Assembly: GCA_001247695.2 (NCBI GenBank) | Contig: LGRX02035082.1 | Coordinates: forward strand, 1 to 64,000 | From: Cymbomonas tetramitiformis | Lineage: Eukaryota; Chlorophyta; Pyramimonadophyceae; Pyramimonadales; Pyramimonadaceae | Reading direction: 5' to 3' | Length of the DNA: 64,000 nt | Part shown: positions 1-64,000 of the stretch, one piece after another | Layout: the number at the start of each line of letters is the position of its first letter | How positions within the stretch are numbered: the first letter of the stretch is position 1 | The notes under the pieces: generated by a model | What the model was told of the DNA's origin: nothing | What the model saw: the letters and a program-made list of their open reading frames with translations, nothing else | The model's database searches: none | Translations under genes and position numbers: made by a program

Positions 1-280
1 CAAGCGGAGGAGGTGCGCGGGATCAACCGGCTTTTCCGGGCGCCTTGCTGAGTCCGGGATCGTCCTCATGCCGTCCGATGACCACAAATCTTGCGCAGCC
101 CAGAATAGGTTTCAGGCTCGTGGCGGCGTGTGTCGGCCATGCACGAGACGCTGCGGATGGTGTTCGGGTGTGCAAGTCTGGGGTGACCGGGGTGCGGTGG
201 CTGGGATGGGCGGAGGGGGGCAGGGAGCGGGCTACATGGGAGGCGGGCCGGCGGCGTGGGCATGCGCACGCAGCCAGCAG

Positions 281-3200
281 CACGTGTGCTTCGCGTTTCA
301 GCAGGGGCGGTGCGCGCGTGGCGCGACGTGCAAGTTTAGCCACGGTGACTCCCCAGCTGAGCTGGCGCCAGCGGGGACGCACAGGGCCGGTGGGGGTGCT
401 GAAGGGGGGTACCGCAGCACGCGGCGGCGTGTGCGCGCGCTCGGAGGCGCGCCTGGTAGCAACGCTGCCTCGGAGGTGGATGACATGGAGCTGGACGAGA
501 TGGAGCTGAAGGAGCGCTATCCATCGTTCAATCAGTCGGTGAGAGGCTTCCCAGGCCTTCCCAGCGCCTGTGGACCTACCCCTCCCCGTCGCTCCCACGG
601 GCCTTCCCAGCGCCTGTGGACCTACCCCCTCCGCCGCTTCCACAGGCCTTCCCAGCGCCTGTGGACCTACCCCTCCCCGCCACTTCCACAGGCTGAGCTA
701 AGCGCACCCTCGAGCACACGCTGCTGCGAACCAGAGCGTGCTCTGCTTGCCTCCCTCGGGTTTCACAGCTCGCACGGCATTATCGGGCGACATCGATAGA
801 ACGATGAAACTGCGTCTGAATGTCAGGCAGGAGAGACCAGTTGTGATTGCTCCTCCCATCTGCCCCCTGCTTCCCATTTCACCGCCTGCACCTCCCGAAC
901 GCATGTGACGATGCTCAGTGCTGGCGCGAGAGGCGCCCGCCGCGCCCCTGGAGCTTTCCGCAGGGCCGCCCGCATCCGTATTGTAAAGAGCAGATGGAAT
1001 CGCATTGGCGAACAGGCAGCAATCGGGCGTGCGGGGTCTGAACTGGCGGTGCCGTGCTTAAAGAGGGTGACTCAAGGATGCCCCTTGCCGCCCCTGCCTC
1101 TACCCCGCCCCTCCTGTCGCCACCACTGGCTGCATTTGGTAGGTGCACCGCGCGCTGCATGTGCTCGACCACGAGGCCATCGACTACGAGCTCATCATGC
1201 AGCTGCTGGACTGGATGTTCCGGCAGGGCGGCGCGGCGGCGGCGGCACGCTGGGCGCGGCAGCGGGACGGTTGCCACGACCCTCTGCCACCGGCAGCGGC
1301 GGTCAGCAAAGTAGAAGGGGCGGAAGAAAGTGCGGCAGAGAGCACTGCGGACGCGGTGCTGATCTTCCTGCCGGGCCTCAAAGAGATCCAGACGCTGCAG
1401 GAAGCTCTGCTAGCCACTCCTCGCTTCGCCTCCGAGCCTGCCGTGCGCGCATCTTCACCCGCCCTTGCCCCCGCTTCGCCCCCTTCCACCCCCTACATCA
1501 GACCTTGCTCTCTTTCAGAAGCTGCAGTGTGAACTTCTCCTGCCCCCTGCCCCTGCCCCTGCCCACACCCCGCCCGTACATGGATTCAGACGAGGTGGTG
1601 AACACCTGAGGCTGCAGTCGGGGGCATCTCAGGGTGAAAGGGGGTTTATTCAACGTCTGGCCCAGGGGGAGGTGGGGGCATCTCAGCGTGAGAGGCAGTC
1701 TATTCAGCGCCTGGTCAAGGGGGCATCTCAGGGTGAGAGGGGGGGTATTCAGGGCCTGTTTGGGTGGATGGGGGCTGCGCCAGAGATCGTGGGTGCTGCC
1801 GCTGCACAGCACACTGCCGCCGGAGGAGCAGCGGCTGGTGTTCCAGCGTCCGCCCCCGGGGATCCCCAAGGTGCTGCTGGCCACCAACATTGCGGAGACT
1901 GCCATCACCATTGACGACATCGCTTTCGTCATTGATTCGGTGAGCCCCCCTTTAGACCCCTACGCTTCAGGCTGGGAAAGCCGAGCAACCCGGTTTGCCT
2001 CCTCGCCCCACCTTTGTGATTTACGCTTCCCTCGGAGGTTCGTCATGAAGAATGCATGCCGGGGTTGTCATCAAGAACGCATGGCGGGTTTGTCATCAAG
2101 AACGCATGCTGGGTTTGTCATGAATAATGGTTGGTTGGCCAGCACGTCGAGTCGACACTGCTCCGCACTCTCGCAGCCTCTGTCTCCCGCTTGCTTGGCC
2201 CATCCTCAGCCCCGTGTCTGCCCAGCTTTGCTACGTCCCTTAGAGGTCGGTGCTTGGCGCGTACAGGGGCGCATGAAGGAGCTTCGATATGACCCTGCGC
2301 GCCGCATGGCCAGCCTGGAGGACGTCCTTGTGAGCCGCGCCAACATCCGGCAGCGCCGCGGGCGAGCGGGCCGGTGCCAGCCCGGGGCAGCGGTCCACCT
2401 GATCACCCGGCACCGGTTCGAGCGGGTGTGTGCCACGCAGCAGCTTCCAGAGGTGCAGCGTGTCCCCCTCGAGCAGCTCGTGCTACGGATCAAGGTGTCT
2501 ACGCCCCCCCTGGCCCTCCCCCATCCTGCTCCCCGATATTCCTGCTTCCCCACATGATCCTTTGCATTCCCATCCCTCCCTCCTCACACCTTCAGGGCCT
2601 GCCTGTTGCACCCGCCATCCCTTCCTCGCCTTCCCAGTGGGTCAGTGGGGGGGTAATCCCGCCTTCTCCAGTGGGGGGGAAGTAATCCCTCGCCTTCCCT
2701 AGTGGGCCAGTGGGGGGAATCCCGCCTTCCCCAGTGGGCCAGTAGGGGGGACTCCTCGCCTTCCTAGTGGGTCAGTGGGGGCAATCCTCGCCTTCCCTAG
2801 TGGGCCTGTGGGGGGTAATCCATCGCCTTCCCCCAGTGGGAAGTAATCCCCGCCTTCCCTAGTGGGCCAGTGGGGGGTAATCCCTCGCCTTACCCAGTGG
2901 ACCAGTGTGGGGAGGTAATCCCTCGCCTTCCCTAGTGGGCCAGTGTGGGGGGATAATCCCTCGCCTTCCCTAGTGGGCCAGTGGGGGTGTAATCCCTCGC
3001 TTTGCCCAGTGGGCCAGTGGGGGGGGGAATCCCCGCCTTCCCCAGTGGGGGATCCTCGCCTTCCCTAGTGGGCCAGTGGGGGAATCCTCGAATTTCCCAG
3101 TGGGCCAGTGGGGGTGGGGGCCCTCTACTAGCGGCGCATGGACTGGCTGTACCCCACGTCCTATCCCGCACAGCATCTAGGGGCGCGATCACGGACCGAG

Positions 3201-6200
3201 GTGGCGCGGGGGTCTGTCTGGGGGCGTGCAGGCGCTGCGGTACCCAGGCACGGCAGCGCAGGTGTGCACGTGCCTGCCCGAGCCGCCCTCCCTGGAGGCC
3301 GTGGAGCGCGCTGCGGCGGAGCTCGTCAGCCTGGAGGCGCTCATCCCGGAGGGCCGCGACGACTGGGGGGAGCGCCTCACCCCGCTGGGGATACACCTCT
3401 CTGCGCTGCCCGTGGACGTGCGCATCGGCAAGCTCATCCTCATGGGCGCTATCTTCAATGCTGTGGACGAGTGCCTCACGATTGCCGCCACCCTGTCGTA
3501 CCGCTCGCCCTTCATTGCCCCCATCGATCGGGCGGATCGAGAGCTGGCGGACGCTGCGCGCTGCCGGTTTGCAGTCGGGCAGAGCGACCACTTCACTGCG
3601 CTCCGAGCGTACATGGAGTGGGACGCGGCGGGGGGTGCGGCGGAGAAGTTCGCCTTCTGCCGGCAGCACTTCCTGGGCTCGAAGACCCTGAGCATCATCG
3701 CGCAGCAGAAGCGGCAGCTGCTCGAGCTGCTCTCCGATGCCAACTTCATCCGCCCAGGCCTGCGAGCTCGTGCCGTGGAGGTGTGGGAGCTCTCTGCGCT
3801 CGCAGCATCCGCGGCCGCGATGCAATCTGCACGCATGCCTGCCACACCTCCACCGAACATGGCTCAGCCTGCTTGACGCCGCTGCTGGCGACTGTCTCAC
3901 GGATGCCATATACGCCCTGCCACCTCACGCACACGTGCCCTGCCACCTCACGCACACACACGGAGAATCCGGATACGTGTCCCGAAGTGTGTGCTGAATC
4001 CTTTGATCCCCGGCGTGGGCACATAGTGCAGCCGGTTTTCTGTGGATTCGGGGTGCCAAAGGAGTCGCAAGGATAAGCATACACACACATGTGCCCTGCC
4101 ATACGGCGTCTTAGTTCCATATTCAAACCTCACATTAATAGATAAATCCTAGGACGTCATATGGCGTCTTTATCCCAGAGCTCGAGTTCTTTGGTTTGTA
4201 AAAGCCTGTATTTGTAGCATGTTCTGAAATACCAGATTCTGCCTACTCTGCTGCAGTGCGGAGTATCCTACGTGGCGTATTGTCAAAATCCGGCAGCGCG
4301 CTCTTTCAGTATCCCTCAGGAGGGCCTGTTCAGCAAAGCTGTCGGACGGACTCTCTGGTCTGGCCGCGGTTTGGCCATACGGCGCACCAGCACCCCCCGG
4401 TGCCCGCTAGGGGGAGGGTGGCGCTGCCTTGCTTAAACGTTGATGAGGTCAATTTTCAACATAAGAAGATTCTGTCCGCTCTGATTCCCAATATTTTACG
4501 GACAACACCTAAGGAGTATTGCAGTGTTGTATGCTGATGTTGTTACTCTGCGTGCCTCACGACATCACGCATCGCGCCTGTGCCCTTAATGTGAGGTTTC
4601 ATTAGAAAATTAAGACGCTGTATGCTCCCTGACACAAGTGCCCTGCCGCCTCTCTCACACGCAAACACGTGCCCTGCCACCTCGCACGCGTGCCCTGCCG
4701 TCACTTTGGCAAGGCGATGTGATCATGATTAACACAGGAAGGGGTCATTCCCGGCAGGCACTCGGCCGCCGCGTGAATGGGTCGGACGGCGTGCGGCTCG
4801 CACTGGATGGCGGCGCCCACATTGAGGGCCACGGATTTTTGAATATGTCGACGGAGGCGACGTGCTTTTTGTGCGGCAAACCCGGGCATCTTGCCCGGGA
4901 CTGCCCCACCTCCCCCCGGATCCGCCCCCAACTCTCAGGTGCGCAGCAGCAGCTTCCTTGGCACCACCCCTTGCTTCCCCCTCTTGGAACCGAGGAACCC
5001 CTGCCTGGCAGAGCAAGGTAGCGGTATCGAGCGGGGTTTGAGCCGGGGGATCTGGGGCGGCGGGCGATGGGCTGGGTGCAGCCTCCGTGGAGGTTGCGGA
5101 GGTGAACGTGGCACTGCTGAAGGCACTGCTATGCGCGGCGCTGTACCCCCAGATCATGATGGTGGAGTACCCCAAGCCTAAGAAGGGAAAGGAGATGAAG
5201 GCTGAGAGCCTCAAGTTTTGTATCCGCGAGCGGGGCAAGGTGCGAGCATTGCCCACAGGCCACGGACCCCCAGACCGTTGGATCGCCCTGGACGCTGGAT
5301 CGTGGGATACCTGTCCGTGACTATCTGATTCCCACCGCGGGGCGTGCCTCAGAGCAGTCGGCCCTGCTCCCGCCAAAGTCAAGCTGCAAATGCTGTGGTG
5401 CGGCCTGCCAGCTCCAGGGTGCCACCTGCCATTCACCGGGGGGCACATGCGAGGCACCTGGGACCGGCCAGTTGCTCGCAGAAGAGTGGGATCGTGTCCG
5501 CCAGCCCCTCGATTCGTGCATTGCCCGATGGGCGATTGGGTAATGCCAATCTGAGGAAAGGCCTGGATTTGCAAAAAAGCTGCGCATTGCCTGTCTAACG
5601 CATCGCTGTAGAAGGATCCATCGGTTCACTCTCACAGGATCCATCGGTTCACTCTCACAGGATCCATCGGTTCACTCGCCTTCGATCCATCGGTTCACTC
5701 TCACAGGATCCATCGGTTCACTCTCACAGGATCCATCGGTTCACTCTCACAGGATCCATCGGTTCACTCTCACAGGATCCATCGGTTCACTCTCACCGGA
5801 ACGGGTGGACATTCGCAAATGCAGATGCTGACTGCAGGGGGGCTTAAGTTAGGGGCCTGGCAACACAGCCCCGCTTGCAAGTCACAGGGAGCTGAGAGTG
5901 GCGCCCCCCTCTCGCCATCTCTTGGTGCGAGGTACAGGGCGTGGAGGAGCAGGAGCTGACTGAGGTGGCTATCCACCCGTCTTCCATCAACGCCAAGTGC
6001 GTGCAGTTCGAGTCGCCTTACCTCATCTACCACGAGTGCCTCCGCACCACGCGCATGTACGTGCGCGATTGCACTCCGGTGCCACCGTTTGCGCTCATGC
6101 TGTTTGCCGGGGGCGCTCTCCTGGAGCGCCTCCCCGACCCACGCTCCGCATCGTCCATGCTCATCGCGCCACAGTTTGCGCGTCATTTGGGGCCTCGCCT

Positions 6201-6884
6201 TGGCGGGCCTGAGGGCAAAGGGGCAGTGCTCGCCGTGGACGGCTGGTTGAAGTTCTCCACCACACAGCGCACCCAGCAGCTGCTGCTTGACGTCCGCCTT
6301 CAGCTCGATCGCCTTCTTAAGCGCAAGATCGAGCAACCCACTACGGACTTCAGCGCGGTGTGGAGCACACTCCCCCCCCAACCCCCCTCCCTCCCTCCGG
6401 GACCTTACACTCCAGGCACTGCAGCCCACTCCTGCCCCAGCCTGGCCAAAACTCCATGTACTGCATCCTACCCCATCCTTGTCCTTAACTCCAGGCATTT
6501 CGGACTCCTGCCCAAGCCTGGCTCAACTGCCACGTGGCCGCCACGGAGGACATGTGCGCTTTCAATGTGCATGCTGCAGGCGCGCACAGGGCGCCGCTGT
6601 CGATGGCATGCCTTTGGATTGACTTCACACTTTGATGGCGTCGAGCTTAGGGTGAGCTAAGAGCACCCGTGTGGAGCGGCTACCTGCGCTTACGCCTGCA
6701 GGCACTCGGCGCAATGCTAGGTTTGCCATGGTACAAAAAGTGGGCTTCGAAGCGCAGCGAGGCTGAGGCTTCTCCTGGACGAGAGTGTAATGCACGTGTT
6801 GGGGAGCCTGGGCGTGCTGGGCCGGTGCAGAGTGGGCGCGACATCATCGCGGTGGTCATTCAGCTGCTCACGACTCAGCAGTGA
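281..6884 (+). CDS. DHX57-type DExH-box RNA helicase, 3' part, nine exons seen
   Basis: ATP-dependent DExH RNA helicase; the RecA1 domain (Walker A, DExH) lies left of the window. Exons that join in frame with GT-AG introns: about 281-538, 1143-1442, 1784-1939, 2267-2494, 3232-3780, 4758-4938, 5082-5239, 5938-6357 and 6831-6884 (TGA stop). Visible motifs: FLPGLKEIQ (motif IV area), ATNIAETAITIDD (motif V), QRRGRAGR (motif VI), LPEVQRVPLEQL, then the winged-helix/ratchet part (RLTPLGIHLSALPVDVRIGK), and an OB-fold with LIYHE, YVRDCTPVPP, VDGWLKF and a final LLTTQQ. The order and wording match animal DHX57 closely. All junctions are phase 0 except 4938/5082, which is phase 1. Two extra zinc motifs sit in linkers (separate entries). 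The start of the first exon is uncertain. Confidence 0.9.
287..343 (+). other. CCCH zinc finger inside the helicase linker
   Basis: Reads C-x7-C-x5-C-x3-H (CFAFQQGRCARGATCKFSH), a complete CCCH RNA-binding finger. In this protein it lies between RecA1 (outside the window) and the conserved RYPSFNQSV segment that opens RecA2. In animal DHX57 the CCCH finger is, as I recall, N-terminal to the helicase core. Confidence 0.85.
555..692 (+). repeat. 46-bp minisatellite, about 3 units, intron 1 of the helicase
   Basis: Units begin with ccttcccagcgcctgtggac near 556, 602 and 648, within the intron 539-1142. Confidence 0.8.
2640..3120 (+). repeat. Degenerate minisatellite filling the intron 2495-3231
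   Basis: About 13 degenerate units of roughly 30-40 bp built on cgccttccctagtgggccag followed by a G-run and taatccct. The G-runs vary in length. The array is bounded by donor 2495 and acceptor 3231 of the helicase gene. Confidence 0.85.
3781..4757 (+). other. Long helicase intron, no other gene seen
   Basis: 977 bp between phase-0 exons. It holds repeated gtgccctgccacctc / cacacacacg stretches near 3915-3960 and 4635-4700 and is AT-richer near 4100-4240. No coding signal was recognised. Confidence 0.5.
4863..4904 (+). other. CCHC zinc knuckle in exon 4758-4938
   Basis: C-x2-C-x4-H-x4-C (CFLCGKPGHLARDC), all ligands present. The exon begins after an AG at 4757 in the phase needed by exon 3232-3780, and its start aligns with the DGV segment of DHX57 that precedes the KALLCAALYP helix. 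The knuckle is therefore probably part of the protein and not a retrotransposon remnant. RNA-seq would settle it. Confidence 0.65.
5613..5798 (+). repeat. 23-bp minisatellite, about 8 units, in helicase intron
   Basis: Near-identical units of aggatccatcggttcactct plus cac, one unit variant (cgccttc in place of tcacagg). It lies in the intron 5240-5937. Confidence 0.95.
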
Positions 6885-9167
6885 GGCGGATGACACGGCG
6901 TCATGCGGGAGTGACACTGGTGAGCACGGCACCCATTGTCCTCGTGGTGCACGCATCGGAGGGGGGTGCATTCGCCTGCTCGGATGTGCAAGACCTGGAG
7001 GCACACAGTCGCGTGCAACATGGCGGCGGCGGACACAACCACCATGGGATTGAGGTTTTGTATCAGCGATGCATGCTGAGTTTTGTGCTCGGGCGTTGCC
7101 TGAACCGATGGGCGCAACCCGCAGTAATCGACGGTGAGTCAGCGAGGATGCGCTGGGGATACATTGTGGGTGCTCCGTATATTGTTTGCTTGTTTTTAAG
7201 TCGACCCCGCATTAGGGAGCGCATTTAGGTCACACCACTGATATCGCGAAAGTTGCCGCACATGGTTGGATGTGAGGCGCCCTAAACCCGCACTCACACG
7301 CCGGCGATGCCAGTAAACAGGTAGACATATTCGGCTATATGTGGCTGTCCTGGGATATAGGGGCAAATGAACACATTGTGACCTCTTCATTGGCCAGCCA
7401 TACTTCTTGAGATCGCTCGGGTCCAAACCACAGATGATACCTGGTTCTGTATGCAGGTTTTGTGCCGTGATGCCAACCTGAGTTTGGATGTATGATACTG
7501 GGGAGGGCGACGCAGATGGCGTGCCGCTTGAGTGCAGAAAAATCGGTCACCTCGAACGATTTGGTTTTTGCAGAAAAGGCCACATTTTTTTGTCTGGGGA
7601 GAATTATTAGAGTATCGGATAAAACAAGCGCCAGAAATACAATTGTCGAAAATGTTGAGGATGGAGCAGCGGGAGCGGATTGTAGTGCATTTCCTCAAGC
7701 TTACGAGTTGCTGAAGTGATAGCAGTTGAGAGGAGGCGATTGGGTGCGACTGTAAATTAATGTGTTTTATCGGCAAGCCGTAAAAGATTCCATGGACGAT
7801 GCCATCTTGGAACCCTTGCTGAACTGCGCCTGCTCTTGGCAGTAGCTAGTCGATTTTTGGCAACCGCTGCACTGATGTATTGACTGCAGGGAGTAGTGTG
7901 AAATCAGGATCGTTGGACATGTGGTCAGAATAAGTTGATCGATGGAACTAATTTGGATTGTTAATTGGGTGTGCCTGCAAGATGAGTAGACTAGCTCGTG
8001 ATCAGTGATGAATGCGAGAATGCCTATCACATGGCACGTATGCATGCATATCGTATATATCATAACCATTCAATGTTAGTGTTGCTAACAGACATTTGTA
8101 TTTTATATATTAAAGTGGCTGCTTGCAATAGGGATGAAGGGTGGGGAAGTACCATGCTCCTCACATCCCTCCTTGTGTGTACGATAGAGTACGAAAGTTC
8201 TCCCAGTGGCTCACATCATCGTAGCTACGGTGAGTCAGTGAATGGCTCAACGCACCTGGTTACCATGACCGAGTCGGTCATGGTCACCGGCTGTTTTTCG
8301 CGATCCGTTCGACATTGAGAACGACGTTCGGCGTCCGCCCTCCGTACATCACATGTTGGATGCACCTGGTTGCGACCTCAGGTCCGACGTACATTGCACA
8401 CTCATCCCCAGTAGGTAGCAGTAGGGAGCAGTCATCCCCGGTCTGAAATTTCAGCCAATCAGATGGGTGATGCGAAAATCTGCACCAATGTGAGTGCTGC
8501 GATGGCTTTGACCTGACAGTCAAATTCTGATATCGTAATTATATGATTTTATTGTCATTTACAACTGAAAATGATGACGGCGCAGTGTGACGGAATCAGC
8601 GAAGTGTCCGACAAATAACCGAATGCGCGATGGCGAAAACTTTTGGCGGCGCGGGCAGTCCGCTCGTACGCCAGTGCTGCGCCAGTGGGGTTTTTACAGA
8701 ATTATGTCGTTCTCGACAATTTATGTCGGTTTTTACAGTGCTTAACAGTGGTGACCCCATGGTTTTACAAGTCAAGCAAGAAACCCAAAGCTTGGCATAT
8801 CACGCACAGCACAGCATGCACACGCACGCATTTTCAAGCATTCAGGCGGGGCAAATCATCTGTTTTATTCAAAAATACTTTCCATGACATGTCTACATAC
8901 CTCGACATGTGCCATCCAACGGTTGTGCATGTCGAGCATACATCTAAAGCCCATCTTGGCTTACAGCATATTTCAACGCGAGCTCTAGTAGGTCGCTGTC
9001 GCTCGTTGCATTTCTGCTGTCTTCTTCGCTTTTCTATCTTCGAAGAGTTTTTTCTACTAAGCCGAAATTGTGGGGTTTCCCGCTATTATTCTTAGCGAAT
9101 AGGTCGTGTCCTTTGCGGATATGCTTCACGCACACATGCCAACTTAGGTTCTTCGCTGACTTGAGAA
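6885..9167. other. Downstream of the helicase: no gene recognised
   Basis: The helicase 3' UTR presumably begins here. Short open frames exist on both strands (for example 8643-9095 plus and 7387-7776 minus), but none shows a family motif, repeat structure or consistent codon use. A tggtgacccc string at 8750 resembles a primer-binding site but has no LTR beside it. Confidence 0.4.
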
Positions 9168-9668
9168 TTAAAACAGGTTTCTTCTCTTGTTGCTTCCCCA
9201 CCAAAGTCTCCGCAATGGATACGCGCGGTCAGCGAGCCATTGCTCTGGCAAAAGAAAGGCGCAGAAGTCTCTACACTCAGCTGCGTAGAAAATAAACGTA
9301 GCGTCGATTCCGTTCGAGGGTGGTGCGCAGATGTAGTTTGCATTCAAAAACCCTCCCCAGTCTTCCTGGTCCAAGATATCGTTGGCTTGCCACTCTTTAA
9401 TTGACTTTGCCATAGCATGGTGGTCCACCGACAGCAGAGTGAAATCTTTCTCGTCAAAATGTGTCTTGAGCATATCTGTCTAGTGTCCCAAAATGCCAGA
9501 ACCCGCTGCAAATAAGTCAACGATCACCCTACTTTCAATATTCTTCGAGTCTTTGAAGTTCGTGACATTGAACTTGGTGAACAGTTGACGTACGTGCTCC
9601 GCATCCACAACTGCTCTGCTCTGTCGTCCTCGGTCTTCGAAAACGTCATAAGAATAGTCTCTGTTCAA
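9168..9668 (-). pseudogene. Methyltransferase-like fragment with in-frame stop
   Basis: Two minus-strand open frames (9668-9480 and 9473-9168) are in the same phase and separated only by a TAG and two codons, so they form one interrupted reading frame. It contains VIVDLFAAGSGILGH, which looks like SAM-binding motif I, then LLSVDHH, a DIL segment and NYICAPPSN. The last resembles the PPC catalytic loop of cytosine-C5 methyltransferases, with Ser in the Cys position. The C-terminal part matches nothing I know. The fragment may be a relic of a mobile-element methyltransferase. The assignment is tentative. Confidence 0.35.
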
Positions 9669-10754
9669 TCTGTCTCGATGGAGACTGCGGGCAGGTACGT
9701 GTCACGCACATGCACATGGAAGCTACTTGCACTTTGCATGTACGTATTGCGATCTGGGATGCGAGCGCGTTGTTTCGCTCGCATCCGAGATTGCTCAGAG
9801 CGACACACGGTGCATAAACCTCGATTAATTGTACTTTCGTCGTGGGTGCACTTTCTTTTCGCCATATGTGTTGATACGTCGATATATTATATCCGAAACT
9901 CGTTTTGTGTACAGTCACGAACCTTTTGGGTGCGTAGCTGAAAAAAGAATCGGCCGCCACCACTGTTAAGGACTGTACAAAGCGACATAAACTGTACCAA
10001 ACGACATTGTTTTGCGATACACGACATAGTCACAGTTCACGTCTGCCTATGACATACTCGACTGTCACAAAGGGATGACATCGTTCGACTCATTGACTCG
10101 TGCCGCGTCATGTCATGTAAAATAATTGAATTATCGAAAGGATATTTCGCGAATTAAATACTAAATCGTCGTCCAAATATGACAGTTTGTAATCATGTGC
10201 CATGCATGGACCGTCTAACCTTTTATCATCGAACGGCATTAAGCTGATCTTTGGCGCCACGTTATAAAAATGCTTGGTGCCCTGTTGGTGGTATCGAGGT
10301 CCGGACCTGAGGTTGGACCTGAGGTCGGTAGTCGGTCAGTGATCGTTGTACTGTGGATGCGTTCGGCCGAGAACAGGAATCGGTCCGGGATCCGATGATA
10401 AAACATACCGGGATCGAGCCGACATCAGGTGCACGTCGACGCTCACGTTGTTTCGATTAGCCCGACGCACCGTAGCTATGATGTGCTATATGCTGGCTTA
10501 GGTTTTTGGCTTATAGTAGATTTGTGAGGAATTCCTCGTCATACCTTCATCCTGCGTTCCCTTCTTGCATCCACCGTGTTTGTGGGAGGACTGCTCCTCA
10601 CAAGGCACTGTAACTACTACTGGTGGGGGTCATATATGGACTGCATATAATGACCAACTAACTGCCTAGGTACTGCTAGGTCAGCTCTTTAGACATAGGA
10701 CTGCTAAGTTGCATAGTTGCATCTCAGGATCAAAGGAGTTACGCTTGGAAGGTC
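9669..10754. other. No gene seen
   Basis: AT-rich, with scattered gacat / cgacat words near 9970-10100. No coding signal. Confidence 0.4.
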
Positions 10755-10885
10755 TTGCATGATGGTCACCAACAGTTATCAGCTGTTATTCAGGTGCCAA
10801 ATTCTGCCTTCAGCACTGGGACTATATCAACCAGTCTTACAGCGATGCACTTGTCCTTCCCACTCTTATGTACGGCTATAGTGCC
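10755..10885 (+). repeat. Dispersed repeat copy 1 (paired with 12499-12616)
   Basis: Contains caacagttatcagctgtt then a diverged block that also occurs at 12499-12616 (accaacagttaccagctgtt there). Short open frames in both copies give similar peptides (QQLSAVIQV versus QQLPAVAWV; TISTSLTAM versus NSIQPYSM), which shows common descent, but neither is a recognisable gene. Confidence 0.55.
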
Positions 10886-12498
10886 AAAGTGTATCAGGTG
10901 GGATATATATATACATTATATAACTATCATCTTCTGATCCAGGAAATGCAATTAAGCATGGTATCAGGTTATATGTTATGTATATAGTTCAGCATTCCAA
11001 ACTTACTCGAGAATGTAAATGCTGAGCAAGAGTCAACTTATAGTCATTGGGATATAGTTTCCCATCCGAGTTTACACTTTATTAGTGATGGTGGATTTAA
11101 CGTTGTACAGATTTCAACGTTATTTGTGGAAAAAGTAATCCATCAGAAATCACCAGATCGGAAAAATGGATATGTGTATAATCCTATCCACCTTCTTCCC
11201 CCTCGAGGAAGTGTGAATACATAGACAGTCAGTTGCCTATATACCTCATAGCTTATAGCTTATAGGTTATAGCATGCAGTCCTTATAGGAAGCAGCTGTT
11301 ACAGTTTTAGGGTTGTTGCCCAACAGTTCTTGGGTTGTTGCCCGATATATAATCATGTCTGTGTCGAATACAGCATGATATGTTAATGCCAAACACGAAG
11401 TTTTTCGAATATATAGTAGCATTTTAGGGCATGTCATGTTACAGTGGCCCATATACCCAATAATATAATTAGGGTGTTACATGGTATCAGTAACCCTAAA
11501 ATAGGTAAAAAATAAGCAGTATAAATATTTTGCAAATGTTTTTAAGCAAAACTGCTTTTGATACCAAACTGAATGTTACAGGGTGTTCAGAAGGTACGTT
11601 ACACCCCCTGACACACACATTCAGATTTTAGGGTGTTACATGGTGTTACACGTGTTATGTCATTCAGGGATTGTTATTTGATAGCTAAATATTCATTATA
11701 GCAAAAAAAAAAAATCAATCCCAAATTTTCAAAAGATTACACGTAGAACATTTTGACCGATTTATTGTTACAGCCAATATGTACACCCCTACATATTCCA
11801 CACCTATTACCTAGGGTGTTACACGAGATATGACATGTGTCATTATGATTTCCTCATACCTTAATAGGTATAAAATCATAATATCAAATAAAACAAGGTC
11901 CAATTTTCAATTTTCAAATTAATCGCCAAAGAATTTTACCGATTTTGGCCATTTTTCAACATATATATATATGTTGATATATGTACATATCTCTGTGTGT
12001 GTGGAATGTAAAGTACAGAATCACTGCAATAAACTTTACTTTTGCACATGACAAATTTCATGGCAAATAAGTAAATTATGCTGTATATCAACATCTATGG
12101 TTGACAACATTTCTGGGTTTTACTGATTTAAACCCATGGCAGTAAATGTACATTCTGATGATATATAGAGTTATCAACTTAAGTAGGAACATCCATTTAG
12201 GAACATCCACTTTAGTGATATTTGTCAATCTATGATCTGTTCTGAGCATAGGTCTGTGCTCTAAGATTTATCAAAATGATATTTCTTATTTAGAACATAT
12301 CTGGACATTGCTTGACATAATCACAACAATTTGACACAACACATTTGTATGTGTGTGTTGTCCTCAAAAACTATTATCAGATGTCATGTAGATACTGATC
12401 TGAGAGTTACATGCATTTGAACTGATCATATCTGAATCAATTATCATTATGCAATGTAGTTTTTGATGTTGCTCCAGCGATGATATGTGGAATGACGA
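10886..12498. other. AT-rich spacer with ggtgttac words
   Basis: No gene. Between 11460 and 11825 the word gggtgttaca recurs about six times with atggtatcag / acacgtgttat neighbours, so it is a degenerate dispersed or tandem repeat. Confidence 0.45.
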
Positions 12499-12616
12499 GT
12501 GGACTGCACCCAACAGTTACCAGCTGTTGCATGGGTGCAGTATCTTGCCTTCGGGTCTGGAGATAACTCCATCCAGCCCTACAGCATGTTGATTTATCTG
12601 TTCCCATATCTATCAC
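12499..12616 (+). repeat. Dispersed repeat copy 2 (paired with 10755-10885)
   Basis: See the first copy. The order of conserved blocks is the same (caacagtta, cagctgtt, ttgccttc, ccagccctacagc), with about one third of positions changed. Confidence 0.55.
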
Positions 12617-14467
12617 AATCGCTTGACACTTTCCACGCACATGTGTTTGGAAAGTGGTATCTACATTATCATATACATGATAGATAATCAAGTTAATCAA
12701 TTCACTTTGAATCAGTGAATATTAATACATACAATGCAGTGTGTGTGCATGCATGCAGTGCTTACTGATTAGCACTTTCTTGTCAGTGCGTGTGTGTGTG
12801 TGTGTGTTAACTTTTACACACTTTGCAGTAAGATAACTTCTGGACATTACAACATTTCCAGACAGTTCATCATGCAGGATTATCAGCATACCATGCACTG
12901 AATACATCTAGCATGATATATTAAGCTTTAGGAGTATTGTAATTCCAAAATAATCGCATTTACAAAATGAGTTGCTGGGTATATTTCACATACAGCTCCG
13001 GTGAGTATCCTTTCAGTAATCCACAGTAGAACAATATGTTGTCCGAGGAGTATCTCGACTCCACCGGGTCACATTGAGCTAACGTTACTGTGTTAAGATT
13101 AATGAACAGGCACCTTATACTGTATGGGTTCTAATATAGTTAGCATGCACTGCAAATGAATGCTTTTGTGCACATCTATTCCAACTGTTACCGTGATCAA
13201 GTTGGATCATATAGAACATCTGTTATCCCAATGCATGCACAACTTACAGTGTAGCAGTCATTCAGTATAAGATGTACATATACTCAGATGCTGCAAGTAA
13301 TATGTGCTGTAAGTTAATGTATGCTCAAATAAACATTTTGCACACTATACTTCAGATAAGTATGAAATGTTGTACTCTAATCATCAGCATTAGAAATATT
13401 GATGCAGTCATCAGAACATAGTGTGAATTGTTGCAGTATGGTGATCATACATTCACAACAATATAGTGACCATGCGTCCACAACAGTATGGCGATCATGC
13501 GTCCACAGCATCCCTGCATGTATACAATCATTCTGCACAGGATACTGACGCGCGTACACATTTTATATGTATCGCTGCATAAAGACACGTTAGGAATCAT
13601 GCGCCTTAAAAATGTGCGTCCATTGCATCAGATGAAATCATGACATCGCGCTGACGTGCACATCGCGCACACGAGCATCACATCAATGCACATCGCGCTG
13701 ACGAGCTAAAAATCATCATACGAGCATTTGCGAAAATCGATTGCTGATGTACGTCGCATACTGATGATTGTTGATGTACGTCGCATGAACGAATGCGAGC
13801 GCGCTATTAAACGAAATTTCGTGCGTCCAGTCGCAGTTGATGAAATCATATGTGCTGACGATCATTTTTCGTTCGCGCATCTGCATCTCACATACTGTGA
13901 CATTCCTGCGAATTTTGACATCATTTGCATGCGTTGTCCGTACACTGTGCGCACACCTTGTCGCTTATAAAATCAAGACGACTTCTCTGCGGATGCTGTT
14001 AGCTGCGAATATGTTCGCGATGAAAAATCTCCTCGCGCAATCCGTGTGTTGTCGATATTCGAGCGTATATTATTCAATTTGCAGATATTCAGTATCACTG
14101 CGAGCGTTGTCGCTTATGCGCCCACCTGCAAACCTGCGAACAATATACTGTATACTATGTCTGACGCTGCACTCACTTGAGTTCTCTTTTCGTGCCTTGA
14201 CGAGTTTTTAGAATACCATATGATACGGCGAGATACAACAGGCCGTGAATATATTATCAATATACAAATTAACACTGCGAAGTTGGACAGCAACGCAAGT
14301 GAAAGTAATAGCGGGTGATGAGTGCAGTCTCTGAGTAAAGATCTGCTTGAAGCCCAACGCTTCCTCATCTTATACCTTACGTCTCCTATCATCATAGATA
14401 GTACCGCCATTGGGTTGTGAACCCGAGACGTAGGTTGAACGACCAATATTGTGATAACGAATACAGT
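12617..14467. other. No gene seen
   Basis: AT-rich with a short (TG)n run at 12788-12808 and, from 13600 to 14100, many gcgcgctgacg / cgtcgcatgaacg words. Open frames at 13728-13970 and 13837-14211 carry no family motif. Confidence 0.4.
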
Positions 14468-14811
14468 AATCACTCACCGTTAAGAAAACAGGGATTTTGG
14501 GCCAGCCAGCCGTACTCATCGAGTTGGGTACCCCCCCCTCCCCCCCCGCCAGCGTCAGCGTCATAAGAGAACTCGAAGAATAGTAAGCCAATTTCTTTCA
14601 ATCAGCCAGCTATTTTCTTAAATTTTCATTGATAAACGCTTAGAACGGCCATAATTTCAGGAAAAATCGCCTGCGGCGCCAGCACAAAGGTTGCTTATTT
14701 CGGGAATTTTCTTAGCCGAAAAAGCCAGCCAGCCGTACTCATCGAGTTGGGTACCCCCCCCCAAACGCTGGCTAGTTTCTTAACGTCGGGTTTTCTTAAA
14801 GGTGAGTGATT
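14468..14811. mobile_element. 344-bp TIR element (MITE), family shared with 52932-53880
   Basis: Left end taatcactcaccgttaagaa and the reverse complement of the right end (aatcactcacctttaagaaa) form a terminal inverted repeat of about 22 bp. Inside, gccagccagccgtactcatc followed by gagttgggta and a C-run occurs twice (about 14502 and 14724), with ttttcttaa motifs between. No coding capacity. Target duplication not clear. Confidence 0.75.
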
Positions 14812-15021
14812 CGCGTAGTTCGTTCATACTGTGCATGCGTGTTCCGCACATGCTTAAAGCCAAGATGGTTCTTGATGTTCAAGATGTATCTTGCTTTGCC
14901 ATCTTCGAGTTCGACATACGAACTCTCGATGACAGGGCCATTCAAGTCTTTCCTTGAATAATGACAGATGATGTGACATTATCATCGGACGACAGGTACA
15001 GTCATGGTCGACCGTACTGAC

Positions 15022-15180
15022 GACTGTCATAATAATATATGACTCGACCGACTGTCATAATAATATATGACACGACCGACTGTCATAATAATATATGACA
15101 CGACCGACATGACATGACATGACATGGTATGACATGTCTGACAGGCATGACACGTATGACATGTATGACACATATGTCAT
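15022..15180 (+). repeat. 28-bp tandem repeat then (gacat)n
   Basis: gactgtcataataatatatg recurs at 15022, 15050 and 15078, followed by acatgacatgacatg and related words up to about 15180. Confidence 0.8.
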
Positions 15181-15210
15181 CGGTCATGACCCTGGCACAA
15201 TATGTCGCTT

Positions 15211-15414
15211 CCTAAATGCATTTAGGAATTCCTAAATGCATTTACGATTGTTTTGGGTCAAAACTCCTAAATGCATTTAGGAATTCTTAAATGCATTTAT
15301 GAATGCCCCGAGCGGATACACGATCAGATAAATCAGCAGAATCTTCCGATGGTAATTTCCGCCCATCTGGACCGCGTAATTTTTGTGATGACACTGTTTC
15401 GTAAATGCATTTAC
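15211..15414. repeat. Five short palindromes around taaatgcattta
   Basis: cctaaatgcatttaggaatt (15211), its neighbour cctaaatgcatttacg, a second pair starting at about 15267, and gtaaatgcatttac near 15401. Each core is a perfect palindrome. They may be protein-binding sites or element ends; nothing nearby identifies them. Confidence 0.7.
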
Positions 15415-15458
15415 GTGTCGTCCACTAAACCATGAACTTCTCATAAGTAAGTACTGTA

Positions 15459-15501
15459 AGGTAATTTGCTTCGGTCCTAAAACATAAAGAGCAGAGGTTA
15501 T
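15459..15501 (+). repeat. 43-bp dispersed repeat, inverted copy at 59222-59264
   Basis: gtaaggtaatttgcttcggt...cagaggt is identical, in reverse complement, to 59222-59264, 44 kb away. A third, diverged copy lies near 59610 (same orientation as 59222). The copies at 59222 and 59610 are followed by ccttac repeats. Confidence 0.85.
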
Positions 15502-15537
15502 TAGGTTATCGTTATGTCACGGCATCGGCATGTCATC

Positions 15538-15816
15538 TCATGTCAATGGCAATGTCAATGTGAATGTGAATGTGAATGTGAATGTCGATGTCAATGTGAA
15601 TGTGAATGTCAATGTCAATGTGAATGTGAATGTCAATGTTAATGTCGATGTCAATGTCAATGTCAATGTTAATGTCAATGTCAATGTCAATGTCAATGTC
15701 AATGTCAATGTCAATGTCAATGTCAATGTCAATGTCAATGTCAATGTCAATGTCAATGTCAATGTCAATGTCAATGTCAATGTCAATGTCAATGTCAATG
15801 TCAATGTTAATGTCAT
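15538..15816 (+). repeat. (tgtcaa)n hexamer microsatellite, about 46 units
   Basis: Pure tgtcaa from about 15650 and a tgtgaa/tgtcga variant mix before that. Long open frames on both strands (Val-Asn, Asp-Ile, Leu-Thr repeats) are by-products of the 6-bp period. Confidence 0.97.
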
Positions 15817-15870
15817 ATGTCACGAGAGCGAGAGCGAGCCGGGCATTTTCGATTTTGGAACCGAAATGGT

Positions 15871-17124
15871 CAGCGTTCGACGATCGCTATTTTTGAATTG
15901 TGAACACGAACATGAACTGAGCGTTCATGAACATGGCCTAAATGAACATTAACTGAACATCGGCTTCCGTTCGTGAACATGAACCCGAACTGTTCACGAA
16001 CATGTTCATGAACGTGACACTATTTTTGGAATTCCCCCCATATGTAGTACATTTGATAAGTGCCATAAGTCATTTCATGCAAACGCGTCACGACAATATA
16101 TGAAGATAGTGGCATCTTCCTATCTAGTTGCATCACAAAGGCACACTTGATCATTCCAGTCACTCTCAGGCACCGATGTTCTACTAGCATATTATTGTGC
16201 ACAATCTCAACGACTAAACCTATATAGCTATACGATTTAGTAATTTGCCGATCATATAGATGAAGATATCAAGTTACGGTAGGATAAGTGGATAACTACT
16301 TGCTTCACGTAGACACGTGAGTACATAAAGACATAATCCTTCAATACACCGCCTAACTAAGTTACCAACCGGGTATTCAACTACTCTTGAGCAATTTCAT
16401 CTTCTTCCATCTCTCCATTGATGACAGGTTGGTTGAATTGTTGCTGGCTCAAGTGCCCAAAGCTACTTCGCATATACGACTCCATGAATCCGCGGTTCAT
16501 GCCGCGCAATAAAACGATGATCTCGATCTCGGCATCAGAAAGCGGTAAGGTGTTCCCATCAACCAAAACTTGATTAGCACAAGATAGCACGCGCTCACAA
16601 ATGCTCTCCGCCATCAGCGCACCAATTTGGAAGGGGGAGGAAGACGCCATCAACGGCAACCAACCATTTTCCTTCCGCTCTGTCACAACGGCATTCTCGG
16701 ATTGATCTTCTTCAACCTCAGCCACAACAACTTGCAAACCACGTCCCTCCGCGGATACAACAATCTCATCCGACCCGCTTGCCATCATATAAAATAATAT
16801 CGATATACGCCTGTGACCTTTTGAACAGCCGCAAAGAGTAAAGCAGCGAGGCTTCTTGGAAAATCACATGTAGAGAGCTAGGCTTCTACGCTTCTTGGAT
16901 CAGACCACTTTTCCGGCTGATCGCGAACATGTTCGCGCGATGTTCGCGATCAAATCTGAACAAAACTTTTGGTGCTTTTTGATCGCTAATCCACGGTTGT
17001 GAACTGAACACCGAACGTGAACCGAGCATAACTGAACATGAATATGATCATGCATGTTCATGAACTGATCTGAGACATGTTGATGTTCACGATCAAATGA
17101 GAAATTGGCGATCGTCGAACGCTG
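15871..17124. mobile_element. hAT-superfamily transposon, 1254 bp, 8-bp TSD
   Basis: Begins cagcgttcgacgatcgc and ends with its exact reverse complement, giving 17-bp TIRs of the hAT CAGNG type. The 8 bp on each side are identical (gaaatggt at 15863-15870 and 17125-17132), the hAT target-duplication length. The subterminal 150-200 bp at both ends are packed with gaacat / gttcatgaac words, typical of hAT subterminal repeats. Inside is a minus-strand remnant of the transposase C-terminus (separate entry). The element is internally deleted and non-autonomous. Confidence 0.93.
16381..16788 (-). pseudogene. hAT transposase C-terminal dimerisation-domain remnant
   Basis: 135-codon open frame. Its second half (AESICERVLSCANQVL, then LPLSDAEIEIIVLLRGMNR) follows the hAT C-terminal pattern SxxERVFSxAG...L...E..V.L..N..F. 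The first half is acidic and unrecognised. Full hAT transposases are about 600-800 residues, and the BED finger and catalytic core are absent, so it cannot act as a transposase. It could still be a dimerising fragment. Position inside intact TIRs supports the call. Confidence 0.65.
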
Positions 17125-17315
17125 GAAATGGTGGTGGTGGTCGTCTGGTTTCACAATCAGGTTACAGACGAAGAGGTTCTGAGCTAACTGAATCAAACCG
17201 CACAGGCACTGAACCGGTATGAAACTGGTATCTTCAGCGTGCTGTAGGAATAGAAAGAAAGAGATCTCCAAATAATTTTGTAATTATGTGCGCTGAAACT
17301 TAAAGAACTACTGTT

Positions 17316-19582
17316 ATGGCTTCCGGCTTTGCATCGCACTACCCGTCCACTGAGGGAGTAGGACCAAGCTCGTTTGTCACTCCCCCCCCTTCGTCTTGGA
17401 AATTGCACGTGGGAAGCGCGCAGGCTCAGGAACTTTCGAACATGGTACAAGACTGCAGCCTCAGAAAACGCCCACAGTCTGCAGCGCCGGGTTTATCCAA
17501 CAGGCAGCTGTTCGCTCAATTTGACCGACTTGCCGAGGCGAGTTCAACATACTCACAGATAAGACAAAGGGAGGCCGCCTCCCAACTGCATCGCGTTGGA
17601 CAAGTAGCAGACGGTGCGTCCTTGTAAAGAGCCCCAGTTGAAATGCTGAGAGTATATCTCATAACATAAAATTGCGTTTCCACAATAGTAAATATCCCAT
17701 TAACTAGTATGAGATCTTCAGCGCGTTCTCCATCAAGATCCGCACAGCTATGTCGCCTAGAGCTATTTCGGGGTTTTCGAAGTTCCGTCCTAGAAATATA
17801 CCTTTTAGGGCATCCGGATTGCGAGGGAACTCCTTTCACAACATCATTACTGTCAGGGTTCTGAAAACGGTGCACGCTCCCCACCGTTAGCATCTATGGC
17901 TGATATGTGCAACGTGAAACCTGCGAGGCCACACAACTGTTGAATATATCCAAGTTGATCTCCGACTTAGTGCGCCACCTTGTTCCACTCTTCCTAACTT
18001 CGAGAAGCCGAAGGCAAGAAGCCCATTTGACATTGTTGTGGCGTGCGTCAACGGTTGTATACGTGCGCGCGTTCCTGCCTCGTTGTTCAAGAGGTCTCAG
18101 GCGAGGGACATGCTTTGGACCACAGTGAGCATACCTGTAGTGGGAATGACTGGCGGCTCCCGATCTTTACGGCCAGCCTCTGCTCGTCCTTGGACAAGTT
18201 CAGCGCCGAGGTCCGGGCATAATACACCGCTAAGGTGACGCCTGAAGTTGCCTTACAGGCGTACCGGGAGCGGCCTTGTCTTTTTTGTGCTTGCACACAT
18301 TGCCTGAATTATGCACCCCCCCGCATTCCAGAACACTTCCGCAGTCTAAACTTCCCAGTCAAACCCGGTGTACGGAAGCGCGTTTTCGCCTCGCGGGTCC
18401 GAACTTCTAAAAGACGCGTTGCAGCAAGAACCGTCAGTGTGCTCGGCTTGTCGGACGTTGGGTGGCACAAGTCGTATTGCAGCAAGAAATCGCAGTGCGC
18501 TTGGCCCCTGGTACAATGCTTGTCATTTTCGACTGAAGGTGAAACTGGACCGCAATGGGCGCAGACCCACCTCTGGGAGGCCGCCATTAACAACCTCAGC
18601 AACAGGCTCGCCCAATAGGCAGATGCGACAGCCGATGTTACGAAACTTGGATTCCAGCGTCTCCATCACCTCCAGGATATTAGAGGTGGGCAAGCGCCGA
18701 GGTCCTGCAGTTTCCAAGAGCTCTTAAAACTTTTCCTGTCTTCTCTGAAAGAGTATTTCCCCTTCAGCTGTGGAAGAGTTGCGTGCTTGTTGAAAGCTCA
18801 TCTCGTCATACACAGGAAGGGGAAAAGGCCCAAACCTCGCCAGGTCGTGCGAAGCTCAAAGGGAAAACCAAGCCCACCAAGAATGTATTCGCCCGGCTCG
18901 CGTGGGATGCCGATCAAGACGCCGAGACTCGAGAAAACAAAGAGAAAATAGCAATCCGGCGTCGCATGCGTGCTCTGAATCCGGATATGTTTGCGCCGAA
19001 GGTGAGGAACGCCAAACTGAAAATTGGAGGTGCCGCAAGTCGCGATTCTTCTCATGTATGTGTATTACTGCAACGGAGGTGTCGCACACGGTATTCGATG
19101 AATTGGATCGTTCATCGCAGGTTCAATTTTCACACTTCTTTCTCAGGAGCGTTCATGGGGGCCATCCAACATCACTTCACCCTTACTTCTGGTGTCGGCA
19201 GTGCCAAGCACTAGCGGTTAGCTCGCTCTGTTCTTTGAAAGCTCACCTTCTGGTGAAATTTGACCCAATCCGAAGTTATCTTCCGAAGCACTTCTTAGGA
19301 CGGCGACGATGGCTTCTTCGAGCTCTTGTCGGACCTTCAGGGCGCAGATTCTTAGGTCGTCAAAAGTATCCGTCGACGTGGGAAGGGCGCAGTCTCGGGG
19401 ATTCGAAGGGAGGGTGTTTGGCGCTGCAGGTGTCGCGGCGCAGTGCGGGCCCGCTGCGTATGTCCCTGGAGACTAAACTAGACGAGCTTCGGAACGACCC
19501 CGAACAGTTAGAACTGCTGGAGAAGCGAGTTGGTATGCTACTGCCCGGGCATCCTAAACCCGATGTAAAGTTCGGTGTCTGA
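17316..19582 (+). CDS. Candidate multi-exon gene, unknown product
   Basis: Not recognised. An ATG at 17316 opens a 103-codon frame rich in Ser, Pro and Gln. Further exon-like frames have plausible splice edges: 18141-18233 (SRSLRPASARPWTSS), 18360-18510, 18585-18725, 18826-19056 (RAKLKGKTKPTKNVF, then a charged helical stretch with DAETRENKEKIAIRRR), and a final exon from about 19431 to the TGA at 19582 (KLDELRNDPEQLELLEKRVG, predicted helical). A pyrimidine-rich tract ending ttccccttcag precedes 18770. The basic N-part and short coiled-coil C-part suggest a structural protein. The exon joins are my inference. Confidence 0.4.
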
Positions 19583-19689
19583 CGTGGCCCTGCTCGCCGC
19601 TGAGGTGCCCCCGTTGGCTTGGCGACTCTCCTAGAGCAGGCTGGCTGTCCCTGTGTTTTAAACCTGCAACCGATCACAAATTAGGTAGA

Positions 19690-20500
19690 GGCTCCTAGAG
19701 GCAGAGGTAGGTGGGCAGCCTATAAGCTGCGTCTTGCATCGGCATGCTCAAAAGGTGGAATGGCGGCGAAGAAAGGGCGGCCCAGATGGTTCTGGTCAGT
19801 GGCTCGGGGAGGCTCGGTGCAACAGAGGTAGGACGCACCTTTCTCATCGGTAGCTCGATGTGCAAGTTGCAAAATCAGGAGGGCAGCCCATATGCTCTCT
19901 CACGCTGGTATACTGGCGACTCCACGTGGGGTGTAGGGGGGCCACGCCGGTGACTCTGTGTCGGAGGTAGGCGGGCGGCCCATATGCTCTTTCACGCTGG
20001 TAGGCTGACTCTGTGAGGGAGAGAGGCGGGCATGGCCATACTTTCCCTCACACTGGTATGCTGGTGACTCCGTGTGGGAGGTAGGAGAGCAGCCCACAGA
20101 CTGGTTCGCTCTCTATTTGCTGCAAACCACCAAGTGAAAAAGTTAGTGGGCAGCCCATTCAGGTGTTCGCATGCTTCTATGTGGAGACTCCCTGCAGTCA
20201 AGATAGGAACACACCCAATTTTCTCTCACACGCTGGTATCATAGCTAGAGACACCGGGAGAGAGAGAGAGTTAATAACAGGCAGGCGGCCTATACACACA
20301 TACTCTCCACTCACACACTCGAGATTTTGTCGGCAAGCAAGGCAACCCGTATGCTCTCTCTCTCTCTTTCACGTGCGCCATCCTGGGATCTTGCGGTCCT
20401 AAATGGCAAAAGGTAGGAGGTGACTTATGCACGCTTCTCCTGCAAAACAAAAGCTTTGCGAAACCAAGGGGGGGCAAGTTGGGTGAGCAGCTCATATGGT
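19690..20500 (+). repeat. Degenerate tandem repeats of about 60-70 bp
   Basis: Recurrent blocks ggcagcccatatgctctctc, cacgctggtatactggc and gactccacgtggg in the same order at about 19880, 19975, 20035, 20090, 20150 and 20230, increasingly diverged to the right. No coding signal. Confidence 0.65.
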
Positions 20501-22254
20501 GTTTGCTGATTTTTGCTTATTCATCTTTGGTCTCAGTTCTCTTGCTAAAATGGTGACTCCACACGGTTTGATAATTTGCTTACACAGCAGCCGCTCACGA
20601 CAAGAAGAGAGGTCACAACAGGTCAAGGGCAGCAAGTGCCTCGTGACACTTTGCAAAGGCACGGCGTTTGTGCAGTGGTCCAACATATTTAAATGAAAAG
20701 AGCTTGCCAAGCAACAAACATACTTGGATACACTCTCCAAAATGACCGCGTGTCTTACCATGTGGTGTGAGATTCTTTTTGTCATGGATGTTCAGCAGTG
20801 CATTTAATGAGCAGATAGGAAAATAACGCGTGTATAATCTAGAAAGGTACGCTAATCCAATTGTATTTTAATTACTCCCGAAAGACATTTCTGTCGTAAA
20901 TGTGATTTGAATTGTCTCCAGAATATAAGCAACAGTCTCTCTGTAGAGCGAACCTCCATGATTTATATGAAATGAGCTTCAATCATTATCGTTATTGGTT
21001 ACAACCGATGTCATTGATGCCAAAAGTCACCCCAGATCATCATTCACTGCCTCCAATATTGTGCGAGCATGCTGCAAGAATGAAAACCAAAGACCTTTCT
21101 ATGAAGTACACTAACATTGCATTATCAAAGTGCTTAGGGAAAGAGACTGACACGCAAACACCGTGTCCATCATAGGTGTCCATGGATCCTAGCATGAGCG
21201 CAGCATGAAACCGCATTCACCATTGCCATGCCTCCTCCCTCACACCTTCTCTCGTCCAAGGTGCAGCAAACCGACCAGGGACATCTGCTTCAAAAATCGA
21301 CAGCAGTGGAAATGTTTGTGCGATATAGCCCTCCTGCCGCACGTAAATATGACCACTTCCAAGACTCGGATATGCTGAGGTTCATCTGGGTTTTTAGAGT
21401 GTATGATTTTTATATATTTACACGAATCGTTCCACTCCAGAATATGGGACACAACCTGAAACAGGCATATAAACGGAACATAATCTTTGCGACAAGTATT
21501 TTTTGAATAATGATACGCGAGTGACGTCAGATTATATAAATCACATATGAAACGAATTCTTTGAATCAAAATACAGAAATATTGTCATCCACGAGGTTAA
21601 CGTTATCTGTGAAGTATCATAAATCATTACTGAACGCGCATTCCTGAACCGAAGGGTGCGTACCGCGACCTTCCGGCTATATTTTCATTTTTCAGTTTCG
21701 ACTGTCTTGAAACGAGAGTAATATATAATTCATTGATTTGTCATTCGCGTTGCACGGCCGTTATCCTACGCCAATCGTACGACGGGCCGTAAATGGGCAA
21801 ATCATGCGAATCGTCGCGAATATATAAGTGTCGTATAGATTCCGAGGATTGATGTCGTTCGCTTCACGTATAGTTATTACGGCCCCAGCGATCGTCTAGA
21901 TTGTTCGGGGTGTGAGACTTTACAAGCTCACTCCGGTGTAAGTAGACACTCACAGGAAATGCAGGGAAAGCATTTCGGATGATACTAGATCACAGGGATA
22001 TTGTCGGATATCGGTATTGTCGGTTAAAATACTTCGGAGTTACTAAGCACAAGCTGGTGCAGATTGTAACTAATTAAAAAACTGGCATGAGAGCTTGCTC
22101 AGCTCTTTAAGTAGTAACATGTCGACTCGAATTCCCTCGGCTCACCTCGGATTCGATAGGCATATGTCAACCTGATCTGCTGTGGGTGCTGATGTACAAA
22201 AGTCACATCAGATGTTCAAAAGTCACATTCTGTCAGTCACCCTCGTCATACCCC
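20501..22254. other. No gene seen; may include the 3' LTR of the minus-strand gypsy element
   Basis: AT-rich with no recognisable protein. On the minus strand a G-run at 22247-22255 looks like a polypurine tract, which would put a 3' LTR immediately to its left. I could not find the matching 5' LTR in the window. Confidence 0.35.
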
Positions 22255-22539
22255 CCCCCTAGGCGCGCCTACGTCCTCGCTAGGCTGTCCTGCCCTTATG
22301 TACATTGTCTGGAGGTTAGCATGCACGTGTGACAAGGTTTGAGCTGCTAAGCTCTCGGTTCTCGGGTCCATGCCCCCCAGTTCTCGGGTCTGGGTCCCCC
22401 TCTGCGGTTCTCGGGTCCGTGCCCCCCAGTTCTTGGGTCTGGGTCCCCTTCTGTATACTGGGTTTTCCCGAAAGCTCCGCACCGTCTCATGCATGCTGCC
22501 AACGCTCAGACGGTTTGGTAACCCTGGTACTCCCCCAGA

Positions 22540-23602
22540 TCACAGGTCTTTTGCGGCCTTTGCGCCCCAAGGCTGACTGGCCTCGGTATCTTGAATCTCA
22601 GACTCGTCCGTCCGCGCTGTCAGCGTCGATATCAGGTCCATCACTGCGAGCGCGTTCTCCTCCTTCATGCGCTCGCCAAGCTTCAGCTCACAAAACAGGT
22701 GATGAAGCAACGCACGAGGTATTGCGTACACAGCCTGAGCTGAACCCATACCGCGGGTGTTGGCTGCTGAGATCCCCTCCTGAGCGGTGTTCTCATGCTT
22801 CCCCAGAGTTGCTCGTGCAGGCCAGGGAGTAGTGTGGTTGCACTGCAATAAAGGCACTGAAGGCGCTGCGTTGGTCCATATATGGGTAGGTTTCATATAC
22901 GGCGTCCCATACTTGCAATAAGTAGTTAGCAGCGGCTCTGGCAGGCCCTTCATTACAGCACGCGTGGGCACGCCCCTCAGCACATCGCCCGCAGGGTTCT
23001 CTATAAAGTAATACGCAGGGTCATAGAACTCAATGATCTCCCTGATACGCCGCACGCGCCTGTCCGCCAGCTTTAGATCTGGTGCCCCCCGCGTCTTTGC
23101 CTTGCTGTACTCCTTACGGGGAGGACTGGCCCAGATGACATCGAAATGGTGCCGCGGGCGGGTAGAGCTTGTAGTTCCAGTGTAAGATATCCTCCGTGCA
23201 CGTGGCTTGCCACTTCGGGAGGATGTCTACTGTTACCACCTCGCAGTCCCTAAACTGGCGCTGGAACTGCTGCTCCACTGAACCAGAGCCGCAGAACAAC
23301 ACCAGAATCCTCACTGGATGCTGCACTCTCTCGAGATGGGGCTGGTGGTAAGCCCGGCTCTGGCTACTGCTGTAGACTGTCGGGGTTGGAGGTCCTATTG
23401 CCATCAACTGCGCTCTCTGTTCCTCCTGACCCTTATGTGTCTCCCTTCGCCTCTTCTCTGGAGCTCTCCTTTGCCTCTCCTCGTCTGCTTCAAAGACTCT
23501 GAGTGGGTTCAGCCTGCCTCCTTTGCCCTCGAGATCCTCTCTGGTCCTCCACTGACTGTGACTGTGACACTGTGCGGTAGTCCCTTCTACTTCGTCAGCC
23601 AC
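22540..23602 (-). pseudogene. Cytosine-C5 DNA methyltransferase domain fused to gypsy chromodomain
   Basis: SAM-binding motif I is ILVLFCGSGSVEQQF followed by VVTVDILPKW and a TEDILHW segment. Motif IV reads VIWASPPRKEYS, then DLKLADRR, motif VI FIENP, and a TTYCKYG...TRIWTN-like end (here THIWTN). The family normally has PPC; the catalytic Cys codon is replaced by Arg (CGT, one transition from TGT). A frameshift near 23140 separates motif I from motif IV. Upstream the frame continues into a charged linker and the tail of the chromodomain, so the enzyme was part of the pol polyprotein. It would have methylated element or host DNA when intact. The present copy is dead. Confidence 0.8.
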
Positions 23603-23638
23603 TCCTGCACTGTACCTCCAGCCTGATGCATATTACCC

Positions 23639-24272
23639 ACCGCTTAAGGTGGCTTAAGCCACCTTAACTTAAAGGGCTCATGGGGGTTTCCTCGGCGGTG
23701 CTTTCAAAATTTGGAGACCCACATCGTCAAGATCTCGAGCTGCTCTTTCTGCAGTGTCTTATCAAAAGTTTGATCTGAGTTCATCTTGACCCTCAAAATC
23801 TCGGTTGAAGTAGGGTGGGTATCTCCCAATAATCCTTAATATGGCTTAAGCCACCTTAAGCTAATTAGCTCACGGGGGGTTCCTCGAAGGCGCTTTCAAA
23901 ATTTGGAGACCCATGTTGTCAAGATCTTGAGCTGCTCTTTCTGCAGTGTCTTACCAAGAGTTTGATCCAAGGTCATCTTGACCCTCAAAATCTCGGTTGA
24001 AGTAGCATGGGTATGCAAGAACCGAAAAAAAAATCACTCACATTTTACCAAATGTTGCACCCTCTTGGATACTTCCCAAAATTGCTCACCGGGAACTTGG
24101 GCTCGCCTAATAGTGCACATCATAGTGTCTTATAGAAGACATTGTCACCGTCATTTTGAGGTAGCTAAAAGATTTTAGCTTCCGGTACCGATAGCTCCCG
24201 TAATAATTAAAAACGTTATTAAGGTGGCTTAAGCCACCCTAAATCGCTGTTAGGGTGGCTTACGCCACCCGG
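23639..24272. mobile_element. TIR-like element splitting the chromodomain, internal tandem duplication
   Basis: Both ends carry ggtggcttaagccacc palindromes (23648-23663; 24222 and, diverged, 24254). Inside, a module of about 150-190 bp is present twice (about 23690-23830 and 23880-24010). The module includes gagctgctctttctgcagtg and ends ctcaaaatctcggttgaagt. The same module occurs inverted in element 38999-39657. Chromodomain sequence lies on both sides. Exact ends and target duplication are unresolved. Confidence 0.65.
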
Positions 24273-24646
24273 AGGGTGATAGCCACTTACCACCCAGCTT
24301 TCTGAACCGTGTGCTGATGATGCGCTCTACCTCGCGTTCCTTCTGACCCTCGACCATTGCAGGTGGCGGTGCCGTCCCCTCCTGCCTGCCTACAAAGTGT
24401 TTGGCTCCAGACTGCACAGGGGTAAGCCGATCAGCTGTAAACACATTGTGCACCTTCCAGTGAACTGGCAATTCTAATCTGTACGCAGCTGGGGCTCCTC
24501 GATCCTGCTCTGGCAGCTCCTGCTGCCTGTCACTGTACAATCATTCTACTACGCGTTGGGGGCCGTGCCTGAGCTTACGCAGCTTTGGCTTCAACCCCCC
24601 GATCACCCGGCAGTGTCAGGTGCTGGCCGTCCACCCACACCTCACC
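24273..24646 (-). pseudogene. Gypsy integrase C-terminal (SH3-like) region and start of chromodomain
   Basis: Reading leftwards: GEVWVDGQHLTLPGDR, KLRKLRHGPQRVVE, RLELPVHWKVHNVFTADRL, then VEGQKEREVERII. These are the conserved chromovirus segments after the integrase core. A stop interrupts it near 24540. The chromodomain continues beyond the insertion at 23638 as EWLTK-stop-KGLP, where a Trp is expected at the stop. Confidence 0.8.
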
Positions 24647-26634
24647 CTTTTCTGAGCCACTGTCAAAAGACGCACATGGTAATGGCATGCGGAACTTTGG
24701 CGAAATTTGAAATGGCAAGACGGGTTGTACGATTTATAAGATCTGCGTAAGATTGACGGCAGATGCAGGGGCGGAACTTTGGCGAAATTCAGGGCGAGGA
24801 GGATAGGAACGTCAGATCTTGCCTAGTCACGATGCCGAGTTAATCGTGGTGTCGAGGGACTTCGTCATGGTTTCACAAACACGAGTTCCCTGAATTTCTG
24901 CAATGGTTCGGATCAGGTCACTTTGTCATTTTTGGGACGAAAGATTTGCTTCGCGTTTCAAAGATTCACCTCTCGCAGTCCAAACGCTGAACGTCATAGT
25001 CAGCAGTGCCGTTCGTAAGTTATTAAGTATGGAAATCTAGGTTATCGGCTGCCCGCCCCAACTTTGTTGCGCTACTGCAGGCACACTCGCTTGTGATTTT
25101 AATCACATTACCTGAAGTGCATTTTTTTTCAACGTTCCTAACGAATATACATGTATTCACAAGGCGAATACCTTTCTTTTGAGCTCTTGATCGACCCCAT
25201 CCGCAACCGCATCAGCTTCGTTTGCAGTCGCCACTGCAAGCTAAGCCGATGCGGTTCAATATAGGGTCGACTAATTCACGGCAGCCGAGGGGTTTTCGTG
25301 CGTTCTAGCGCAAGAAACTTACGGGATATATTCGTATCAATATTATGAATATACCCTGTAAGTTTCAGGTCATACCTTGAAGTATGCTTCAAACAGTCGC
25401 ATATTGGCATGAGGCGTTTTGGGTTCGGGTTTTGACGATTTACCCGAAACTGCCTTGCAGAATTGGAGTTGTCGTGCACCCCAACTCACGAATCCTGACA
25501 GATATATTCATAACAATATTATGAATATATCCCGTCAGTTTCAGGTCATACCTTGAAGCATACTTCAAACAGTCGCATATTGGCATGCGGCGTTTTGGGT
25601 TTGGGTTTTGATTTACCCAAACCCAAAACTGCCTTGCAGAATTGGAGTTGTCGTGCACTCCAACTCACGAAACCTGGCGGATATATTCATAACAATATTA
25701 TGAATATATCCTGGAAGTTTCAGGTCATACCTTGGAGCATACTTCAAACAGTCGCATATTGGCATGAGGCGTTTTGGGTTTTGATTTACCCAAACCCAAA
25801 ACTGCCTTGCAGAATTGGAGTTGTCGTGCACTCCAACTCGCGAAACCTGGCAGATATATTCATAACAATATTATGAATATATCCTGGAAGTTTCAGGGCC
25901 TGCCGTCAAGTATGCTTCAAACAGTCGCATCTTGACAAGAGGCGTTTTGGGTTTAGATTTATCCTCTTGTCAAGATGTGACCGTTTCGAGTGTACTCGAC
26001 GACATGCCCTGAAACTTACGGGATATATTCATAATATTGATACGAATATATCCCGTAAGTTTCTTGCGCTAAACCGCACGAAAACCCCTGAGCTGCAATG
26101 AATTAGTCGACCCTATATATCTTGAACCGCATCGACTTAGCTTGCAGTCGCGACTGCAAACGAAGCTGATGCGGTTGCGGATGGGGTCGATCAAGAGCTC
26201 AAAAGAAAGGTATTCGCCTTGTGAGTACATGTATATTCGTTACGAACGTTGAAAGAAATTGCACTTCATGTAATGTGATTAAAATCACAAGCGGGTGTGC
26301 CTGCAGTAGCGCAACAAAGTATCTAGGTTATCAGCGGGCAGCCGATAACCTAGATTTCCATACTTAATAAGTAACAAACGGCACTCCCCTCGACTGCAAT
26401 ATTTTACCGCTGCGATATTCCCTCTGTTCTTCAGAGCAATTCCTCCCCGTTTCGTGACGTGGCAGTCGTCGTCTGCGAACTGCACTGTGTACACAGCGAA
26501 GAAACTTGGATTAAATCTGTGAAATCTCCACCGTGGAAAGTTTTTAATCGTCGGTTATCAGCGACGCGCCATTTGGCAGAATCCAAATAAAATGTCGTTT
26601 TTTTGACAGTGGCCCAATAAAGGGTGCTGATCGT
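24647..26634. mobile_element. 2.0-kb insertion in gypsy integrase, TSD tcacc, containing a foldback structure
   Basis: Flanked by tcacc on both sides (24642-24646 and 26635-26639). Removing it rejoins integrase codons (AAANKGE to VWVDGQH). Near the ends, gccactgtcaaaa (24655) and its complement ttttgacagtggc (26601) form a terminal inverted repeat. No transposase frame inside. It contains the foldback element 25005-26385, which may be a second, nested insertion or its core. Confidence 0.7.
25005..26385. repeat. Foldback element: about 365-bp inverted arms around a 178-bp tandem array
   Basis: The left arm 25005-25370 and right arm 26010-26385 are reverse complements with few mismatches: agtgccgtt, attaagtatggaaatctagg, cgcttgtgattttaatcaca, ctcttgatcgacccca and gaaacttacgggatatattc all occur in both. 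Between them three to four units of about 167-179 bp repeat at about 25374, 25552, 25731 and 25898 (cttcaaacagtcgcatattg, ttgcagaattggagttgtcg), each with its own attatgaatatatcc palindrome. It could fold into a very large hairpin. No open frame of note. Confidence 0.9.
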
Positions 26635-26889
26635 TCACCTTTGTTTGCTGCAGCCTGTATGTGTCGCGCGTCGAACGGCTCCATCATGCGTTGCTGGACC
26701 ATCTGCAGGTTTACCCGCGCTGCCTGTAATTGCCGCGCAAACTGCTTTGCCAGCTCGTGCGCTGTCCCTCTCTTGTCCGCTGCCACTCGTCCACCTTTCC
26801 TTCGCCTCGATCCGCCTTCCAAAGCTGCGTCCATGAAGAAGTCCAGCTGCGTTGCTGGAGCGTGACTGTTCGTACTACACCAGCTCAAG
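26635..26889 (-). pseudogene. Gypsy integrase segment between two insertions
   Basis: Contains AKQFARQLQAARVNLQMVQQ, the helical segment that follows the integrase core in chromoviruses, ending AAANKGE at the tcacc target site. On the right the frame meets element 26890-27936. Confidence 0.8.
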
Positions 26890-27936
26890 TGGCTACTATC
26901 CCGAGATCCTTGTGGGAGGACCTAGAACGCTCTAGATCCTCCCACAAGGATCACTTTTTCAATAATTTATTTAGGCGCCCCACGAGCTTTCTACAAGTCA
27001 ACACCAAGGAATACTTTCCACATGGGACATATACTAAGTAGTATGGTGCGTGGTTTGACGAGAATCCATCATATATACTCCTAGCTAATGCATTTATAGC
27101 ATGCCCCAACCAAATTTTGAACTGCTACGCCTTTTAAAGCTTCAAAAGCGGGGTGTATCTTCCATAATTTTTTGCCAATCGTATATGGATCATTTGCCAC
27201 CATAGACATAATATATCTCAAGGTATGTATGTATATTAATTATGTTTGGGTCAAAATACGACTTGGATAATGTATATTGGACACATCACACGAACGCGGT
27301 CACATGGGTAAGATATACACATTCCTTAAGTATGGGGACGATTTCGCATTTTGGGCGTGAGTCTTGGTCCATTTTAAGCTTTAAGGCTAGATCTTTGCCT
27401 TGGTGAGCACTTCAGTACTTTAATATGACTTCAAAGTCTCCTTGGGATTTTTTGGGGATTTTTTGAACGGTTAGAACTACCGCTAGAGGTTCTAGAATAC
27501 GATTTTCAGACCCTGATAATGATGGAAATATTGAATTTCGACGGTACTACACCATAGCATGCGCATATGCGGCGATTAATCCGGCTAGTATGATATTAAA
27601 GGGCTTACAAAATTAGTTTTGGTCATATTCTCGAGGGTTAACAACATACGCACCAACCCGAGCTCGTGTAGCAAGGCCTAGAGTTGTCGGTACCCTAGAT
27701 CCTTGTGGTAGGATCTAGCATTTTGATTAAAATTCTGTGAAAGCACCCACCCAAACCACGCTAAGATTAAAGGTCAAACCATCGACATTTCAAGCAAAGA
27801 AATGTTATAGATAATTCAAAAGGTTCATAAATATTGCCCCAAAGCATATGCCGGGCCACTATATACGACATACGAGGTCGCCATACCCATTTGCGCTAGA
27901 TTCTTGTGGGAGGATCTGGATTAAGGATAGTAGCCA
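26890..27936. mobile_element. TIR element A (1047 bp), TGGCTACT family
   Basis: Ends tggctactatcc / ggatagtagcca. Flanks caag (26886-26889) and caaa (27937-27940), a 4-bp duplication with one change. The left end has an inverted pair gatccttgtgggagga ... tcctcccacaaggatc; the right end repeats ttcttgtgggaggat. It sits in the integrase after the GFSPF segment. No transposase. Confidence 0.88.
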
Positions 27937-28233
27937 CAAAGGGGGAGAATCCAGTTGCTGCTGACGTGGTGGAGTCATTGATCGCGTACTCCACAGGTGC
28001 CACCCAGAGGTCCCAGTCCTTCTGGTTCTCAGTGACGTAGCAGCACAACATGCGCTCCACAGTGTGATTGCTGCGTTCCGCTTGACCGTCGTTCTGGGGA
28101 TGATAGGGAGTAGTGCTGGTCACCTTGACGCCCATCAGCCGCATGAACTACGTAGTTATACTGTATACTGAGTCATAGCATCGCGAAAGCGAGGGTCACG
28201 GTAGCACACTATCTTCATGGGGGCTCCGTGTAA
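27937..28233 (-). pseudogene. Gypsy integrase core, second Asp and catalytic Glu part
   Basis: VCYRDPRFRDAMTQ supplies the second catalytic Asp region and PYHPQNDGQAERSN the catalytic Glu. LWVAPVEYAINDS and TGFSPF follow. One stop and one frameshift lie near 28150. Confidence 0.88.
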
Positions 28234-29306
28234 TGGCTACTGCCCGACAGTCCTTGTGGGAGGACCGAAACGGCGTTGGGTCCTCCCACAAGGACCGGTG
28301 TTGCGGGAATATTTTTAGCCGTCCTCTTGACGGTCTTAGTGCCTACCCTTCGGTTTTTAGTACACTTAGGACCTACACTGAGTGTCCATATGCGCCATCA
28401 ACCGTATATCGTCATAAAATGACTATATCCAATGCATTTGTAGCATGTACCCTATCATTTCTGAGTTGCGACTTTTGGAGGACGTTCAAAAACATGCCAT
28501 GCCATTCAAATATTTTAATCCAATACAATTCCAGGTCAAACAAGCCGCCCAAGTACAAAAATTTATCCTAACATCATACCCAATCATACTTGCAAGATTA
28601 TACATGTTGGCGACCTCGTATTGGGTGTATATACGCACTCAAATCGACCTTACACCTGTAAAAAACATTTTTGATCCAAGATTTTCAAATGTTTTTTTTT
28701 CGTTACTACGGATACTATGAATGCCAAATAGTGTTCGGATATGATAGATGTATGATGTGCCACGTCGCATTTTTCATGTAAACATGTTTATCGATTTTAG
28801 AATACTTAAGCATGTCAATATGTGCAGTAGTCTACTCGGAACATTGCTTTGGAATTCGGCGAGAGCAGATTTTTGGATGGCCGATTTTGATGAAATCTAA
28901 TTTTTTCGTGGGTGCATGACATTGTGAGGGATATATACCGCAGTATTGTGGATTCCGAAGATGTTGTACATTGTAGAGGGCACGAATAGGTCATGTTGAA
29001 GTATTTTTTAAGTGCAGTGGGCACTAGGAAGGCCACTTAGTGAGTGTAGGTGGCTTGGGAACTTCCGGTCCTTGTGGGAGGACCGGCCTTTTTATTTAAT
29101 TTCGAGCGGTTTCACCCCCACTTTTCAATAACGTAAACCACATCGCTACACCGAGTATTACACCCAACACACGTTTTTAGATAATTATTGGACACCTAAA
29201 TATGACCCCAAAGCACTCATATACCAACTATATCGAAAAAACGCGGCATATATCCCAAATTCACTTCGGTCCTTGTGGGAGGACCGGACCTTCGGGTAGT
29301 AGCCAG
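28234..29306. mobile_element. TIR element B (1073 bp), TGGCTACT family, TSD gtaa
   Basis: Ends tggctactgcccg / cgggtagtagcca; perfect gtaa duplication (28230-28233, 29307-29310). The left end contains gtccttgtgggaggacc and its complement ggtcctcccacaaggacc; the right end has ggtccttgtgggaggacc. An internal frame at 28445-28720 (MYPIISELRLLEDVQKH) is related to a minus-strand frame in element C (MYPIIFHLQLLEDVKKH), so the two share internal sequence in opposite orientation. Confidence 0.93.
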
Positions 29307-29790
29307 TAACCGCCATACCGCGTCCATGAACAGTTTGACCACCACCTCTGCAGAGCTGTCGGTGTACGTCATTGGCACCACATGTACCATCTTGCTCAGC
29401 TTGCAAGTGAGGTAGCAAAGGCGTTTACTCCTCGCTGAGTCATTGGGAGACCAGTGACGAAATCAATGTTCACCACTTCCCAGAGCCTGCTCGACACTCT
29501 ATGAGGTTCGGAGGTTGCAACAGTCTCATGGGGTACCCCTGCCGCGGCTGCGTCTGCTGGCAAGTCACGCACGTCTTTACCCACTCCGCTACATCCAGAT
29601 CCATCCGCGGCCACCAGAAGCGTCTTCGGACACGATCCAGCGTCTTATCCCTGCCGGTGTGGCCTGCGGACGGTGCCTCGTGTGCCTCTCTCAACACCAG
29701 CTCCCGTAGGGGCGAGTCCGGGGCCAGTACCACATGATAGCGCCCTTCAGCTACTCTCCAGATGATGTCGCTCACCAGCCGGAAGTGTTC
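29307..29790 (-). pseudogene. Gypsy integrase HHCC zinc domain and first Asp
   Basis: HEAPSAGHTG ... RFWWPRM ... CVTCQQ is the H-H-C-C zinc-binding domain. WEVVNIDFVTGLPM carries the first catalytic Asp. At least two frameshifts. Element B interrupts it on the left. Confidence 0.9.
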
Positions 29791-31345
29791 TGTGCTGTGC
29801 GATGGTGCTGGGTGCTTAACAACTCCTGTTTCAGGGTTCTGAGATACTCGCTGCGCATGTGTTCTGCTCTCAGAGCTCGCAAGAACACCCCTGGCTCCAC
29901 TGTCCCCGTCTTATCTCTGACCTTCGCTGCTGCTCCTGAGAGTGTGACTGCTGGTTGCGCAGAGGGTCTCTCGCGTGTGACCAGCTTGCTGGGTGGCTTC
30001 TGCGGTCTGGCTATCACCACTAGCACTGGCCATGGAACTGGTAGCTCCTGCAGATAGAGCCGAGCGATGACCCCTCTCTTCCCCAGGTGAGGTAAACAGC
30101 TGGTTGGGCTCACGGCGTGCTCGTTCGCTCTTGGAATGATCTCAACGATTTCCAGGCCGAAATCGCGTAGTAACGGTCGCCAATTCACAAGTCTGGCAAC
30201 AAGAACAACGAAGGCACGGGTCCTGCTTCGCCTCGGATGCATAATGTCTCAGGATGCCATCGATGCTCACGTAGTTACTAGGGTCCGAACTCTGAAAAGG
30301 GGGCATTGCACCAGACGATACGGCCCCTCCACTGCTCGTTCAGGCAGTCAGTCCAGAAGGTGCTCACCTGTCTGTTCTGACCCATAGAGTCACACCACGC
30401 GTCCACCTGAAATGGTCCACCCATGTCAGCACCCGAGAGTACTTGCTCTGCAGCCTTGCGAACTCTGAAGAAATCAGCTTCCAATCCTGCTTGTCCACCA
30501 GCGGTTCTCCCGGTCGGTCGGATTCTCGGGTTTGATTGCTGCCGCTCTGCTGCTGCTGCCGCTGGTCGCTGCTCCGCTGCTGTTGCTGCTGGCTGCTGCT
30601 CCGCTACCTGCGTTCGCTGTGCTGCTGGCTGCCGTTGTTGCTTTTGTGCTGCTACTGCGGGCGATTGTGCTGGGAGTGTCTCTGACAGGGCAACTTCCGC
30701 GTCCAAAGGAGACACATGGTCATCACCTGTTGCTGGCTGCTCTGCTGCTACCGCTCGTTGCGCTCTCGTAGTCACTCCTGCGAAAGCAGAGACTGCTGTC
30801 ATCGTGGCCACTGTGTCCATGGCATCGCGCCACAGGTCGGGAGTCTCTGCCCACCACGGTGCATTGAGCTGCGCCAGCTTCCCTGTCACTACTGTCGGGC
30901 TCAACGGTGGGTGTTCCTCGTCCTCCTTCTCTGACGAGCTGAACCCCGCATCCAATGGAGAGATGGGGTCCTCCTTCTCCACCTCCTTCTCCTTTACCGC
31001 GTCATTCACCTCAGCTTCGGCCTTCGGTACTTCCGCTGGTTTCCCCTTGGCACCTGCAGCTCGCATCCCTTCTTCAGCTGTCACTGGCTGGTCGGTACTC
31101 AGGTCCACGTACCCTGCCTCCTTGAGCCCTTCTCTCGCAGATGTCTGTACGTAGTCTGGTCTGCGAGACGCGGCATCCGGCACCACCAGTGTACGCCCTG
31201 GCATATGCTCCATAGCGTGCACACCCACCTCCACCAGATCCTCATACCGCCTAGCTTGTCTTCGGCTCAGCTCTCGACCTGGCGCAAAGAGCCACTTCAA
31301 CGGGGCGTGGTCTCCCATGAGTCGGAACTCTGTGAAGATAATAAG
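29791..31345 (-). pseudogene. Gypsy RNase H C-terminus, linker and Dam-like methyltransferase domain
   Basis: The right end gives GDHAPLKWLFAPGRELSRRQ ... VVPDAASRRPDY, the end of RNase H. A long Glu/Ala/Gln-rich linker follows (31150-30430). Then VDAWCDSMGQN, TFWTDCLNEQWRGRIVWCNA and PFSEF, and in shifted frames ILRHYASEAKQDP, LFLLPD, NWRPLLRDFGLEIVEIIPRA. This resembles the Dam-like (N6-adenine type) domain found in some algal gypsy and DIRS elements, whose catalytic loop is NPPF; here it reads NAPF. Two or more frameshifts. The domain assignment rests on motif memory. Confidence 0.7.
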
Positions 31346-32414
31346 TGGCTACTGCCCAAAATCACGGTCCTGTCACAAGGACCGAAGTGATTTGGGACTA
31401 TCCGCCGCGTTTTTTCGATATAGTTGATATTTGAGTGTTTTGACATCATATTTGGGTGTCCAAGAATTTATTACGAACCTCTTTTGGGTGCTATACTCGA
31501 TATGGGCATGTGCTTGAGAGGAATGAAACGCGGGGGTAGTACCGACGAAAATTAAATAAAAATGCCGGTCCTTTCACAAGGACCGGAGTGCCCGAAGCCC
31601 CGTACACCTACTAGATGGCATCCAAATGCATCTAGCAATTAAACATATCATGTTTATGACCCAATAGTGCCCTCTAATATGTACCACCTCATAGATAGCC
31701 ATGATACTTCCGCAGTCATGGCTCACAATAGCATGCACTCACGGAATTTCGGATCATATGCATATTAGGACCTAAAAAATATGTCAACCCATAATTTTTA
31801 GAGTACATGCAATGCACAATACTGCCAGTTATGGTGATGTTAATAGCTCAAAAAATCAATTGATATGTATATATGAACACTACAATGTGCTAGCAGCCAT
31901 ACGTGAATAATGCAGATGCTATTCGACAAAATTCTTCAAGCCTTCAAGAAAGTTTTTGCTGCATAAAATAGTGGATATACGGGTGGATATACGAGCACTC
32001 GATATATGAGAGTGGATATACGACCCAATATACACCGAGAACGTGCATAATATTTTGCGCATGATTGGATATGATGTTAGGATACATCTTGGAAGGTTGG
32101 CGGGTTTGTGAGACCTAGAATTCAATTGGATAAACATTATTAAAGGCATGGTGTGTTTTTTAACGTCCTCCAAAAGTTGCAAGTGAAAAATGATCGGGTA
32201 CATGATTCAAATGCACTGGATATACTCATTTCATGACGATATACTGTCAATAGCGCGTGAAGGCACATAGTATAGGTCCATTGGAAACTAACATTCCGGG
32301 TGGGGTGCACTCGGAACGCCAAGAGGACGGCTTAAAAAATCCCGAAAAGTCGGTCCTTGTGACAGGACCGGACGCGATTCCAGTCCTGTCACACGGATCG
32401 TTGGGCAGTAGCCA
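31346..32414. mobile_element. TIR element C (1069 bp), TGGCTACT family, no matching TSD
   Basis: Ends tggctactgccc / gggcagtagcca. Flanks are taag on the left and ccta on the right, unlike its relatives. The left flank is minus-strand RNase H, while the right flank is the gag tail of a different, plus-strand gypsy copy. Stem motifs: ggtcctgtcacaaggacc at left; ggtccttgtgacaggacc at right. Confidence 0.88.
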
Positions 32415-32991
32415 CCTACGCTTGCGTAGCCGACAGCGCGGATCGCCAGCGGAGGAGTCGCTCGCGGTCATCGACTCCGCCCTATCCTACCCCTGGGCTA
32501 CAGGGGATGCGGGTGGAAATTCTGTGGGGGTGCCCTCGGCTGCTGTCTCAGCTACGGGGACCATTCCTGGCTCTGGGGGGGACATTCCGGGGATGCCAGA
32601 CGCATGGTGCAGCCTGTACAGGGTGCACCAGTATCGGGAGCGGCAAGCAGCAGTGACGCCAGCGGAGGTGAGGCAGGACTTGTTCGGCGAACAACAGCAC
32701 GAACGACACAAGTCTCGCGGGGCCGCCACCGAGCTTGGTGCTGATGTCCCCGTCGCTGCAGTGGACGATGAACCACTGGTGCGTGACTCGTCACCGGAAG
32801 TCGATGACATTGACCTGACCCAGCAGCTGGCCAGGGCAAATGATCCGCAGCAGGTAGACCCTGCAGTTTCGGATGCAGCAGACGACGACGACAGTATGAC
32901 CCAGTGCCTGGCCAAAAATAAGGACACTGACACCCTCGCCGCACTGAACTCCCACCACCTGCAGCAGGATACGGGGAGTGATGAGGACTAG
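32415..32991 (+). pseudogene. Gypsy gag C-terminal / linker part
   Basis: Open frame running in from element C to a TAG at 32989-32991. Hydrophilic, acidic, with SSPEVDDIDLTQQLA and VTPAEVRQDLFGEQQ. No CCHC knuckle seen. The stop lies 12 bp before the ATG of the protease-RT frame, in the same reading frame, so it may be a read-through site or a mutation. Confidence 0.6.
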
Positions 32992-33003
32992 CCGGAAGAG
33001 GAC

Positions 33004-34560
33004 ATGCCCAGCCACCCGCTGGTGGATGACGATGACAGTGAGGACGAGGGCGATGAAAACTTGGAGGCGGGCGTCGGCCGTTGTAAGCGCATCATGTGTG
33101 GCGGTGGCGTGCTGTGGACCGCCCACCTCGCTGCGGCTCACAATCAGGATGGCGCGTTGCTTCTGGTGTTCTACGCGTACCTGCGTGGCAAGCGGGTGAA
33201 GTTGCTTATGGACTCGGGGGCCTCAGATAATTTCGTCTCTGACGAGTGTGCGAAACGTTGTGGTCTACGCGTGCAGAATGGTCGGTGGATGAAGGTGACG
33301 TTAGCGGACGGGTCGGTTAAGACCACTGGCGCTATCGCGTACTCGAAATTCACGGCCCGCACCGCGGCGGGCTCCACGTACAATGAGTCGGCCATGGCAA
33401 CGCATGTGTTGCCGCTCGGGATTCAGGTGGACGTGGTGCTGGGGGGGAAGTGGCTGCGAAGCCTCTCCCCCATCGTACTTGATTACTCTGGTCATGGCTC
33501 TGTGTCCTTCGCACGGAGGACGAAAGGAGGGGGAAAAGAGCTGGTGACCATAGCGGGCTGCAACCCGGGCAAGAGTGCTGGTGGGCGCGGCGGTGACTGC
33601 GCGGGTCTCATCGACGAGGTCTTTTTGACTGCGGTGCAGCTGCGGAAGCACCTCTTGTACGCAGAGACGAAGAGGCTTGCGGGTGACACCTCGTGTCAAC
33701 CGGCGTGGCTCATGATGGCGCGCAGGGACGGCGGGGAGCACGAGTCAGCCTACGCGGCCACTGCGATCGGTGATCATCCCGACTCGGATCTCATCGCGGC
33801 CGATGCTGAGGCCGTTGACGCGGCGTGTCTCTCGGTTGAGACTGATGTGGCCGACGCGGCGGAGACTCACCCGGTGCGACGCCCCGAGCAGCCCACAGCC
33901 AGTGCCCAGCCGGCGAAGCTGGAGCCGCCGGACACAGAGGGCACGGCTAAGGACATTCCGCAGGATACGAAGGATGCTAAGGTGTCGCCCCACTTGAGGG
34001 CGAAGTTTCAAGCACTCTTTGAGGAGTTCTCCGAGGAGTTACGTGACGCCCTCCCCGACATCTCCAAACTACGGCGGTCACTGGAGGACGAGGCCAGGGT
34101 CACCCTGAAGGCGGACAAGGAAGGAGGACCTCCGTTTCGTCGCCCCTACCGTATGTCCGTAGAGGAGCTTCGACAGCTGCGCGAACGTATCAAGCAACTG
34201 GTGGAGAAGGGCTACATCAGACCCTCGGCCAGCCCCTACGCAGCGCCATGCCTCATGGTACCCAAACCAGGCCAGCCTAACAACCTGCGCCTGGTGGTGG
34301 ATTACTGCCAGCTGAACTCTCAGACGGTGAGGGATCAGTATCCACTGCCGGACATCCAGCTGATGTTCGATGAGATGCAGGGTGCCACTCATTCCTCCTC
34401 CTTTGACGCCGTGGATGGGTTCTGGCAAGTTCCCATGGCCGAGGAGGATGTGGAAAAGACGGCTTTCACCACTCAGATGGGCTCGTATGAGTGGTTGGTG
34501 ATGCCTCAAGGACTACAGAATTCCCGTCACAATACCAGCGAAGGATGCAGAGAGCGCTAG
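33004..34560 (+). CDS. pol: Gypsy protease and N-terminal reverse transcriptase
   Basis: 518 codons. Protease active site LLMDSGASDNFVS near residues 70-82. RT starts about residue 380: RRPYRMSVEELRQLRERIKQ, GYIRPSASPYAAPCLMVPK, LRLVVDYCQLN, then FDAVDGFWQVPMAEEDVEKT and MPQGLQNS. A one-base deletion in the C-run at about 34523 shifts the frame just before the SQYQRRM helix, and the true RT continues in the frame that opens at 34491. Not functional as a single protein here. Confidence 0.92.
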   Translation: MPSHPLVDDDDSEDEGDENLEAGVGRCKRIMCGGGVLWTAHLAAAHNQDGALLLVFYAYLRGKRVKLLMDSGASDNFVSDECAKRCGLRVQNGRWMKVTLADGSVKTTGAIAYSKFTARTAAGSTYNESAMATHVLPLGIQVDVVLGGKWLRSLSPIVLDYSGHGSVSFARRTKGGGKELVTIAGCNPGKSAGGRGGDCAGLIDEVFLTAVQLRKHLLYAETKRLAGDTSCQPAWLMMARRDGGEHESAYAATAIGDHPDSDLIAADAEAVDAACLSVETDVADAAETHPVRRPEQPTASAQPAKLEPPDTEGTAKDIPQDTKDAKVSPHLRAKFQALFEEFSEELRDALPDISKLRRSLEDEARVTLKADKEGGPPFRRPYRMSVEELRQLRERIKQLVEKGYIRPSASPYAAPCLMVPKPGQPNNLRLVVDYCQLNSQTVRDQYPLPDIQLMFDEMQGATHSSSFDAVDGFWQVPMAEEDVEKTAFTTQMGSYEWLVMPQGLQNSRHNTSEGCRER

Positions 34561-35535
34561 AACACATCCCCTTCTTACGAATCTTCATCGACGATGTGGT
34601 TTTGTTCACTGTGAAGGGAGGAGTTCAGGAGCACTATGGGAACGTGCGCACCTTCCTGCAAACCTGTCGGGAGAAATGTGTATACCTGAAGGCGTCCAAG
34701 GCGCAGATGCTGAAGGAGTCCTTGAAGTTCCTTGGTCACACCCTGTCTAGCGAGGGCTGCAGACCCCAGCATGACAAGGTGGCAGCGGTGCGGGACTGGC
34801 CGGCGCTGGAGAACGCGACCCACGTTCGTCAATTCCTGGGCTTGGCTGGGTATTACCGACGTTTCATCCACTGCTTCTCCGACATCGCACAACCCCTCAC
34901 CATGCTCACCAAGAACGATGTGGAGTGGAAGTGGGGTCCGGAACAGCAATGGGCCTTCGAGGAGCTGAAGGCTGCCCTGGTGGATGCTCCTGTCCTGGCC
35001 CTGCCGAACGTTAAAACGGCGGCTGATGGATCGGCCCCGTTTTTGGTGCAAACCGACGCCAGTGGAGTAGCGCTGGGGGGAGTTCTGATGCAGGACTGTG
35101 GTGAAGGCCTCAAGGTGATCGCCTACGAGAGCCGAGAATTTTCTGCAGCAGAGCAGAATTACCACACGGGAGAGAGGGAACTCTGTGGACTCCATAACTG
35201 TACCACGGTAGCTTGGCGGCACTACCTGATCTTCACTGCTTTCAAGCTGCAAGGAGACCATCGACCTCTGGAATGGCTGATGGGTGGAGCCAGGGAGGGA
35301 GCTGAGCCGACGCCAGACACGGTGGTACATGGACCTCGTGGAGGTGGGCGTTCCTCGCATGGAGTATGTGAAGGGAGCGCTGCTGCTGGTACCTGACGCA
35401 CTATCGCGAAGGCCAGATTACGCAGCCAAGACCCCGCGGGACGGCGGGAGGGACTACACGAAGCTGGCATTTTGGACGCCAAATCTGACCTCCCGAAAGA
35501 CCCACTCTCGGTGCTGGATGCATCTGACCTCTTAA
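34530..35535 (+). pseudogene. pol: Gypsy RT palm/thumb and RNase H
   Basis: Continues RT with the catalytic FIDDVVLF (YIDD-type), FLGHTLSSEG and FLGLAGYYRRFI, then RNase H with QTDASGVALGGVL and YESREFSAAEQNYHTGEREL. A second frameshift near 35280 moves the RNase H end (PGRELSRRQ ... LVPDALSRRPDY) into the frame 35284-35535. Confidence 0.92.
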
Positions 35536-35639
35536 TCGAGGGTCCAGCCTTAGGCACGTTACCCCGACTTGCCGAGGTGGACAGCTGGTTGGATGCGGTG
35601 GACACCCTACAGCTGGCAGAGCTGCCCATAGAGTCCCAC

Positions 35640-35945
35640 GTAGACGCTGGAGGGGTGCAGGAGCACCTCGACACGACGGATCTCCCTATAGAGGTCACTA
35701 CAGACGCTGGAGGGGTGCAGGAGCACCTCGGCGCGGATCTCCTAACGGAGGTCACTACAGACGCTGAAGGGACGCAGGTGTGCCCCGGCGCGGATCTCCT
35801 GACGGAGGTCATTACAGACGCTGGAGGGGTGCGGGCGTGCCCTGCCTGGCGCGGATCTCCTGACGGAGGTCACTGCAGACGCTGGAGGGGTGCGGGCGTG
35901 CCCCGGCGCGGATCTCCTGACGGAGGTCACTGCAGACGCTTCGTA
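35640..35945 (+). repeat. 57-bp (19-residue) tandem repeat, about 5 units, in gypsy linker
   Basis: Units such as gaggtcactacagacgctgg + aggggtgcag..., encoding ADLLTEVTTDAGGVQ-like repeats, kept in frame for three units and then shifted by insertions. Confidence 0.85.
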
Positions 35946-36029
35946 CCTTTCCTTGGTGAATTTCTTTTGGTTGCCTTTGCACCAAGCCTTGAACTCGCGC
36001 TGATCCATGATTGCTTTGCTCTTTCCCAT
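35943..36029 (-). other. Possible first exon of an unknown gene
   Basis: ATG at 36029 reads MGKSKAIMDQREFKAWCKGN then a lysine-rich helix and reaches a gtacga donor-like site at about 35944, exactly where gypsy repeat sequence begins. It looks like a broken gene or element 5' end. Function unknown. Confidence 0.25.
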
Positions 36030-36039
36030 GTTTAGGCTG

Positions 36040-37080
36040 GCGCTGGGAGCTTTGTGTGATGGATTTTAAGTAAACTTACGTAGTAAGCGCCGCATCTCTT
36101 TCAAGATCCGTACTTGAAGCGTACACAGGCACCACCCTCGCTGCGGGTGTCTTGGTCAACAGTGCACGATGAAGGTTGTCACAGTATCGGCTTGAAATTC
36201 GAAATTTCGACAGAACGCCTCGTCGCTCCCCTCCGAATGGGTCGACCACGATTCGCAAACGTTTCACATTTCGATCCTTCCGGACGATTCTGCGAAATAA
36301 CTCTGCCATCGGACGATCGGAGATGGAATAATCCACCGCATGACGCTCGCGCTCGCGGGTCGGGGATCGCAGGCACGCAGGTCACGTATCGATCGCGATC
36401 GTCATCGATTATTCCACCCCACCGCTCTACTCGGGCGGTCATCCTAATTGAGGTGCGATTTCTTTCTCTGTTCCTTTTTTGGGGGGGTGCAACACTTTTG
36501 CCCATTTTTCGTGCAACTAAAATGTGTTTCGGGCTCGTCGTGCACTAGATTTCTTTTGGCGGCGCTCGTCGTGCGCTTTAAAATGAGGCCAGCTTGTTTT
36601 GGGGGGTTTTGGTTATTATTTTCTTTTTGCGTTTTGGTGATGTTCGCTTGGGTACACGTGCCCCTGGGTTGTGCCTGAAGCTGTCGGGAAAAGTGTAATG
36701 TGTACTCGCATGCACTTGCATGTACCAAGCCTGCGTACATATGTATGGTCTGCACCCAACCTTGGTGTTTTTCGTGTACCCAATCCGCCGCGAGCACGAA
36801 AAGGGATAGGTTTATGTGTACCTACGTGTACCCAAAATCCGCCGCGAGCAAGTACACGGAGGTACACACGAATGACACCAAAGTTGGGTGCAGAAAAGAC
36901 ATATGTACTCATCAGGTACATGCAGGTACATGCAAGTACATGCAAGGTACATCATTTGCGTACTGCTACGGTCCCTATGTACCGAGCACGTACGGTGAAA
37001 GCGTGTCGGGTGCACATGTACCCGGTATGTCAACTTACTAATACATGTTCGGTACGTGTGTACCCGTAATGTCTTCCCGT
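36040..37080. other. No gene recognised; gtacatg words begin
   Basis: Open frames on both strands without motifs. From about 36650 the sequence is rich in gtacacgtg, gtacatgcaagtacatg and similar words that characterise the introns of the transposase region to the right, so the CACTA element may begin here. Confidence 0.4.
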
Positions 37081-38414
37081 ATGCAGATCCATGCGACATG
37101 GGCAGAAGCGTCGGGGATGCCCTCGGTATGTTCGCCCGGCCCCGGCGCATGCCTGGCGACAACACGGTCGACAACGACCCGTTCACGACACCGGCGATAT
37201 CGATGCAAGGTGCGTTCTTCCCTTCTTAAAGTAATGCGTGCACTCCGGGTACACGTGCACCTTACCGTTTTTCAGTTGGTACAACATGGCCGGTGTGACG
37301 TCGGTACATACGTACCGAACACTTACGCAGGAAGGTGAAACGAAATATGCCGGAAATTCTTGCTTATGGTCACAATGTGCGCCGGAGGCCCTGTAAAAAT
37401 TTTCATTTTGCGTGGGCGCGTCGTGTTGGAATGCATGCCTTAGTGGGAGCATGTGTCCGCATTAACCGTACACGAGCGGTACACGTGTACCCACGTCGCA
37501 CCATTGTGATTATTCCCGGGTGCACGTGTACCGATAATGTACCGACTGACTGTGCTTCGCAGGAACGTGCGTGGCGAGCGTCGTGAACCTCAACAACCCG
37601 ACCTAAACCACTGGGTCGTGGCTGGGGAACCACGTGCACGTGGCCGCCGCCTTCACGTGGACGCGACTTTACAATCAACCATAACAAATAGCTCCGCATG
37701 GGAGTCCGAGTTTTGGGAGGGAGAACGTTCCGGGGACGTGGGATGCGATGTAGCGGAGAGATTATTTTATCGCCAAGGACGTGGTGATGATCGTGCCTCT
37801 TCCGCGTGGCCTTGGCTGTCTGCCCTGCCGGAAAATCCATCCGTAGATCTCACTGCCGGTGCTCCCGCACCGGAACCAAGGCTCGCTCGGCGGTTGTCGA
37901 GGAAATAACCGACGCCGTATGCGGCACCATTACCGACGGCGATCCTTCAACTGGGGTGGATATTGGCATGGCGGGGTGCGTTTTTACCCGTACATAAATC
38001 CCCGCTCGATCTCCATTTCCACGAATCCACGCAGGTTGATTGGGTTCGTTCTAGGCTCGTGCCATAATTATGGAGTACACCCACTAACCCTTTGGTACGT
38101 GTTGCGTACATGTACACCCATGTGTGGTGCATCCACGGTGCATATGTACGGCACCTGGGAATCGTTGGGTACATATGTACCGAGCAAAGACGCATGAAAG
38201 TGAAACAAAATATGCCGGAAATCCCTTCTTATGGTTACCTTGTGCGCCGGAGGCCCTGCCAAAATTTTCATATTCGCATACGAAAATTCATGTTGGCCCT
38301 GTCTTTTCATTGTTCCGACATTGCTAGTATGGTCCTGTCAACGGGTACATGGCCGGTACATGTGCATCAGAGCTGTGGTACATCACTGGTACATGTGTAC
38401 TGACGTACAGCTTC

Positions 38415-38838
38415 AACCTCCTTCCAAAACCCCTCCGCCTCATGTGCCAGAGCCCGGTGGTTGACGACGAGACGGCGGCAGCGGCGGCGTTTGATAACGT
38501 ACTTCGTAACACGATTGTGGAACATCGCCATGGCATGGGTGAGTGGACGTGTGACTATTTGGGTGACTATGCACGAGGATTTCCCGACCTCGACGCTAAT
38601 CGTACCCAACACTTGAACGCGTTCTCCGCCGAAACAAAGTTCGCGGGCAAGTACTTCAGATGTGAGTCGACTTATGGCACAATACCGTTGCCGGACTTGA
38701 TCGTAGTGCAACAAGAAGTTGCCGATTTGGTACGCCATTGCTTACTGACGGGCTTCCAAGGGGTTCCGGTTACTCGGAATGATGACGATGAAGCCAGATG
38801 GGTTCTTTGCAAGGCGCCCCCTCCCCCCCCGCCGAGGT
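38415..38838 (+). pseudogene. Exon-like block in the CACTA region
   Basis: Reads CQSPVVDDETAAAAAFDNVL ... GEWTCDYLGDYARGFPDLDA and ends in a proline run and R at a cgaggtgag donor (38839). The block 39674-40002 ends in the same way and is followed by a nearly identical intron. No domain recognised. Probably the N-terminal part of the transposase or an accessory protein. Confidence 0.4.
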
Positions 38839-38998
38839 GAGATTTATTGCCCTGCTGTCGAAGTAGTCTACGGTGTGTTGTTGGTGCACGTGTACCGGGC
38901 GTGCACGCATTCCACGGTACTCATGCGGTGCATACGTACCGGGGTCGCACCGATGTCGCGTACTCGCAAGGTACATGCGCACCCAGTGTGGCTACTGC

Positions 38999-39657
38999 TC
39001 GACAGTCCTTGTGAAAGGACTGGAATCTCGTCCAGTCCTATCACAAGGACCGGACGCGCGGGAATTTTTTTAACCATCCTCTTGATGCTCCTAGTGCCTA
39101 TCCTCCGGATTATAGTCTCATTGGGACCTAAACTGAGTACCCCTTTGCCCGCTTGCCTAAACAATGTCGCAATTTCATGCTACGTTATCAACATTAAGCA
39201 TGGGTAGCGTTAAAAATCACTAAATTCCAACCACACCACAGTGATATTTTCGGATTTTGTATACCCAGGCAACTTCAATCGATATTTTGAGGACGAAGAT
39301 GACCTCCGATCATTTTTTTGACAAGACACTGCAGAAAGAGCAGCTCGCGAACTTAACAACATAGGTCTCCGAATTTTCACAGGACCTTCGTGGAGGTAGC
39401 TAGCGTGAGAAACATTTCGGTCCTTGTGGTAGGACTGGCCTTTTTATTTAATTTGAATTAATTTTACCCCCACCTCTTCAGCCCTCACAAGTGCATACCC
39501 ATATAGAGTATATCACCCGGCACATGTTTTTAATAAATATTTGAGCACCCAAGGATGATCTTTAAGCACTCAAACATCAACACATCGAAACATCGTGGCG
39601 GCTAGCCCCCTTTTACTTCGGTCCTTGTGGTAGGACTGGAGCGTCGGGCAGTAGCCA
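38999..39657. mobile_element. TIR element D (659 bp), TGGCTACT family, TSD agtg
   Basis: Ends tggctactgctcg / cgtcgggcagtagcca; perfect agtg duplication (38995-38998, 39658-39661). Stem motifs gtccttgtgaaaggac and cctatcacaaggacc at left, ggtccttgtggtaggac at right. The middle (about 39255-39410, minus strand) is homologous to the module duplicated in 23639-24272. Shorter than its relatives. Confidence 0.92.
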
Positions 39658-39673
39658 AGTGAGTTGATAACTT

Positions 39674-40002
39674 GTGTTTGAAACTCGATCCTTGGCCACG
39701 CGGTGGTACCCACCCGCGCTGATGATCCCGCGCGCGTGGGTGCGAGGTGTTGGCAGAAGTACGCGGGACCGACCTCTGTTGATTCCTTGCAAATGCCTCA
39801 AATGCGATGGCAAGGAACTAGTGTCGTCAACGAGAACGTCGTTCCACCACGTCAACAAGTTCGGTCCGCGCATCACCTCGGCCGACGCCGTGATGGAGGA
39901 CGGTGAAGCCGTGGCCAAGGAGACCTTGCGCACGGTCGACGCGGGCGCCAAAGCGGACGTGGTGGCCAAAATGGAGGATGCCGACGACCCCCCGCCCCGC
40001 CG
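39674..40002 (+). pseudogene. Exon with transposase-associated zinc motif
   Basis: PLLIPCKCLKCDGKELVSST resembles the CxCxxC start of the TNP2 transposase-associated domain, followed by HHVNKFGPRITSAD. It ends in a proline run at a cgaggtgag donor. Element D lies immediately upstream in the preceding intron. Confidence 0.45.
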
Positions 40003-40239
40003 AGGTGAGATTTCTTGCCCGTGCCGAAGTAGTCTACGGTGTGTTGTTGGTGCACGTGTACCGGGCGTGCACGCATTCCATGGTACTCATGCGGTGCATA
40101 CGTACCAAGATCGCACCGATGTCGCGTACTCGCAAGGTACATGCGTACCCGCCAGAGGGTAAGACATGTGTTTAAGATCCATCACGTGAACGTGGGTGCG
40201 AGATGCTCGCAGGGGAATCCTCGCAGGCGTCTCAAGACA

Positions 40240-40324
40240 CCAAGGCGCTGTGGAGGTCGGGGCACGACAAAGGGATGGGCGCAAAGCGCCATGTCCGTGC
40301 CTCCGATGCAAAGGATTCGTGAAG
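40240..40324 (+). pseudogene. Second exon with transposase-associated zinc motif
   Basis: KAPCPCLRCKGFVK followed by a gtaagt donor at 40325. The PCPCxxC motif is the usual start of the TNP2-associated domain. Element E lies 26 bp into the following intron. Confidence 0.55.
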
Positions 40325-40355
40325 GTAAGTATATGGACGATGCGTAGGTACAACA

Positions 40356-41422
40356 TGGCTACTACCCCTTGGTACCCGAGAGAGTACCACAGCCGGCTGT
40401 GGTACTGTCACAAGTACCAGCGCGCCATATTTCTTTTGGGTGCCCTCCTCCACTATTGGGATGCTATCCATCATATACCATTGTCTTTGGGACCCAAACT
40501 GAGTTGCATTATGCCTCATTGGTCCATATCACACGTGTAGCTCTCCTAATGGATGCGTGATGTTACCACGGTAGTGTTTTTTGTTACAATGTGGCATCGT
40601 GCGTGTGTTCAAACTGATGGTTCTTCTTTCGAATTTTTTCCAGGCGCACTTGGGAACCAAATAAGCCCGCCCATCATTCAAATTGAAGCTATATATCATG
40701 GCCAATGATGTGTGTGGTTGTGGGTTATTGGTTGGCATAATGCCATTCGTCGTAAGTAGCATGCATGTTTGGGTTTGGGTTTGTACTTGCCGTAATTTGC
40801 GTGTAATATTGACTTTATTCCAGCCTGGGTAGCGGGCTTGAGTCTCGGGAATCCAAGTTGTGAAAATGTACATATAGCCCAACCGACTGTAGAATAGTTA
40901 TTTATACACATGAATCGAATGTTAGAGACCTTACATGCATGATAAGCTCACCCAATCAGTCAATATACACATACATCTAGGGTGGAGTGGGGAAAAAAAG
41001 GCAAGCGAAAATCGGGAAAAAACAATTTTGTCACATGCATGTGCTTTATATAACGACATGCATATGGAGCGTTGTCGCCATTCACATGCCGTGGCACGTA
41101 ATGGACACCTAGAATAGGTCCCAATAATGAACTCTACCATCATATTCGGAGTGCCATGGCCACATGACATGCCTTAATCAGCATCGCCGTGTGTGGTACG
41201 TGTGACGCACCGAGTGAATTATTTTCAGGCATAACCCCCCCCAAAGCGCGTGACCGTAACATTTACCAAAAGTCGGCCGGGGTTATTTTCAATGTTCAAA
41301 ATAATTCAACGCCCAAATGAAATTTCAACGCCTTAGTTTGACCGATATATCCTCATCTAGTGCACCCTACATGGGATTCGTATTGGTACTTGTGACAGTA
41401 CCACAGCACGGGGTAGTAGCCA
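40356..41422. mobile_element. TIR element E (1067 bp), TGGCTACT family, TSD aaca
   Basis: Ends tggctactacccc / ggggtagtagcca; perfect aaca duplication (40352-40355, 41423-41426). Stem motifs: gagagtaccacag...ctgtggtactgtcacaagta at left; ggtacttgtgacagtaccac at right. No transposase frame. Minus-strand frames inside have no known motif. Confidence 0.94.
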
Positions 41423-42269
41423 AACAGGATTTACGGCAAGGTTTATATACCCCCTCATCAGCCCGATCATCGTGAGCATCTGCCTCTCCGTCCACCTGAT
41501 TTCGAAATGCCAGCGGATGGCACCGGGCCTTCGGGAATCGCGAAGAATTACGAGGGAGAGGCACCCTTGCCGCCGGTCCCTTTTGTACTCGCCGAGGGAG
41601 AGACGCCCGCCGTCGCTGTTGAAGATGCGCCGGCACCCGTGGGTGATGCCCCCCTTATCTACCCCCCGCCGCCAATTTTGTGGTGAAGGTGGCCCTCCTC
41701 GATGGCACGGAGGTCGATGAAAGGACATATGCATGAGGAGCAGATATGGTCGACATCGAGCATTCGAATCCCGCCTTATACCCGGCGGGATGGACGCGAA
41801 ATGGTTTCTACGTACTACGATCTGGTAGCGGATGATGTTGAGATATCCCTTCATTACGGTTCGGGGAGCTGGGACATTTCATTCCCCATCGACGAGTGCA
41901 TGCTCGAAATTAGGGCACACCCGATTTTCGTGCAAGGGCGGCCTACGCCGATTGTCGACACCTTTGTTGAGGCCCCCGTGGTTGAAGACGACAAGCTTGA
42001 GGATGACGTGCTTCAGGATGACGGCGGTCAGAGTGACATGGCGGTGGGAGAGTTGGTGCAAAAGCTTGCGGCAATGTGTCAGGTACGTGTGCACAAGCCG
42101 CGATCCCTGGCGAGTAGTTCATGGCGGATGCGCGTGCACCCGGTGTGTACCCGTGATAGTACATCACGGGTACATATGTACCTCTAAAGGAGTACATGCT
42201 CCGTACACGCGTACCCCGCATGTATGCATATTGATGTTGACTTGTGTCCTAGATCTTCGTGTTTGCAGG

Positions 42270-42750
42270 ATGACGCGGGAAACGGTGACACAGCCGTAAG
42301 TTTTGTCTTGGAGTTGATTGAGTGGAACCTGACGCACAACCTTACCCAATCTTCTTTCACGGATGTGTTGACCATCCTTCGCGAGCGCCTTCCAAACTAT
42401 TTCCCCGGCGACACGCTCCCGAAAAGTTTCAACGCCGCGATCTCGCAATTCCAAGCGTTCGCACGGACTTCCGCATAAGATTGTGGACATATTCGTGAAC
42501 GGCTGTTGCCGATTTGATGGGTCGAATGCTGAGTGCATCACATGCCCTAAATGTGGCGCGGATCGATGGGACGAGAAAATGATGGAGAAGCCGGAGAAGA
42601 AGCGTATTGGGCGCACGACCTTCTACTATTGGGACATCAAGGACCTACTAAGGAGGATGTACGCGCACCCGGAGTTGGCGGCAGACATGCTCGCGCATGC
42701 AAAGCACGTTCCTACCGAAGACGAGATGCAATACATGTGGGATGTGTAAA
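42270..42750 (+). pseudogene. TNP2 transposase, zinc-binding part
   Basis: LPKSFNAAISQFQAFA, then after a one-base frameshift at about 42475 KIVDIFVNGCCRFDGSNAEC, CPKCGADRWDEK and KRIGRTTFYYWDIKDLLRR. This matches the TNP2 order LPKSFYEA...IDACPNDC.L...CP.CG.SRW...K....FPL.PRLQR. Ends MQYMWDV at a gtaaat donor (42748). Confidence 0.8.
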
Positions 42751-42916
42751 TCGCCCGTCCCGCCGAAAGATTCCAGTGCATATGTACCCTTAGCGTACTC
42801 AAATCTCGCGTACATAATGGGTGCATATGCACCCGACCCTACGTAGTACGCACGTACCCGGCATGTACCCTTAGTCTGTACCCAACCATGATATCACACG
42901 GCTTGCTTGGTTGCAG

Positions 42917-43400
42917 ATTCGCCGGCGTGGAAGAGGCGGCGGGAGAAATATCCCAACTTCTTTAAGGACCCCGGGAACGTCGTGCTCTTGGGCTGCGCGG
43001 ATGGGGCAACCGTATGGAAGGACCTCCGCGGCGTTTTCCCCGTTACATTTCAATACCTCAACTTGCACCCCGCCATCCGGGGGAAGTTCGTGAATATGCA
43101 GTTGTGGCTGATTTGCAACGGAACGAAACCAAAAAGCACACAGCCGATATACGAGCTCTTCGTGGACCAACTTCTAGAGCTTTGGGAAGGTGTGCCATGT
43201 TACCATGTGCTCGAGAAGAAATCGTTCAACCTCCGATGCATGCTTTTCAAGATGCTTTTCGACATTAATAAGGGTTTGATGGATGGCGCATGCCGCATGG
43301 ATGTGAGGGCGTATTTCGCCTGCCTCAAATGCATGCACACGGCCTGGTTATCCGACGTTTGCAACGGCATGCGGTACACGTTCCGTACGGAATCGGATCC
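42917..43400 (+). pseudogene. TNP2 transposase, catalytic-domain start
   Basis: Begins DSPAWKRRREKYPNFFKDPG, then VVLLGCADGATVWKDL (in place of the usual LATDGFNPF), LWLICNGTKP, IYELFVDQLLELWEGV, SFNLRCMLFKMLFDINKGLM and YFACLKCM. These align with TNP2 family blocks through the CPxC segment. Ends at a cccggtgag donor near 43402. Confidence 0.85.
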
Positions 43401-43579
43401 CGGTGAGTGCCACGGCCCATTCTTATGGTTGAGTAGAGGTCGGTGCACGTGCACCCGCTATGTACCTTTTGAAGGTGCACGTGTACCCCACGAGCACGTT
43501 CTCATTCGTGCTGGCCAAGTGCGCGTGCACCCGGTGTGTACCAAACCTTTGTTACACTAAACTCACGCGATGTGCACAG

Positions 43580-43863
43580 AGCCGGTAAGTTATGCTTTAC
43601 GCACGAACGAGGATATTCGCTACCACGCCAAAAAGCACGCGAAGTTGTCGGACAGTGTTTCTTTACGAAGGCGCATATCCAAAGTTTCATGTCGGCGTGT
43701 GGGGTGAAGCTTCCGGCCGAATTCTCGCGATTGCCCTATTGGGACGAATTCATGGACTATCTTATCGACCTTATGCAACTCATCAACAACCTATGCGAGC
43801 ATGTTTGCGACTCTCTGATGGGTGCCGATTTCGACGACAAAGTCCGCCAATGGGCAAAGCAAT
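43580..43863 (+). pseudogene. TNP2 transposase, following exon, running into satellite
   Basis: GKLCFTHERGYSLPRQKAR, then LPYWDEFMDYLIDLMQLINN and LCEHVCDSLMG, equivalent to the LPYW...LRHNLDVMHIEKNVCD block. The frame continues (DDKVRQWAKQ) straight into the first satellite unit. The rest of the transposase is not present. Confidence 0.8.
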
Positions 43864-45171
43864 CGCATTGCACGGGCAACGCCTGCACGGCTTTCATTGT
43901 GTACGTACGGGGGATGATAGGCATGTGCACAACTGCAGGGGGTGGGGGCAGCTGGCCTCGGATGGTTCCTATAGCGCGCGAACTTGCGGAGTTCTCGCGT
44001 TTTAGGAATTATTCAAGGGCAGCCACCACACATCTGCGAGGGCGCTGCACGGGCAAAGCTTGCACGGATTTCATTGTGTACGCTCGGGGGATGATAGGCA
44101 TGTGCACAACTGCAGGGGGTGGGGGCAGCTAGCCCCGGTATTGTATGGTTCCTATATCTTGCGAACTTGCGGAGTTCTCGCGTTTTAGGAACTATTCAAG
44201 GGCAGCCATCACACACCTGCGAGGGCACTGCACGGGCAAAGCATGCACGGCTTTCATTGTGTACGATCGTGTAATGATAGGCATGTGCACAACTGCAGGG
44301 GGTGGGGGCAGCTGGCCTCGGATGGTTCCTATAGCGCGCGAACTTGCGGAGTTCTCGCGTTTTAGGAACTATTCAAGGGCAGCCATCACACACCTGCGAG
44401 GGCACTGCACGGGCAAAGCATGCACGGCTTTCATTGTGTACGATCGTGTAATGATAGGCATGTGCACAACTGCAGGGGGTGGGGCAGCCGGCCTCGGATG
44501 GTTCCTATAGCGCGCGAACTTGCGGAGTTCTCGCGTTTTAGGAACTACTCAAGGGCAGCCATCACACACCTGCGAGGGCACTGCACGGGCAAAGCATGCA
44601 CGGCTTTCATTGTGTACGATCGTGTAATGATAGGCATATGCACAACTGCAGGGGGTGGGGGCAGCTGGCCTCGGATGGTTCCTATAGCGCGCGAACTTGC
44701 GGAGTTCTCGCGTTTTAGGAACTATTCAAGGGCAGCCATCACACACCTGCGAGGGCGCCGCACGGGCAAAGCATGCACGGCTTTCATTGTGTACGATCGT
44801 GTAATGATAGGCATGTGCACAACTGCAGGGGGTGGGGGCAGCTGGCCTCGGATGGTTCCTATAGCGCGCGAACTTGCGGAGTTCTCGCGTTTTAGGGATT
44901 ATTCAAGGGCAACCACCACACACCTGCGAGGGCGCTGCACGGGCAAAGCATGCACGGATTTCATTGTGTACGCTCGGGGGATGATAGGCATTTGCACAAC
45001 TGCAGGGGGTGGGGGCAGCTGGCCTCGGTATTGTATGGTTCCTATATCGCGCGAACTTGCGGAGTTCTCGTGTTTTAGGAACTATTCAAGGGCAGCCATC
45101 ACACACCTGCGAGGGCACTGCACGGGCAAAGCATGCACGGCTTTCATTGTGTACGTGTAATGATAGGCATG
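43864..45171 (+). repeat. 178-bp satellite array, left segment (about 7 units)
   Basis: Units of 177-183 bp: catgtgcacaactgcagggg, ggcagctggcctcgg, tatatcgcgcgaacttgcgg, agttctcgcgttttagga, attcaagggcagcca, cacacacctgcgagggc, ctgcacgggcaaagc, acggctttcattgtgtacg. Units of 177 bp keep one frame open, producing long repetitive open frames with no other evidence of coding. Element G splits the array after 45171. Confidence 0.97.
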
Positions 45172-46251
45172 TGTCCACTACCCGGTCTTGGGTACATCAC
45201 GATGTACCCAAGCCACTCTTTGTTCCGCACGCCATGGCGAGTTCGAAACATTTCAAGTGTCCATATGGTCAATATAGGTTGTCAATAACACACCAATCTT
45301 GGGTATGAACCATATGATTGGCGGTATTCATGTCATAGACATGGGTTTTTGGGGGCGGTTGCCTAGGCGATTTCCCAGAAAAGGCGAAATTCTTAAGTTC
45401 CAAATTCTTGGGTACATCGCTTGGGTACATCGATTTGTATGCATGGTTATGCACATGAAAATTGCATATTTGGTCGATGTTTCATTAGGGCATTAACATA
45501 GACCCCTCAAAGCACTTATTTTATTATGGGATGGTACCATACCTCACAAGTTATCATACTTCATCACCAAGACTTCTCATCATAAAACAGTGTCAGATTT
45601 TAGATTTCGCCTAAAAAAATGCGCGCGGACATATGTGATGACTCCCACCCATCGATCTATTAAACGAAGACATATTTATCTGTGCAATGCATGTTATTGC
45701 AAATACGATTGCCAAAGAATGAGCTGACAAATATTTTTGGTAATAATAATCGATATCACAGGTCACCTTCAACCGCTCGCGCCGACTCGTCCCCACACCC
45801 GATACGGTACCTCGTGCCGTGCGGCAAGTAAGCAGTTAAGCTTGGGGATCTAGGGTACGCCGAACATGACGAGAATAAATTAATTAAGATATTGTGGTGT
45901 AACAAACCTTAAAAAGTATTCCACTTTGTGAAGAATCCCCCCCCCTAAGATATGCGAGACTGTGGAAAAGGCGAGTCGCAACAAACCGTGGTAAAAAACA
46001 ATTAGAAAAATGTTTTTGGGAGCCAAGTTGCGATTTGCATGGGTTTGAATGCACTTGACATGATATATATCCTACCAGGATGCTTGTGACGGCATATTCC
46101 CGTGTTCATGATGATGTTGGCTAGCTATATTGATGATTCGTAACGACAAACCGTTAAATTTATGCCCCCATACCATCGATTTAGCTTGGGTACATCCCTA
46201 TGTACCCAGACCCTCTTGGGTACATCCCCATGTACCACCGGGTAGTGGACA
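45172..46251. mobile_element. TIR element G (1080 bp) in the satellite, TSD catg
   Basis: Ends tgtccactacccgg / ccgggtagtggaca, a variant of the TGGCTACT ends. Perfect catg duplication (45168-45171, 46252-46255) taken from the satellite word ggcatgtgcac. Stem motif cttgggtacatcacgatgta + cccaag at left; cttgggtacatc twice at right. No transposase. Confidence 0.94.
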
Positions 46252-49200
46252 CATGTGCACAACTGCAGGGGGTGGGGGCAGCTGGCCTCGGATGGTTCCT
46301 ATAGCGCGCGAACTTGCGGAGTTCTCGCGTTTTAGGAACTATTCAAGGGCAGCCATCACACACCTGCGAGGGCGCCGCACGGGCAAAGCATGCACGGCTT
46401 TGATTCATTGTGTACGATCGTGTAATGATAGGCATGTGCACAACTGCAGGGGGTGGGGGCAGCTGGCCTCGGATGGTTCCTATAGCGCGCGAACTTGCGG
46501 AGTTCTCGCGTTTTAGGAATTATTCAAGGGCAGCCACCACACATCTGCGAGGGCGCTGCACGGGCAAAGCTTGCACGGATTTCATTGTGTACGCTCGGGG
46601 GATGATAGGCATGTGCACAACTGCAGGGGGTGGGGGCAGCTAGCCCCGGTATTGTATGGTTCCTATATCTTGCGAACTTGCGGAGTTCTCGCGTTTTAGG
46701 AACTATTCAAGGGCAGCCATCACACACCTGCGAGGGCACTGCACGGGCAAAGCATGCACGGCTTTCATTGTGTACGATCGTGTAATGATAGGCATGTGCA
46801 CAACTGCAGGGGGTGGGGGCAGCTGGCCTCGGATGGTTCCTATATCGCGAACTTGCGGAGTTCTCGCGTTTTAGGAACTATTCAAGGGCAGCCATCACAC
46901 ACACCTGCGAGGGCGCTGCACGGGCAAAGCATGCACGGCTTTCATTGTGTACGCACGGTAATGATAGGCATGTGCACAACTGCAGGGGGTGGGGGCAGCT
47001 GGCCTCGGTACTGTATGGTTCCTATATCGCGCGAACTTGCGGAGTTCTCGCGTTTTAGGAACTATCTATTCAAGGGCAGCCATCACACACCTGCGAGGGC
47101 ACTGCACGGGCAAAGCATGCACGGCTTTCATTGTGTACGTGTAATGATAGGCATGTGCACAACTGCAGGGGGTGGGGGCAGCTGGCCTCGGATGGTTCTT
47201 ATATCGCGCGAACTTGCGGAGTTCTCGCGTTTTAGGAAGTATTCAAGGGCAGCCATCACACACATGCGAGGGCACTGCACGGGCAAAGCATGCACGGCTT
47301 TCATTGTGTACGTGTAATGATAGGCATGTGCACAACTGCAGGGGGTGGGGCAGCTGGCCTCGGATGGTTCCTATATCGCGCGAACTTGCGGAGTTCTCGC
47401 GTTTTAGGAAGTATTCAAGGGCAGCCATCACACACACCTGCGAGGGCGCTGCACGGGCAAAGCCTGCACGGATTTCATTGTGTACGCACGGAGGATGATA
47501 GGCATGTGCACAACTGCAGGGGGTGGGGGCAGCTGGCCTCGGTACTGTTTGGTTCCTATATCGCGCGAACTTGCGGAGTTCTCGCGTTTTAGGAAGTATT
47601 CAAGGGCAGCCATCACACACATGCGAGGGCACTGCACGGGCAAAGCATGCACGGCTTTCATTGTGTACGATCGTGTAATGATAGGCATGTGCACAACAGC
47701 AGAGGGTGGGGGCAGCTGGCCTTGCGGATGGTTCCTATATCGCGCGAACTTGCGGACTTCTCGCGTTTTAGGAAGTATTCAAGGGCAGCCACCACACACC
47801 TGCGAGGGCGCTGCATGGGCAAAGCCTGCACGGCTTGCATTGTGTACGCACGGGGGATGATAGGCATGTGCACAACTGCAGGTGGTGGGGGCAGCTGGCC
47901 TCGGTGATGTTTGGTTCCTATATCGCGCGAACTTGCGGAGTTCTCGCGTTTTAGGAAGTATTCAAGGGCAGCCATCACACACCTGCGAGGGCACTGCACG
48001 GGCAAAGCCTGCACGGCTTTCATTGTGTACGGGAATGATAGGCATGTGCACAACTGCAGAGGGTGGGGCAGCTGGCCTCGGATGGTTCCTATATCGCGCG
48101 AACTTGCGGAGTTCTCGCGTTTTAGGAAGTATTCAAGGGCAGCCATCACACACACCTGCGAGGGCACTGCACGGGCAAAGCCTGCACGGATTTCATTGTG
48201 TACGCACGGAGGATGATAGGCATGTGCACAACTGCAGGGGGTGGGGGCAGCTGGCCTCGGTACTGTATGGTTCTTATATCGCGCGAACTTGCGGAGTTCT
48301 CGCGTTTTAGGAAGTATTCAAGGGCAGCCATCACACACATGCGAGGGCACTGCACGGGCAAAGCATGCACGGCTTTCATTGTGTACGTGTAATGATAGGC
48401 ATGTGCACAACAGCAGAGGGTGGGGGCAGCTGGCCTTGCGGATGGTTCCTATATCGCGCGAACTTGCGGAGTTCTCGCGTTTTAGGAAGTATTCAAGGGC
48501 AGCCACCACACACCTGCGAGGGCACTGCACAGGCAAAGCATGCACGGCTTTCATTGTTTACGATCGTGTAATGATGGGCATGCGCACAACTGCAGGGGGT
48601 GGGGGCAGCTGGCCTCGGTACTGTTTGGTTCCTATATCGCGCGAACTTGCGGAGTTCTCGCGTTTTAGGAAGTATTCAAGGACAGCCATCACACACCTGC
48701 GAGGGCACTGCACGGGCAAAGCCTGCACGGCTTGCATTGTGTACGCACGGGGGATGATAGGCATGTGCACAACTGCAGGGGGTGGGGGCAGCTGGCCTCG
48801 GTACTGTATGTATGGTTCCTATATCGAGCGAACTTGCGGAGTTCTCGCGTTTTAGGAAGTATTCAAGGACAGCCACCACACACCTGCGAGGGCACTGCAC
48901 GGGCAAAGCCTGCACGGCTTGCATTGTGTACGCACGGAGGATGATAGGCATGTGCACAACTGCAGGGGGTGGGGGCAGCTGGCCTCGGTACTGTATGGTT
49001 CCTATATCGCGCGAACTTGCGGAGTTCTCGCGTTTTAGGAAGTATTCAAGGGCAGCCATCACACACCTGCGAGGGCACTGCACGGGCAAAGCATGCACGG
49101 CGTTCATTGTGTACGTGTAATGATAGGCATGTGCACAACTGCAGGGGGTGGGGGCAGCTGGCCTCGGATGGTTCCTATATCGCGCGAACTTGCGGAGTTC

Positions 49201-51070
49201 TCGCGTTTTAGGAAGTATTCAAGGGCAGCCATCACACACACCTGCGAGGGCACTGCACGGGCAAAGCATGCACGGCTTTCATTGTGTACGTGTAATGATA
49301 GGCATGTGCACAACAGCAGAGGGTGGGGCAGCTGGCCTTGCGGATGGTTCCTATATCGCGCGAACTTGCGGAGTTCTCGCGTTTTAGGAAGTATTCAAGG
49401 GCAGCCATCACACACACCTGCGAGGGCACTGCACGGGCAAAGCCTGCACGGATTTCATTGTGTACGCACGGAGGATGATAGGCATGTGCACAACTGCAGG
49501 GGGTGGGGGCAGCTGGCCTCGGTACTGTATGGTTCTTATATCGCGCGAACTTGCGGAGTTCTCGCGTTTTAGGAAGTATTCAAGGGCAGCCATCACACAC
49601 ATGCGAGGGCACTGCACGGGCAAAGCATGCACGGCTTTCATTGTGTACGTGTAATGATAGGCATGTGCACAACAGCAGAGGGTGGGGGCAGCTGGCCTTG
49701 CGGATGGTTCCTATATCGCGCGAACTTGCGGAGTTCTCGCGTTTTAGGAAGTATTCAAGGGCAGCCATCACACACCTGCGAGGGCGCTGCATGGGCAAAG
49801 CCTGCACGGCTTGCATTGTGTCCGCACGGGGGATGACAGGCATGTGCACAACTGCAGGGGGTGGGGGCAGCTGGCCTCGGTACTGTTTGGTTCCTATATC
49901 GCGCGAACTTGCGGAGTTCTCGCGTTTTAGGGACTAATCAAGGGCAGCCACCACACACCTGCGAGGGCACTGCATGGGCAAAGCCTGCACGGCTTTCATT
50001 GTGTACGCACGGGGGATGATAGGCATGTGCACAACTGCAGGGGGTGGGGGCAGCTGGCCTCGGTACTGTTTGGTTCCTATATCGCGCGAACTTGCGGAGT
50101 TCTCGCGTAGGTTTTAGGAAGTATTCAAGGGCAGCCACCACACACCTGCGAGGGCACTGCACGGGCAAAGCCTGCACGGCTTTCATTGTGTACGCACGGG
50201 GGATGATAGGCATGTGCACAACTGCAGGGGGTGGGGGCAGCTGGCCTCGGTACTGTATGGTTCCTATATCGCGCGAACTTGCGGAGTTCTCGCGTTTTAG
50301 GAACTATTCAAGGGCAGCCATCACACACCTGCGAGGGCACTGCACGGGCAAAGCATGCACGGCTTTCATTGTGGACGTGTAATGATAGGCATGTGCACAA
50401 CTGCAGGGGGTGGGGCAGCTGGCCTCGGATGGTTCCTATATCGCGCGAACTTGCGGAGTTCTCGCGTTTTAGGAACTATTCAAGGGCAGCCATCACACAC
50501 CTGCGAGGGCGCTGCACGGGCAAAGCATGCACGGCTTTCATTGTGTACGCACGGAGGATGATAGGCATGTGCACAACTGCAGGGGGTGGGGGCAGCTGGC
50601 CTCGGTACTGTATGGTTCTTATATCGCGCGAACTTGCGGAGTTCTCGCGTTTTAGGAAGTATTCAAGGGCAGCCATCACACACATGCGAGGGCACTGCAC
50701 GGGCAAAGCATGCACGGCTTTCATTGTGTACGTGTAATGATAGGCATGTGCACAACAGCAGAGGGTGGGGCAGCTGGCCTTGCGGATGGTTCCTATATCG
50801 CGCGAACTTGCGGAGTTCTCGCGTTTTAGGAAGTATTCAAGGGCGGCCATCACACACCTGCGAGGGCGCTGCATGGGCAAAGCCTGCACGGCTTGCATTG
50901 TGTACGCACGGGGGATGATAGGCATGTGCACAACTGCAGGGGGTGGGGGCAGCTGGCCTCGGTACCGTTTGGTTCCTATATCGCGCGAACTTGCGGAGTT
51001 CTCGCGTTTTAGGAAGTATTCAAGGACAGCCACCACACACCTGCGAGGGCACTGCACAGGCAAAGCCTGC
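46252..51070 (+). repeat. 178-bp satellite array, right segment (about 27 units)
   Basis: Same unit as 43864-45171. Variants alternate (gtacgatcgtgtaatg, gtacgcacgggggatg, gtacgtgtaatg; with or without a tactgta insert before tggttcc). Variant order recurs at long distance: 48198-48392 equals 49460-49654 (offset 1262), and 44040-44130 equals 46551-46641 (offset 2511, eight units once element G is subtracted). Ends abruptly in ggcaaagcctgcatg. Confidence 0.97.
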
Positions 51071-51986
51071 ATGATTCAAAATGATATTTTGGACTATACG
51101 AGAAACTAATTTTGTAGCATTATGTGAGGGGAAATACTTTTTGGGATTTTAACGTGTGAGTGGGTCTAGCAGCTGGGTTGTAATTGATCCTGGTTGGATA
51201 TTTGGGTGGTTGCCGCCATTAAGATGCCGTATATTCATATTAGGATGCCATGTGAGGTACATGGATGTAATATAACACTTCATAGGTCACATGGTTCCAT
51301 GAATCGAGGAAGTTGTGGCCGATTTGGGTTAGGGTGGGGGTGCGGGGGAAATGGTATAATTGGGCGTTGAGCGGCCACCACACCTTTTGATATGAATGAC
51401 ACGCTTAATGCATCCTATGCACATGCATAGGCCATGAGCAATTAAAACGACCAACTATACGTACATATCGAATTTTAGAAGCCTTCACGACCGGCATACC
51501 ATGACTTGTGTGCTTATGTCACACGTTCAAGCGGAGCCAATTCAAAAAAGAAATCCTCGAAAAAAGCGAATTTCGGATTTTTGGCGGGTGTAGGTCATAT
51601 GCCATCACCGTGCGGCGGGCCTAATCCGTATCGATCTCGCAAGTGAGTTGCTAGATACCTTACATACCTTCCAATTTCGAAATATCATGGTTGGTTTGAC
51701 CTCCAAGGACTCGGAAGAAGGTCTCCCAAGGGTTCTAGTGTTCAGTACTTGTCACAGTACTGTGCGAATTAATTAATTTTCAGGCTTTGCACCCCTTGAA
51801 AGCATGCCGTATAAAAGCGTGTCTAAATCCATTTATACTCAATGGTATCATTGAAAACAAATCAATAGGGTCCTAAATGCTTTTTCTAAGCTATCAATTG
51901 ACCCATATAGCCTTATGAGATGGTCGCTAGAGTGATTCGGCTTTAGTACTTGTGACAGTTCTGTTCCTCGCACGGGGTAGTAGCCA
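51071..51986. mobile_element. TIR element F, left end missing
   Basis: Right end gtacttgtgacagt ... cacggggtagtagcca matches element E. No tggctacta end is found to the left; a stem-like cagtacttgtcacagtactg occurs at 51753. The left part abuts the satellite. The right flank is copia RNase H on the minus strand. Confidence 0.65.
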
Positions 51987-52931
51987 TGAAGGCAATAGCC
52001 AGAGACTGAGTTGCGGGTGGTCGTGTCACCGGCATGGTCAGAGTCACAGAAGACATTCAGCTGGGGTTGGGTGTAGTCGACAGAAAAGGTAAGCTGGTAG
52101 AGACGGGTGGAGTAGAGGTAATGGAGGATTCTCTTAGCTGCAGTCAGGACCTTGACCGTGGATTGGTGGCAGAACCGTGCCAGGTATGTCGGACATGATA
52201 ATACACGTCGGGTCTGACAGTCCTGGTGAGCCAGAGGAGGGAGTAAATGAGGGAGCGGAGGGGGGTCTCAATGGATCTGTCAATGTCCTCGGGTTGGGGA
52301 ATGGGAAGGGAAAGGCTCTCGGCCATGGGGGATCGGGAGGCTGGCTTGTCTGTATTGATGTCGAACTTAGTGCACAAGTCTGTAATGCACCGCTCGTGTG
52401 AGACATTAATACGGATGGGATATACAAGCCCCGTAGAGTCTGTGGTGGTCTGCACATCTATCTTAAGCTGCAGAAACTGCTGCAGGATGCCAGTGTATGT
52501 AGATTTGAAAGTGGTTGTGAGATGGTGATGGAAATGGGCTCTGACTCTCTCGTCAGCACAGCAGACAATGAAGTCATCTACGTAAACAAGCACGAAGAGC
52601 TTCTGCCCGTCTATCTCTCCAATGTACAGACACTCATCATAGGTAGACCTATGGAGGGTCGGGAATGTGTCTGCCATGCACTGGTGGACTGTCTTTGCCC
52701 AGAGGCTGCCAGATGTGCGGTGACCGTAGAGTGCCATCCTCATGTAGGCTCCTATGTATCCCTTTGGGTGTGAGTATCCCTTGGGGAATCGGATGTAGTA
52801 TCTCTCTCCCTCTGGTATCAGTGCCTGGAGGAAGGCTTGAGAGACATCATATTGGTATGGCATGAGGTGGTGCAAACGGCCGAGAGCCATGAGGAGTCTG
52901 AAGGTGGAGAGCTGTGGAGTGGGGGCAAAGG
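51987..52931 (-). pseudogene. pol: Copia reverse transcriptase and RNase H start
   Basis: TFAPTPQLSTFRLLMALGR, YQYDVSQAFLQALIPEGERY, GSLWAKTVHQCM, then the catalytic LFVLVYVDDFIVC (YVDD), and DRSIETPLRSLIYSLLWLTR. RNase H begins SVDYTQPQLNVFCDSDHAGD in another frame and stops at element F. Confidence 0.92.
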
Positions 52932-53880
52932 TACAGTAATCACTCAGTATTAAGAAAACCGGAGATTCGGAGCCAGCCAGCCATTTTCTTCAACTTGGGT
53001 ACCCCCCCCCCCGGCCAGCTCCAGCCTCCTATGAAAATTTTAAGAATAGTGAATCGCGATCTCTTGGCCAGCCAGCTCATTTTCTTAACCATGTACATCG
53101 ACACACGCCTAGCTCAGCCACTTTCTTAAAAAATTTCCCCCTCACAAAATGGACCCTGCAAGCCGTGCCCAGCTCAAGGAGTTGAAAAAGGATTTAGATG
53201 ACGGCATAATTGACGTGTCAGACTATGTGGAGCTTAAGGAGCTTGTTATCAACGGTGTCAAATCAAGTATTCGTAGCAAGAATGCAGCCCTCCCCGAGCC
53301 CGCCTCTCAACCTCCACTGAAGCCGTCGGAACCGTCACCAGCGATCGAGGAGGTTTTTGAGCTTCGTGATATCCAATTGATAACCATATCGGTATCGCGG
53401 GCGCACTAGAAAATAATTTCAGTTTCGGGCGAAACGTGACCGGAATCATGCGTGCGATATGCCAATATGTTCGTATATATAAGCCCATATGTTGGGTGCA
53501 ATTTCACCCCCAAAGGCGGAGTACATCAAAAGTTATTCCTCGATTGATAACCCTATCGGTATCGCGGGCGCACTAGAAAATAATTTCAGTTTCGGGCGAA
53601 ACGTGACCGGAATCATGCAATCGATACATATTTGATTTGCATATAGAATCATGTAAGAATACCAAAAAATAGAGTAAAAAAGCTAAAAATCCAGCAAATT
53701 TTTCTTAAATTTAAGAAATTGTCGGATTGTCTCTTGGGCTTGCCAGCCAGCCCCCATATTTCTTAAACCACCCTACTTTCTTAGCTCAAAAAACAAGCCA
53801 GCCATATGCTTCAACTTGGGTACCCCCCCATCCAGAAAGCTGACTACTTTCTTATTGGCGGGTTTTCTTATTACAATGAT
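52932..53880. mobile_element. About 950-bp relative of the 14468 MITE, in copia RT
   Basis: Left end gtaatcactcagtattaaga; the complement of the right end is gatcattgtaataagaaaac, matching the 14468 element. It shares gccagccagcc ... cttgggtac + C-run near both ends and scattered ttttcttaa. Inside, a 75-bp block (ggtatcgcgggcgcactaga ... accggaatcatgc) is directly repeated at 53376 and 53544, and a small frame lies at 53149-53409. Removing it rejoins YYDEHDK to TFAPTP of copia RT. Confidence 0.82.
53149..53409 (+). CDS. Small ORF in the TIR element, SHOCT-like start
   Basis: 86 codons. Residues 5-32 (AQLKELKKDLDDGIIDVSDY) resemble a SHOCT-type helical hairpin (LkkL..L.d.GiIt..Ef..lK). The rest is Pro/Glu-rich and ends in the 75-bp repeat. 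It may be the first exon of a lost transposase gene. No catalytic domain. Confidence 0.35.
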   Translation: MDPASRAQLKELKKDLDDGIIDVSDYVELKELVINGVKSSIRSKNAALPEPASQPPLKPSEPSPAIEEVFELRDIQLITISVSRAH

Positions 53881-54722
53881 CTTATCATGCTCGTCATAGT
53901 ACTTACGGTCCACGTCACCTCTACTGATCAGGCGGACTTTAAACTTATCTATTGTGCCGTCCGGTAGCTTCTTGAGCTTAAAGATCAGTTTGGTGGGCAG
54001 TACCATGGCATCGGGTGGGAATGACGAGGTGACTGGGGTGGAGCGCTCAGGCTCAAGGATGCCGCCAATCTCAGACTGGAGGGCTGAGTACCAGTGGGCT
54101 CTGTTCGGGGAGATGCCGGCCTGTCTGAGGGTAGTGGGGTCGGGCTCATGCATGAACACGTCATCTGGGAATTCTGACGGTTTTGTGTCTGAGTCTCGGA
54201 TAGCCAGAAGCATAGCCTTTTCGGCCGGGTCAATGATCATGGCTGCATTTGTGTCCGTGTGCGCTGTATTGTGGGAGTCTGCAGTGTCAAAGAAGACCTG
54301 GTATCTGTACTGTGAGCCGGGCCGATGGTCGACTGAAACGATGACTGCAGGGTGGAACTTCTGTTTGTCGGGGGGTTTGGCAGAGCACATACAGTAGCAA
54401 AGCACGGGTAGTATGGGTTGACGGCCCCGTGTTTGTGGCTGTGCTTAAGGTAGTTGATGAGGGTGTGGTAGTGGCATGGTGCCATCAGGAGGTAGTGAAG
54501 GAGCTTAACCCAAACCGGCTGCTGCAGGGTGGCACATGTGACTTTGACATAAGCAAAAGTCTCTGAGTCATGTGCAGAGCAGGATATCTCAAGGATGTCG
54601 GGGGAGGTGAGGGAGGTGGGTTTCCTGATCGGGTATAGCTTCTTAGTGAAGATGTCGGAGGATGCAGGGTCGATGAGGGTTGTGTGCGTGTCATGGAGGG
54701 TCTCAGCGGAATATTATTATTC
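53881..54722 (-). pseudogene. pol: Copia pol middle region (integrase tail to RT start)
   Basis: IFTKKLYPIRKPTS, LLHYLLM..CHYHTLINYLK, then HWYSALQSEIGGILEPERST, VLPTKLIFKLKKLPDGTIDK and FKVRLISRGDVDRKYYDEHD. The last two are conserved copia RT-start motifs. Two frames are used. Confidence 0.85.
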
Positions 54723-54990
54723 TGGAATAGAAAAGTGACCTTCCTGGAATAGAAATTTGAATTCTGAATTTCAATTTACAGATCTGCCTCAAAAATTCTT
54801 CCGGCTTTCAAGAATGATATTTCCCAAAATTTCCCCCACCTCCTTCTGAAAATATAAAAGTTTCTTCAATGATGTCATCAGTCGACACAATAATTATATT
54901 GTCACTTCGATCTCCGAAAGTCATGACGTGTCCGACCTCGTCCATGTGCGGCCGAAAAAGATATCAAAACACAACGCTGGCTCGTACCCG

Positions 54991-55074
54991 CTCAGACCTG
55001 TATCTCACGCAGCTGGACAGTGACTTACGGGGGCCCGTAAGTCACTGTCCAGCTGCGTGAGATACAGGTCTGAG
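54991..55074. repeat. Perfect 41-bp inverted repeat with 2-bp spacer
   Basis: ctcagacctgtatctcacgc... runs to 55031 and is followed after gg by its exact complement (55034-55074). Confidence 0.97.
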
Positions 55075-55307
55075 AAATAAATACGAAGCACCAAAACTTA
55101 GCATACTGATTAAGAGGTGCGTTAGGAACAACATATGTTTTGCGCGCGCGAGATCCGTGCACAACCTGGGGTCTGGGACGCCGCGCATGGAAGGGGGTCA
55201 TTGGGCACGCATCGAGCCAACCGCTCGACATACGCATCGTATAAACGCATCTTGCATATCACAAACCTTCCACGCATATCATATATGCATAAGGAACATA
55301 TTTTGAG

Positions 55308-55430
55308 CATCTGACAGCGCGCTGTCAGCTCTAGCGAAAACGCGGATGTCAACCGCGTCCACATTTTCGCTAGGGTTTCCTCCCTCATCCGCGCGCTCGC
55401 CTGCAAGCGTGCGTGCGCAGCGGATGAGGG
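55308..55430. repeat. Three consecutive hairpins
   Basis: ctgacagcgcgctgtcag (55311), ctagcgaaaa ... ttttcgctag with a gcggttgac core (55333-55375), and tccctcatccg ... cggatgaggga (55379-55431). Confidence 0.85.
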
Positions 55431-56577
55431 AAGCGACTAGCAAAATATTATCTAATATGCGTTATCTTTTAACGGTAATTCGTATACACTGAAAAGCCCA
55501 CTACAAATCTCGCTAAGGGCTGGCGCGTTCATGTGGGTATAGTGAGCGTGAATTTACGATTTTCGCAACTTCCAAAAGTAGCGAACGGGGTTATCATTGC
55601 GCACGATGCGGATACCCACTGACTCAGTAGGAATATGTGATAATATTAGATACAAATAAGTTACTTAGATGTGCACACAATCTTAAAGATCTTCACTTGG
55701 CAGGACAGGGTCTCGCTGCGAGAGAGAGAGCGTTCCGCGGTAAGTCGAAAGTGCATATTTAATAAATCGCATCTGTACCCGTAATACGACAATGGGGAAA
55801 GTGTTTCGTCAGTGGGGAAATTGGAAGCGTTTGTACTGTACGAGTATCACGTATGCGTCTGTCGTCTCCCTTTGAAGATTCTCTCAACAAAATATATAAA
55901 CGCAAGTCCCGAGAAAGCAGTCATATGCCACCCAAGAAATGTGGCGTAAACCACTTCAACCTTTTTCGCGGGTGCGCACGATTAAGTAGAGAAATTTACA
56001 CGTTTTCAGCGAACGGTTAAGATGAATATCTTTATAATCCCGAATTCTCTCCGACTAATGTCTCACGTACTGCATCGAAGATGGGAACTGCATTGCGCCA
56101 CATCAGCTACAGTTTTCGACATTCGATATCTCCAGCCTCTTATCGCCAGTTATATCCACGAAAGAGAAATTTATATTCTGAGGGGGTCGTGTACTTAACA
56201 TATGACATTTCCCAAAGCAATGTTCGCCCCCCCCAAGGTAGTCGGGGCACCTGTATGACCCCCCTTGTCCCCCAAGGCATTGCATATAGTGACTGCTCGA
56301 AGGTACCAAATTTTTAAAAATGTTATATCTAGGAATTTGTTCACCGCTTCAAGAAATTTGCATAAAAATTTTAATTATGAAATTGAACTGCCACATATCG
56401 TCTTTTTCGTGGACGAATTAAAAAAAACGAAAATTTTCCCCGATATTTCCCGATATACATATATCCCTTTGGCATCATTGTTATAATAATTTTTCGAGGG
56501 ACGGTATAAAATTTTCAGGCTGCATTAATTAATAACATTTTTATTTTCTATTCCAGGAAGGTCACTTTTCTATTCCA

Positions 56578-57320
56578 AAATAAATACACACCCGGGTCTC
56601 AGCCATCAGATCATAGTTGGGGGAGAACTTGGGCTGAGATAAAGCCTTCAGTTTCCCCTTCCTGGTGTCGAAACAGAGGAAGTTGGACTTAGACAGGTTG
56701 CCAACATAATGGTATGGTTTGGCCTTCGGCTGTAGCTTAGCGGATGTGCCCTCCTCTGCTCCGGCTACAGCTCTCTGGGCCGGATCCTGCCAGACATGGC
56801 ACTCTGACCAGAATGGTCTGAGCTCGGTGTAATCAAAGTGCTTCTGGGTGTATCTGTAGTGCGGCGTGTCCATGCCGATCTGAGAGTTGGGCATGGCGTT
56901 CATGATGGTGTTGACTGTGTGTAGTGCGGCCAGGGGCCATGCACTGAGGGGTGCATCGTAGGTGCGCATGATGCTGTTCATGATCTTCTGCATGTCTCGC
57001 CAGAGGACTTCGATTTGAGCTTGGAACTCGTGCATGTATGGAGGTCCGGGCTCGTGTCTAATTCGGTACTGACGGAGGAGTGATGCCATCTCTTCTGACT
57101 GATACTCGGTGGCATTGTCTGTGTGAAAGGTGATGGTCTTCGGGTTGTGCCCGTATGATCTGATGTCATCTAGGACAGTCTGCAGGTGGAGGTGCTGACC
57201 CCTTTTGAAGACGAGGCGAAGGCAAAGGCTTTCTTAGTGGCAGGGCACTTGAAAGCACTGATGTATACCTCCTCTCCGAAGCCTGGTGGTTTACCGCTTT
57301 GCCCAAGACGGTTAGCCAAG
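56578..57320 (-). pseudogene. pol: Copia integrase core and C-terminus
   Basis: GEEVYISAFKCPATKKAFAF, TITFHTDNATEYQSEEM (catalytic Asp), PPYMHEFQAQIEVLWRDMQK (catalytic Glu region), APLSAWPLAALHTVN, MPNSQ, YTELRPFWSECHVW, then YHYVGNLSKSNFLCFD and RVCIYFG. One frameshift near 57165. Confidence 0.9.
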
Positions 57321-57329
57321 TGAATGGTT

Positions 57330-57735
57330 GTATTTCAAGCTTGCTCGAACCAGGCTTGAACCTCCGAGCAGCAATAAGCTCCGCAAGTATCTTGTCTTTG
57401 AAAGCGGGGCCGTCGAGCTTGGATTTCTCGTGTACGTAGGCTTGCAGTGGACGAAACTCGAACTGCGACAGACAGCTCCTCCCACACTTGCAGTCGTTCT
57501 TGGGGTCCATCAGGGACGGATTCTGCTCCAGACTTTCCTGGATATTGTTTGGCCCATATCCCGTTGTCTTTGCTTCTTCGTTTCGATCAGGCTTTTTAGC
57601 CTTACGTGGCTTGGCGGACTTCTTCTTGTTTAAAAAGTCCTCCGCGGTTTCGTAGTAGTAATCCTCCGAGTCAGAAGAAGAAGACGAACTAAGCTCCTTA
57701 TCGGACTCCACGTCGGAGCAGGGAGAGCAAAACAT
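57330..57735 (-). pseudogene. Cys-rich exon fragment fused upstream of copia
   Basis: ATG at 57735 gives an acidic Ser/Glu start, a lysine-rich stretch, then NDCKCGRSCLSQFEF ... FKDKILAELIAARR. A CxCxxxC motif followed by a helix occurs at the N-terminus of some DDE transposase-like proteins, but I cannot name the family. It meets the copia integrase at about 57320 without an obvious border, so it may be a copied host or transposon exon. Confidence 0.35.
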
Positions 57736-58281
57736 AGTACCTTGCTCCTTTTGCGAAAAGGCGCGAGAAACTTTGTTTCATAACTTTTGCACTTGAAAAT
57801 CAAAAATACGAACAGGCGCGCTGCGGTAAGAATTAGGTGCCTCGCGATGGCGTTTCACAGTAGTATCGATACTATACCGCACTAGCATCCATACGTAGTG
57901 CGTTCCTACACCGCACTAGTATGGATGCTAGTGCGATACCGTAGTGCGGTATCGCAGATGCCGCGTACCAACTGCGTAAGATAAGTCAATTTAAATAATT
58001 GGCCTCGCGGTCGCGACATCGGCCGCTTCGCGGCCATTAATATTAAATGCATGGTCGCTTCGCGAAGCGACCATGCAACAAGTGTTTTTGCAGTTGCTAA
58101 TATCTTGCGGTTACATGCATTTACTTTATTATTGAGTTCAGGAGGCACTGTACCCAGTACGAGTACGCACACTCTTTGGTAAAATACTGTATGTTTCACC
58201 ACAGTCGAAGCTCGAACCGATTACCTCCTGGATGTAACCTTCACGCATTGCCACTACGCTACATTTGGGTTGTGAATCTGC
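57736..58281. repeat. Palindrome-rich spacer
   Basis: No gene. ataccgcactagcatccata (57873) pairs with its inverted copy at 57914-57940, with further gtagtgcggtatcg repeats. The block taagataagtcaatttaaat ... cggccgcttcgcggcca (57978-58036) recurs at 59160-59219. A perfect 30-bp palindrome (tgcatggtcgcttcg and complement) is at 58048-58077, and a relative is at 59894-59935. Confidence 0.75.
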
Positions 58282-58680
58282 CTTAGTGGCCGTATACAGC
58301 ATACGTATGATACGGCAATCCCGGATACGCGCGTATCATACGTATGATACGCGCGAAAAGGCCCGGATACGGGCCGTAGGATACTCTTAGATTCACTAAT
58401 CAACTAAAGCATCTAACGCACTTCCACACAACGGGAGCTCGCGTAAACATCTTGAGAGCTCAAACTTCCCATATTGTACGAAGGACCTTTTTTTCCATTA
58501 AGGAATCGCGGGGTTTTCATAAAGGAATATTCCCCAACAAAAAAAATTCGCGGGCTTTTTGGCTCGCTTCCCTCGCCACTGTTAAGCATACGCGTATTCT
58601 GGGCGTATGATACGGCAATCCCAAATACGCGCGTATCATACGTATGATACGTTGCCCCCAAACGTATGGGTGCCACTAAG
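58282..58680. mobile_element. Putative 399-bp MITE with cttagtggc ends
   Basis: cttagtggc at 58282 and gccactaag ending at 58680. Inside, atgatacggcaatccc plus an atacgcgcgtatcatacgta palindrome occurs twice in the same orientation (about 58306 and 58608). gcgcgtatcatac and its complement form a 26-bp perfect palindrome at 58329. Flanks tgcc / tgtc are at best an imperfect 4-bp duplication. Confidence 0.5.
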
Positions 58681-58799
58681 TGTCAGGTAGCCAAATTATC
58701 ACGTATAATTGTGTATTTGTTTACAAAGGTGAAGATGTATTAAAATCAGTAGTCCATCCTTACCGAAGCAAAGGAAGGATGAATATAATCAGATCGAAT

Positions 58800-59073
58800 A
58801 TAATTCAAGGTATGTCTTACGCAAGGTCGACTTTACACAAAACTTCCGATTTTCTAGATCGTGAGATAAATGCGATTTAAGTATGCGCTTAAGTATGGTT
58901 AAGTATGGGAGGTGACCGAGCGGTATCGGCCATAACTTTTCAATGCCTGGGTCAATTGTATACCCGGAGCGCGCAATATGTTTAGATTGGTTTGAGTGAC
59001 ACGTTTGTCGAATAAAAATATTTTCGAAAGTTTTGTGTAAAGTCGACCTTGCGTAAGATATACCTTGAATTAT
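58800..59073. mobile_element. 274-bp MITE, 46-bp TIRs, TSD gaat
   Basis: ataattcaaggtatgtctta + cgcaaggtcgactttacacaaaact and an inverted copy ending at 59073. gaat lies directly outside both ends (58796-58799, 59074-59077). The centre includes ggtgaccgagcggtatcggc, which resembles a class-II tRNA A box. Confidence 0.88.
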
Positions 59074-59221
59074 GAATGCAAATTAATATTTTTATATCGA
59101 GGCCGCTGTGCGGCCTCGCGGTCCTGTTGTGTCACTGTGTCGCATGGCCGCTGCGCGGCGTAAGATAAGTCAATATAAATAATTGGCCTCGCGGTCGCGA
59201 CATCGGCCGCTTCGCGGCCAT

Positions 59222-59298
59222 ACCTCTGCTCTTTATGTTTTAGGACCGAAGCAAATTACCTTACCTTACCTTACCTTACCTTACCTTACCTTACCTTG
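59222..59298 (+). repeat. 43-bp dispersed repeat then (cctta)n
   Basis: Inverted copy of 15459-15501, continuing into about eight cctta units. A diverged copy begins at about 59607. Confidence 0.85.
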
Positions 59299-60890
59299 CT
59301 TACTTTAACAAGCAAACCGCGAATAGAAGAGCGGGATGATGACACTGTGACGACACTGTGTCAGCGTCATCTGTCAGTCATGAACTCATGATCGAACTGA
59401 TTTTATATAAACCGAGTTTGCAGTTTAAAAGATGTACTCTTTCATTCACTCATCACTACACTGTTTGTATCAGATTCTTTGTATAAATACCTAATATAAA
59501 CGAATGCTGAGATGATCGAACGATCGGATTCAGATGGCCTACACATACACCTACAGGTGAACATGCCTAGCGGAGATCTCAAAATTGAGATCGACCAAGC
59601 CTAGTAAAAGACCTCTGCTCCTTATGATTTGGAACCAGGCCAAATTACTTACCTTACTTAATCAGCAGCAACCGCATCAGCAGCAAAGAGCGAATCCCAA
59701 CGGGCGACACAGACGAACTTCCGATCTCACGATCGCCAGACGCTAACGATAACAGTGCCACTGCAGTCGCGTACATTTACCGCGACGCCACCCACGCGTT
59801 ATGGCATGGCATGTTGGGACGCATTGTCGCGCACATGCTCCTATGGTCAGATGGCCTAGTGGAGATCTCTTTTTGAGATCGATCCGCCTAGTAATATTAA
59901 ATGCATGGTGCCATGGTCGCTTCGCGACCATGCAACAAGTTTTTTTTGCAGTTTCTCATATGTATACTTGAAGTATCTAGTATGCATACAGTATTGCAAT
60001 ACCATCCATCAGCACGTTCTACGGCGTATTAAGACTTTAAGAGTGTAATGAAAAGCGCGATGGATTCCTTGTTTGATTCCTCAGATGCGAATTATATTTT
60101 TCATTGCTTACGAATTCCGAACAGCCGTTCGATTAAAGCGGAAGGACTTCTAAGCCGTTATCGAAATCACACCGGTATTTTTCTGGAATCTGTCCGCTTC
60201 CGTTCGCGCTTCTTAAGCGCTTTACACTAAAACCTAGTGCGCAGGGTAGATTAATGAAGAGATTGACAAGTCTTCGCGATATATTAGAAGCGAATAATGT
60301 TTAATATAAGGTATTATTAACGCTAGGAAGCATCCCCGCACAGATTCGGTGACTGGAAGCAGATCCCGGATTCCCCGCTTCCGTGTGGCGGAAGCGGGAA
60401 CCAGCATCCGCAAACGGCATTCCCTTCGGTATCCTGCCGAAGGGAACGCTCACGAACGAAGAGTGTGATATATATATATATATATAGTTACGATATATAT
60501 TCACAGCTTCTGGAGACAGTCAGGAACGGGTAAAACGGCTAAGACAATTTGATAACAAAATTACTTAGGGTTTTGAGTGTCGGGCTGTCGGTCGGAGAGC
60601 ACGTGCCAGACTGCATGTGACATTCACAGTGAGGGGTGACACAGAAAGGGGGGCGACTGTCAATGACACAAAGTCACCCCCTTCATGACACCACCTCACC
60701 CCCGAAGGTGTGAGGTCACAAGCAGGATGCGGCAATTTACCCTAGGTCCTTGCTAGTACACAAATGTTACTCGGCCCAATGGGACCTTTTTCAGTCCATC
60801 TAGTGGCGGATCCCCGCGTGGGCGATGGCTAAGCAACAACTGCATGTCTAGGTTTGCTAGGTCACAACACAAAACTGCCGACGTACTGTT
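59299..60890. repeat. No gene; short direct repeats and hairpins
   Basis: gcctagYggagatctc....gagatcga...gcctagtaa occurs at 59568-59607 and 59852-59893, each with its own hairpin. Two strong stem-loops: cccgcttccgtgtggcggaa + gcggg (60380-60404) and ttcccttcggtatcctgccg + aagggaa (60420-60446). (ta)n at 60470-60486. The region 60620-60715 has complementary tgacac / ggggtga words. Confidence 0.65.
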
Positions 60891-60969
60891 CTAATTCTTG
60901 GTGGGGATGAATTTCGGCGGCGGCGATGCCCTCGATGGTGGAGTGTGTCGAGCGCCACCAAGGTCACGG

Positions 60970-63095
60970 TTAACCGATGCCTGTACGGTGCCAGAGCCAA
61001 AAGCGGCCAGGCACCACCAGAGCGAATGCGTCGATGAAGAGGGGGTAGGGAGGTGGAAAGTGCTGAAAAATGCGGAGAGGGGACATGATTGAGTGCATGG
61101 GAAGAAACCCAAAAGGGACGATGGCGAGGGGCGAAATGAGTGCGATAGCACCACCAGACACCACCAGATGGTGACTAGGGGGCGTGTAAGGCGAAGGCGA
61201 GGGAAGCGGAGAGATGAAGTCGTCGAAGTCAGAGTATTGTCGTCGACGACGGAAATGTTGGTGTCGAAATCTCAGGAGGGAAGATGCATACTTGCGAATG
61301 GCAGCCTGTTTTTTTTGCTCCTCTGCCTCGGTTTCTTCGGCGGTCTTCGGAGTCTTTGAAGGGGACACAATCGCCTCAGCATCCTGCTCCATGATGAATG
61401 CAGCAGGATGCCGCTGCGGGGTTCCAGCTGCAGGAGATACAGGGCCCGCTGATGGGAGACGGCTTGCCGCTGATGGCCCTGGAGAAGGGTTTGCCCCTGA
61501 TGGCCCTGGAGCAGGGCTTGCCCCTGATGGCCCTGCAGCAGGGTTTACCCCTGATGGCCCTGGAGCAGGGCTTGCCCCTGATGGCCCTGCAGCAGGGCTT
61601 GCCCCTGATGGTCCTGGAGCAGGGCTTGCCCCTGATGGCCCTGCAGCAGGGTTTGCCCCTGATGGCCCTGGAGCAGGGCTTGCCCCTGATGGCCCTGCAG
61701 CAGGGCTTGCCGCTGATGGCCCCGCAGCAGGGCTTGCCGCCGATGGCCCTGCAGCAGGGCTTGCTGCAGAGAATCTTCGAGCAGCTCCACGAGTGCCTTG
61801 AGCAGGCGAAGCAGCTGAAGTTAGAGGTGAAGTCAGAAGTGAAGGAGGTGTAGCCATTTCTGGAAATGGTTCTTTACGACCCGTATCGTGTCCACCTCCA
61901 ACTGGAGGTTGCGTTTGCACCTCAGCTTCGTCTCCACAGACCTCAGCATCAGGAGATGCAGGCTTGCTACCATCGGAACCTTCTCACAACACAAAAGCAA
62001 ATCAATACTCAGTATTTGAATACATATATCATTTTTGTGACCTAAGACGGAGAGCGAAGGAGAAAGGGAGATAGAGAGCGAGAGATGTTTTATATCGGCT
62101 CACCGGCATCGCTTTCAGAGCTGGCAACTTTTTGCGTTGGAGATGGACACGCAGCTCCAGGAGATACAGGCTTGCTACCATCGGAACCTTCTCACAACAC
62201 AAAAGCAAATCAATTCTCAGTATTTGAATACATATATCATTTTTGTGACCTAAGACGGAGAGCGAAGGAGAAAGGGAGATAGAGAGCGAGAGATGTTTTA
62301 TATCGGCTCACCGGCATCGCTGTCGAGTGTCGAGTTGGCAACTGGTTGCGTTGGCACCTCAGCCAAAGATTGAGGAAGAAGGTCCGCACTGCCGAGTGCC
62401 GACATCCCCTGCCAACACAAAAGCAAATTAATTCTCAGTATTTGAAGATATAATATTTTATCTAAGATAGAGAAAGGGAGATTACCTATGATCCAAAGGT
62501 AGTGTTTCGATCTCACGAGTTCGTCGTCCTTTCCTGCTTCCTTATTTGCAAATCGGATGCGGGCCACCGTCGCGTCGTCTTCACGGACGCTGCCGTCTGG
62601 AGCTTTCCACGTCGGGGCGCTGTCCAAAATGTAGGCATATCCTCGTTTGCGGAAAATCGGTGTGGTGTCAATGACGACGACACCTTTCTGCATCAAAGCA
62701 GTATCTTGTCCTTCAGGTCGAGGAGAGACAGGCTCGTGTTGCATTGGGGCCTTCTCCGCCGCTTTTTGCAAGTTTTCGACGGACTCAGATACTTTCTCTG
62801 GAACGCTCTCCGCCAAAAGATCATCTTCGGCTTTGCGAATACTCGCAAGATCTGGAAGATACTGTTGCGATCAAACGGATAGGTGAGAAGCAGCGGAACG
62901 CGATAAACATTAAAATAACATAAAATTGACAGAAGGGGTGAATTTAGAAACTATTACCTTGGAGACAAACGCGGCCCATGTCGAGATGTGCATGGTCGGT
63001 TCAACGATCTGGAGATTATTGTTTTTGGCGATGTATTTCAGTGAGCGGAGTCGAGAATAATCCTCGTACTGCTCGGTAATAATATAACATTTACG
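60970..63095 (-). CDS. Candidate multi-exon gene with Pro/Ser-rich repeat, unknown function
   Basis: Reading right to left: exon 63095-62958 (CYIITEQYEDYSRLRSLKYI ... STWAAFVSK, faintly BRCT-like), exon about 62861-62486 (ASIRKAEDDLLAESVPEKVS ... GYAYILDSAPTWKAPDGSVR ... SKHYLWIIG), small exons near 62408-62326 and 62190-62104 that end alike (SDA/G at a gccggtgagccg donor), and a large last exon from about 61985 with SKPASPDAEV, a GPSGASPAPG repeat and an acidic KTAEETEAEEQKKQ helix. GT-AG edges are seen for most exons, but one junction (62486 to the next exon) does not keep frame as I read it. The gene may continue right of 63095. Confidence 0.5.
61470..61770 (-). repeat. 30-bp coding minisatellite (GPSGASPAPG/AAG), about 10 units
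   Basis: Alternating ctggagcagggcttgcccct and ctgcagcagggcttgcccct units, each preceded by gatggcc. It is open in several frames, so the frame must be taken from the flanking exon. Confidence 0.9.
61975..62390 (-). repeat. 208-bp tandem duplication of exon plus intron
   Basis: 61975-62130 and 62183-62340 are almost identical from ggaaccttctcacaacacaa through gagagatgttttatatcggc. A third, shorter and more diverged copy of the intron lies at 62410-62485 (caacacaaaagcaaattaat). Confidence 0.92.
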
Positions 63096-63099
63096 CTGA

Positions 63100-63538
63100 G
63101 AATAATGACAATGTCATGAGTCCGCTGTAATCCTGCAAGCAGGCAACTGTAGAACAGAGGGAGCTGAAATCATTCTCATAGCGCGCCCCAAAGGGCTCAT
63201 CTAGGTCGGATCAACCTAGGAAACCGCGGCATGGCAAAACTACGCAGAGCGCTAAAAAGGTCGTGCCGGCGGAGAAGCAGCAGAGGAGGTGGAAGTGGAG
63301 CGAGGCTGCATCTGTGGTGGAAAAAGAGGGCGGAAGCGAGGCGGAGGAAGGGCGGTGGTGGAGGGTCGGGAAGGCGGGGCGGAGGGAGCGGAGTGTGGGG
63401 GTGGAGGGGGCTAAGGTAGGAGGGGGGACCCTCCCACCTAAGAGGGGGGAGGGGGAAGTGTTAATAAAGTGTTCACCTGAATGAAGAGAAGAGAAAGGGT
63501 GGAAATGATAGTCATTCAAGGGAGGTCAGGGGAAGAAA
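63100..63538. other. GC-rich, purine-strand-biased spacer; no gene recognised
   Basis: 63270-63470 is almost purely G/A on the plus strand (ggagggcggtggtgg words). Open frames on either strand are low-complexity. Confidence 0.45.
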
Positions 63539-63569
63539 ATGTTTTGCTCTTTTAACAGCTTCTTCTTCA

Positions 63570-63778
63570 GTGATACCCGTAATTCGGCTAAGAGTGGTTC
63601 TGAAAGGGTCATGGATCTCGACCCTAGCATGACCATTAAGGAAGGCGTCACGTCTAATGCGGGTGTGGTATCTGCACAGCCTGGAAAGCTTCTTGAGGAG
63701 AGGCTTCAGTCTTCTCTGGTGAATCCCTATGGTGCTAAGAATCTGTCCAAAGTGCTTCGGAAGGTATCCCATCAATGT
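63570..63778 (+). CDS. Isolated exon of an unknown gene
   Basis: Bounded by cttcttcag (63561-63569) and gtaagttc (63779). It reads DTRNSAKSGSERVMDLDPSM ... QPGKLLEERLQSSLVNPYGA ... NLSKVLRKVSHQ. The minus strand is also open here, so strand rests on the splice edges. No family recognised. Confidence 0.35.
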
Positions 63779-63889
63779 AAGTTCTTTGGGCCACGTTACA
63801 GTCCCTGCAAATGGTTTGTTGTCCTTGTTCGTGTAGGACGTGTCACAGTGTCCTCCGTAGTATTCTGTTGGGAGTACATCCGGCAGATG

Positions 63890-64000
63890 GGGGTCTACTT
63901 ACGATTGCCCCCTGAACTTTTTTTGTGCCCCCTGAAAAATTGCCCCCTGAACTTTTTTTTCAGGCCCTGAAAATATTTTTCAGGGCCTGAAAGCCATTTT
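63890..64000 (+). repeat. gccccctgaactttttt / cagggcctgaaa repeats at window end
   Basis: ttgccccctgaacttttttt occurs at about 63905 and 63940, followed by caggccctgaaaatattttt + cagggcctgaa, an inverted pair. It probably continues beyond the window. Confidence 0.7.

Follow-up and report, generated by a model that had tools for sequence, protein, structure and literature searches.

We searched the window, that is, the whole 64,000-nucleotide stretch of DNA from the marine green alga Cymbomonas tetramitiformis analysed here, by tblastn with intact pol proteins as queries, and observed a collinear series of minus-strand matches from 31342 to 22576. This series corresponds to residues 961-2235 of the pol P0036, with gaps only at four insertions, and the 5' part of the element is absent beyond 31342. 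The order along the copy is RNase H, Dam-like domain, integrase, chromodomain, C5 cytosine methyltransferase (MTase), polypurine tract and 3' LTR. The sequence-only reading had proposed the minus-strand order from RNase H to the C5 domain after subtracting four insertions, and the tblastn series confirms it. The features are as follows, from the truncated end to the LTR; insertions 1 to 4 were located from tblastn gaps and repeats.

about 31343..32420, insertion 5, TIR element that bounds the copy upstream at its truncated end; its flanking bases do not match each other
30755..31342, minus strand, RNase H end, then the first part of the variable pol linker (tblastn, P0036/P0039)
30003..30516, minus strand, predicted Dam-like N6-adenine methyltransferase domain (Pfam PF05869, tblastn to intact Dam regions; lower bound set by eye)
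29542..29718, minus strand, integrase zinc-binding domain H2C2 (Pfam PF17921, E=1.2e-24)
27938..29509, minus strand, integrase core in three pieces, 29307-29509, 28168-28233 and 27938-28147 (tblastn, P0036)
28234..29306, insertion 1, TIR element (TGGCTACTgCCC...GGGTAGTAGCCA)
26868..27937, insertion 2, a TIR element of the insertion 1 type
24286..26867, minus strand, integrase C-terminal region, pieces 26661-26867 and 24286-24643 (tblastn, Pfam)
24644..26660, insertion 3; it contains nested long inverted repeats (25005-26385)
23524..24333, minus strand, chromodomain, split by the insertion at 23626-24285 and a frame change (tblastn, P0035/P0036; bounds worked out by hand from these matches and the intact P0035 domain)
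23626..24285, insertion 4, 660 bp, within the chromodomain
23318..23523, minus strand, charged linker from chromodomain to methyltransferase (tblastn)
22582..23317, minus strand, predicted C5 cytosine methyltransferase domain (tblastn and motifs)
22356..22453, minus strand, 49-bp tandem repeats, two units, 3' untranslated region (sequence)
22251..22262, minus strand, polypurine tract (sequence)
21902..22248, minus strand, 3' LTR, 347 bp, TG...CCCCGAACA (sequence)

The window copy is dead. Its Dam-like domain changes frame near 30278 and has NAP in place of NPP (30299-30322), and in motif IV of the C5 domain SPPR replaces SPPC (within 23110-23132), with ENP intact at 22991-23007. It had also been proposed that the chromodomain frame leads into the methyltransferase through a charged linker; this is true of the intact copies described below, in which that frame is unbroken, but in the window copy it is broken by changes near 23566-23569 and 23157-23159 (tblastn). 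The PF05869 match at 30290-30418 (E=0.0029, 17.7 bits) lies under the cut-off of 28.1, the SH3_Tf2-1 match in the integrase C-terminal region likewise scores under its own cut-off, and the Pfam C5 models gave no match on the window pieces. Since the Dam match is weak and a Pfam C5 match is absent, proof of both MTase domains rests on relatives of this copy. The terminus of the window 3' LTR, CCCCGAACA, is nearly identical to that of the intact family, CCCCCGAACA, and the 3' untranslated region of intact copies holds two 61-bp units, as against two 49-bp units here.

Intact relatives of the window copy

All 15 long copies that we fetched, most of the copies having been found via the C5 domain, carry both methyltransferases in a single frame of 2,488-2,577 aa with no introns, and intact pols with both domains came from three database sources (JGI, ENA and NCBI). 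The intact paralogues sought on the strength of the sequence-only reading thus have the domain order it proposed, and its claim of one chromovirus pol with a Dam-like domain and a C-terminal C5 domain is borne out by these frames and by the database pols. Among the intact copies, most of them found, as stated, via C5, we saw no pol that stops after the chromodomain. Two elements (C17726 and C12634), which were followed to both ends, have LTRs of the form TG..CA, a PBS, a PPT and a 5-bp target duplication, and their LTR pairs differ at 1 and 2 of 602 sites, respectively. The C10056 copy is not datable because its 5' LTR was not found within the stretch fetched.

Pfam searches with the Dam, chromo and rve models, which had been suggested beforehand, gave matches in intact pols. 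PF05869 scored above 28.1 bits in P0041, P0044 and P0050 and just under it, at 27.2, in P0035; the matches span only about profile positions 7-80 of 169. The order PR-RT-RNase H-integrase is evident from Pfam positions in P0035, P0041, P0044 and P0050. A chromodomain (PF00385) lies C-terminal of the integrase, above cut-off, in P0035 (E=1e-6), P0041 and P0050, and PF00385 had no match in P0044, a pol of the PHD lineage. The H2C2 integrase domain is present in the window and in intact pols, the latter also having rve matches, and in a fold search the P0045 model (1,167 aa, pLDDT 57.9) was matched best in the PDB by Ty3 integrase, the best 50 matches listed all being integrases or intasomes. The presence of a DDE-type integrase (H2C2, rve) instead of a tyrosine recombinase rules out membership in DIRS. 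We take the lineage of the window copy to be a Ty3/gypsy chromovirus that is mobile now or was until very recently, with the order PR-RT-RNase H-Dam-integrase-chromodomain-C5.

We also approached the pairing of the domains from queries other than C5. With the Dam region as query, each of the 4 further pols (4/4) includes the C5 domain or at least its beginning, and both chromovirus Dam loci fetched (2/2) have the C5 domain. A search of the genome with the P0035 chromodomain region gave 6,224 candidates, of which 150 were scored; 32 of these lie in frames no shorter than 2,400 aa. Of the 32, 24 have the contig and the frame length of one of the C5 matches that were scored, the other 8 being undecided. 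The linker from chromodomain to C5 is 76-77 aa in the 38 loci measured. Our chromodomain pattern missed 7/45 loci, of which four (L021, L025, L030 and L044) lie in short frames and the other three (L059, L075 and L079) probably show letter differences only. Three proteins (P0038, P0042 and P0046) were left out of the family as mixed gene models or a phage-like protein. The Dam and C5 pair also occurs, together with a PHD finger, in metagenomic pols with 56-61% RT identity.

Affinities and descent of the two methyltransferase domains

The C5 domain, a predicted MTase, has the motifs F.GTGS, SPPC and EN- and an AdoMet-MTase fold of the C5 class. We examined 47 loci, picked by similarity or open frame; two lack motif I to ENP in a single frame, and SPPC is present in 45/45 of those that have motif I and ENP in one frame. 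A C5 profile matched 18 PDB sequences at E<=0.01, of which 2 are DNMT2 and 16 DNMT1, with no DNMT3 among them; the best sequence matches were to the tRNA methyltransferase DNMT2 (E=2.9e-6). By fold, DNMT3 was the best match, and DNA enzymes were matched strongly. Identity to small phage C5 methyltransferases (phrog_757, e.g. that of Bacillus phage BM15) is 28-35%; these have the same compact domain, but are phage genes outside any pol. From such comparisons the C5 domain looks like the small phage-type enzymes and unlike the Dnmt3 of charophyte and dinoflagellate elements, which would point to a phage-type source for its capture, not to a host Dnmt3.

The catalytic motif of Dam enzymes is [DN]PP[YFW]. 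We observed NPP[FY] in 10/11 Dam-bearing database pols. P0043 has NPRI in place of the Dam NPP and retains the C5 domain, so Dam activity cannot be required in every lineage. The Dam-like domain resembles the one found in DIRS elements of this genome (L076-L078; 34-41% identity), in which it likewise directly follows RNase H. A C5 domain was not found within about 3 kb downstream at the DIRS loci, which have what we take to be a tyrosine-recombinase-like frame where the integrase would be.

Both methyltransferase domains are under purifying selection, as judged by dN/dS within families; between families A and B, dN/dS is saturated for Dam and C5, and the within-family values alone were used. 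Values for family B come from three copies with few changes. In comparisons of family A with L060, dS is uneven along pol (0.04 to 0.33), for which reason L060 is taken as probably a recombinant and its ratios as approximate. Three linkers served for comparison. Only the one preceding Dam is loose; for those that follow Dam and the chromodomain, dN/dS is 0.00 in family A, and in family B it is 0.00 or changes are absent. Because in family A these two linkers match the domains in conservation, low dN/dS is by itself no proof of catalysis. The Dam and C5 trees, which are within-family only, closely track the RT+integrase tree, and shared descent of both MTase domains with the polymerase is shown. 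The common trees omit P0049, whose model ends after motif I, the DIRS Dam tree omits L077, missed by our pattern, and the C5 tree took 14/20 viral-contig loci, the other 6 being missed by the pattern.

In a polarised test for CpG decay on the window copy, transitions were about twice as frequent at CpG (20/127) as at CpH (55/717), and transversions (8/127 at CpG versus 17/717) were raised as much or more; a transition excess specific to CpG was not found in this test.

Each module is already known singly in retrotransposons; here a single pol combines two writers with a reader. The precedents named in the sequence-only reading, C5 capture by retrotransposons of charophytes and dinoflagellates, do exist (PMC5890265), but the C5 domain here looks phage-type and not like Dnmt3. 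KnitGypsy-Dnmt3 of Klebsormidium nitens (de Mendoza et al. 2018, PMC5890265) is similarly an LTR element of the Gypsy group whose pol includes a C5 methyltransferase that evolves under purifying selection. It has a Dnmt3 domain and, per a figure legend, DIRS-type repeats, whereas the Cymbomonas chromovirus has a C5 domain that looks phage-type, ordinary LTRs of 602 bp and, further, a Dam-like domain and a chromodomain; the passages of PMC5890265 consulted here mention neither of the latter two for KnitGypsy-Dnmt3. Its activity was not seen in yeast, a result that the authors call inconclusive. The dinoflagellate SymbioDIRS-Dnmt3 and SymbioLINE-Dnmt likewise have a C5 methyltransferase within a retrotransposon, and the former showed CG activity in yeast, but they are DIRS (tyrosine recombinase) or LINE elements with Dnmt3 or orphan DNMTs (PMC5890265). 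Chlamyvir-like chromoviruses reported from Cymbomonas have, as here, a Ty3/gypsy pol with a chromodomain (PMC10675990); in the main text of that paper "methyl" occurs 0 times and no methyltransferase is mentioned. The Sola1 DNA transposon of a brown alga also has its own DNA methyltransferase, a ParB-methyltransferase gene, but this forms an accessory gene of its own instead of a domain of pol; it is predicted to act on N4-cytosine or N6-adenine, and the portion of its description drawn on here mentions no C5 domain. Among the literature matches listed, titles and the beginnings of abstracts report no element with Dam and C5 together; Repbase reports, theses and most subscription journals lie outside the scope of that statement.

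Possible roles of the two domains

We consider it somewhat more probable than not that the window holds a decayed copy of a mobile chromovirus lineage with two MTases that marks its own cDNA before integration, the self-marking being suggested by domain content and order. After reverse transcription, the Dam-like domain (between RNase H and integrase) and the C5 domain, acting from the chromodomain tail of the integrase, would act on the freshly made cDNA, methylating it inside the particle or the pre-integration complex. The element would then insert already bearing adenine and/or cytosine marks, which the host may take as self, with the chromodomain steering insertion. Points against this reading are that the window copy showed no CpG-specific excess of transitions, that P0043 has lost the Dam motif, that two linkers are no less conserved than the domains, and that KnitGypsy-Dnmt3 gave no activity in yeast. 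More tentatively, an old algal retrotransposon lineage may mark its own DNA with both N6-methyladenine and 5-methylcytosine by means of one chromatin-reading polyprotein (with a chromodomain, or a PHD finger in relatives), its C5 domain derived from a phage-type enzyme and its adenine writer common to DIRS.

Fusion of the C5 domain C-terminal to the chromodomain by a linker of near-constant length, and the PHD finger, another histone reader, in metagenomic relatives, would also fit MTases that are tethered by integrase and chromodomain and methylate host chromatin at or around the insertion site, giving a silent or protected state, rather than cDNA. We regard this as fairly unlikely, since the Dam-like domain lies ahead of the integrase and adjoins RNase H, as it does in the DIRS elements, where a tyrosine recombinase takes the integrase's place; this arrangement fits action on cDNA better. 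It is also improbable that RNA is the substrate of one or both domains, or that they serve as nucleic-acid-binding modules, with DNA methylation absent in vivo: the DNMT2 sequence matches and the degenerate Dam motif of P0043 speak for this, but SPPC and NPP[FY] are retained at the frequencies given above and the C5 fold strongly matches DNA enzymes too.

A role in guarding host or element against DNA viruses has been hypothesized for transposon-borne methylases (PMC6338049), and the host genome contains an integrated giant virus and many polinton-like viruses (PMC10675990). We judge such a role very improbable here, as fusion of both domains into pol suggests use in the element's own cycle. 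Finally, the window copy is fragmented, and some gene models fuse a C5 piece to unrelated genes (e.g. P0042, with ABC-transporter domains), as might be expected if nested insertions, or gene models merging separate loci, had created a false association. This explanation is refuted by the intron-less genomic frames with both domains and by the pols from separate databases.

The finding of two writers and a reader in one pol under selection, also in pols of only 56-61% RT identity, makes the role of transposon DNA methyltransferases testable. The DIRS elements of the same genome, with Dam only, provide an internal comparison, and because a nanopore assembly of the host exists, 5mC and 6mA are callable on young and old copies.

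Layout and decay of the copy in the window

We compared the window with P0036, an intact reference pol from the databases, by tblastn and observed a collinear minus-strand match from residue 961 at position 31342 to residue 2235 at position 22576, interrupted solely at four insertions. The minus-strand domain order that the sequence-only reading had obtained by removing these insertions is thereby upheld. The features of the region and its neighbours are as follows.

31342-22576, minus strand: pol copy, in the order RNase H, Dam-like domain, integrase (H2C2 domain, E=1.2e-24), chromodomain and cytosine-C5 (C5) methyltransferase; 3' of the C5 domain, a 49-bp tandem repeat, a polypurine tract and a 347-bp LTR
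28234-29306: TIR insertion, flanked on each side by GTAA (by eye)
31343-32420: TIR insertion, separating the two elements that lie head to head, without matching flanking bases
about 32548-35633, plus strand: second related pol, head to head with the first, holding the gag end, protease, reverse transcriptase (RT) and RNase H
1610-3876, plus strand: frames that, by their motifs, presumably resemble a DEAH-box RNA helicase gene
15480-15875: tandem array, in steps of 12 and 18 bp
43473-51075: long array, with frames on both strands repeating the same few peptides
52144-57777, minus strand: pieces that we take, by RT and integrase motifs, to resemble a Ty1/copia pol

The reading frames of the copy are disrupted at several points, its Dam motif reads NAP instead of NPP and its C5 motif SPPR instead of SPPC, and with these lesions the copy is dead. 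Its transition rates were 0.157 at CpG versus 0.077 at CpH, and its transversion rates 0.063 versus 0.024; the rise at CpG was thus not specific to transitions. Among the pols tried, the second pol was closest to the database proteins P0049 and P0050, and comparison with the same pols gave no further match in the window beyond about 35633. The unmatched flanks of the insertion at 31343-32420, unlike those at 28234-29306, suggest either that two copies have rearranged with each other or that the assembly was joined here.

Intact pols with both methyltransferases

That a Dam-like and a C5 domain could share one pol is confirmed by database pols carrying both. The C5 piece, used as a query restricted to long proteins, returned 12, six of which bear a Pfam Dam label (P0035, P0036, P0039, P0041, P0044 and P0045); all of these except P0044 also have a chromodomain label. 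The Dam region of P0044 alone retrieved 5 proteins, itself included, and the C5 domain was present in each, complete in P0044, P0047, P0048 and P0050 and stopping after motif I in P0049. The metagenomic relatives P0044, P0047 and P0048 contain a PHD finger, which in P0044 follows Dam and precedes the integrase (PF00628, E=1e-10); no chromodomain match was found in the P0044 sequence. Of the 11 database pols that bear Dam, 10 have the NPP[FY] motif. Metagenomic P0043 keeps the C5 domain and has NPRI in place of NPP[FY]; we read it as a pol that has naturally lost one writer of the pair. In two public Cymbomonas gene models, P0038 and P0042, chromodomain or C5 pieces of the element are fused to other domains (a PHD protein, or ABC-transporter and EF-hand domains); these are either mis-joined models or captured exons.

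The named proteins nearest in sequence are CYMTET_ models of Cymbomonas tetramitiformis. The window's own assembly (851.7 Mb), in which the gene model P0001 (CYMTET_18116) is found at 100% identity on contig C6603, was searched for intact paralogues; the copy counts are lower bounds, as scoring covered the best candidates only. With P0001 as query, scoring the best 141 of 7,989 candidates gave at least 13 whose open frame is 2,500 aa or longer; with the window's C5 piece, the best 150 of 7,741 gave at least 25 whose frame is 2,400 aa or longer. All 15 of the long-frame copies examined (L051-L062, L072-L074) carry Dam NPP[FY] and the C5 domain in one frame, in a sample that is C5-biased, most copies having been recovered via that domain. 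Motif I to ENP lies in a single frame in 45 of 47 loci examined, every one of the 45 with SPPC. By pattern search, the chromodomain frame runs into the C5 domain, as had been claimed, in 38 of these 45, at a distance of 77 aa in 37 loci and 76 aa in one. A query with the chromodomain region of P0035 (best 150 of 6,224 candidates scored) gave 32 matches whose frames reach 2,400 aa or more, at least 24 of which share contig and frame length with a scored C5 match.

Two elements, on contigs C17726 and C12634, were traced to both ends. Their LTRs are 602 bp, with 1 and 2 mismatches within the pair, respectively, and their target duplications are 5 bp (GCCCG and GATTT). The primer-binding site begins TGGTATCAGCG, two bases past the LTR, and presumably resembles an initiator tRNA-Met site. 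The C17726 element is about 14.0 kb, and its gag frame (1,658 aa) overlaps a pol frame that is read at -1 and is 2,563 aa long.

Selection and shared descent

Identity to the copy on contig C10056 was 98.5-98.9% in 10 of 11 other loci and 95.9% in L060. Comparison of L060 with the 11 other copies of family A gave dN/dS values of 0.01 for Dam and 0.09 for C5, against 0.02-0.03 for protease, RT, RNase H and the integrase core; the linkers gave 0.45 before Dam, 0.00 after Dam and 0.00 after the chromodomain. In family B (three copies, few changes) the values were 0.09 for Dam, 0.24 for C5, 0.05-0.17 for the same core enzymes and 1.01 for the pre-Dam linker. By these values from both families, Dam and C5 are constrained like the core enzymes, and two linkers are equally so. 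Along pol, dS between L060 and the other family A copies ranges from 0.04 to 0.33, an unevenness resembling the outcome of recombination between subfamilies.

For ten pols, the C5-domain tree has the same arrangement as the RT and integrase tree; the Dam tree deviates in grouping P0050 with P0039/P0041 (support 0.82). The RT of P0035 is 56% identical to that of P0044 and 51% to that of P0043, identities from which we infer that the C5 domain is a long-term companion of pol, as is Dam in most lineages.

Precedents and possible role

DIRS elements are described as containing Dam domains, and both they and Ty3/gypsy elements as containing C5-coding sequences (PMC6338049); DNMT3 has been described in retrotransposons given as Copia and DIRS (PMC12344493). 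In a brown alga, Gypsy elements of the chromodomain and Tudor kinds have been described, together with a Sola element that has a gene for a ParB-methyltransferase (PMC12477816). A Chlamyvir-related chromovirus pol was reported from Cymbomonas in PMC10675990, in the main text of which 'methyl' occurs 0 times. In literature judged largely on titles and the starts of abstracts, we found no report of Dam and C5 in one element.

Our observations show that the 2 domains are carried by the element and kept by selection. By analogy with SymbioDIRS-Dnmt3, whose domains are described as active (PMC5890265), the element's cDNA would be methylated before integration; the domains may instead modify chromatin at the insertion site. 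The Cymbomonas genome also holds DIRS-type elements (L076, L077 and L078) in which Dam is followed by a tyrosine-recombinase-like frame; as Dam-only elements, they allow a comparison within one genome.
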